38,477 bases of DNA from a virus. The stretch covers positions 1 through 38,477 of IMG/VR virus record IMGVR_UViG_3300031673_005165; one strand, given 5' to 3'. The translations under genes were made by a program, and so were the position numbers. The notes under the pieces are model-generated. The model was not told where the DNA came from, did not search any database, and saw only the letters and a list, made by a program, of their open reading frames with translations. Shown here piece by piece: positions 1 to 38,477 of the stretch (position 1 is its first letter; every line of letters begins with the position of its first letter).

Positions 1-206
1 CTTTACTTTTGGAAACTATGCTGGTGGACATGGTGTAAATTGGAATGGTAGCACTTTAGCAGTAAGAGGAACACTTACAGCCGGTGATATTACTAGTGGT
101 GGAACTATAGAAGGTTGTACTATTTACTCTAGGTCAAGCCCTACAAGTAACAAATCAATAATATTAGATGGTAGTACAAATGAGGCTTATTTTTACGGAG
201 ATGATG
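1..206. repeat. Terminal redundancy with 38272-38477
   Basis: Positions 1-206 align without gaps to 38272-38477. Bases 1-54 are identical, nine mismatches fall between 55 and 79, and bases 80-206 (127 nt) are identical. An exact 127-nt end overlap is what a de Bruijn assembler run at k=127 leaves on a circular or circularly permuted molecule. The mismatched patch suggests that two variants of the tail-tip gene were present in the sample. The unique genome length would be about 38,271 bp. A true tandem repeat within the gene is less likely but cannot be excluded. Confidence 0.8.
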
Positions 207-676
207 GTAGTGGTGTGAAAAAAGTTGCTACAATAGGAATACATAGTAGTGTATTTGATAATACTGTTGCCATTTTCGGAACTACTACATCAACAAAGAC
301 TGGTGTTATTGCCGCATCATCAAGTCATAACGCTTTATATGCTCAAACAAATGTTAATGGTTATTATGCTGGAAAGTTTCAAAATAATAATGGTGATGGT
401 ATATATGTACGTACAGAACGATCTAGTGCTACTGCTGTTAGGGCATATTCAGATTATATTGGATATTATACTGATGACGCTGGTGGTGAGATAGACTATG
501 GTATATATATGAATACTTGTTCTAAAGGGTTCTTGAAATGTAATCCTTCGTATTATTCAAATCCGAATGGTAATGTATCCGCTTCTAAAGGAACTTTTTA
601 CCTAAGCAGTACGTGTAAGTTATATGTAAATACTAATAACGCAACTGCTTGGGATTTGATCGGAAGTCAAACTTAA
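2..676 (+). CDS. Tail-tip/fibre protein, C-terminal part (gene continues from 35801)
   Basis: The reading frame is open from base 2 to the TAA at 674-676, so the gene enters from outside the window. The first 206 bases repeat those at 38272-38477, in the same frame as the gene that starts at 35801. On a circular molecule the two pieces join into one protein of about 1048 residues. This part is rich in Gly, Ser, Thr and Asn and looks like a beta-structured fibre tip. It ends in a pattern common at fibre ends (short strands, then 'TAWDLIGSQT'). A GTG at 215 could be taken as a start, but coding clearly extends upstream of it. The likely role is receptor contact at the distal tail. The tail-tip class is well supported; the receptor is unknown. 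Confidence 0.8.
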   Translation, partial: FTFGNYAGGHGVNWNGSTLAVRGTLTAGDITSGGTIEGCTIYSRSSPTSNKSIILDGSTNEAYFYGDDGSGVKKVATIGIHSSVFDNTVAIFGTTTSTKTGVIAASSSHNALYAQTNVNGYYAGKFQNNNGDGIYVRTERSSATAVRAYSDYIGYYTDDAGGEIDYGIYMNTCSKGFLKCNPSYYSNPNGNVSASKGTFYLSSTCKLYVNTNNATAWDLIGSQT

Positions 677-690
677 TAGAGGAGAAAAAA

Positions 691-882
691 ATGAAAGAAG
701 AAAACGCTAATAAAATATTAGAAATAATAAATCTATTTTGTAATGATAATGATTTAAACCGCATGAATGTATGGTTAAAAACGGCTTTAATAAATGAGTT
801 GAGATTAACAATGGACCCTATGATTATTAAAGAAAAACCGCCAAAATCATTTAAAGAAACTGAAAAAAAGAGGAAACTCTAA
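691..882 (+). CDS. Small hypothetical protein (63 aa)
   Basis: I do not recognise this protein. It is a highly charged, mostly helical-looking 63-residue polypeptide with a Lys-rich tail. The start at 691 is chosen over an in-frame ATG at 649, because 649 lies inside the preceding tail gene while a good ribosome binding site (GAGGAG) sits just before 691. The stop codon overlaps the ATG of the endolysin gene (TAATG at 880-884), so the two are probably translationally coupled. Its place between the tail-tip gene and the lysis genes suggests an accessory lysis or tail-associated role, but nothing in the sequence demonstrates it. Confidence 0.6.
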   Translation: MKEENANKILEIINLFCNDNDLNRMNVWLKTALINELRLTMDPMIIKEKPPKSFKETEKKRKL

Positions 883-1232
883 TGGCTCTGTCTGATAAAC
901 AGTTTAAATTCCTCAAAGATATAAATATATTACTGAGTTTTATTATAAATAACGGTTATAAAGTAACATTTGGAGAAGCCCACCGAATAGAATATACACA
1001 GAAATATTATTTGGAAGAAGGACTTACAAAGACTCTAGATAGTCAACATTGTAGAAGATTAGCAATTGATCTGAATATATTTAAGACCTTGGGGGATGGT
1101 GGATACAAATATACTATTTATAAGAAGGATATCCAATTTATTGGGGACTTTTGGGAAAGTTTAGATAAAAAGAATTCTTGGGGCGGGAATTGGTCGTTTC
1201 AAGATACGATACATTTTGAGAGGAGGAATTAA
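882..1232 (+). CDS. Endolysin, M15-family peptidoglycan peptidase
   Basis: This 116-residue protein matches the compact phage M15 (D-Ala-D-Ala carboxypeptidase / L-Ala-D-Glu endopeptidase-like) endolysins. Visible motifs are 'VTFGEAHR' near residue 28, 'SQHCRRLAIDLN' at 54-65, 'WESL' near 91, 'WGG' at 100-102 and 'IHF' at 110-112. In this family the zinc ligands are His, Asp and His, here H56, D63 and H111. It would cleave peptide cross-links or stem peptides in the cell wall at lysis. There is no signal peptide, so a holin is needed for export. The gene overlaps the 63-aa gene before it and is followed directly by 1233, forming a lysis operon. Length is normal for the family. Confidence 0.85.
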   Translation: MALSDKQFKFLKDINILLSFIINNGYKVTFGEAHRIEYTQKYYLEEGLTKTLDSQHCRRLAIDLNIFKTLGDGGYKYTIYKKDIQFIGDFWESLDKKNSWGGNWSFQDTIHFERRN

Positions 1233-1496
1233 ATGATGATTATAAGCCTGGATAGTACAAATTATGAAATTTATGAACCAGCTAAATTTTTGTTTGATGA
1301 TTGTGTTGATTGCGCAGTATCATATTCTATGGGAATTGAAGGTTATGGAGAAACTTACGAAGATGCGACAGAAGATTTAAAAGAAAATATAGTAACCAGA
1401 TTTGATGAATTATATACATCAGATCCTGAAACATTAACAGAGTCTGAAACTAGACAAATATGCTGGATGAAACTACATATAAGGGAGAAAAAATGA
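1233..1496 (+). CDS. Hypothetical acidic protein (87 aa)
   Basis: A small acidic protein of unknown function. It starts immediately after the endolysin stop; ATG codons at 1233 and 1236 are both possible, and the ribosome binding site GAGGAGG at the endolysin 3' end serves either. The middle ('GIEGYGETYEDATEDLKENI') loosely recalls HicB-like folds, where a short beta-sheet is followed by a helix, but the match is too weak to name it. No membrane segment is seen. The stop overlaps the next start as ATGA (1493-1496), which places it in the lysis operon between the endolysin and the candidate holin. Confidence 0.6.
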   Translation: MMIISLDSTNYEIYEPAKFLFDDCVDCAVSYSMGIEGYGETYEDATEDLKENIVTRFDELYTSDPETLTESETRQICWMKLHIREKK

Positions 1497-1702
1497 TTAA
1501 CCATTGGAAATATTATTTAGCATTGATAGTTGAAATTGTTGGAATTGTTATAATGAGTGCAGGGGTGTGTGAAATTATGGTAATTGGAAAGTTTAATCCT
1601 GCCCCATGGTTGATAACTGTTGGAAGTTTAATAATGTCAACGGGTAGTTTTTTCTTTGCTAAAATAGTAAAGTGGAAAGAATATATAGAAGATAAAGAAT
1701 AA
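1493..1702 (+). CDS. Two-transmembrane protein, candidate holin
   Basis: This 69-residue protein has two hydrophobic segments, roughly residues 6-29 and 36-57. They are separated by a short turn containing 'GKFNPAP' and followed by a charged tail ('KWKEYIEDKE'). That is the layout of small class II-type holins, which open the inner membrane and release the endolysin. The start at 1493 is preferred over an upstream in-frame ATG at 1460, because AAGGGAG lies just before it and it overlaps the previous stop as ATGA. Its position three genes after the tail tip and beside the M15 endolysin supports the holin reading. Small membrane proteins of other function cannot be excluded by sequence alone. 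Confidence 0.55.
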   Translation: MINHWKYYLALIVEIVGIVIMSAGVCEIMVIGKFNPAPWLITVGSLIMSTGSFFFAKIVKWKEYIEDKE

Positions 1703-1760
1703 TCAGACATACCTCCATGTCTGAGAAAAGGGAGTAGGTTTAATTCATTTTCCTACTCCC
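1703..1760 (+). terminator. Two stacked hairpins after the lysis operon
   Basis: Directly after the stop codon are a perfect 8-bp stem (TCAGACAT / ATGTCTGA, 1703-1724) and a perfect 9-bp stem (GGGAGTAGG / CCTACTCCC, 1730-1760). Neither has a T-run, so on their own they may be RNA-stabilising or processing hairpins rather than terminators. They stand just before a strong intrinsic terminator. Confidence 0.6.
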
Positions 1761-1779
1761 GCCTCTTCTAATAGTTTGA

Positions 1780-1824
1780 AAAAAGATCATTATAGTTGAA
1801 ATATTGCTATAATGATCTTTTTTT
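1780..1824 (+). terminator. Intrinsic terminator of the late/lysis operon
   Basis: A perfect 14-bp stem (AAAGATCATTATAG at 1782-1795 pairing with 1807-1820) has an 11-nt loop and runs straight into a T-run ending at 1824, with matching A residues before the stem. This is a classical rho-independent terminator, possibly bidirectional. It most likely ends the transcript that carries the structural and lysis genes. Confidence 0.85.
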
Positions 1825-1830
1825 AATATA

Positions 1831-1916
1831 TTAAGGGATTTATTTTCGTCAGTATCTGGAGGTCCAGATAGCTCGTTTAAATAGTATGGTTTTTGTAAAT
1901 TCCGAACGGACAAACT
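1831..1916 (+). repeat. Recurring intergenic element, copy 1
   Basis: This 86-base stretch matches 3129-3213 closely: both begin TTAAGGG, share GTCAGTAT, TCCAGATAGC and TCGTT.AAAT, and end GGACAAACT. In this copy GTCC near 1863 can pair with GGAC at 1908-1911, enclosing the conserved part. It begins a few bases after the lysis terminator. Function unknown; a structured RNA, promoter or recombination site are all possible. Confidence 0.65.
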
Positions 1917-2191
1917 TGTAGTTATAAGTTAAAGATAGTCATTCCGATTTGTAGTTTCTTTAAGTAGGACTGTAAGGACTAGAAGAAAAGTATTTAATTG
2001 TAGTTTATTAAATATTTTTCGATGAACCAGCAGAACAATAGACAATAAGTCTAATAATAATCTATTAATAATCAGATTCAGAATCAGTTAAAAATCTTTT
2101 TTATATAAGTTGATAATAAATAGATTTATAACTTGTTGTATAATCTGTTGAATAATTATTTATTATATATTATTTTTCATAGCAGTAGTTT

Positions 2192-2220
2192 TGCCAAGAT
2201 TTATGATCTTGGCATTTTTT
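2192..2220 (+). terminator. Intrinsic terminator inside the non-coding block
   Basis: A perfect 9-bp stem (TGCCAAGAT / ATCTTGGCA) with the 5-nt loop TTATG is followed by six T residues. No gene ends just before it, which suggests that an untranslated RNA from the region 1825-2190 is terminated here, or that it insulates the downstream cargo region. Confidence 0.75.
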
Positions 2221-2356
2221 CCATATCATATTAAAGACCGGTCTAATGACAGTCCTTTTATTATCTTTTTAAAACTTTTTTAGAATCTATTTATATACTT
2301 TAATATTTCTATTTGCCTTATGGGCTTTCTTGGGTATTTATAGTCGATGTCCACAC

Positions 2357-2420
2357 ATTGAAAAACAAACTGCATTTTTCAATATGTAGACCTAGACGTG
2401 GGCTCGCAAAAGACGCTCAC
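2357..2420 (+). ncRNA. Possible structured RNA segment
   Basis: Two hairpins lie close together: a perfect 9-bp stem ATTGAAAAA / TTTTTCAAT (2357-2383, 9-nt loop) and a 6-bp stem GTGGGC / GCTCAC (2398-2420, one G-U pair). Two similar stretches containing TTCAGCGAGT follow near 2440 and 2481. No gene is seen here. The structure could belong to an untranslated RNA or an origin; evidence is limited to base pairing. Confidence 0.3.
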
Positions 2421-2548
2421 ATTATTTAACAATAAAGATTTTCAGCGAGTTTGTTATAAATATATTCAACGCTTTTTATATTCAGCGAGTGTGGTTTATA
2501 TTTGTTTCAGGGTTTTTTTGTACGGGTTTCTGGCGGTTTTTTACTTAG

Positions 2549-2601
2549 TCCATATAGTGTCGTTAAATATGTGTTTCTGTGGTTTTTATAACGGACAAAC
2601 T
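2549..2601 (+). repeat. Recurring intergenic element, copy 2
   Basis: Shares GTCCA.ATAG.GTCGTTAAAT with copies 1 and 3, TGGTTTTT with copy 1, and the terminal GGACAAACT. GTCC at its 5' end can pair with GGAC near its 3' end. The sequence after it (AACTTTATAAGGAG) resembles that after copy 3 and contains the ribosome binding site of the HNH gene at 2627. Confidence 0.6.
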
Positions 2602-2626
2602 AAAAACAACTTTATAAGGAGATAAA

Positions 2627-3127
2627 ATGAGTAAGAAAGAGTATAAAGAAAAAAGAGAAGACCAAACAATAGAAGAATACTTAGAAGAAATAATGCCAGA
2701 TACAAATGTTTATAAAGGTTATGGTGGGAAAAAAAGGAGAGGGTATTGTTGTGTACCTTTTCATAAGATAGTGTGGGATTTATATCACCCAGAAGACAAA
2801 TGGGAAAAAGGTTATGATATACACCATCTAAATGAAAACCCTCTAGACAATGATTCGTGTAATCTAATAAAATTAACAAAATCAGAACATATGAGGTATC
2901 ATAATTTATGTAAAAAGAAATCAGAAAGTACTAGAAAAAAGATGTCAATAGCTAAGAGTGGAACAAATCACCCTGCTTATGGTAAGCGAGCTTATAATGC
3001 AAGATTTGTAATGGTAGAATATCAAATATTTTCAACACAACGTAGGGCGGCTAAAGCATTTTCAATAAACACATCAACTATAAGAAAAAGAATAAACAAT
3101 AAAATTTCAGGCTATTTTTATATATAA
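2627..3127 (+). CDS. HNH homing endonuclease
   Basis: This 166-residue protein belongs to the free-standing HNH family found six times here. The HNH core spans roughly residues 45-90 ('VWDLYHPE', 'YDIHHLNENPLD', then 'SEHMRYHN'). The paired histidines are the metal/general-base site, and the later Asn and His complete the fold. A NUMOD3-like stretch ('STRKKMSIAKSG...NHPAYG') follows, then a NUMOD1-like helix-turn-helix ending in 'GYFYI'. It would cut recipient DNA lacking the gene and so promote its own spread. It has its own ribosome binding site (AAGGAG) and, unlike the other copies, stands outside an operon, flanked by element copies 2 and 3. Confidence 0.88.
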   Translation: MSKKEYKEKREDQTIEEYLEEIMPDTNVYKGYGGKKRRGYCCVPFHKIVWDLYHPEDKWEKGYDIHHLNENPLDNDSCNLIKLTKSEHMRYHNLCKKKSESTRKKMSIAKSGTNHPAYGKRAYNARFVMVEYQIFSTQRRAAKAFSINTSTIRKRINNKISGYFYI

Positions 3128-3128
3128 G

Positions 3129-3213
3129 TTAAGGGTTTTATTCTTGTCAGTATATGGACCTCCAGATAGCGTCGTTAAATTTGCCTCTTGATAATAATTG
3201 CGCTGGACAAACT
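3129..3213 (+). repeat. Recurring intergenic element, copy 3
   Basis: The closest relative of copy 1 (85 versus 86 bases, nearly identical over the first 50). Here the pairing is shifted and longer: TCCAG near 3161 can pair with CTGGA at 3203-3207. The stem is therefore kept although the bases differ, as expected of a structured RNA. It starts immediately after the stop of the HNH gene at 2627, so that gene lies between copies 2 and 3. Confidence 0.65.
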
Positions 3214-3255
3214 ATAAATAACTTTTATAGTTATTTATTTAAATCTCCTTGATTG

Positions 3256-3291
3256 AATTCCGGATCTTTATTGCCATTTAGGTCCGGAATT
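3256..3291 (+). terminator. Inverted repeat upstream of the cargo operon
   Basis: A perfect 9-bp inverted repeat (AATTCCGGA / TCCGGAATT) with an 18-nt loop is followed by the AT-rich stretch ATTTAATTG. It could be a weak terminator for the HNH gene or a protein-binding site before the operon that starts at 3318. There is no clean T-run. Confidence 0.4.
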
Positions 3292-3317
3292 ATTTAATTG
3301 ATAAATAAAGGAAAACA

Positions 3318-4247
3318 ATGGAAAACTTAAACAATGATAATAGACTATCTGTTTTATTAACATCTAGAGATAGACCAATTTTAACACAAAAATGTATAGA
3401 ATCTATACATAAAACATCTAAATTATTTAAAGAAGTAAATATATATGTATTCGATAATTTATCAAATCCCGATGAGAAGAGATTAGGATTATTTTCTAAA
3501 TTACTAAAAGAAGAAAAAATAAAATATTATTCATATGATACACCTATATCGTTATGTGATTGTTTTGGAAAAGCTATTGCTTATAATAGATGGATAAATA
3601 TGATGAAAACTGAACATGATATAAGGGAAGTAACCAAAACCAACTCTTTAAAAGATTACTATATATTAATAGATAATGATATGATATTAGGACCGGATTG
3701 GGATAAATTTTTTATCACCGCCAACGATGAATTATTATCTAGAGAACCTGATATTCATTTCATGGTAAAATATCCCGGTGGATTAACTGAAAGAAATATA
3801 AACAAACCAAGTTCTAATAAATACAAACTAACTACACCTAACAATATAGAGTTTGATGTAGTATGTACTAATTGGGGTGGTGGTTCAGGATTTTGGTTTA
3901 TGAATTATGAACAATTACTTAAAACAAAATGGGAAACTGAGCTTTTTTCTAACGTATATAAGAGATTTAAACGACATGATACAATATCTTGGTCTAGAAT
4001 AAATAATAAATCTAAAAACATCATTAATTATGTGGCTGGAATAAAACCTCCCGATGACAACCCACTAGTTCTTCATATAGGAGGAGTTTTAAACTGTTCT
4101 ATGTGTAATGTTTTAACCAAACAAGGTCCATCAGAATACAAAAAAGTAAAATCTAATTTTATTATAAAAGAATTAGCCTTAGCTAATATGTCATCTTTAG
4201 ATATATATAATAAATACAAATCTTTTAAAACTGCAACTGATTGGTAG
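3318..4247 (+). CDS. GT-A fold glycosyltransferase (family 2-like)
   Basis: This 309-residue protein begins with a nucleotide-sugar binding beta-alpha unit ('LSVLLTSRDRP' at 10-20, 'IYVFDNLS' near 42-49). The metal-binding motif is 'LIDNDM' with DND at 119-121, equivalent to DxD. A region with 'CTNWGGGSGFWFMN' follows, typical of the acceptor side of GT-A enzymes. It would transfer a sugar from a nucleotide donor to an unknown acceptor. The ribosome binding site is AAGGAAA, and this is the first gene of the cargo operon. Donor and acceptor cannot be deduced; candidates are a host surface glycan, a virion protein or DNA. Confidence 0.72.
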   Translation: MENLNNDNRLSVLLTSRDRPILTQKCIESIHKTSKLFKEVNIYVFDNLSNPDEKRLGLFSKLLKEEKIKYYSYDTPISLCDCFGKAIAYNRWINMMKTEHDIREVTKTNSLKDYYILIDNDMILGPDWDKFFITANDELLSREPDIHFMVKYPGGLTERNINKPSSNKYKLTTPNNIEFDVVCTNWGGGSGFWFMNYEQLLKTKWETELFSNVYKRFKRHDTISWSRINNKSKNIINYVAGIKPPDDNPLVLHIGGVLNCSMCNVLTKQGPSEYKKVKSNFIIKELALANMSSLDIYNKYKSFKTATDW

Positions 4248-4254
4248 AATATAT

Positions 4255-4650
4255 ATGGGAACAACAACAGAATATACACAATATTACGATAATATAGAAA
4301 GAGCTAGAAAAAATAAAGAGGATACTCTTCCATATTATTATATCTTATTTGATGCAATACAAACTTCTATTGATAAATACGAAGCAAAGATCCTCAAATA
4401 TGATACAGAAATGAAAACTAAATTCAGAGAAGAGTTTGGAAATGAATATGATGTTTCTCTTATATGTAAAGGAAAATGGTATTTCAGTTTCAAAGAAGCT
4501 TCTGAAAAACTAGGAATAACAATACCAGCTTTAAGACATTGGTGTGAGGATGTTAGGAAAGATTATTGCATGAGAATAAAAAGTTACGATTATTATTATT
4601 ACAAGGAGAATTTTCCAGAGATGTTTGAGGAGGAGGAAAAAAATGAATAA
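4255..4650 (+). CDS. Hypothetical protein with NUMOD1-like helix-turn-helix
   Basis: A 131-residue protein without a recognised catalytic domain. Residues about 73-95 ('GKWYFSFKEASEKLGITIPA') resemble the NUMOD1/IENR1 DNA-binding tail of the HNH endonucleases in this window, in which a Gly-Lys beta-hairpin precedes 'EAa..L.i....I'. It could be a solitary DNA-binding protein left by a homing element or a small regulator. It begins seven bases after the glycosyltransferase stop without a clear ribosome binding site. Its last codons (AAT GAA TAA) overlap the start of the HNH gene at 4643, so its present C-terminus may have been shaped by that insertion. Confidence 0.55.
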   Translation: MGTTTEYTQYYDNIERARKNKEDTLPYYYILFDAIQTSIDKYEAKILKYDTEMKTKFREEFGNEYDVSLICKGKWYFSFKEASEKLGITIPALRHWCEDVRKDYCMRIKSYDYYYYKENFPEMFEEEEKNE

Positions 4651-5212
4651 AGAAATGATTGATGAGATGTATAAAGAGACTACTATTAGAAAAAGTAATA
4701 GTGGTCTAAGAAGATATTATAAGGGAAAATATTGGGCTAGGGTGTATTGGGACTTATGTAACCCAGAATCGCCTTGTAAGAACTACGACATACATCATAA
4801 AAACGAAAATCCCTTGGATGATTATATTGAAAATTTAGAGCGGTTAACGCGTGGAGATCATATGAGATTGCATAATATTGGTAAGCACCACACAGAATCT
4901 ACAAAACAGAAAATGTCAGAAAATCATATGGGAATGTTAGGAAAAAATCATACAGAAAATACTAAAAAGAAACAATCACTTGCACATATAGGTAAAAAAT
5001 TCTCAGAGGATTATAAAAAAAATATGTCTGGAGCAAATCATCCTTTTTTTGGTAAGTTCGGAATAAATAGTTCTCATAAAAGATCTGTTTCTATAAATGG
5101 TAAATTATTCCCAACTAGAAAAGAAGCCGCAGAATATTTAAAGGTTTCATCGCCAACTATAAGAAATAGAATCCTATCAAATAATTTTTCAGGCTATTAC
5201 TATGCAAAATAA
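4643..5212 (+). CDS. HNH homing endonuclease
   Basis: This is the longest of the six copies, 189 residues from the ATG at 4643. That start is preferred over 4625 because GAGGAGG lies just upstream and the other copies start in the same way. Order: N-terminal conserved region ('KGKYWARVYWDL'), HNH core ('YDIHHKNENPLDD', 'GDHMRLHN'), three NUMOD3-like repeats ('HTESTKQKMSENH', 'HTENTKKKQSLAH' and a third), and a NUMOD1-like tail ending 'GYYYAK'. It overlaps the previous gene by 8 nt and the next gene (5202) by 11 nt, so the cargo operon reads through it. Expected role: site-specific DNA cleavage and homing. Confidence 0.9.
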   Translation: MNKEMIDEMYKETTIRKSNSGLRRYYKGKYWARVYWDLCNPESPCKNYDIHHKNENPLDDYIENLERLTRGDHMRLHNIGKHHTESTKQKMSENHMGMLGKNHTENTKKKQSLAHIGKKFSEDYKKNMSGANHPFFGKFGINSSHKRSVSINGKLFPTRKEAAEYLKVSSPTIRNRILSNNFSGYYYAK

Positions 5213-6374
5213 AGATTTTAACAAATTTAAACTTGATCCTAAAACAGTAACAAATGTAAAAACTTTAAAAGAAATAATAGATTCCCAACCATTAATTATC
5301 CAGGCTCAAGTAACCCAAAAGAAAATGTCCTTATATAATAAAAAATTTAAAAAAGGTGATGTTATATGTATGTCTTTGGGTATGTACGAAATATTATCTA
5401 AAGATCGCGCAGGAAATAGATATTTCAGACCCGTTAGAAAGCCGATACCTTTCAAACGATATCGTGGCCAAGATCTAACAAATAAAAAACTTTTAATATC
5501 AAGAACTGGAGGAGTTGGTGATATACTATTCCTCCAGCCAATAGTAAAATATTTAAAACAAATGTACCCCACTTGTAAAATAATCTTCGCTAGTGGGGAA
5601 AGATTCTCAAAAATATTCAAAAGTTTTCCTACAAACCTTATTGACAGAGTAATAACTGTACCATATTCAATCCATGAAATTTACAAATCAGATTATCAAC
5701 TAATATTAGAGGGTTGCATTGAGCGATGTGAAGAGGCTAAAATAATGAACTGTTATGATATTATGTCAACAGTTGCTAACGTAGAAGCTAATCCCCTTAC
5801 GGATCCACTAGAGCTTATTCCAGACCTTTCTTTAAACGAAGATAAAAATCTACCCAATAAATTTATTGTCCTCCAATGGCGAGCCAGTTCCCCTTTAAGA
5901 TCTTTAACTCCGTCAATTTTTAAAAAGATATGTTCAAAAATTATACAGCATAATTACAAGATAGTAATAATAGATAGACCGGATTTTTTACATAAAACCT
6001 ATGATATTATACAGAAGAGTGGTTTACCAAAAGAAGCACTCACAGTTATAACAAATTCCATTGATATAAATCATGCACTTTCTATTTTGTCGGTTTCAGA
6101 CGGCATTGTGGCTGTAGATAGTAGTTATTGTCACTTTGGAGCAGCATTAAATAAAAAAACTATAGGATTGTTTGGACCATTTGAGGGTAAAAATCGATTG
6201 GGATATTATAAAAATATTAAATGGGTTGAGCCAAAAGATGTACATTGTCCATTTTTTCCATGTAATTTTCATAAAAAGGAGATGTGTTCTGATATAATAG
6301 AAAATAAATATGTTCAATGTATGAACAATATTGATATTAAAGAGTTTAAAAAAGAATTTGAGGAGATGTTCTAA
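5202..6374 (+). CDS. GT9-like glycosyltransferase (heptosyltransferase family)
   Basis: This 390-residue protein has about 95 extra N-terminal residues of unknown role, then a GT-B glycosyltransferase of the GT9 (ADP-heptose:LPS heptosyltransferase) type. The first domain opens with 'RTGGVGDILFLQP' at 101-113, the usual glycine-rich loop. The second holds 'AVDSSYCHFGAAL' and 'GLFGP' at about 304-328, the family signature for nucleotide-sugar binding. Several Cys near the C-terminus are unusual and might bind metal. The start codon lies inside the end of the HNH gene. A role in building or altering a lipopolysaccharide-like glycan is likely by family; the sugar is not known. Confidence 0.78.
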   Translation: MQNKDFNKFKLDPKTVTNVKTLKEIIDSQPLIIQAQVTQKKMSLYNKKFKKGDVICMSLGMYEILSKDRAGNRYFRPVRKPIPFKRYRGQDLTNKKLLISRTGGVGDILFLQPIVKYLKQMYPTCKIIFASGERFSKIFKSFPTNLIDRVITVPYSIHEIYKSDYQLILEGCIERCEEAKIMNCYDIMSTVANVEANPLTDPLELIPDLSLNEDKNLPNKFIVLQWRASSPLRSLTPSIFKKICSKIIQHNYKIVIIDRPDFLHKTYDIIQKSGLPKEALTVITNSIDINHALSILSVSDGIVAVDSSYCHFGAALNKKTIGLFGPFEGKNRLGYYKNIKWVEPKDVHCPFFPCNFHKKEMCSDIIENKYVQCMNNIDIKEFKKEFEEMF

Positions 6375-7366
6375 TGAATACAGTTCGACCAGATATATTT
6401 AAAGCAATAGCAACACCAAAACTTATACTTCCTCTTAAAGTTTGTACAGTAGGAGCCTTTCAAAATAAATATTCTGATAATATTCGTTTGTTTAATGCAT
6501 TTAAATACACAGAAGGTGTAAAAGCAAATGTGTTCGATTATAGAGCAAATGTATCAAAATTAAACAAATTAGATTTTATAGAAAAGTTTGTTAAAAAAGC
6601 TAAAGAAGTAGACCTTATGGTTATATGTAAAGGTAATAATATATATCCTGAAGCAATTAAAGAAGCCTCAAAATATACAAATTTATATTATTTCATGATG
6701 GATGTAAGCACACATTTCAAAAGTTCTAAAAATGTGGTAGAGTTTTCAAAATATTGTAACTATAGAAGTTGTACAGGGTTTGGGGTGGCTTTAGATCTTT
6801 CTAATTTAATAAACCTTCCAGTTTTTCATATAATACATGGTTCAGATAAAAATATATTTAAACCAGCTAGAGAAAAAATTGTCAAAGATATAGATGTATC
6901 ATTTGTTGGTGGTAAAGATGATGAGAGAATGAGAATATACAATAATTTAAAAGAAATTAATGATTTGAAAATAGAATTTCATGGACCAGGGTTTGATAAA
7001 TATATACCACCAAAAGAAGTCGTTAATATATATAGAAGAAGCAAAATAGTTTTAAATATAAGTAGAGGAAATTATTCAGGGTATACTTCCATTCGTCTTT
7101 GGAATATTATGTGTTCTGGTGCATTTGCATTAACTAAAAAGATAAAGGATATTGAATTATTAGATATAAAAAATGGTATACATGTGGAATCATTTAATAC
7201 ACCTCAAGAATTAATTGCTAAGATTAATTATTATTTAGAAAACGAAAAGAAAAGAAATTTAATTGCCAAAAATGGGCACAATTTTGCAATAAAAGAAAGA
7301 ACATGGAAAAAAACAGCAGAAAGAATATTGTCTGTTGTTTTAGAATATGAAGGGTATAAAATATGA
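6374..7366 (+). CDS. CgeB-like glycosyltransferase
   Basis: A 330-residue GT-B type protein. The C-terminal half carries the pattern of CgeB / 'glycosyl transferases group 1' proteins: 'DVSFVGGKDDERM', 'EFHGPGFDKYIPP', 'VVNIYRRSKIVLNISR', 'SIRLWNIMCSGAFAL', then the closing helix 'TWKKTAERIL'. The N-terminal half is a divergent Rossmann-like domain. The ATG overlaps the previous stop (TAATG), so it is coupled to the GT9 gene. It probably adds a further sugar to the same acceptor. It is related in fold to the product of 8492, and the two flank a radical SAM gene. Confidence 0.72.
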   Translation: MNTVRPDIFKAIATPKLILPLKVCTVGAFQNKYSDNIRLFNAFKYTEGVKANVFDYRANVSKLNKLDFIEKFVKKAKEVDLMVICKGNNIYPEAIKEASKYTNLYYFMMDVSTHFKSSKNVVEFSKYCNYRSCTGFGVALDLSNLINLPVFHIIHGSDKNIFKPAREKIVKDIDVSFVGGKDDERMRIYNNLKEINDLKIEFHGPGFDKYIPPKEVVNIYRRSKIVLNISRGNYSGYTSIRLWNIMCSGAFALTKKIKDIELLDIKNGIHVESFNTPQELIAKINYYLENEKKRNLIAKNGHNFAIKERTWKKTAERILSVVLEYEGYKI

Positions 7367-8499
7367 AAAAGGATATGAGACCATCCCAATATTTATATTG
7401 GAAACAATTACTAAAACACCTCAATAACAAACCAGAAAAAATATTTAATAACGAATTTATTTGGCCTCGGCAATTCGAGATTCATCTTCCAGGGGATCAT
7501 ATAAAACCATGTCAGTTACACTGTTCTCATTGTGCTGGAAAGTTTTTCAACAAATCACTTGGTTATTGGGAGCTTGATTGTTTAGAATTATTAGATAAAC
7601 TAAAAGGAAGTATACCATTCCATATCTACGGCGGAGCGTATACGGAACCCTTGACAAACCCCTACTTCATGTCTTTTATGGCACTAACTAAAAAATATAA
7701 TAACCACTTTGGGATTCATACTAATGGCGTGGCTTTAAAAACTTTAGATGATCAACAAGGGTTTCTAACAGAATTAAATAGATTATCGACGGATGATGTA
7801 GATTATTTAAGTATTTCTTTAGATGCAGGTTTTCCTGAAACATGGGCTAAAACTAAGGGTACTAAACATAAAGAATGGTTTGATGATATAATTGAAAGCG
7901 TTGCAAGAGCAGTTAAAATAAGAAACAAAAGTGGTAGAGGCCATGCCATAAGACTCTGTTATTTAATATCCCCCGAGTCTGGAACCAGAGAAGATTTTGA
8001 GAATATCGTCAAAATATCAAAAGAGATAGGAGTAGATAGTTTAAGATTTTCTATACCCTTCGGTAACTATAATCAATCATTCGAAATAATAAAAAAATAT
8101 AAAGAAGCAGTAGAATTAACGGGTGATATTAAATATAGAAGTTTATTAGAAGACCTAGTTTCAAAAGATAAAAATGAAAGACCTTACATCTTCTACACAG
8201 GACCAGAATTCACAGATATAGACTTATTTACTTTTAAAACATGTACTTATGGTTACTATCAAATTACATATGGAGCAGATGGTTATTGTTATAAATGTAG
8301 TACATCAGCTACACCAACAGCAACACAGTGTAGATTAGGTAAAGCTACTAGTGATTTAAATAAGTTTAAAGAAATGATTATGAAAAATTATAATAAAGGT
8401 TGGAACTGCCAGAAGAGTTGTTTTGATAATGGTATTAGGTGCAATCGTATGGGGTTTGAAATATGTATAGCTTATAAGGAGTGGAAAAAAAATGAATAA
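7363..8499 (+). CDS. Radical SAM enzyme with C-terminal Cys-rich (SPASM-like) region
   Basis: This 378-residue protein has the radical SAM [4Fe-4S] motif CX3CX2C at C50, C54 and C57 ('PCQLHCSHC'). A 'GGAYTEP' loop at 90-96 (equivalent to GGEP, SAM amine binding) and 'IHTNG' near 117 follow, in the usual TIM-barrel order. The last 110 residues contain at least eight Cys ('CTYGYY', 'CYKCST', 'NCQKSCFDNGIRC'), suggesting a SPASM or twitch-like domain with auxiliary clusters. Such enzymes modify peptides, sugars or nucleosides by radical chemistry. Lying between two glycosyltransferases, a sugar or glycan-linked substrate is plausible. It overlaps the previous gene by 4 nt and the next by 8 nt. 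Confidence 0.8.
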   Translation: MKKDMRPSQYLYWKQLLKHLNNKPEKIFNNEFIWPRQFEIHLPGDHIKPCQLHCSHCAGKFFNKSLGYWELDCLELLDKLKGSIPFHIYGGAYTEPLTNPYFMSFMALTKKYNNHFGIHTNGVALKTLDDQQGFLTELNRLSTDDVDYLSISLDAGFPETWAKTKGTKHKEWFDDIIESVARAVKIRNKSGRGHAIRLCYLISPESGTREDFENIVKISKEIGVDSLRFSIPFGNYNQSFEIIKKYKEAVELTGDIKYRSLLEDLVSKDKNERPYIFYTGPEFTDIDLFTFKTCTYGYYQITYGADGYCYKCSTSATPTATQCRLGKATSDLNKFKEMIMKNYNKGWNCQKSCFDNGIRCNRMGFEICIAYKEWKKNE

Positions 8500-9649
8500 A
8501 CCAACAGGAACTATATTCCTACCTAAAAAGTTCTCAGAAGAAACATACGTAACAGATCGTTACCACAATCTTTTCAAGGAAATACAAAAAAGATTGGGCT
8601 GGGATTTGATTATAGAAGATGATATAGATGTAAACAAAGTCAAAACAAACTATCTTTTAATATTTAAATGTCCTCAAGCAGATGATCCTAGTAGATTAGT
8701 TAATGTAAAAAATATTAACAGAACCGTTAGATTAATAGGGTATTATGCAGATTTGCAACAAAAAGGTAGAAGTGATATATATATTAAAAATATGGATGAT
8801 GTATTAGATAGATGTGATATAATTCTCACGGCATATAAAGAAGCGTTCATAGAGAAATGGGAAAAATACTGGTACAAAACAAAATGGTTTCCTCAGTTTT
8901 ATGGTCCAGATGAACGATTTGATAAACTAGATTATAATTTTAATAAGTGTATAAAAAAAATATTGCTAATAGGAGCAACTACTGTTAGATATTACCCTCT
9001 AAGAAATTTTATAGACAAAATAAACTATCATATAAAAAAAGTTTCTCATCCAGGGTATCAAATAAAAGATTTTGATAGAAAAACAGAATTGGGATATAAA
9101 ACCCGAGATTTATATGCAGAAGAAATAAATAAATATTGTGGTACTATTGCAACATGTTCTACTGAAAAATATGTGATTGCTAAATATTTTGAAATACCCG
9201 CTGCTGGTTCATTATTAATAGCTAACAAATGTAACGATCTTGTTGAATTAGGTTTTAAAGAAGATGTACATTATGTAGAGATTGATAAAACAAATGTACA
9301 CAAAAAGATATTACACATTATACAAAACTTCAACGCATATTGGTCTATTATTAAGGAAGGAAGAGAGTTTGTACAAAAAAACTTTTCAACAAAGGCTAGA
9401 GTAGATCAATTTGTAAAAATAATAGAAGAAGATTATGAGAATAATATAAAAGGCAAGGGTGAGATTATTATTGGTAATCGGCTTATATATGTGTGTGGTG
9501 CTAATGATATAAGAGCAGAAGGAAAAATTCAGGGTAACACGATGATTGTATATCATAATAATGAACCATATGAAGTTTATAATAAAGGGTACGATAAACG
9601 AAGTGATCTGCTTATATATAATTTCTGTAGGAAAGGTCTAGGAATATGA
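8492..9649 (+). CDS. CgeB-like glycosyltransferase carrying a terminase-derived segment
   Basis: A 385-residue protein. Residues about 150-312 follow the CgeB-like glycosyltransferase pattern ('KILLIGATTVRYYPL', 'EKYVIAKYFEIPAAGSLLIAN', 'REFVQKNFSTKARVDQFVKI'). Residues 321-350 then match residues 86-115 of this phage's terminase large subunit at 26 of 30 positions ('GKGEIII', 'RLIYVCGAND', 'RAEGKI'). Nothing in a glycosyltransferase calls for this. The final 35 residues are unlike anything else here. The glycosyltransferase part looks complete, so the tail seems to be an acquired extension. The start overlaps the previous stop by 8 nt and the stop overlaps the next ATG (ATGA). Confidence 0.75.
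   Translation: MNKPTGTIFLPKKFSEETYVTDRYHNLFKEIQKRLGWDLIIEDDIDVNKVKTNYLLIFKCPQADDPSRLVNVKNINRTVRLIGYYADLQQKGRSDIYIKNMDDVLDRCDIILTAYKEAFIEKWEKYWYKTKWFPQFYGPDERFDKLDYNFNKCIKKILLIGATTVRYYPLRNFIDKINYHIKKVSHPGYQIKDFDRKTELGYKTRDLYAEEINKYCGTIATCSTEKYVIAKYFEIPAAGSLLIANKCNDLVELGFKEDVHYVEIDKTNVHKKILHIIQNFNAYWSIIKEGREFVQKNFSTKARVDQFVKIIEEDYENNIKGKGEIIIGNRLIYVCGANDIRAEGKIQGNTMIVYHNNEPYEVYNKGYDKRSDLLIYNFCRKGLGI
9452..9541 (+). other. Terminase-like segment inside a glycosyltransferase gene
   Basis: These 90 bases encode the 30 residues shared with the terminase gene at 16802-16891. There are no gaps; by hand count about two thirds of the bases agree while 26 of 30 residues do. Most differences are therefore silent, and the piece is not a recent copy of the local terminase gene. 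It more likely came from a related phage's terminase. Confidence 0.75.
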
Positions 9650-10527
9650 AAGCTGTAATTGAACTTGTGTCGAATATATGTAACAGTAGTTGTAGATGGT
9701 GCTTTACCCAATATAAATCCAGCGAAGTGATAAATAAATGTTTCATGACAGATAATAACTTTAAAAAAATAATATTATTGAACAAGGGTTTGAAAATAAT
9801 ACCATTCTCTCATGGGGAAGCTCTTTTGCATAAAGGTTTTAATAATCTAATAACCTTTGCATTAAAAAATAACTGTACAATGAACAGAATTCATAGTAAT
9901 TTTGCGATGGATTTGGATAAGGAACACTTTGAGAATCTTGTGAATTTTAGATTTGTTACAGTAAATATCGGAGGAGCGACAGAAAAGACTCATTTTTTAA
10001 ATATGAAAACAGATTTCAATAAAGTTATTGGCAATTTAACAAAATTATGTGCATATAAAAAGAATACTAAAAGTGATGTTGTTATAGAATTAAAGATGGT
10101 TTTAAATAAAATTAATAGAAAAGATAAAGAGAAGTTAAAAAAATTAGGAAAAAAGATAGATAAATGCATAAAAGTCTCCACTTTTCCTATTTATTTTACT
10201 ACTTCTGATTCTACACAAGCTGAGATGAAAAGATTCTATGATAATAATATCGATGAGAGAGTTCCATGCAGAGATATAATAAAAGAAGAGAATGGTTTGA
10301 TAAAAGTTGTATCAAAATCAGTGAATGATATATGTTGTAATCATATATTGACCGTTCGATATAATGGTCTAGTGCAAATGTGCTGTCGTCCTAGATCTCA
10401 GGAAGGGATCGTGGGAGACGCATTGACTACCTCATTAATAGATATAAAAAATTCAGATATATATAGAAAGAATTTGAGAAAATTAATAAACAGAGAATAT
10501 ATAAGTTATTGTAAACATTGTAGTTAG
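9646..10527 (+). CDS. Radical SAM enzyme with SPASM-like C-terminus
   Basis: This 293-residue protein has CX3CX2C at C12, C16 and C19 ('CNSSCRWC'). 'FSHGEALLHKGF' (GGEP-like) and 'IHSNF' follow in the expected order. The C-terminal part holds 'CRD', 'ICCNHILTVRYNGLVQMCCR' and 'YCKHC', a Cys pattern resembling SPASM domains that bind auxiliary iron-sulfur clusters. It is shorter than and clearly distinct from the radical SAM protein at 7363, so the two are unlikely to be recent duplicates. It overlaps the glycosyltransferase gene before it by 4 nt. The substrate is unknown; SPASM members act on peptides, alcohols or amino sugars. Confidence 0.77.
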   Translation: MKAVIELVSNICNSSCRWCFTQYKSSEVINKCFMTDNNFKKIILLNKGLKIIPFSHGEALLHKGFNNLITFALKNNCTMNRIHSNFAMDLDKEHFENLVNFRFVTVNIGGATEKTHFLNMKTDFNKVIGNLTKLCAYKKNTKSDVVIELKMVLNKINRKDKEKLKKLGKKIDKCIKVSTFPIYFTTSDSTQAEMKRFYDNNIDERVPCRDIIKEENGLIKVVSKSVNDICCNHILTVRYNGLVQMCCRPRSQEGIVGDALTTSLIDIKNSDIYRKNLRKLINREYISYCKHCS

Positions 10528-10537
10528 AGGGATAAAA

Positions 10538-10984
10538 ATGAATAAACAAGAAATTATTGAGGAGATGTTTAAGGAAACTACTGTTTGTAAAACTGGTAGA
10601 GATGGTTACCAAAGGAGATTTTATAAAGGTAAATATTGGTATCGGGTATTATGGGACTTATGTAATCCAGAATTACCCTGTAAAGACTTTGATATCCACC
10701 ACAAAGATTTTGATGAACTAAATGATAATATTGAAAACCTTGCGCGTCTGACGAGAGCAGAACATACGAGATTACATGCTTTAAATAGAAGTGATGAAAC
10801 AAAAAAGAAAATGTCCGAGAATCATGCAGATGTTTCAGGAGCAAATCATCCTAAAGCAAAAACAATAATGGCGGAATATCAAATATTTTCAACTATGAAA
10901 TTGGCAGGACGTGCATTTTCTGTTACACCAGAATCGATATCATATAGAATAAAAAGAAATGTCCCCGGATATTTTTATATTTAA
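10538..10984 (+). CDS. HNH homing endonuclease
   Basis: A 148-residue member of the local HNH family. It has 'KGKYWYRVLWDL' near 28-39, the core 'FDIHHKDFDELND', 'AEHTRLHAL', a single short NUMOD3-like part ('SDETKKKMSENHADVSGANHP') and the NUMOD1-like tail 'YQIFSTMKLAGRAF' ending 'NVPGYFYI'. The ribosome binding site is GAGGG. It lies between the second radical SAM gene and the oxidoreductase with 9-10 base gaps, so it is the only operon copy that overlaps neither neighbour. Its tail shares the 16-mer AATGTCCCCGGATATT with the remnant at 21536-21577. Confidence 0.9.
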   Translation: MNKQEIIEEMFKETTVCKTGRDGYQRRFYKGKYWYRVLWDLCNPELPCKDFDIHHKDFDELNDNIENLARLTRAEHTRLHALNRSDETKKKMSENHADVSGANHPKAKTIMAEYQIFSTMKLAGRAFSVTPESISYRIKRNVPGYFYI

Positions 10985-10993
10985 GGAGTCAGT

Positions 10994-11842
10994 ATGTCAA
11001 TAGAAATCATCGGAAGTGGTTACTGGGCGAATAATATCAAGAAATATCTATCTAAAGAGGATTTGAAGTACACCGTAGATTCAAAATTTGAGAAAATTGT
11101 GTTGTGGAATGATCCAGAAGTTGATAGTGTAATAATAGCCACCCCTATAGAAACACATTATCAAATAGCTAAAGAAGCAATAATTGCTGGCAAAAATGTA
11201 TATATAGAGAAACCAATAACATCCACATATGAAGAAGCATTAGAAATCAAAGACTTAGCAACAGATTACAATGTAGTCGTAGGCGTAGATTATACACAAA
11301 TATTCTCTAAATCTATATTAAAAGCCAAAGATATATTATATGAACTAGGAAGAATAGAATATATAAAAATGGTTTCTTCTTCTCTTGGAAAGTTTACTAA
11401 TGACAATGTATATAAAGTTTTAGGATCTCATATTTTATCAGTTTTAGATATGTTTATGGATATAGAGTTCACAGATTTTAGATTTATTGACAATATACAT
11501 GACAATAGGGGAATTTGTACAACTGGAACAATTCTTTTCTACAGGGGTCATATAGATGTATCTTTAAATAACCCTAAGAGAGAATTCAATATTACTATAT
11601 ATGGTGAAAGGGGTACTCTTATTATAGATTTATTTAAGGAGAATACAGTACAATTAACCCTTTACAATAGAGATATAAACAAGAAAAGTGATATGTTGAT
11701 ATTTGAAAAACAAAATTACACATTCGATGAAAGAAATAACTTAAAATATTCGATGGATTATTTTAAGAATTTAATTAAAGGAGAAGCTAAGTCGAATATT
11801 GATATGGCAATTAGAGTAACTAAGATATTAGATAGAGGGTAA
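10994..11842 (+). CDS. Gfo/Idh/MocA-family oxidoreductase
   Basis: This 282-residue protein has the N-terminal Rossmann motif 'IGSGYWA' at 6-12, the conserved 'IIATPIETHYQIAKEAI' segment and 'VYIEKPIT' with Glu-Lys-Pro at 72-74. This is the family signature whose Lys is catalytic. The second domain ('GTILFYRGHIDVSL', 'YGERGTLIIDL') follows. Members oxidise, reduce or epimerise sugars with NAD(P), often nucleotide sugars feeding surface glycans. It is somewhat shorter than the usual 320-350 residues, with a compact C-terminal domain. Set beside four glycosyltransferases, it could prepare an unusual sugar. The ribosome binding site is AAGGAG. Confidence 0.82.
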   Translation: MSIEIIGSGYWANNIKKYLSKEDLKYTVDSKFEKIVLWNDPEVDSVIIATPIETHYQIAKEAIIAGKNVYIEKPITSTYEEALEIKDLATDYNVVVGVDYTQIFSKSILKAKDILYELGRIEYIKMVSSSLGKFTNDNVYKVLGSHILSVLDMFMDIEFTDFRFIDNIHDNRGICTTGTILFYRGHIDVSLNNPKREFNITIYGERGTLIIDLFKENTVQLTLYNRDINKKSDMLIFEKQNYTFDERNNLKYSMDYFKNLIKGEAKSNIDMAIRVTKILDRG

Positions 11843-11845
11843 AAA

Positions 11846-12322
11846 ATGAAATTAAACTTAGGGTGCGGTCCAGATATAAAAGAGGGATATATAAATATTG
11901 ACTTACGGAATCTGCCAGGTGTAGATATAGTAGCAAACATAGACAATTTACCATTTGAAAACAATGATATAGATGAAATATACGCATGTGACGTTTTAGA
12001 ACATGTATCGCATTTAAAAACTGTTGAAATTCTTACACACTGGTATAAAAAATTGAAAGTTGGTGGTTTATTATTTATACAATCACCTTGTCTAGAATTA
12101 TTATGTAAATATGCATTAAATGCGCGAGATATAAGAACAAAAATAGTAGCAATAGCAAGATTTTATGGAGGACAAGACTATTCAACAAATTACCATTATA
12201 CTACAATAGATCCTGACGTATTGTCTTATTATTTAAAAGAGGCAGGTTTTACAAAAGAACCAAGATTTCAAATTGGTGGTTTTGGCAATGGAACAAATAT
12301 AAGAGTTTGGATAAATAAATGA
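11846..12322 (+). CDS. Class I SAM-dependent methyltransferase (type 11-like)
   Basis: A 158-residue protein beginning 'MKLNLGCGP', so motif I sits at residues 4-9 with no N-terminal extension. 'INIDLRNLPGVD' (motif II), 'LPFENNDIDEIYACDVLEH' (motifs III-IV) and 'GGLLFIQSP' follow. This is the Methyltransf_11 layout found in sugar and small-molecule methyltransferases of surface polysaccharide clusters. It sits three bases after the oxidoreductase stop, and its stop overlaps the next small gene as ATGA. A role in methylating the sugar made or transferred by the upstream enzymes fits the context but is inferred. Confidence 0.82.
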   Translation: MKLNLGCGPDIKEGYINIDLRNLPGVDIVANIDNLPFENNDIDEIYACDVLEHVSHLKTVEILTHWYKKLKVGGLLFIQSPCLELLCKYALNARDIRTKIVAIARFYGGQDYSTNYHYTTIDPDVLSYYLKEAGFTKEPRFQIGGFGNGTNIRVWINK

Positions 12323-12444
12323 TGGTGGAAACGTTTAATAAACAACGACTTTATGGTAAACTTTATGGTGGTTGGTGTATGAATTTATCATATATAATGG
12401 ATAAAAATATAGATAGGTTTTTTGAGGAAGGGTTGGTTTTATAA
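12319..12444 (+). CDS. Small hypothetical protein (41 aa)
   Basis: A 41-codon frame starts with ATG ATG GTG, overlaps the methyltransferase stop as ATGA and ends one base before the next start codon, so it fills the gap exactly. The product contains 'YGKLYGGWCMNLSY' and a charged end, with no recognised motif. Coding is supported by the perfect fit between neighbours and not by homology. A longer in-frame start for the next gene (12422) would overlap it. Confidence 0.4.
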   Translation: MMVETFNKQRLYGKLYGGWCMNLSYIMDKNIDRFFEEGLVL

Positions 12445-12445
12445 A

Positions 12446-14734
12446 ATGATATCAAAGAAAAAAAGAGAAGAAGGCAGATTTTTCACACCTATGCCCTGGG
12501 TACATCATTGTCATCCCTATATGGAATCCGTCTATGGAAATGATTGGAAAGAAAAATATAATGTCTGGGATAATTCGTGTGGACATTGTAATCTTACTAA
12601 AGACTATACTTTCAATAACTTATTCTCTTCAACCCTATTACAATCCGATATAGATTATATAAATGACAACAATATAAATCAAAACGCAACCAACTTTCAA
12701 TTTGATTTTTTAAATGACGGGTTCAATCCTTGGATAGGTAAGGAATTGCCTAAAGGTTTACAAGATATATTTATAAATAAAAAACCTTTAATAATATTTA
12801 TAAATCCACCATTTGGAACATCTAGTAGTGGTTTAAATGCTAAGTGTAAGACTACTATAAAAGAAACACAAATGAAAAAATATTTAAAAACTCATAAACT
12901 AGGTAGTTGTACAAGAGATGTATTAACTCATTTTCTTGCTAGGATCACGATGTTAAAGAAACAATATAAACACAATGATTTACACTTAGCAATGTTTTCA
13001 ACACCAGGATTTATTACAGGTGTTAGTTTTAAAAAGTTTAGGGAAGAATTTATGCCTATATTTAAATATAGGAAAGGTTTTATATTTGAAGCTAAAGAAT
13101 TCCCTGGTGTAACTAGTGATTGGGCAATGTTATTTACAATATGGCAATCATGTAATAGGGAAAAGTGGCCAGATGATTTTGCTCTTAAATATTATGTACG
13201 GAATAAGAACAATGATATAAAACATAAGGGCTGGATTTATTATAGGAATTTGGACCATAAAGAGACAAGTAAAGATTGGATAAACGAAGAAAAAGTAGAT
13301 GTAGAAAAAGAATACTTTCCTAGAATGGTTAAACTAGGAAGACTAGATGATCAAGGCCATCCATTAAAAGTAGAGAAGAATTTTCTAGGTATATATTCTC
13401 TTATAAGACCACAAATAAATAAAAATATGATATTGCCTTTAATATATTCAACACCATATACTATTGAAAATTATGTAGAGGCTTTTAATAATAATAATAT
13501 TTTTAAATTATATTCTTTATTTACAACTACTGTCAATGTAGGGTTATATAATAACTGGTATACTCAATATTATCAACTCTCTAAACCAACAACTAAAGAA
13601 AAAGAATACTTTCCTCGAATGACCAAGATGGGAGTATTAGATGATAAAGGTTATGAGTTGAAAGTAGAGAAGAATTTTCTAGGGTTTTGTGGAGTACAAT
13701 CTTCATCAATATCGTGGAATATGCATATACCTATGTTATTAAATGTGCCCTATCATAATTCTGGAAACTTGACGGTTTGTTATAATAATATTAATAAGAT
13801 AGTGTCTATATTTACTACAAAATTATTAATGATGAATAATGAACATTATATCTGGTATACTCAAAACTATCAACTATCTAAACCAACAACTAAAGAAAAA
13901 GAATACTTTCCTCGAATGACCAAGATGGGAGTATTAGATGATAAAGGTTATGAGTTGAAAGTAGAGAAAGGTTTCTTAGGTATATATAATAGATCATTTA
14001 GTAAAATAGACATTGATATAGGTTTGGCATTATTATTATCAACACCATACAATAGAGGGCATAGTGGAATATCTATTCAATATACTAATATTATAAAAAT
14101 AATTTCAGTATTTACATCTAAAATGTTAATATCTTCGCAATTAGAAAACTCTTGGTTTACAAAGGACTATCAACTATCTAAACCAAAACCACTCACATTA
14201 CTCCAACAATATATATATGATTCCATAGTCTACTCAATATTTAACAACCGTTGCCGAACATATTCAATGAGACAATACCCGTACAAAGGAAAAAACTGGG
14301 ATGTTAAAAACGAATTCTTTTGGTTAACTAGAGAATTTATGAAAAGATTAGCCCTCACAGAAGATTTCTATCCAAAATTATATAATGATGCATGTGACCA
14401 AGAAGAAAGATATATAGCTAAGATATTGTATGGTTACGATGAGAATGGTGAAAATATATTTGAAAAACTAAGTCCTGACGCTAGAGAAGTATTATTATTG
14501 GCTACTGACTTAGTGGTTAGGACTTTTAAATATAGGAAGGAATATGAAAAGGATAATTGCTGGACTTATGATGCAGGATATGAACAATTAAAAAAGATAT
14601 GGAAGGAGAAAGAGAATGGGAGATTTATAAAGTTTAGAAAGAAGTATGAACAATTAGGTGATAGGATGAGACATTTAGTTTATAAGTTGGGATTTTTGGG
14701 CCGTGAGGCAGTTATTTACAAAGAAGAGGAGTAA
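12446..14734 (+). CDS. N6-adenine-type DNA methyltransferase with three tandem modules
   Basis: Read from ATG 12446 (just after the previous stop) the protein is 762 residues. Visible methyltransferase motifs are 'RFFTP' (11-15, motif X-like), 'VWDNSCGHCNLT' (40-51, motif I, SAM binding) and 'INPPFG' (119-124, motif IV, catalytic). The second glycine of motif I is Cys here, which is odd. Residues about 288-580 hold three tandem units of about 98 residues. Each begins 'KEYFPRM.K.G.LDD', continues with a constant half and a variable half, and closes 'W[YF]T..YQLSKP'. Their position after the catalytic domain suggests target recognition. A helical C-terminus follows. It may protect phage DNA from host restriction; no partner nuclease is seen. 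Confidence 0.78.
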   Translation: MISKKKREEGRFFTPMPWVHHCHPYMESVYGNDWKEKYNVWDNSCGHCNLTKDYTFNNLFSSTLLQSDIDYINDNNINQNATNFQFDFLNDGFNPWIGKELPKGLQDIFINKKPLIIFINPPFGTSSSGLNAKCKTTIKETQMKKYLKTHKLGSCTRDVLTHFLARITMLKKQYKHNDLHLAMFSTPGFITGVSFKKFREEFMPIFKYRKGFIFEAKEFPGVTSDWAMLFTIWQSCNREKWPDDFALKYYVRNKNNDIKHKGWIYYRNLDHKETSKDWINEEKVDVEKEYFPRMVKLGRLDDQGHPLKVEKNFLGIYSLIRPQINKNMILPLIYSTPYTIENYVEAFNNNNIFKLYSLFTTTVNVGLYNNWYTQYYQLSKPTTKEKEYFPRMTKMGVLDDKGYELKVEKNFLGFCGVQSSSISWNMHIPMLLNVPYHNSGNLTVCYNNINKIVSIFTTKLLMMNNEHYIWYTQNYQLSKPTTKEKEYFPRMTKMGVLDDKGYELKVEKGFLGIYNRSFSKIDIDIGLALLLSTPYNRGHSGISIQYTNIIKIISVFTSKMLISSQLENSWFTKDYQLSKPKPLTLLQQYIYDSIVYSIFNNRCRTYSMRQYPYKGKNWDVKNEFFWLTREFMKRLALTEDFYPKLYNDACDQEERYIAKILYGYDENGENIFEKLSPDAREVLLLATDLVVRTFKYRKEYEKDNCWTYDAGYEQLKKIWKEKENGRFIKFRKKYEQLGDRMRHLVYKLGFLGREAVIYKEEE
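13304..14185 (+). repeat. Three tandem modules inside the DNA methyltransferase gene
   Basis: Units begin at GAATAC 13310, 13604 and 13901, spaced 294 and 297 bases. Units 2 and 3 share an exact 92-base stretch (13580-13671 and 13877-13968) that covers the constant half, while the following roughly 190 bases differ strongly. Exact identity next to divergence points to recent duplication or gene conversion of the constant part. Confidence 0.85.
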
Positions 14735-14737
14735 AAA

Positions 14738-15262
14738 ATGATAGAAGAAAATTATGAAGATGGTAGTAAGTTAACATTTAGTAGTTTGTCTCAAATGGAA
14801 GAAAAAAGAAATAGTTATCCAAAAAGAATTAAAGAATTATTGGAAAAAGCGGAAGAATATGATATATATACTTATTTAGCAGTTGGTCATGAATTTGATA
14901 ATGAAATGATGGGGATGCTTCCAGCAGAACGTAGGTGGGACCCTACAGAAGATGGTAAGATTTTTAAATGTAGATATAAAGGAAAAATAGGATATAAACA
15001 TGGTCCTGATGGAGTATTGTATTTTGGGGACAATGGAAAACAAAAAGCAGAAGAAGATCTTGTTTATTATATTTTAAATTGGAAGAAGAAACATTACGCA
15101 GTATATGAAAAAGAAGATATCAAAGTACTAGAAATTTATGATCCAAGGCGTCCAGATAATTCAAGTGGTGTTGATTGTGAAACAGTAACAGTTGTTAAAA
15201 AAGTTTCTGCTGATATAACCGATAACACAAGTAGTTTAAAGGTAAGGCTTCACGATGAGTAA
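14738..15262 (+). CDS. Hypothetical protein (174 aa)
   Basis: I do not recognise this protein. It is hydrophilic, with an N-terminal helical part ('MEEKRNSYPKRIKELLEKA') and a central stretch 'YKHGPDGVLYFGDNGKQKAE' that looks like beta-hairpins. No cysteine pairs, signal peptide or membrane segments are seen. It starts three bases after the methyltransferase stop with GAGGAG upstream and is the last gene before a terminator-like hairpin, so it probably belongs to the same transcript. A role linked to the methyltransferase is possible only by position. Confidence 0.6.
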   Translation: MIEENYEDGSKLTFSSLSQMEEKRNSYPKRIKELLEKAEEYDIYTYLAVGHEFDNEMMGMLPAERRWDPTEDGKIFKCRYKGKIGYKHGPDGVLYFGDNGKQKAEEDLVYYILNWKKKHYAVYEKEDIKVLEIYDPRRPDNSSGVDCETVTVVKKVSADITDNTSSLKVRLHDE

Positions 15263-15360
15263 ATTGACAATGAAAACGAGTAGTATATAGAAAACATCAT
15301 TGAAAATTAATAGGCTATTTAAGCTACCTAATTAAGCCTTAAGGACTATGATAATTATGA

Positions 15361-15403
15361 ACCACTCAATATCTATTGAAATATATAGATATTGGGCGGT
15401 TTT
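15361..15403 (+). terminator. Probable terminator of the cargo/methyltransferase operon
   Basis: A stem of about 16-17 bp (ACCACTCAATATCTAT pairing with ATAGATATTGGGCGGT, one mismatch and one G-U pair) with an 8-nt loop is followed by TTTT. The pairing is strong; the T-run is short. Confidence 0.65.
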
Positions 15404-15513
15404 ATCGACGGTTTTTAGTCTTTAACGAAGTTTCAATGACTTAGCAATATATTGTATAAAAAGTTACTCTCAACGTAGTAGAAAATCATCTTTTTTAATA
15501 AATAAAAGTTGAA

Positions 15514-15547
15514 GGTCCGATAGCCCAGATCATGTTGAGGACAAACT
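15514..15547 (+). repeat. Recurring intergenic element, copy 4 (short)
   Basis: Contains GGTCCGATAGC and GGACAAACT as in copies 1-3 but with a shorter middle. GTCC can pair with GGAC at 15539-15542. Its 3' flank (TAAACGGATATTATATTTAAT) resembles that of the GGACAAACT at 27591. It ends 38 bases before the terminase small subunit start. Confidence 0.5.
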
Positions 15548-15562
15548 GTAAACGGATATTAT
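15535..15562 (+). promoter_or_regulatory. Possible promoter for the structural operon
   Basis: TTGAGG and TATTAT, separated by 16 bases, resemble a sigma-70 promoter. The location fits: after a terminator and before a long co-directional operon. The match is imperfect and overlaps element copy 4, so the element itself may carry the signal. Confidence 0.3.
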
Positions 15563-15584
15563 ATTTAATGGAAAGGATATATGA

Positions 15585-16064
15585 ATGCCCAGAACAGGTG
15601 CACCCACAAAGTTAAACAAAAAGAAACAACAAGCTTTTTGTGAGGCTATAAAATTAGGATTGTCTAGAACCCGCGCTGCAAGGTTAATTGGTGTTACTAT
15701 GCAAACCATAGAAAACTGGTGTAGTTGGGGAAAAAGAGATGGTAAAGGGAAATATTTTACTTTTTTGAAATCTGTGATACAAAGTGAGGAGTTTTTTGTT
15801 GAGGATAATTTGAGAACTATTAGAAATGCCGCTAAAGGAAATGATCAAATCAAAGAAACAAGAACAACCCTTGATTCTAAGGGTAAAATTAAAGAGCAAA
15901 TAGTTATAGTCAAGGAACAAAAACCGCTTTGGACAGCCTCAGCATGGCTTTTAGAACGCCGTTGTCCACAAGAATTTTCACAACATCAGATTATAGACGA
16001 TAAGTCGGCAGAAAAAGTTGCTGAAGATTTGGAAGATATATTGAATGGGGGTAAAAATGAATAA
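15585..16064 (+). CDS. terS: Terminase small subunit
   Basis: A 159-residue protein with an N-terminal helix-turn-helix ('FCEAIKLGLSRTRAARLIGVT' begins near residue 18, then 'IENWCSWG'), the DNA-binding region that recognises the packaging site. A central helical part ('FLKSVIQSEEFFVEDNLRTI') for oligomerisation follows, then 'PLWTASAWLLERRCPQEF', a hallmark stretch of this small-terminase group. It starts the structural operon with AAGGA upstream. Its last codons (AAT GAA TAA) overlap the inserted HNH gene at 16057, which separates it from the large subunit. Confidence 0.85.
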   Translation: MPRTGAPTKLNKKKQQAFCEAIKLGLSRTRAARLIGVTMQTIENWCSWGKRDGKGKYFTFLKSVIQSEEFFVEDNLRTIRNAAKGNDQIKETRTTLDSKGKIKEQIVIVKEQKPLWTASAWLLERRCPQEFSQHQIIDDKSAEKVAEDLEDILNGGKNE

Positions 16065-16554
16065 AACTATCGAGGAGATGTTTGAGAAGACATATGTTAA
16101 GGATTATGGAGAAGGTGCCCGTAGATATTATAAAAGTAAAAGATGGGCAAGGGTTATTTGGGATATTATGCACCCAGAATCACCTTGTAAAGATTTTGAT
16201 ATTCATCATAAAGATAGTGATAAAACAAATGATAATATTGATAACTTACAAAGACTTACAAGAGCTGAGCATAATAAATTACACATGACTGGTAATAAAT
16301 ATTGGTTGGGTAAAAAACATACAGATTCGTCTAAGAAAAAGATATCTTTATCAAAGGTTAATCTTAGCGATGAAACCAGAAAGAAGATGTCAATAAATAA
16401 TACTGGATCAAAAAACCCCGCTGCGAAAGCCGTTATTATAAATGGACAAATATTTTCTACAATAAAAGAAGCCGCATATATTCTTTCTATTTCAACATGG
16501 TGTATATGGTATAGATTAAAACATAATAAACCAGGATATTCATATTGTGCTTAA
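16057..16554 (+). CDS. HNH homing endonuclease between the terminase genes
   Basis: 165 residues from ATG 16057; this start is preferred over 16045 because GGGGG lies just before it and the sister genes begin the same way. It has 'SKRWARVIWDI', the core 'FDIHHKDSDKTND', 'AEHNKLH', NUMOD3-like 'HTDSSKKKISLSK' and a second repeat, then the NUMOD1-like tail 'IFSTIKEAAYILSIS' ending 'GYSYCA'. The GTG start of the terminase large subunit lies inside its last codons, so the insertion keeps translational coupling. Homing endonucleases beside terminase genes are well known in phages and favour transmission of the neighbouring gene. Confidence 0.9.
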   Translation: MNKTIEEMFEKTYVKDYGEGARRYYKSKRWARVIWDIMHPESPCKDFDIHHKDSDKTNDNIDNLQRLTRAEHNKLHMTGNKYWLGKKHTDSSKKKISLSKVNLSDETRKKMSINNTGSKNPAAKAVIINGQIFSTIKEAAYILSISTWCIWYRLKHNKPGYSYCA

Positions 16555-17791
16555 GTTAAAATTCTCAGACTTCACAGAAAAACAATTATTTACTATGCGG
16601 AATTCTAACGCTAGAATCAACATTTTTTCCGGGGCTGTACGCTCAGGGAAAACTATAGCCAGCATTTTTCGATTCATACATTATATAAAATATGGTCCTC
16701 GTGGATCCCTTATAATCGTAGGAAAATCAGAAAGGACCATAATTCGAAATATTATTAGTATAATGCAGAAAATCCTAGGCAAATCTCTTAATTTCAACCA
16801 GGGAAAAGGTGAGATTATTATAGGATCTAGATTAATTTATGTATGTGGTGCAAACGACGAGCGCGCCGAGGGCAAGATACGTGGTCTCACTATAGCCGGA
16901 GCATTAGTAGATGAGGCAACATTGATACCTCGTGGATTTTGGACTCAATTATTAGCAAGGTTGTCAATAAAAGGATCACAATTATTCGCTACGACTAATA
17001 CAGATTCGCCTCATCATTTTTTAAAGAAAGATTATATAGATAGAAAAGGTGAATTAGATCTTTCATATCATCAATTCAAACTTGAGGACAATACATTCCT
17101 AGATAAAGATTACATATCAAATCTAAAAAAAGAATATCAAGGACTATACTATAGACGTTTTATAGATGGAATTTGGTGCCTGGCAGAAGGTGCAATTTAT
17201 AATATTTGGGACTCTAAAATCTATATGCAAGATACAAGCCAAATAAATTTCAAAAATCCCAAGCAAATAATTGGTGTTGATTATGGTATAACTAACCCCA
17301 CATCTTTTCTAAAGTTTAGATTTGATGATATAAATAATATAGCACTGATCAAAGAAATGCATCTAGATAAAGATACTTTAGGGTTAAATATAACAGATGA
17401 TATACTGGCTAATAAATTTGAAGAGTTTGCGGGCAATGATAAGATAGAAATGGTATATTGTGATCCATCAGCAACATCCTTCAAAAATAAACTTAGAAGT
17501 AAGGGTAAATGGAATATAATGAATGCAGATAATTCTGTTTTGAAGGGTATACAATTTGTAAGTACTCTTTTATCTAATAATAAATTAATAGTTGATAAAA
17601 CTTGTAAAGAAACAGATAAAGGTTTTTCAAGTTATGTTTGGGATACAAAGGCTCAACAGAAAGGAATAGATCAACCTTTAAAAGTGGATGATCATGAAAT
17701 GGATGCATTGAGATATGCTTTGTATACTCATTTTTGTAGGGGAAATGGTGAAGTTTCTAAGAAAAATATGATGACAAAATTATATGGTTAG
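16547..17791 (+). CDS. terL: Terminase large subunit
   Basis: This 414-residue packaging motor has Walker A 'GAVRSGKT' (29-36), Walker B 'GALVDEA' (118-124) and the coupling motif 'TTNTD' (149-153). The RNase H-like nuclease has Asp residues in 'GVDYG' (D245), 'YCDPS' (D306) and 'DDHEMDALRY' (381-390). It pumps DNA into the prohead and cuts it. It uses a GTG start overlapping the HNH gene by 8 bases; no internal ATG is better placed. Residues 86-115 are the segment also found in the glycosyltransferase at 8492. It belongs to the XtmB / Terminase_3 type. Confidence 0.95.
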   Translation: MLKLKFSDFTEKQLFTMRNSNARINIFSGAVRSGKTIASIFRFIHYIKYGPRGSLIIVGKSERTIIRNIISIMQKILGKSLNFNQGKGEIIIGSRLIYVCGANDERAEGKIRGLTIAGALVDEATLIPRGFWTQLLARLSIKGSQLFATTNTDSPHHFLKKDYIDRKGELDLSYHQFKLEDNTFLDKDYISNLKKEYQGLYYRRFIDGIWCLAEGAIYNIWDSKIYMQDTSQINFKNPKQIIGVDYGITNPTSFLKFRFDDINNIALIKEMHLDKDTLGLNITDDILANKFEEFAGNDKIEMVYCDPSATSFKNKLRSKGKWNIMNADNSVLKGIQFVSTLLSNNKLIVDKTCKETDKGFSSYVWDTKAQQKGIDQPLKVDDHEMDALRYALYTHFCRGNGEVSKKNMMTKLYG

Positions 17792-17802
17792 GATAAAACA
17801 AT

Positions 17803-19260
17803 ATGGCACTAATAGATAATACCCCGGAATTAAAAGATCTTGAGGAGAAATTTGATTTCTCACCAACAATAACAGGTGACTCGGATTTAACAAATTTGAA
17901 CCCTGATTATGATAATATAGACCCTCACTATAAAGAATTAGAAGATTGTTTTAATGGCGGTGGTTCTATAGAGAATGCTGATGATGATGTATATTTAATT
18001 AAAAAATCAAACGAAAACTCAGATGATTATAAGGCTAGAAAAAGAAGGTCTGTATATTATAATAAATGTGCACAAGTAATTAGTACATTCCAAGGGCACT
18101 TATGGAGAAAAGCACCAATAAGAGAAATGCCAGAATCATTAGAACAGTATATTCAAGATGTAGATAAACAAGGAACTACCGCTAATGACTTCTTTAGGAA
18201 TATAACAGAGATGGCGCAGGTTTTAGGATTATATTTTGTATATGTAGATTTTCCACAAAATTTATACGGCGGAGAACAACCAATAGCAATAGATAAACAG
18301 ATTGGTTTAAGACCTAAGATGATTCCAGTCGACCCTAGAAACATACTTGATTGGTCTTATGATGAGACTGGTTTTAAATATATAGTTATAGCAGAAGAAA
18401 CTATGATAATTGACTATCCATTTTTACAGAAGGAAACAGAGACTCATTATAGATTAATATATCCTAACATTCAATTTATATATAGAAGAGATATAGATGG
18501 TAAACCAGTCCTATTAGAAGAGAGAGAAAATACTTTAGGGATTATTCCATTAGTACCGTTCTATGGAAAGAAGATTAGCAAAATGTGTGGACAAAGCGTT
18601 CTTCATGATATTTGTGGTCTCAATCTTGAGTTATATAATAAACACACACAAAGAGATATGGCAGAATTTTGGTCGGCTTTCCCTATACCGTTCTTTAAGA
18701 TGTTTGATATTACTACGTTTAAAGACATGGGTCCTCAAAACGGATTATTTTCAATGGACCCAGATGCAGATGTAAAACTAATAGAGTTTTCAGGCAATTC
18801 AATTAAAGCCTTGAAAGAAGCCGAAGAAGATATCCTCAGAGAAATATTTGATTTATCCCTTAAACAAATAAGAGCTAATTCTGCTCAAAAACAAACCGTA
18901 GAGAGTAAGCGTTTAGACCGTCTAGATGCCCTATCTGATCTTCAGAATAGAGCTTTGCAATTTCAAGAAGCAGAAAGAACTTGCTGGGAATATTTTGGAA
19001 TGTGGCTGGATATCGAAGATGATATAGAAATAATCTATAATATTGATTATAATATATCACAGATGGAAACAGATTTAATAGACCGCATATTAACATTAAA
19101 AGACAAAAAAATAATAAGTAAGAAAACAGTACGACAACTTTTAGAGAGTGGTGAAATTTTACCCGATGATTTTGATTCGGAAGAAGAGGACAAAAACATT
19201 GAGAAAGAGACACCAGAAACAAACAATTTTAATCCTCAAGGAAATGAGGAAGGAGTATAG
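17803..19260 (+). CDS. Portal protein (DUF4055-like)
   Basis: A 485-residue protein directly after the terminase. The stretch 'YYNKCAQVISTFQGHLWRK' near residue 85 and 'FFRNITEMAQVLGLYFVYVD' near 125 are typical of DUF4055-type portal proteins, as are the 'HTQRDMAEFWSAFPIPFF' and 'LSDLQNRALQFQEAERTCWEYF' helices. Twelve copies would form the ring through which DNA enters the head. The acidic C-terminal tail is usual. The gene is followed by the scaffold after three bases, with no MuF-like gene between. Confidence 0.88.
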   Translation: MALIDNTPELKDLEEKFDFSPTITGDSDLTNLNPDYDNIDPHYKELEDCFNGGGSIENADDDVYLIKKSNENSDDYKARKRRSVYYNKCAQVISTFQGHLWRKAPIREMPESLEQYIQDVDKQGTTANDFFRNITEMAQVLGLYFVYVDFPQNLYGGEQPIAIDKQIGLRPKMIPVDPRNILDWSYDETGFKYIVIAEETMIIDYPFLQKETETHYRLIYPNIQFIYRRDIDGKPVLLEERENTLGIIPLVPFYGKKISKMCGQSVLHDICGLNLELYNKHTQRDMAEFWSAFPIPFFKMFDITTFKDMGPQNGLFSMDPDADVKLIEFSGNSIKALKEAEEDILREIFDLSLKQIRANSAQKQTVESKRLDRLDALSDLQNRALQFQEAERTCWEYFGMWLDIEDDIEIIYNIDYNISQMETDLIDRILTLKDKKIISKKTVRQLLESGEILPDDFDSEEEDKNIEKETPETNNFNPQGNEEGV

Positions 19261-19262
19261 AT

Positions 19263-20024
19263 ATGCCCTGGAAAGCGCAAGAAGTAGATGGTAAGAAAGT
19301 AATAGTAGCAGATTCTGAAGGAAAACCAATCTGGGAAGATGATAGTGGAACTACTATGTCCATTGATTGGTCTAGAGCCTCAAATACAATTAAAAATCTC
19401 ATGTCAGAGTCCAAACAGAAGAGAGAATCTAATGATCAATTAACTTCAAAGATAACTGAGCTAACTACAGAGATAGATACCCTCAAAAAGGACAAAAACA
19501 AAGATAAGAACAAAGACACAAATACTCAAGCTCTAGAATCTCAATTCAATACTAAACTCGATGAAATTAAAAACACCTTTGAATCACAGTTAAAACAAAA
19601 AGAACAAGAACTAAGCAATTTATTAATAGGTAATAAATTTGCTACTTCTCAATTTATAAAAGAAAAAACAATATTGCCATCAGACTTAGCACAATTAAAA
19701 TTTGGAAATAATTTTAAAGTTGAGAACGGGCAAGTTATTCCTATAGGACAAGATGGTCAACGGCTCATGTCCGTTAAATCGATAGGAGAAACCGCTTCTT
19801 TCGAAGAAGCACTCGAAATGTACGTGGATAAATATCAATATAAAGATAATATTCTAAAAGGCTCCCAACATTCTGGTGGTGATGGAAATCCTTCAGTTAA
19901 GCCTATAAAGAATATGTTTATATCTGATTTAAAAACCGCAAAAGATAAGTTAGAATTTATAAATAAACACGGAAAAGAAGAGTTTACCAATTTGGTACAA
20001 AAAGGTAAACGTCCTTCTAAATAA
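19263..20024 (+). CDS. Scaffolding protein
   Basis: A 253-residue protein with an N-terminal beta part ('DGKKVIVADSEGKPIWED') followed by a long heptad-rich coiled coil, roughly residues 38-120. That coil includes the low-complexity run 'KKDKNKDKNKDTN' and 'LDEIKNTFESQLKQKEQELS'. A C-terminal part that may bind the capsid follows. Size, coiled coil and position between portal and major capsid genes fit an internal scaffold that is removed during maturation. No protease gene lies in the block, so release without cleavage or a host protease is implied. Confidence 0.78.
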   Translation: MPWKAQEVDGKKVIVADSEGKPIWEDDSGTTMSIDWSRASNTIKNLMSESKQKRESNDQLTSKITELTTEIDTLKKDKNKDKNKDTNTQALESQFNTKLDEIKNTFESQLKQKEQELSNLLIGNKFATSQFIKEKTILPSDLAQLKFGNNFKVENGQVIPIGQDGQRLMSVKSIGETASFEEALEMYVDKYQYKDNILKGSQHSGGDGNPSVKPIKNMFISDLKTAKDKLEFINKHGKEEFTNLVQKGKRPSK

Positions 20025-20044
20025 TATATTGAAAGGATAAGACA

Positions 20045-21022
20045 ATGGGAATAGGTAAATATACAGATCTTTCTATTTATCAAGATTATTTTCATACTGG
20101 GATGATTGAGGCTATTGCTCAAGCATTGACCGGATTTAATGAAGCTACATTAAATACATTGACATTGACACAACAGAGTCGGTTAGGACATTATGCATAT
20201 ACATCAATGTTCAACAGATTAGCAACTATAACAAACCGCAGAGATATTAGTTCTGTTTCTGCTCAAACTCCAACCACTCTAACTAACGTTGATCATATCA
20301 CTGTAAAACTCAATAGAAAAATTAAAGAAATTCGAATGACAGAAGATGCATGGAAAAAGCAAGGTAAAAACCCCGAAGAGATGGTTACTGCTCTTGGTGT
20401 TATGGCTGGAAAAGATAGGATGCAAGAATATTTAAATACTTCTATCTCTGCTTTAGTTGGTGCTCTTTCTAATCAATCATCTACTAATTATGTATCTGTT
20501 TGTGCTACTGGAGCAGGTACTATGACTGCTACTAATTTGAATACAGGATTTCGTCTTTATGGTGATGCTGCATCTGGTATTAGATTTTTAGTAATGCATT
20601 CTAAACCTTATTATGATTTAGTTGCTCAAGCAATATCTGATAAAGTTTATGGAGAAGTTGGTAATGTTATATACGGTGCTGCTCCTGGTACATTTGGAAG
20701 ACCAGTTCTTGTTACAGATAGTTCTGATCTAGTAACCACTGATGGAACTAATGATGCGTATTATACATTGGGATTGACTGAGGGTGCTGCTAATTTAGAA
20801 GAGTCCGAAGATGATTCCGTACTCATCGAAAGAGTTGGTGGACTTGAGAATATAACAATAAGATTTCAGGGCGAATATGCATATAATATAGGACTAAAAG
20901 GATTTCAATGGGATGTAGCCAATGGTGGTATAAACCCATCTTCAGTAGCTACGGGATCTTTGTGGGATATGATTGCCACAAGTTATAAGAATCTTGGTGG
21001 AGTAGTTATTAAATCTTTATAA
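20045..21022 (+). CDS. Major capsid protein
   Basis: A 325-residue protein with HK97-fold features: an N-terminal arm ('DLSIYQDYFHTGMIEAIAQ'), an extended-loop region with 'TLTNVDHITVKLNRKIKEI', the spine helix around 'DRMQEYLNTSISALVGAL', and an A-domain sequence 'FLVMHSKPYYDLVAQAI' with 'FGRPVLVTDSSDLV'. It lies right after the scaffold with the ribosome binding site AAAGGA, as expected for the most abundant head protein. Length is normal. It has no obvious delta domain or cleavage site. Confidence 0.92.
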   Translation: MGIGKYTDLSIYQDYFHTGMIEAIAQALTGFNEATLNTLTLTQQSRLGHYAYTSMFNRLATITNRRDISSVSAQTPTTLTNVDHITVKLNRKIKEIRMTEDAWKKQGKNPEEMVTALGVMAGKDRMQEYLNTSISALVGALSNQSSTNYVSVCATGAGTMTATNLNTGFRLYGDAASGIRFLVMHSKPYYDLVAQAISDKVYGEVGNVIYGAAPGTFGRPVLVTDSSDLVTTDGTNDAYYTLGLTEGAANLEESEDDSVLIERVGGLENITIRFQGEYAYNIGLKGFQWDVANGGINPSSVATGSLWDMIATSYKNLGGVVIKSL

Positions 21023-21031
21023 GGAGAAGGA

Positions 21032-21535
21032 ATGAGCATTATAATTGTAACAACCGCTTCTGGTTCAACTTCAAATAGTTATGTAACGACATCCGAGATG
21101 GAAGCCTATTTTGAACAAAATCCGCTATTCTATTCTACATGGACCGATATACCAAATAAGGATACATGGGTAGTTTTTGCGGCAACCGCGATAGATAGGC
21201 TGTCTTTCAGTGGCTCTAGATATGTAACTACTCAATCCATGCAATTTCCCAGAGATATTACTGATGACTATACTGATGCTGGATATGTACCTCAAGCCGT
21301 GAAAAATGCTCAATGTGAAATGTTAATATATCAAAAACTTCATGTAGATAGTATAACAATGAACCCTAACCCTAAAACCAGTGGGATTACAATTGATAGT
21401 TCTACAGTAATATCATTTTTTGAAAAAGAGAATCCATTCAATCAATTAGCTGCTGGCGGAAATATGAAAACTGTTTTTAGCTTATTGAAGATTTGGACTG
21501 GAGCCAGTTATATGGCCCACCTTGGAAGAGCTTGA
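21032..21535 (+). CDS. Head-tail connector / adaptor protein
   Basis: A 167-residue protein starting with a beta strand ('MSIIIVTTASGSTSNSYVT') and then the helical pattern of head-tail adaptors annotated as 'DnaT-like ssDNA-binding protein' or gp6-like: 'WVVFAATAIDRL', 'QFPRD', 'VPQAVKNAQCEMLIYQKL'. It would sit below the portal ring. The position directly after the capsid gene supports this and argues against DNA replication, despite the usual database name. The ribosome binding site is AAGGAGAAGG. Confidence 0.75.
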   Translation: MSIIIVTTASGSTSNSYVTTSEMEAYFEQNPLFYSTWTDIPNKDTWVVFAATAIDRLSFSGSRYVTTQSMQFPRDITDDYTDAGYVPQAVKNAQCEMLIYQKLHVDSITMNPNPKTSGITIDSSTVISFFEKENPFNQLAAGGNMKTVFSLLKIWTGASYMAHLGRA

Positions 21536-21577
21536 AAAATAAACAGGAATGTCCCCGGATATTCCTATATAACTTAA
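21536..21577 (+). pseudogene. Remnant of an HNH homing endonuclease 3' end
   Basis: Directly after the connector stop, one frame reads 'KINRNVPGYSYIT' and then TAA. This matches the C-terminal signature of the local HNH family, especially the product of 10538, which ends 'RIKRNVPGYFYI'. The 16-mer AATGTCCCCGGATATT is shared exactly with that gene. Everything upstream of these codons is missing, so an endonuclease was apparently once inserted between the connector gene and 21601 and then almost wholly deleted. Confidence 0.75.
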
Positions 21578-21600
21578 CAAATTAAAGAAGGAGAATTATT

Positions 21601-22116
21601 ATGAATATAGTCGAAAGAGCAAAATGGGCACCAAAATGGACCATTAATAAATATAAAGATGTTGATGGTAAAATAGCTGAGGCTTTAAAGGCTGGTGCAA
21701 GTACAGAAGACTTTAAGGCTTTTGAAACATTAGAATTTGAGGGTAATTTGCTTTTAAATACCGGTATTGATGAAATGTGGAATATTATAAATGGTGATAG
21801 TACTAACGTGTTTTCAAATGACCTTTGTAAAATTGGCGTTGGTGATGATGGAACTACTGCGGCTTCTGCTTCTCAGACAGATCTTCAAGGTGCATCTACT
21901 GCTTATGTAACAATGGATGATACCTATCCAACTTCAGCTACTCAGGCTACTAATTATAGAGCTACATTTGATACCTCAACTGGAAATTTTCATTGGAATG
22001 AGTTCACAATCAAGCAAGATACCAGTTCTATTTGTTTGAACAGGAAGTTATCAGATAAGGGTACAAAAGTCGTCGGGGAAACCTGGTCTGTAACCTTAAC
22101 AATAACTTTATCTTAA
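21601..22116 (+). CDS. Putative structural protein (capsid decoration or fibre-like)
   Basis: A 171-residue protein, Thr/Ser-rich in its second half and beta-strand-like, ending 'GETWSVTLTITLS'. The N-terminus ('RAKWAPKWTINKYKDVDGKI') is basic and could be an anchor. Its position between the connector and the giant 22198 gene, a strong ribosome binding site (GAAGGAG) and a hairpin downstream suggest a virion protein made in quantity, for example a head decoration. No named family is recognised with confidence. Confidence 0.55.
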   Translation: MNIVERAKWAPKWTINKYKDVDGKIAEALKAGASTEDFKAFETLEFEGNLLLNTGIDEMWNIINGDSTNVFSNDLCKIGVGDDGTTAASASQTDLQGASTAYVTMDDTYPTSATQATNYRATFDTSTGNFHWNEFTIKQDTSSICLNRKLSDKGTKVVGETWSVTLTITLS

Positions 22117-22139
22117 TCATTAATTAAATAAATAATGGG

Positions 22140-22165
22140 AGGGGTTGAAATATACCCCTTCTTTC
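22140..22165 (+). terminator. Weak terminator-like hairpin
   Basis: AGGGGT (22140-22145) pairs with ACCCCT (22154-22159) around an 8-nt loop and is followed by TCTTTCT. It is probably a partial terminator or attenuator that lowers expression of the giant gene at 22198 relative to the capsid genes. Confidence 0.45.
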
Positions 22166-22197
22166 TATAAATATACCAACAAAATAGGGATGGATTA

Positions 22198-25100
22198 ATG
22201 GCATTTGAAAACTTTCAAGCATCAATATTACCAGGAGCAGAAGGAACATACGATACAGTCGTAGTTGATCATCCCTACATTATTAAAGATGGTGATACTT
22301 ATAAATGTTGGTATGTTGGAAAAAATGCTGAAGCTCATTATAGGATTATATATTGTGAAGGACCAGATGGTTTAAATTGGTCAAACCATCAATTAGTTAT
22401 AGATTATGGAAGTCAAGGTACTTATGATTCTTCATATGCATTTGGGCCCGGTGTAATTAAAGATGGAGAACTTTATAAGTGTTGGTATACAGGGTACAAT
22501 GGCACAAATTATAGAATTATATATTGTCAAGGACCAGATGGTATACATTGGTCAAATTTTCAATTATCTATAGATATAGGGTCGGAAGGTACATATGATA
22601 CAGTACATGTTCATGAACCAACAATAATAAAAGATGGTTCTACCTATAGATGTTGGTATGCTGCTAACAACGGATCAAATTGGAGGATTCTCTATTGTGA
22701 AGGACCGGATGGTTTAAATTGGTCAAATCACCAGATGGTTATAAATATAGGCCAGTCTGGAACTGGTTATGATACACCTCATGTTTATGGTCCAGTTGTA
22801 ATAGAACATGGTGATATTTATAAATGTTATTATAGTGGTTATAGTACTTCTGGCGGAACACATATTAGAACAATGTATGCCGAAAGTGTTGACGGTTTAA
22901 ATTGGTCAAACTTCGCAATGGTTATAAATTATGGTAGCGAAGGAACATATGATAGTATCCATGCATATGATCCAGGTGCAATAGTAGATGGTACAAAAAT
23001 AAAAGTATGGTATACAGGACGTGGTGGTTGGAGTATTATATATTGTGATGAAGACGCAATTACACCTTACATTGTTGATGATAATGGATCAGGAACAGAA
23101 ACACTTTCAATAGATAAATCAATAATAGTAAATGAGACAGGCTCAGGGTCCGAACAAATATCCATCAATAAACCAGTAGCAATAACAACAGTTGATGATT
23201 CTGGTTTAGGGGTAGAAGAAGCTACTGTTGATAAAATAATAACGATTGCTGACTCTGGTATTGGTGTGGATAGTGTTGTGGCCGGACAAGTAATAACAGA
23301 TGGAACTTGTGATGATAGTGGAATTGGAACAGAAGATATAACCCTTGATAAATCTTTAGTAGTAAATGAGACCGGTGTAGGGTCTGACAACATAACACTA
23401 GATAAATCTTTAGTAGTAACTGAGACTGGAACGGGTACAGAATCTTTCTTTATGAGTAAGGACTTATTAATATCAGAGACTAGTTCAGGATCTGATGACA
23501 TATCTGTTGATATGAATTTGGATGGATTTGAATTTTCTGGCTTTACAGCAATAACTGATTCAACAAATGTTTTAGATGGTGTACATATTCTTTCTTTTTT
23601 AAATGACAACGATACTTATAGAAGTTGGTTTACACAAGGTCCGACATATTATTATGCAGATAGTACTAATGGTGAAGATTGGGAGAATATACAAGCTACT
23701 AATTTAACCACAACTACTAGTGTAATATTAAAGGATGGTAAATTTATAGGATGGTCTTCTGATAATGAAGGTGGTGGTTCTAAAGATTATATAGACTCTA
23801 CAAATGGAGTTACTTGGACTGCAAGAATTCAAACCAACTTGCCTAATACAGCCAGTGCTATTATTTATGATTATATAAATTCAGTATATAATGCATGGGC
23901 TAATAATAATAAATATACTAGTTCAGATGGTGTAACTTGGACATCAGAGTCATGTACAGGTTTAATTGCCGCTTTAAGTTGTGTTGTTTTACAAACATGT
24001 AATTTTAGGGGTTGGTATACTGATGGTGGTGATATTTATTATTGTCAAAGTATTGATGGAAAATATTGGTATAATCATCAATTAGTTATTAACAAAGACA
24101 GTGAAGGTACATATGATACACTTGGTGCATACGAATCACAAATATTTAAAGATGGTGATGATTTTAGATGTTTATATACTAGCCGTGATTCAGAAGGTGA
24201 TTATTATATTATTTATTGCGACACTGAAGTTGTTTTAAATACGGTAACAGATACTGGCTCAGGGTCAGAAATACCATTAGTTGACAAAACCCTCCTATTA
24301 ACAGATACAGGATCTGCTTCCGATGAAGTATATGTCGATAAACATGTATTAGCAACTGATATTGGATCAGGAGCAGATACACTTCTAAAAGGAGAAGACT
24401 TTTCTATATCTGACAGTGGTTCAGGGATTGATACAATATTATTAGATAAAAACCTCATAATCCCAGACACAGCCTCCGCTCTAGATTCTATTCTCACATC
24501 AAAAGATTTTTCAATAAATGAGACTGGATTAGGTGTGGATATTCCTTTAATAGATAAAGATTTATTAACAACTGATGATGGTTCAGGGTTAGAAACAATA
24601 TTAAGAGACCAAACTTTATCTGTTGGTGATTCAGGGTCTGGTTTAGACTCTATTCTAAGAGGAAAAGATTTTTCAATAACAGATGATGGATCTGGTTTGG
24701 AAAATATATACGTAGATAAGATTATAAATATCAACGATATAGGGACGGGTTTAGAAGGATTACTATTAGACAAAGCCCTCATATTAGAAGATTTATCAAC
24801 TGGTACAGAAGCAATTTTAATAGATAAAACTCTAGTAGTAACAGAATTAGGAACCGGTGTTGACGAAGCTGATCTAGGCAATCTAGTTTTTACTATAACT
24901 GATGTAGGAGTTGGTGTTGATACTGTCCTTATAAATAAAAACATTATTATAAGTGATATTGGCACGGGAATTGATACAATTCTAAGAGGAAAAGATTTTT
25001 CAATAACAGAAGAAGGTTCAGGGGTTGATGATTTATTAAGTGATAAAGAATTAATAACAACAGATTCAGGGTCCGGTATTGATATTATTTATACAGATAA

Positions 25101-27564
25101 AACTTTTCTAATAGATGAAAACGGAATAGCTTCTGACAGCATTCTTGTTGATAAAACAATAATAATCCAAGAAACCATAAGTGGTGTAGATAGTTTATTA
25201 GTAGATAAAGTCCTTAGTTTAAATGATATAGGATATGGATTGGATGCATTATTAATAAATAAAACCTTGTTACTAGAAGAAATAGGTACTGGGGCCGTAG
25301 CTATTTTAGTTGATAAGATATTATATATGGATGATGATGGTTCAGGGGCTGATAGTTTAATTATAGCAAATACGTTTTTTACCATTACAGATGTAGGAGT
25401 AGGTGTTGATACTGTCCTTATAGACAAACATTTTTCAATAGTTGAAACTGGTACAGGTATAGATGAAACTATCGTAGATAAACTTTTAAATATAAATGAT
25501 GAAGTTTCGGGACTTGATATAGTACTAAATGATAAAGATATTCCAATAACAGATTCAGTAACCGGTATTGAAACAATATTGAGTGACAAAGATTTGCCTG
25601 TAAATGATGATGGATTAGGAACTGATAACGTATTGAATGATAAGACTTTTACAATGACTGATTTAGGAACTGGTGTTGAAATAGTTTTAACAGAAAAAGA
25701 TATTTCAATAGCAGAATTAGGAACTGGTGTTGATATAATATTAAACGATAAGGACCTTCCAATAACTGATAATGGTACCGGAATAGATGATTTATTATTA
25801 AATAAAACCCTTATATTAGATGACAATTCTATTGGAACAGATATATTATTAACTGATAAAGACTTTCCTATAAATGATTCAGGATCTGGTATAGATGTAG
25901 TTTTAAGAGATAAAAACATTTTTATAACAGACGATGGTGCTGGTGCAGATGTAATTCTAAGAGGAAAAGATTTTTCTATAACTGATTTATCAACTGGTAC
26001 AGATATAATATTGAATAATAAAACTTTATCTATAAGTGATAATGGTTCAGGGTTAGATACTGTATTAAGTATTAAAGACCTCAATGTCTCTGATGTTGGG
26101 TCCGGCGTAGATATAATTCTTACAGGAAAAGATTTTTCAATAACTGATAATGGTTCAGGACTAGATATTATTTTAAATGATAAAGATTTTTCTATAAATG
26201 ATTTGGTAAATGGTATTGATATAACTTTAGTAGGTAAAGATATACCTATAAATGATAATGGAATTGGGACGGACTTGACTTTAGTAGATAAAGATTTTTC
26301 AATAACTGATATTTGTTCAGGATTAGATACAATTCTTGTCAATAAAGATATAATTTTATATGAGGCTGGTTCATTAACCGATGCAATTCTTGTTGATAAA
26401 CTTATAGATATAAATGATATTATTTCAGGGTCCGATATAATTCTTGTTGATAAAACCTTATTAACCACAGATATAGGATCAGGATTAGATGATTTATCAA
26501 ATTCTGTTTCATTTACAATAAATGATAGTGGTATAGGAACCGATATAATTCTTGTTAATAAAAATATAACTTTAGTTGATAATGGTTCAGGGTTTGATAT
26601 AATATTAAACGATAAAGAATTATTAATAAATGATTCAGGACTTGGTGTTGATAATTTATTAACTGATAAAAATATACCTATAAATGATGACGGACTTGGA
26701 GTTGATAATGTACTCAGTGATAAAACAATAATCATAAATGAAGTAGCAACTGGTGGAGATACAATATCCTTAGATAAGATTATAAATGTTGGAGATACAG
26801 GGCTTGGACTTGATAGTATATTAAACAGCAAGAATATAATTATAACTGATGACGGTGTTGGTATAGATGCATTATTAGTAAACAAAACCCTCATTATGAA
26901 TGATAGTGGAATAGGAATTGATAGTATACCTTCAGATAAGGATTATTTAATATCTGATAGTGGTTTAGGAGTTGATAATGTCCTAGTTGGAAAGATTATA
27001 GTTTTAAATGATAATGGTGTTGGTACAGATTCTGTTACTGGAAATATATCCTTTGTAACTGTTGCTGATAGTGGAGTTGGGACTGATATAATAAGTGTAA
27101 ACAAACAGTTAATCGTAGAAGAGACTGGTGTAGGCATTGAAACAATAGATCAATTTGACCAAAACGAATATTCTAGAAGAAGAAATACTTCTATACCTAT
27201 AGATATGATTAGAAGAGTAGTAAGAAGCCAAACAAATTGTAATGCTAACAGCATCCAAATAAGATATAATTCAAATACTTGTGTATACGACAGTATAAAT
27301 CTTACAAATACTATATCAAAAACTACTACTGGGATGTTGGCCCTTAGATATAATTTTACAGAAGCAGAGATTATAAAGAGTAATGGAATAGTTGATAGAT
27401 GGGATTTCAAATTAGCAATTAACGCAACAGCAATGGTTGGTATAAATCCTTCATTAAATGACTCGATAACAATTGATAGTATTGATAGACAAATAGTTGA
27501 TATAAAACCTATAAAAATAGGTGGATATTTAATAATGTGTATTTTTCACGTGAGAGGTCATTGA
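22198..27564 (+). CDS. Giant repetitive virion protein with head-closure-like C-terminus
   Basis: A 1788-residue protein in several blocks. Residues 1-290 and about 440-680 contain Asp-box-like repeats ('GPDGLNWSN', 'STNGVTW', 'SSDGVTW', 'SIDGKYW') typical of beta-propeller or sialidase-like folds, with alternating 'YKCWYTG' strands. Between and after them lie 18-residue repeats of the form 'I.D.GSG.D.IL.DKDFS': about eight near 293-440 and about fifty from 680 to 1650. The last 140 residues ('RRNTSIPIDMIRRVV', 'DSITIDSIDRQIVDIKPI', 'GGYLIMCIFHVRG') differ in style and resemble phage head-closure proteins. The gene lies exactly where that protein is expected. It may display a long surface fibre at the head-tail junction. 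Confidence 0.6.
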   Translation: MAFENFQASILPGAEGTYDTVVVDHPYIIKDGDTYKCWYVGKNAEAHYRIIYCEGPDGLNWSNHQLVIDYGSQGTYDSSYAFGPGVIKDGELYKCWYTGYNGTNYRIIYCQGPDGIHWSNFQLSIDIGSEGTYDTVHVHEPTIIKDGSTYRCWYAANNGSNWRILYCEGPDGLNWSNHQMVINIGQSGTGYDTPHVYGPVVIEHGDIYKCYYSGYSTSGGTHIRTMYAESVDGLNWSNFAMVINYGSEGTYDSIHAYDPGAIVDGTKIKVWYTGRGGWSIIYCDEDAITPYIVDDNGSGTETLSIDKSIIVNETGSGSEQISINKPVAITTVDDSGLGVEEATVDKIITIADSGIGVDSVVAGQVITDGTCDDSGIGTEDITLDKSLVVNETGVGSDNITLDKSLVVTETGTGTESFFMSKDLLISETSSGSDDISVDMNLDGFEFSGFTAITDSTNVLDGVHILSFLNDNDTYRSWFTQGPTYYYADSTNGEDWENIQATNLTTTTSVILKDGKFIGWSSDNEGGGSKDYIDSTNGVTWTARIQTNLPNTASAIIYDYINSVYNAWANNNKYTSSDGVTWTSESCTGLIAALSCVVLQTCNFRGWYTDGGDIYYCQSIDGKYWYNHQLVINKDSEGTYDTLGAYESQIFKDGDDFRCLYTSRDSEGDYYIIYCDTEVVLNTVTDTGSGSEIPLVDKTLLLTDTGSASDEVYVDKHVLATDIGSGADTLLKGEDFSISDSGSGIDTILLDKNLIIPDTASALDSILTSKDFSINETGLGVDIPLIDKDLLTTDDGSGLETILRDQTLSVGDSGSGLDSILRGKDFSITDDGSGLENIYVDKIININDIGTGLEGLLLDKALILEDLSTGTEAILIDKTLVVTELGTGVDEADLGNLVFTITDVGVGVDTVLINKNIIISDIGTGIDTILRGKDFSITEEGSGVDDLLSDKELITTDSGSGIDIIYTDKTFLIDENGIASDSILVDKTIIIQETISGVDSLLVDKVLSLNDIGYGLDALLINKTLLLEEIGTGAVAILVDKILYMDDDGSGADSLIIANTFFTITDVGVGVDTVLIDKHFSIVETGTGIDETIVDKLLNINDEVSGLDIVLNDKDIPITDSVTGIETILSDKDLPVNDDGLGTDNVLNDKTFTMTDLGTGVEIVLTEKDISIAELGTGVDIILNDKDLPITDNGTGIDDLLLNKTLILDDNSIGTDILLTDKDFPINDSGSGIDVVLRDKNIFITDDGAGADVILRGKDFSITDLSTGTDIILNNKTLSISDNGSGLDTVLSIKDLNVSDVGSGVDIILTGKDFSITDNGSGLDIILNDKDFSINDLVNGIDITLVGKDIPINDNGIGTDLTLVDKDFSITDICSGLDTILVNKDIILYEAGSLTDAILVDKLIDINDIISGSDIILVDKTLLTTDIGSGLDDLSNSVSFTINDSGIGTDIILVNKNITLVDNGSGFDIILNDKELLINDSGLGVDNLLTDKNIPINDDGLGVDNVLSDKTIIINEVATGGDTISLDKIINVGDTGLGLDSILNSKNIIITDDGVGIDALLVNKTLIMNDSGIGIDSIPSDKDYLISDSGLGVDNVLVGKIIVLNDNGVGTDSVTGNISFVTVADSGVGTDIISVNKQLIVEETGVGIETIDQFDQNEYSRRRNTSIPIDMIRRVVRSQTNCNANSIQIRYNSNTCVYDSINLTNTISKTTTGMLALRYNFTEAEIIKSNGIVDRWDFKLAINATAMVGINPSLNDSITIDSIDRQIVDIKPIKIGGYLIMCIFHVRGH
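24240..27155 (+). repeat. About fifty 54-bp coding repeats
   Basis: Imperfect tandem units of 54 bases (18 residues), with conserved GAT..TGG.TC.GG..T.GAT and an AAAGA(T/C) step. A smaller set of about eight units lies at about 23070-23520. Neighbouring units differ at many sites; unit families such as those encoding 'RGKDFSIT' recur at a distance, which suggests past shuffling. Regular spacing also produces long empty frames on the opposite strand that are not genes. Confidence 0.85.
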
Positions 27565-27641
27565 TGAAAAACGAGCACGGTTTTGAAAAAGGACAAACTC
27601 TAAACAGAATATTTAATATCAATGACTTAGGAGGAGAGTAA
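27564..27641 (+). CDS. Very small hypothetical protein (25 aa)
   Basis: A 25-codon frame overlaps the preceding stop as ATGA and stops just before the ribosome binding site-to-start interval of the HNH gene at 27643. It contains GGACAAACT (27591-27599), the end of the recurring element, read here as 'GQT'. It may be the truncated start of a gene interrupted by the homing endonuclease, or a leader. No homology is claimed. Confidence 0.3.
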   Translation: MKNEHGFEKGQTLNRIFNINDLGGE

Positions 27642-27642
27642 A

Positions 27643-28089
27643 ATGAATATTAAGGAGATGTTTGAGGAGACTACTATTTGGAAAAGTGGTAGAAATAGTG
27701 AACGAAGAAGATTTTATAGAGGTAAATATTGGTATAGGGTATTATGGGATCTTATGCATCCAGACCAACCTTGTAAAAACTTTGTTATACATCATATTGA
27801 TTTCAATGAACTAAATGATGATATATCGAATCTTGTGCGTCTAACGAGAGCAGAACATAATAAAATTCATAAGACTGGTAAAATATTTTCAGAAGAACAT
27901 AAACAAAAAATGTCTCAGAATCATTTTGATAATTCTGGATCAAATCACCCTAGTGCAATAGCAGTAAACATAAATGGAAAAATATTTTCAACTGGAAGAG
28001 AAGCTGCACGATATTTAAATGTGGACCCAGCTACAATAAGAAATAGAATATTATCAAAGAATTTCCCAGGATATTCCTATGCCAGTTAA
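27643..28089 (+). CDS. HNH homing endonuclease in the head-tail gene block
   Basis: A 148-residue member of the family. It has 'RGKYWYRVLWDLMHP', the core 'FVIHHIDFNELND', 'AEHNKIH', NUMOD3-like 'FSEEHKQKMSQNHFDNSGSNHP' and the NUMOD1-like tail 'GKIFSTGREAARYLNVD' ending 'GYSYAS'. A strong ribosome binding site (AGGAGGAG) precedes it. Its last 11 bases contain the start of the tail-completion gene at 28079. The insertion separates the presumed head-closure domain from the next neck protein. Confidence 0.9.
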   Translation: MNIKEMFEETTIWKSGRNSERRRFYRGKYWYRVLWDLMHPDQPCKNFVIHHIDFNELNDDISNLVRLTRAEHNKIHKTGKIFSEEHKQKMSQNHFDNSGSNHPSAIAVNINGKIFSTGREAARYLNVDPATIRNRILSKNFPGYSYAS

Positions 28090-28516
28090 ATCCAATATCA
28101 CTTCCTTTATTAAAAGAGTTAAAGATAGAAATAAGGAATATTCAAAGAGGGCTTTAGAAACATATAAAGGTTCTTCTATGAAATTAATAGAAACACTTCA
28201 AGCAGATTCACCAGTGAACACAGGAAGATATAAATCCGGTCATACCCTTTCAATTCATCATCCCTCGGCATTCGTACCATCAGAAGATGAAAATTTTGAT
28301 GCTCTGGCCGAACAACAATTAACAAATGCTAAGGCCGCTCTAGATGAGGTTCGTTCTGAAAAGATTATAAAGGTATTTATAGTTAATAATCTACCTTATG
28401 CAGAATCTGTGGAAAATGGGACGGCTAATAGTCCTCCTAGACTGATTTACGGAAAGGCAAAAACAAAATTTTCAGATATAGTTGAGGAATCAGCTAATAA
28501 CTTAAAGGATAAATAA
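28079..28516 (+). CDS. Tail completion / neck protein (HK97 gp10-like)
   Basis: A 145-residue protein starting 'MPVKSNITSFIKRV' with a long N-terminal helix. The marker stretch 'ADSPVNTGRYKSGH' near 42-55 and 'VNNLPYAESVENG' near 98-110 follow, a combination characteristic of HK97-gp10-like proteins. These complete the tail-to-head interface in siphoviruses. The ATG sits inside the HNH gene's last codons, so it depends on translation of that gene or on internal initiation. Confidence 0.85.
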   Translation: MPVKSNITSFIKRVKDRNKEYSKRALETYKGSSMKLIETLQADSPVNTGRYKSGHTLSIHHPSAFVPSEDENFDALAEQQLTNAKAALDEVRSEKIIKVFIVNNLPYAESVENGTANSPPRLIYGKAKTKFSDIVEESANNLKDK

Positions 28517-28519
28517 ATT

Positions 28520-28939
28520 ATGGCAAATATGGATGTTTATAAAAGTTTGGAATCGAAAATAATAAGTTATTTTAGTTCAAATTGGTCGTACACATCCGTA
28601 CAATATCCCAATGTAACATTTGACCCTAATAATCTGAGTAGTTGGGCCCAGATTCACATAATTCCTATATCTAGGAGAAGATTATGTTTGGGGGGTAATA
28701 ATGATACTGGACAGTTAACCAAGGGAACTTTGGTTGTAAACTTGTTCACACGGCAAGGGACTGGTACTGGTGTTATTAAAGATCTTGTAACAAATGCTAT
28801 TACTTTATTTAATTATGTAGAGATTACAATCAGCACAGGAGAAAAAATAGAATTTCGGGAAGCTAGGTCGGAAGGCGGTTACCCTGATGATATTTGGTGG
28901 AAAGAACCTGTAAAATGTGATTTTCAATTATTATTATAA
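28520..28939 (+). CDS. Tail terminator protein
   Basis: A 139-residue protein with 'MDVYKSLESKIISYFSSNW' helix, strands around 'VTFDPNNLSSWAQIHIIPIS' and 'TKGTLVVNLFTRQGTGTG', and a closing strand 'WKEPVKCDFQLLL'. This mixed fold and order, directly before the tail tube gene, match phage tail terminators (gpU / DUF4128-like), which cap the tail and set its length together with the tape measure protein. It begins three bases after the gp10-like gene. Confidence 0.75.
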   Translation: MANMDVYKSLESKIISYFSSNWSYTSVQYPNVTFDPNNLSSWAQIHIIPISRRRLCLGGNNDTGQLTKGTLVVNLFTRQGTGTGVIKDLVTNAITLFNYVEITISTGEKIEFREARSEGGYPDDIWWKEPVKCDFQLLL

Positions 28940-28960
28940 CAATTAAGAAGGAGAATAAAT

Positions 28961-29941
28961 ATGTCTACAACTTGGGCCTCCGGGTCGAATGGTAAAGTAG
29001 CTCTTATAAGAGAAGATACATTTGGGGTTACGCCTACCACATTAGATAGTACAAATATATATGTAGTCCCATTCAATACATGTGATTTAACAATGAATCA
29101 AGCACCTCAAACACCAGCCACAATAACTGGTAATAGATCTGCTTCCCGCCCCTTTAGAGGAAACAAAGATGTAACGGGTAATATTGTTGTTCCTGTCGAT
29201 AGTAGGGCAATTGGACTTTGGCTTAAATTATTGTTTGGGTCTCCAAGCACTACTGGTTCAGGACCATATGTTCACGTGTTTACTATACCAACAACTATGC
29301 CTTCATATACAATCGAGAAAGGTTTTACTGATATAAGTGATTATTATAAATACACTGGATGTAAAGCATCTAATTTTTCATTGACATACGGCGGAGATGG
29401 CGAACTTACAACTACTATTGGACTACAAGGAGCAAATGAAGTTTATTCAGCGACCTCAATGATAGCAGATACTATATTTGAAACTGATTGGTCTGCAATG
29501 TCTAATAGGCTTTATAATAATATGGGAACTGTTTCTATTGGTGGTGAAACTATGTGTACAACAGAATTTTCAGTTAATGTAGATAATGTCCTAGAAAATG
29601 CTTATTGTATAAATGATCAGGGTGCTAAGAACGAATGTGTTGGTGGTCAAACTGTTGTAACTGGAAGTTTTACTGGTATTTTTGCAAATGATACATTTTT
29701 AGCTATAGGTAGAGCAGATACAGAAATGGCATTAACCTTGAGTATAACAGATGGAATTTATACTTTCTTATTGACTTTTGATGAGGTTGTTTTAAGTACA
29801 TCTTCGCCTGGTATAACTGGGCCTACTGGTATATATCAAACCTTAGATTTTACAGCTTTTTATAACAATGGTGCAAGTGTATCTTCTATTAAAGCCACTC
29901 TGACAAATGGTGTTGCTTTATATGATGATACTACTGTATAA
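28961..29941 (+). CDS. Major tail tube protein
   Basis: A 326-residue protein beginning 'MSTTWASGSNGKVALIREDTFGVTP', an N-terminal pattern common in siphovirus tail tube proteins. 'GNRSASRPFRGNKDVTGNI' and 'LLFGSP' follow. The rest is strand-rich ('SFSLTY'-like repeats, 'TTTIGLQGANEVY') with a closing 'TLDFTAFYNNG' region. It would form the hexameric tube. The ribosome binding site AAGGAG is strong, in keeping with high expression, and the frameshifted chaperone genes follow as usual. Confidence 0.9.
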   Translation: MSTTWASGSNGKVALIREDTFGVTPTTLDSTNIYVVPFNTCDLTMNQAPQTPATITGNRSASRPFRGNKDVTGNIVVPVDSRAIGLWLKLLFGSPSTTGSGPYVHVFTIPTTMPSYTIEKGFTDISDYYKYTGCKASNFSLTYGGDGELTTTIGLQGANEVYSATSMIADTIFETDWSAMSNRLYNNMGTVSIGGETMCTTEFSVNVDNVLENAYCINDQGAKNECVGGQTVVTGSFTGIFANDTFLAIGRADTEMALTLSITDGIYTFLLTFDEVVLSTSSPGITGPTGIYQTLDFTAFYNNGASVSSIKATLTNGVALYDDTTV

Positions 29942-29975
29942 ATTATTAACAATTTTTTAAAAGAGGAATAGAAAA

Positions 29976-30368
29976 ATGAGTTTAGTATTTGATTTAAATA
30001 AAACTGAGTATATTATTGACGGAGATAATAAGGTTTTTGAAGACACGGGATTTGAGGGTTTAGACTTTCAAGTATTTGTGGAACCATTGACTAGACAGAA
30101 TTTCATGCGGCTTAGATCAAAATATACAAAAATTAAGAAGGGTATAGAAGTCAGGCAGGACGATCTTATTGAAAAAGATTTGTTTATGAAGCAAGTCAAA
30201 GGTTGGAAAAATATTAAATCGTCTGATAAAACAGAAATTATTTGTTGTGATGATACAAAGCAAGAATTTCTTTCTAAAAAGTTTTTCTTCTGTAATTTGA
30301 TAAATGCAGCTTGTTTAGGGTTTCAACTTGAAGTAGAAGAAGAAAAAGCCGTAGAAAAAAAAATTTAA
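29976..30368 (+). CDS. Tail assembly chaperone, short form (lambda G-like)
   Basis: A 130-residue protein ('MSLVFDLNKTEYIIDGDNKV' start, 'FVEPLTRQNFMRLRSKYTK' near 35-53) located between the tail tube and the tape measure genes, the invariant place of tail assembly chaperones. It ends at TAA immediately after a run of nine A residues (30355-30363). The short form is made by normal termination; a -1 slip on the A-run gives the long form. These chaperones coat the tape measure protein during tail assembly and are absent from the virion. Confidence 0.85.
   Translation: MSLVFDLNKTEYIIDGDNKVFEDTGFEGLDFQVFVEPLTRQNFMRLRSKYTKIKKGIEVRQDDLIEKDLFMKQVKGWKNIKSSDKTEIICCDDTKQEFLSKKFFFCNLINAACLGFQLEVEEEKAVEKKI
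30356..30362 (+). promoter_or_regulatory. Programmed -1 ribosomal frameshift site
   Basis: A AAA AAA lies in the zero frame (codons GAA AAA AAA ATT TAA), six bases from the stop. The -1 frame is open from here to 30748 without a start codon of its own until 30551. Position in the tail chaperone gene and the slippery heptamer fit the G/GT mechanism known from lambda. I did not identify a downstream stimulatory structure with certainty. Confidence 0.82.
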
Positions 30369-30748
30369 TAGAATATTATTCGTATAGGTTTAGTGATAAG
30401 CCTAAATTTTGTAAACAATGTAAAATTAAATTTGAGAGAAAAGAGGAAGAACCGCCCTGCGAAGGTTGTGAGTTTCTTCCTCCTCCTCTTTATAATTTAC
30501 ATATATTTTTTATAGAAATATATAGCAAATGTAATAGTGCTAGGGATGGAATGTCAGGAGCTTTAGATTATGGAGTTGCCCTTAAGATAATGGAATTATA
30601 TAAATTGGATGATAAAGAACAACTAGATTTTATTGACAAAATTATGAGCGTAGAAGATATACGAATGGACGAGAATAAGAAGAAAGAAGTTCTTAATAAG
30701 GCTGGTTCCAAAAAGAAGATATTAAACAAAAATAAGAAAGGAAGATAA
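30359..30748 (+). CDS. Tail assembly chaperone, frameshift extension (lambda T-like)
   Basis: The -1 frame continues from the A-run: 'EYYSYRFSDKPKFCKQCKIK', then 'PPCEGCEFLPPP', 'NLHIFFIEIYSKC', 'GALDYGVALKIMELY', ending in a Lys-rich tail. Two CXXC pairs ('CKQC', 'CEGC') suggest a small zinc ribbon. An ATG at 30551 starts only the last third, so treating that as a separate gene would lose the Cys region. The fusion product (29976 to the slip, then this frame) would be about 257 residues. The extension normally recruits the tape measure protein. Confidence 0.82.
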   Translation, partial: KNLIEYYSYRFSDKPKFCKQCKIKFERKEEEPPCEGCEFLPPPLYNLHIFFIEIYSKCNSARDGMSGALDYGVALKIMELYKLDDKEQLDFIDKIMSVEDIRMDENKKKEVLNKAGSKKKILNKNKKGR

Positions 30749-30751
30749 TCG

Positions 30752-33700
30752 ATGGCTACTGAAAGTTTGATTCTAGAGTACGATTTCAAGGACAACGCCT
30801 CACAAAAGACCAATGAGTTTACTAATAAGCTCAACAAACTGGCTAATTCCATGGGCATTACTAGCAAAAACATGTCCAAAATTGATTCAGCATCAAAAAA
30901 AGTCAAGGATTCTTTCAATAAAGTAACGTCTTCTGTTAGTAATCTGTTCAAAAAAATGACAAGTTTGAAAGGTTTACTTGCTGGAACTGCTGTTGTGATG
31001 GCAGCAATGAAATTGAAAAGTTGGGCAACTTCTTGGATTAATCTATCAAATGTACAACAAGAGGCAGAGTTGCAACTTAAAAATACAATGAAAAGTATGG
31101 GTGTGTATACAGATCAATATTATAATTCCATGCTTAAAACAGCCACTGCACTTCAAAAAGTTACTGAGTATGGAGATGAGGCTATTCTAGCAGTTCAAAA
31201 TAGACTTGTAGCATTTGGTAATGTATCAGAAGAAATAATGCCAAGGGTAACATCGCTTACTTTAGATTTAGCTAAAGCCCTCAAAATAGATTTAAAAAGA
31301 GCCGCCGAGCTGATGGGTAAAGCACTTGGTGGTGATATAACTATGTTGAAAACCAAAGGAATAAATGTTTCTAAGGGTATGTCGACTAAAGAATTATTAG
31401 ATGCAATCGAGGGTAGTGCAGGCGGAGCAGCTTCTGTTGATAGCTGGACTAAAGCCTGGATCAGCTTAGGCAATGTAATTGGAGATCTTAAAGAAGCATT
31501 TGGTGATTTTTTTAATATAATACTTGTTGATAGTGGGTTTGTTGATAGTTTAACAACTTCTATAGGGAATTTAACAGATTCAGTAAAAGAGTTTATAAAA
31601 CAACCATTTGTAAAAACTATGTTAGAAACTACTTTAGATTCAGTTACTAATAAGGTTGATAAATTATCAGAAGATTTGAAAAAGGTAGAAGATTCAGATG
31701 TAAAAAAGAAATTAGATAGTGTTGGTAACACCTTAACCTGGATAAGTCGCATTTTAAAAGGTATGGCTTTTACATATTTAATTAAAATGCTAATTACATT
31801 TTATGGTTGGTTAAATAAAACATTCACATTATTTAGTTCAATTAGTGATTTTGTTATAGGTAAAAGTAAGGCTTTTATGAAGTGGTCTATACACTTAGGA
31901 GGAATTTCTAAAGTTATAGAAAAACTTAATAAATATAAATTACCAGGAACTACTGTACCAACAGGGTTAACAGTAATGGAAAAAATTTGGATGAATATAG
32001 GTAAGATTATATCAACGGCTTCTTCTAATGTGGCAATAATAGGAGCAGTTCTAGCGAGCCCCACTATATACGCTTTATTAACAAGAAAAGGAACAGAAGA
32101 AAGTAGATCAAAAATATCAAAAGAATATGGATTAGATACACCAACAAATATACCAGATGGTTGGTTAAATAATATGGACTCATTTAATGATAAATTAAAC
32201 CTCACAAATGATGTGGGTGATGATATATTAAATACTTGGGAAAAAATAAAAAGTTTGTTTAAAATTGATACAGAATTTATAGATTCATTTAATACAATTG
32301 AAGATTATACATTAAAAATTGGTATGACTTGGAAAGATATTATAGGTTATGTCGAGGAAGATTATAATTTTTTAAAGAAGATTGAAAAAGAATTTGCTGA
32401 ATATGTAAAAGACTCTTGGTCAAAAACAATAGTATCTATAACCTCTTCTTTTAATAAAGCTTTCTCTGGGATGTTGCAGGGAAATAAATTGGATTTTGGT
32501 AAATTTACTAAGGATATCATAGGACTATTTTCAAAAAATGTTACAGATATGATATCTGGAGAACTTATAAAAAAAGTAGTAGAACCTATGGTAGAGGGTA
32601 TAATACAAAAACATTTTGGAAAAGAATTTATGGAAGAGGCCACAGTAGATGATATTATAAAAAGATTTAAAAAAGCCATTCCTGCAATAGACAAAGAAGT
32701 AAAAACCGCCCTAAATAAATTACAAATAGAAAGAGATTTACCAAAACTGGAATTTTTACTTCCACACGGCAAAGACCCAGAACCAATGTATATTAAACCT
32801 ATATTTCTTGAACCAGAGCTGGCTATGGTCACAATTGAACCAGATATGCAAAAAGTAGGAGATGCGTTAGAAGATCTTTCTAATTATAAAGAGTGGGAAG
32901 ATTTCAGTGATAAACTGGCAAGTACTATAAGAGACTCTATAAAAGAAGGACTTAGGACTGGATTAATGGATCGCGGACAACTACGTAAAAATATTCGAGG
33001 TTTATTTACAGATAAATTAGCAGATGAGTTTTCAAAAAACTTAGAAACGGGTATAAGCAAATTTATGAATATTGATACTGGTATACCAATTGGTGATGAT
33101 AAAACCATGTCTATGGGCACTGCTGTTGGAGTTGGGTCTGGATTATATAATATGCAACAAAATAAAGAACAGTTAGGAGTTGCTGGTGGTGCTATGTCCG
33201 GTGCTTCAATTGGTTCTGCATTTGGTCCTTGGGGTGCTGCCGTTGGTGCTATAGGCGGTGGATTATATGGAGCCGCATCAGAACCAGCTAAAAAAAGTGT
33301 TAAATTAATGTTCAAAGAGATAGATGGTCAAATGGAATTGATAAGCAAGGAATTTAAAGGTCAAAAAGGTTCTGCTTCTGCTATAGATGCAGCTAAGAAA
33401 GCCGTAGATAGTGCATATGATTTCTATAATAAATTAAGATGGGCAACTGGAGATACAAGTAAATTTAGCATATCTGCAAGTGGTGAAGAATCAGCATCTC
33501 TTAGTAAGAGTGGTTTATTCACCTCAATGGCTCCAATGATATATAAAAGCTTTGGAGAAGATTTTGTTAAAACTATTAATGATTATATTATTCCCACTAT
33601 TAAAACCGAAACAATATCATTTATTAAAGGGCCTAAATCTCCCTGGGATTTAAAAGATTTAGAAGCTGCTAGATTACCTACTGATAGGGCAGGAATTGAA

Positions 33701-34915
33701 TATGGTTATGGGACAAAACAAGGAAAAGATTTAAGATATACAAAAACTGTAAAGGAAACACTAACAGATGTTGAAGCCGCTTTACAAAATGAAGATTATT
33801 CAACAATAGCAGAGCATCTTACATCTGGTACTATGGAATCCATAATGGAAATTTATGGTGAAAAATTTCAAGAATTAGCTAATCTTGTGGCTGGTTCTAT
33901 AAATAATGGATTTGCAGCAGCTATAAAAACAAAAGACTTTAAACTATTTTTCAGTACAGTAAAATCAAACTTAGCACAGAGTTTAGTAAGTACTATATCA
34001 GGTGCTGTTACCGATACATTATATCAGAAATTATTGCCTACATTGGGTGATATGCCTGGTTTAATTGATAAATTTACTAGCGGGGATATGAGTATAGAAG
34101 ACTTAACAGCAGAAGTATCTACTAATTTTGCAAAATCTTCTCAAATAATAGCTAATATGGAACCAGTTTTCAATGCAGTTGCTAATGGTTTAAGTACTTT
34201 AACAGATGTAATTGACGAAAATACAGAATCTAATTGGGAAAATAACAGATTAATGGTTGATGAATTATTATCTAGAAAAGAAATGATTGAAGACTTTATA
34301 CGGGATATGCGCGGTGGTGATCAAGCTCCAACTAGAAGCATAGATTGGATGGAACAAGAGTATGAAAGTTTATTGAGTGGTGCCATGAAGGGTGATAGTG
34401 ATGACCTTAGTAAACTACTTGATTATGTGAGTGGTACATATCTACCTTTCATGGAAACAGCCTCGAGTAATTATGATGATACATTTGAAAAAGTTATGGA
34501 TGAAATAGAAGCTATGACACCCTCTGACGAGTTATTATCAAAAGAATTACAAACTTTGATTGATATGTTGTCGGAATTAGATGATCAAACAGAATTGATG
34601 CAGGAATACGTTGATATACTTAAAGGCATAAAAGGAGAAGCTATAGAAGGTTCACCAGAAGATATAACACGAAAAGGTATAGAAGAAGCTACAACTAGTA
34701 GAGAAGAACAACAGGATTGGGCTAAATTGTATATAGAAGATCAAAAAGCGAATGGTGTAGGCCAAAATTTCCGGTCATTTGTAGCAGAACAAAAAGAGCT
34801 TAATTCTCAACCCCTTCATATCCATTTAGATGTTGATGGTAGAGAAATTGCTAGTGTATTGGTTAACCAAGCAAATACGAATCCTGATATGCAAAAATTA
34901 CTAGGAGGTAGATAA
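30752..34915 (+). CDS. Tape measure protein
   Basis: A 1387-residue protein, by far the longest tail gene, directly after the chaperone pair. The N-terminal 60 residues are a charged coil ('NEFTNKLNKLANSMGITSKN'). A hydrophobic helix ('LKGLLAGTAVVMAAMKL') and a TMP-core region with 'EAILAVQNRLVAFGNVSEE' follow. Further hydrophobic segments lie near residues 330-350 and 425-450, and a Gly-rich segment ('GGAMSGASIGSAFGPWGAAV') near 805 could insert into the host membrane. It sets tail length and helps DNA entry. No lytic enzyme domain is obvious. The last codons contain AGGAGGT, the ribosome binding site for the HNH gene that follows. Confidence 0.9.
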   Translation: MATESLILEYDFKDNASQKTNEFTNKLNKLANSMGITSKNMSKIDSASKKVKDSFNKVTSSVSNLFKKMTSLKGLLAGTAVVMAAMKLKSWATSWINLSNVQQEAELQLKNTMKSMGVYTDQYYNSMLKTATALQKVTEYGDEAILAVQNRLVAFGNVSEEIMPRVTSLTLDLAKALKIDLKRAAELMGKALGGDITMLKTKGINVSKGMSTKELLDAIEGSAGGAASVDSWTKAWISLGNVIGDLKEAFGDFFNIILVDSGFVDSLTTSIGNLTDSVKEFIKQPFVKTMLETTLDSVTNKVDKLSEDLKKVEDSDVKKKLDSVGNTLTWISRILKGMAFTYLIKMLITFYGWLNKTFTLFSSISDFVIGKSKAFMKWSIHLGGISKVIEKLNKYKLPGTTVPTGLTVMEKIWMNIGKIISTASSNVAIIGAVLASPTIYALLTRKGTEESRSKISKEYGLDTPTNIPDGWLNNMDSFNDKLNLTNDVGDDILNTWEKIKSLFKIDTEFIDSFNTIEDYTLKIGMTWKDIIGYVEEDYNFLKKIEKEFAEYVKDSWSKTIVSITSSFNKAFSGMLQGNKLDFGKFTKDIIGLFSKNVTDMISGELIKKVVEPMVEGIIQKHFGKEFMEEATVDDIIKRFKKAIPAIDKEVKTALNKLQIERDLPKLEFLLPHGKDPEPMYIKPIFLEPELAMVTIEPDMQKVGDALEDLSNYKEWEDFSDKLASTIRDSIKEGLRTGLMDRGQLRKNIRGLFTDKLADEFSKNLETGISKFMNIDTGIPIGDDKTMSMGTAVGVGSGLYNMQQNKEQLGVAGGAMSGASIGSAFGPWGAAVGAIGGGLYGAASEPAKKSVKLMFKEIDGQMELISKEFKGQKGSASAIDAAKKAVDSAYDFYNKLRWATGDTSKFSISASGEESASLSKSGLFTSMAPMIYKSFGEDFVKTINDYIIPTIKTETISFIKGPKSPWDLKDLEAARLPTDRAGIEYGYGTKQGKDLRYTKTVKETLTDVEAALQNEDYSTIAEHLTSGTMESIMEIYGEKFQELANLVAGSINNGFAAAIKTKDFKLFFSTVKSNLAQSLVSTISGAVTDTLYQKLLPTLGDMPGLIDKFTSGDMSIEDLTAEVSTNFAKSSQIIANMEPVFNAVANGLSTLTDVIDENTESNWENNRLMVDELLSRKEMIEDFIRDMRGGDQAPTRSIDWMEQEYESLLSGAMKGDSDDLSKLLDYVSGTYLPFMETASSNYDDTFEKVMDEIEAMTPSDELLSKELQTLIDMLSELDDQTELMQEYVDILKGIKGEAIEGSPEDITRKGIEEATTSREEQQDWAKLYIEDQKANGVGQNFRSFVAEQKELNSQPLHIHLDVDGREIASVLVNQANTNPDMQKLLGGR

Positions 34916-34918
34916 ATT

Positions 34919-35407
34919 ATGCATAAATATATAAATGGTATACAACAAGATATGTCTTGGGTCATTTGGAACAAATATAACCCCGAGGATAAAATAGAAC
35001 ATGGTGATGAATATATTATACATCATAAAGATTTTGACCACAATAATAATAATATCAACAACTTACAGAAAATGACAAATAGTTCACATTCTAGATTACA
35101 TGGTTTAAAAAGAAATAATATACCATCGTTTAAAGGTAGAAAACATTCAAAAGATACTCTTTTAAAAATGTCGAAAATAAAAAAAGGAAAAATATTTTCT
35201 GAATCTACCAAGGAAAAAATGTCCCAAAATCATTCAGATTTTTCAGGATCAAAAAATCCTAGAGCTAGAGCAGTAAATATAAATGATCAAATGTTTGGAT
35301 CTGTAAAAGAAGCTTCTATTGTATTAAATATAAATAGAAATATTATTGATAAACAACTTAAAAATAATATTGAAGGTTATAAATATATGGAGGTTTCTAA
35401 TGAATAA
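34919..35407 (+). CDS. HNH homing endonuclease between tail genes
   Basis: A 162-residue family member lacking the N-terminal 'MFEETTI'-type extension seen in its sisters; it starts almost directly at the 'MSWVIWNKYNPED' stretch. Core 'YIIHHKDFDHNNN' and 'SSHSRLHGL' are followed by two NUMOD3-like repeats ('KDTLLKMSKIKKG', 'STKEKMSQNHSDFSG') and a NUMOD1-like tail ending 'GYKYMEVSNE'. The last codons supply both the ribosome binding site (GGAGG) and the overlapping ATG of the next gene at 35400. It begins three bases after the tape measure stop. Confidence 0.88.
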   Translation: MHKYINGIQQDMSWVIWNKYNPEDKIEHGDEYIIHHKDFDHNNNNINNLQKMTNSSHSRLHGLKRNNIPSFKGRKHSKDTLLKMSKIKKGKIFSESTKEKMSQNHSDFSGSKNPRARAVNINDQMFGSVKEASIVLNINRNIIDKQLKNNIEGYKYMEVSNE

Positions 35408-35801
35408 AGAATTATATGATTACCTTAGTATAGTAACTTCTGATGTAGATATAACATTAACAATTAACCCTCAATCTGTTTTAAAAACAAATATATCAAA
35501 GAACCAAATAATAAGAAAGGGTGATGATAATTCTAGAGAAGTTTTGAACTTTAATGATGACCCAATCCCTTATATATTTATAAGATATGATTTATTAGAT
35601 GCAAGTGATGTTGGAACTATATTTGACATTTGGATGGATACGTCAAAGGCTAATGGAATGTTAAATTCTTTTAAATTTGACCACCCAGATGGTCACACAT
35701 ATGTAGTAAGTTTTGAAACAGATATAAGCATGTTGATGAGCCCGACTTATTACAGTCTAGATATAATTAAACTATACGTAGTAGGGAGGATAGCAGACTA
35801 A
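35400..35801 (+). CDS. Minor tail protein
   Basis: A 133-residue protein from ATG 35400, which has GGAGG upstream; an in-frame ATG at 35346 lies inside the HNH gene and is unlikely. The sequence ('DITLTINPQSVLKTNISKNQ', 'FIRYDLLDASDVGTIFDIWMD', 'FDHPDGHTYVVSFETDI') is beta-rich. The 'FKFDHPDG.TY.V.F' pattern is typical of small distal tail proteins placed between the tape measure and tail-tip genes. It probably forms a ring at the tail end. The stop overlaps the next ATG (TAATG). Confidence 0.7.
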   Translation: MNKELYDYLSIVTSDVDITLTINPQSVLKTNISKNQIIRKGDDNSREVLNFNDDPIPYIFIRYDLLDASDVGTIFDIWMDTSKANGMLNSFKFDHPDGHTYVVSFETDISMLMSPTYYSLDIIKLYVVGRIAD

Positions 35802-38477
35802 TGAGAACAGGACTTGACGCTACACAATTAGCTATATTAAATTCTGATAAGAAAACAAATATATCGTGGCTTTTTCAAATAACTTTGAGTGGGTCTGTTA
35901 CACCTGATTATTATTGGTCAACCGAAACAAGAAGTTGGGATGGTAATGATTATACATATCATATTAATGACTTTTCAAAAATATCTATGGATGGTGGTAA
36001 CGAAGTTTATGGTATAAGTTCCCCTGCAAGTGTAAATATAAAAATAAATAATGAAAGTAATACTTATATACCATCAGACTTTAAGAATTCTGTTATAAAA
36101 ATTATATTAGTAATAGAAGCTGATTATTTAGGAACACCAACAGAGAGAGAAATTTTATCTTGGTCGTTTATAACACGACAATCGAATTCAATATATAAAA
36201 CCCTCAGTTTAGATTGTGTAGATTTTCTCACACCTTATCTAGAAGGAACCTATCCTAATACTCTATCACCACAAGAACTTTTTCCTGTGGCCAAGATGGC
36301 TGATGATAATTATTGTGTACCAAAAATATGGGGAGAATGTTTCTTTCCTGTGAGATGGACAAGAGATGTAACAAATGATTTTTATTTATTGGGAGAGAGT
36401 GGAACCTACACAGTTTCTGAATTAAGAAGCCCTAAAGATTGGGGTGGGAATTCTATATGGTTAGAAAGTGATGTTGAAAATACATTTACACAAGTAGATA
36501 AGACTGGTTCTGATAGTAATACATATAAATGTTGCCGGTTTTTAATAGCAGATTCAAACAATGATGGTATATGTGATGCAAATGGTATATTTGGAGATGG
36601 AAGCCCGTTCTTAGATGCACCATGTAGAATGTCAAATGCAGCTACTGTAAGTAAAACAAATCCAATTGAAATAATACAAGATATATTATTGGATTATGGT
36701 GTTTCCTCAGACTTTATAGATTCAGATTCATACACTGCGGCTTATAATACTTGGGATAGTAGAGGGTTAACCTTTAAAGTTCCCCTCTTCTATACGCAAG
36801 ATAAGAAAGAATTAATAACAAAATTGTTGACTTTATGTAATACTTCTATGGTTGTGAGGGATAAATTATACTTTAAAGTTTTTTCAGCAACCAGCCAAGA
36901 GACAATTGATAAATCCTGGGTTACTAAAAACAGAGATGTTGGTGAGGGTAACTTTAGAATAAGAAACGTATCAATATTGGATGAAAACGACGGCTGTTAT
37001 ATAAATTATATACAACCCGGGGAACCATGTACAGATTTAATTAAGGCTTTAGTGCCAGTTTCAGGATCATCTACAAACCCAGCAGACAATACGATAGAAG
37101 CAGAATATATAGATAATAGTACAAATGCTCAAAAAATAGGCATATTAACTGCTCAAAGATTATACGGTAGAGAATCTGAAATAATGTCAAAATTGAAATC
37201 TAAAGGCGCAATATTTGAATGTAATGATGTAATAACTATCGATCCAGAAGATTATAATGCTTTGTCCTCAAATTATGATGTTATTATTAATCATATTTCT
37301 ATAAGCAGAACAGTAGAAATTGATATGATTGCGACAAAATATATACATACCCTTCAAGATTGGGATGATTTAAGTGTTACAGAAGTAACTGTAGTAGACG
37401 AAGAAATGAATAGTTTCAAAACTGTTATAAGTGGAAGTAATACACCTGGAATAGCTGGTGGATCTACTAGTTTAAATATAATGCATGGGATACTCAGGGT
37501 TGGAGGTGATGATGCACATATAGAGTTAAACTCAGATGATTCATATATATCAATAGGAGATTCACCACCTAAAACCTATGGAAACAATGCTGGTGTGTGG
37601 CTTGGAATAGACTCAGGTGTTCCTAAGATGTCTTTATATAAAGATGCAAATAATTACTTACAATATAATGGAACAACTTTAATAATAAAATCTGAATTAC
37701 ATGCAACTGGCTCTAGTAGTGTGTTTGATAAAAATGTTGATGATTTTAGTGATATAAGTGGAACCTTAGCTGATATATCTGGTGACCTCGATGATATTAC
37801 CGATGGTGGTACTTATGCAAGAATAAAGTCCGCCTCTACTCAAAATAATGATATATTATTAGCCAGTGCTATTGGTGATTTAGATGATGTAGATAATGGA
37901 TCTAGTTATAGTAAAGTACTAGCTACTTCTATAACTGCTGGAAAAATAATAATGGCTCAAATAGATGGTGATTTGGACGATGTATCGAATGGTTCTAGTT
38001 ATGGTAAAGTTAATTTAACCTCAATATCTGGCGGAAATATACTTTTATCAAGTTGCTCTGGGAATTTAGACAATATTGCAAATGGAAGTACATATTCTAG
38101 AGTAGCAACTACAAAAATATATGCAGGTGGAATAATATTTAACACCTCAAAAGCTCCACTGGAATCTGAATCTGGTTCTTTAAATAGTGAGGTTGTTTTA
38201 AGTAGTAACTATGGACTTAGGATGAGAGATTCATCGGGAAATATACGGGTAAGCATAGGATTGGATGGAAACTTTACTTTTGGAAACTATGCTGGTGGAC
38301 ATGGTGTAAATTGGAATGGTAGCACGTTAGCTGTTAGAGGCTCTTTAACGGCCGGTGATATTACTAGTGGTGGAACTATAGAAGGTTGTACTATTTACTC
38401 TAGGTCAAGCCCTACAAGTAACAAATCAATAATATTAGATGGTAGTACAAATGAGGCTTATTTTTACGGAGATGATG
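35801..38477 (+). CDS. Tail-tip protein, N-terminal part (gene continues at 207-676)
   Basis: The frame is open from ATG 35801 to the end of the window (892 residues) and joins 207-676 to give about 1048 residues. The first 550 residues ('NISWLFQITLSGSV', 'YKTLSLDCVDFLTPYLEG', 'FKVPLFYTQDKKELITKLL', 'TAQRLYG') resemble the hub region of siphovirus tail-tip proteins, including a bracket of Cys ('CNTSMVV', 'GCYINY'). Four 31-residue repeats starting 'GDLDD' follow (37781-38140), a linker repeat known from phage fibres, and then the beta-rich tip. The ribosome binding site is GGGAGG. The protein binds the host surface. Confidence 0.82.
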   Translation, partial: MRTGLDATQLAILNSDKKTNISWLFQITLSGSVTPDYYWSTETRSWDGNDYTYHINDFSKISMDGGNEVYGISSPASVNIKINNESNTYIPSDFKNSVIKIILVIEADYLGTPTEREILSWSFITRQSNSIYKTLSLDCVDFLTPYLEGTYPNTLSPQELFPVAKMADDNYCVPKIWGECFFPVRWTRDVTNDFYLLGESGTYTVSELRSPKDWGGNSIWLESDVENTFTQVDKTGSDSNTYKCCRFLIADSNNDGICDANGIFGDGSPFLDAPCRMSNAATVSKTNPIEIIQDILLDYGVSSDFIDSDSYTAAYNTWDSRGLTFKVPLFYTQDKKELITKLLTLCNTSMVVRDKLYFKVFSATSQETIDKSWVTKNRDVGEGNFRIRNVSILDENDGCYINYIQPGEPCTDLIKALVPVSGSSTNPADNTIEAEYIDNSTNAQKIGILTAQRLYGRESEIMSKLKSKGAIFECNDVITIDPEDYNALSSNYDVIINHISISRTVEIDMIATKYIHTLQDWDDLSVTEVTVVDEEMNSFKTVISGSNTPGIAGGSTSLNIMHGILRVGGDDAHIELNSDDSYISIGDSPPKTYGNNAGVWLGIDSGVPKMSLYKDANNYLQYNGTTLIIKSELHATGSSSVFDKNVDDFSDISGTLADISGDLDDITDGGTYARIKSASTQNNDILLASAIGDLDDVDNGSSYSKVLATSITAGKIIMAQIDGDLDDVSNGSSYGKVNLTSISGGNILLSSCSGNLDNIANGSTYSRVATTKIYAGGIIFNTSKAPLESESGSLNSEVVLSSNYGLRMRDSSGNIRVSIGLDGNFTFGNYAGGHGVNWNGSTLAVRGSLTAGDITSGGTIEGCTIYSRSSPTSNKSIILDGSTNEAYFYGDD
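37781..38140 (+). repeat. Four 93-bp repeats in the tail-tip gene
   Basis: Units start at 37781, 37874, 37967 and 38060, exactly 93 bases (31 residues) apart. Each reads G[DN]LD[DN] followed by 'NGSSY.KV'-like and 'I.AG.I' segments. The period is perfect with no insertions. Such repeats form shaft or collar segments in many phage tail-tip proteins and can vary in number between relatives. Confidence 0.9.
38272..38477. repeat. Second copy of the terminal redundancy
   Basis: Matches positions 1-206. Positions 38351-38477 are identical to 80-206 (127 bases). The nine differences lie at the places that match 55-79, and eight of them leave the protein unchanged or are part of a Thr to Ser change. 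Confidence 0.8.

Follow-up and report, generated by a model that had tools for sequence, protein, structure and literature searches.

The window, a virus record of 38,477 bases that was analyzed at its full length, contains one uninterrupted frame of 1788 codons whose product is probably a head-closure protein carried behind a long host-binding arm. In the reading that we favor, and consider likely, this giant gene arose by capture of a fiber cassette within the neck gene cluster, and the ring formed by the head-closure protein anchors glycan-binding arms at the neck. Neck fibers with dedicated anchors are already known, and the new element would be the use of the stopper itself as the fiber anchor. 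We found no head-closure protein with a fused fiber in the literature searched, which covered few subscription journals. Neck fibers are common in tailed phages, but their mode of attachment has been worked out for only a few of them. A stopper that serves as fiber root would offer a directly testable anchor for such fibers, and an essential connector ring may tolerate an addition of ~1640 residues.

Type 1 necks are encoded in the gene order Ad1-Hc1-Ne1-Tc1 (PMC4362835). In the window, Ad1, Ne1, and Tc1 are separate genes in this canonical order, and the giant lies in the Hc1 position (Table 1). The preliminary description had listed capsid, connector, giant, gp10-like protein, tail terminator, and tail tube in succession, with no separate head-closure gene among them. 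A six-frame search agrees, as no second Hc1-like frame was found in the 38,477-base record, which is possibly an incomplete genome. The order itself stands as it was given, and two omitted genes have to be added to it, P171 (21601-22116) and an HNH endonuclease (27643-28089). Because Ad1, Ne1, and Tc1 are in order and the window has no other Hc1, the fusion fills an empty Hc1 slot. As a side observation, the Pfam family PF20557 (“DnaT_2, putative DnaT-like ssDNA binding protein”) coincides with Ad1 (21032-21535), and its name looks misleading for this protein.

Table 1. Neck genes of the window and predicted domains of the giant protein
Feature	Coordinates	Strand	Size or residues	Basis
Head-tail adaptor Ad1	21032..21535	+	167 aa	phrog_477, E 2e-16
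P171, phrog_23653 protein	21601..22116	+		E 1.2e-38
Giant fusion: propeller, 8 repeats, propeller, 53 repeats, head-closure domain	22198..27564	+	1788 aa	
Glycosidase-type (GH130-like) beta-propeller, predicted distal tip	22198..23070	+	residues 1-291	Pfam PF04041, PDB glycosidases
8 repeats of about 18 residues	23071..23520	+	residues 292-441	position-specific matrix
Second Asp-box-like blade set	23521..24240	+	residues 442-681	motifs STNGVTW, SSDGVTW, SIDGKYW
53 repeats of 18 residues, predicted all-beta arm	24241..27111	+	residues 682-1638	matrix; low-confidence model
Head-closure (Hc1) domain	27175..27561	+	residues 1660-1788	phrog_161, relatives-only profile, hhalign, Foldseek
HNH homing-type endonuclease between Hc1 and Ne1	27643..28089	+		PF13392, E 4.7e-9
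Neck protein Ne1 (HK97 gp10-like)	28079..28516	+		phrog_169, E 1.3e-16
Tail terminator Tc1	28520..28939	+		phrog_179, E 3.8e-16; PF13554
Tail tube protein	28961..29941	+		PF18906, E 2e-43

The last ~140 residues of the giant had been described as resembling a head-closure protein, and phrog_161, a relatives-only profile, hhalign with controls, the fold match, and the gene order now agree on this point. Searched alone, the C-terminus matches PHROG 161 (head closure Hc1) with an E value of 0.0022 and 19.3 bits across profile positions 25–119 of 120, the first ~30 profile positions being poorly aligned. It also matches the stand-alone Hc1 genes of two relatives, L029 and L030 (phmmer, E 1e-4), which encode 120 aa directly after the adaptor and themselves match phrog_161 at E 8e-26. 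When profiles were built from stand-alone Hc1 genes alone, with the window sequence left out, a search of the ORFs in all six frames of the window matched the giant's C-terminus and nothing else (E 9e-8 to 5e-5), and iteration over the relatives brought this to E 4.7e-9. Profile–profile comparison of the C-terminus with 70 relatives by hhalign gave a probability of 95.5%, versus <1% for each of the controls, which were ten other window segments and eight shuffled sequences.

Structure prediction points the same way. The AF2 model of the C-terminal domain is of moderate confidence, with a mean pLDDT of 62 and a core of about 75–87. Its best PDB matches by Foldseek are the FCWL1 interface, the T1 stopper, the Bas63 connector, the phiCD508 neck, the R4C stopper, PBSX XkdH, and SPP1 gp6/gp15/gp16. 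The seven best are all stopper, neck, or head-closure entries (E 0.01–0.09, probability 0.66–1.0), with modest query-normalized TM-scores of about 0.28–0.44. In the BFVD library of viral models, the best E value is about 1e-5, and the names of the matches include “Head Tail Attachment” and “Closure knob.” The comparison with SPP1- and HK97-type stoppers that had been proposed for this domain thus returned, among its best solved structures, nearly all stopper or neck proteins. Since the PDB E values and TM-scores are modest and the AF2 input alignment held Hc1 relatives, which may favor a stopper fold, we take the fold match as corroboration and not as proof. A phmmer search of the PDB with the C-terminus returned nothing meaningful. 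On the profile evidence and the predicted fold, the last ~130 residues are assigned to the Hc1 family (SPP1 gp16-type). Hc1 proteins are small and single-domain, at about 120 aa, and the giant has 1788 aa; small size is typical of the family rather than defining, and the Hc1 claim is therefore limited to the C-terminal domain.

In the relatives, Hc1 is a gene of its own. Relatives were gathered by their major capsid protein (L002–L038 and L042–L103) because the Hc1 alignment is too divergent for a pattern scan. Of roughly 100 viral loci whose capsid gene is related, 65 had a detectable Hc1, as did 11 of 14 loci from bacterial genomes, and the gene was stand-alone in every case. The open frames of all 76 Hc1 genes are at most 351 aa long, with some of the loci being near-duplicates, and the Hc1 members found here are proteins of about 110–140 aa. 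A phrog_161 search of 793 bacterial genomes gave frames of at most 220 aa with a single exception, a long frame in L128 that turned out to be a PAS-domain sensor kinase matched by chance. Where a repeat protein is present, it has its own gene, which follows the capsid gene and precedes the neck genes; its length is 203 aa in L029, 278 aa in L038, 344 aa in L034, and 783 aa in L026. L029 has the order P171-like, repeat protein, 91-aa gene, Ad1, Hc1, and L066 has the minimal order MCP-Ad1-Hc1-Ne1-Tc1. Thus, the arrangement that had been named as contrary to the initial proposal, the same large gene kept beside a separate stopper, was found in none of these relatives. Some of the stand-alone repeat proteins (L026:13752-16103, L034:12575-13609, and L038:13289-14125) are built from other units of about 18–22 residues, such as GTILYNGQQPAAQVGQTAQATA.

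In front of the Hc1 domain, the giant alternates propeller-like regions with repeats. Residues 1–291 match the GH130-type propeller family PF04041 with E 4.3e-5, slightly short of the curated cut-off, and PDB glycosidases, including an anhydro-galactosidase, with E 1e-4; these matches bear out the propeller-like blades that had been noted ahead of the C-terminal domain. The homologous region of L040 clears the PF04041 curated cut-off, and blades 55% identical to residues 1–291 are present in L039 and L041. Four further Asp-box-like blades in residues 442–681 were recognized mostly by eye and from weak matches (Pfam E 0.21), and tblastn with the N-terminal region of the giant extends to residue 676. 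These propeller blades also turn up in baseplate or fiber genes of myophage type (L040:4842-7655, L041:8070-9266, and L039:9992-10837), and the gene in L039 adjoins several genes resembling glycosyltransferases.

About fifty 18-residue repeats had been reported. An iterative position-specific matrix counts 61 copies of a unit with the consensus SITDSGSGVDIILVDKDL, 8 of them in residues 292–441 and 53 in the main block (residues 682–1638), versus 0–1 copies in shuffled giant sequence. The structure prediction suggested for the repeat block, carried out on six repeats, gave two strands per repeat, at low confidence (pLDDT 53) and with no usable fold match. The units weakly resemble RTX repeats, an identity that was dropped because Pfam gives no RTX match. 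A polar, basic linker, DQFDQNEYSRRRNTSIP, connects the repeats to Hc1. The DNA of the giant has no near match among the phages searched, and tblastn and pattern searches run directly with the C-terminus, repeat block, tube, and portal brought up no relatives or nothing useful.

The source of the arm can be traced through its upstream neighbor, P171, which ends about 80 bases before the giant. With P171 as query, 80 further viral loci (L136–L215) were collected, which together with four loci of named phages make 84. An ORF matching the window's repeat HMM is present in 52 of the 84, and in 45 it lies within 1.5 kb on the same strand. In these cassette proteins, N-terminal domains of various kinds (Laminin_G_3 in L189, for example) precede 18-residue repeats and a short variable tail, and no recognizable Hc1 was seen in the stand-alone repeat proteins of the 52 loci. 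The giant shares with them the partner gene, the repeat family, and the pattern of variable N-terminal domains that are sometimes of lectin type, but in the window Hc1 takes the place of their short variable C-terminal tail. The window's capsid type is absent from the P171 loci, and the neighbors of P171 in Bacillus phage SP-15 and Listeria phage LIS04 are baseplate genes. The pair thus has the character of a cassette that different phage types have in common. By sequence comparison, the ~1640-residue arm of the giant is homologous to the separate repeat proteins encoded beside P171 in other phages. The combination of phrog_23653 and 18-residue repeats, widespread in many unrelated phages (L136–L215) and poorly described, would be a cassette that moves between phage types and fits different parts of the virion. 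In one locus, L202:8487-12035, a repeat-family protein runs on into 484 residues of another protein, for which no identity was found; this may be a second kind of fusion between arm and anchor.

Our model for the origin of the giant begins with insertion of the P171 and repeat-protein cassette between Ad1 and Hc1, which is the most likely first step; the repeat gene would then have been joined to Hc1 in the same reading frame. In SPP1- and lambda-type necks, the stopper ring is made of 6 or 12 subunits. If the giant follows these known stoppers, each of its 6 or 12 Hc1 subunits would sit in a ring under the adaptor, closing the DNA channel, and its N-terminal arm would project sideways, giving the neck 6 or 12 arms with the stopper ring as their anchor. 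Judging by where the cassette family carries its variable, sugar-binding-type domains, we infer that the giant is rooted in the virion by its C-terminus and points outward with its N-terminus. A beta-solenoid of 53 coils at 4.8 Å per coil would give an arm about 25 nm long, and an extended arm would be longer. Displayed at the neck, the arms would be receptor-binding structures, and by analogy with the whiskers and neck fibers of other phages, their propellers most likely serve to bind glycans of the host and to make attachment more probable.

The proposal that arm and stopper function as a single chain has to be set against the possibility that they part company. Cleavage of the giant between the repeats and Hc1, or internal initiation of Hc1, would yield an ordinary stopper plus a separate head, neck, or tail fiber. 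The two parts are indeed separate genes in every relative examined, and the polar, basic linker could be exposed. However, no protease gene was recognized among the proteins scanned, and the giant has no known cleavage motif. Furthermore, the giant starts at an ATG with a Shine-Dalgarno sequence, whereas the sole internal ATG near the junction (27205, residue 1670) has none, its duplex energy being +1.7 compared with −3 to −11 for the starts of other genes. With this ATG lacking a ribosome-binding site, Hc1 appears to be made only within the giant, and we regard a separate stopper as unlikely.

The fusion is known from a single metagenomic virus genome, of which no close relative was found. 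With no second example, it could have come about by faulty assembly, or by a chance mutation that arose recently in a nonviable genome. The longest exact DNA repeat within the giant gene is 32 bases, though, which makes it unlikely that the length of the gene reflects collapse or expansion during assembly, and the junction lies in unique sequence. All 1788 codons are open, and the other neck genes are all intact. Moreover, because the P171 and repeat cassette separates Ad1 from Hc1, the window differs from its relatives by more than a lost stop codon. An artifact or a dead genome strikes us as quite improbable. We give still less credence to the idea that the giant, as a fiber protein, ends in another kind of beta anchor with no more than a resemblance to Hc1, the true stopper having been missed. 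The modest single-sequence PHROG score and TM-scores leave some room for it, but the profile and profile–profile tests with their controls favor Hc1, no other frame of the window fills the Hc1 slot, and Hc1 has no match in the stand-alone proteins of this repeat family.

Several known systems help to place a head-closure protein with an arm. Like the Hc1 (SPP1 gp16-type) stoppers of phrog_161, the giant has the C-terminal domain, the predicted fold, and the position within Ad1-Hc1-Ne1-Tc1, to which it adds its ~1640-residue N-terminal arm. Hc1 can evidently enter into fusions, since phrog_17193 is a double-domain family in which Hc1 matches positions 3–118 and Ne1 positions 135–250; there the partner is a small neck protein, whereas in the window it is a fiber. 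The whiskers of T4 (fibritin) and the neck appendages of phi29 are host-interaction fibers at the neck, made of separate proteins bound to the collar, and the giant would share their role. In lactococcal 936 and P335 phages (TP901-1), the neck passage structure (NPS) consists of neck fibers ending in carbohydrate-binding modules (CBMs), which raise host attachment; it is a separate, nonessential protein with an N-terminal BppU-like anchor, a coiled-coil stalk, and a C-terminal CBM (PMC6669499). In contrast, the giant would have a stopper as its C-terminal anchor, and it carries a glycosidase-type propeller at its N-terminus and a repeat stalk that is predicted to be all-beta. By analogy, it may work like a neck fiber, but its anchor, polarity, and stalk set it apart from an NPS.

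A bolder version of the model, which we offer as a long shot, is that, through a mobile fiber cassette, an essential siphophage stopper ring has come to anchor 6 or 12 long neck arms that bind glycans, and that receptor engagement could directly influence stopper opening and DNA release, because each arm would be covalently part of the DNA plug.

Two further features of the window deserve mention. Three HNH homing-type endonucleases lie among its structural genes (16045-16554, 27643-28089, and 34919-35407), one of them between Hc1 and Ne1 and one between both terminase genes. Upstream of the terminase, positions 5202-11842 hold three genes of glycosyltransferase type, two radical-SAM genes, and one gene of sugar-oxidoreductase type, a cluster that possibly serves glycosylation of the virion or of the host surface. 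Glycan-related-looking genes also adjoin the capsid gene in four of the capsid relatives (L042, L043, L010, and L032).
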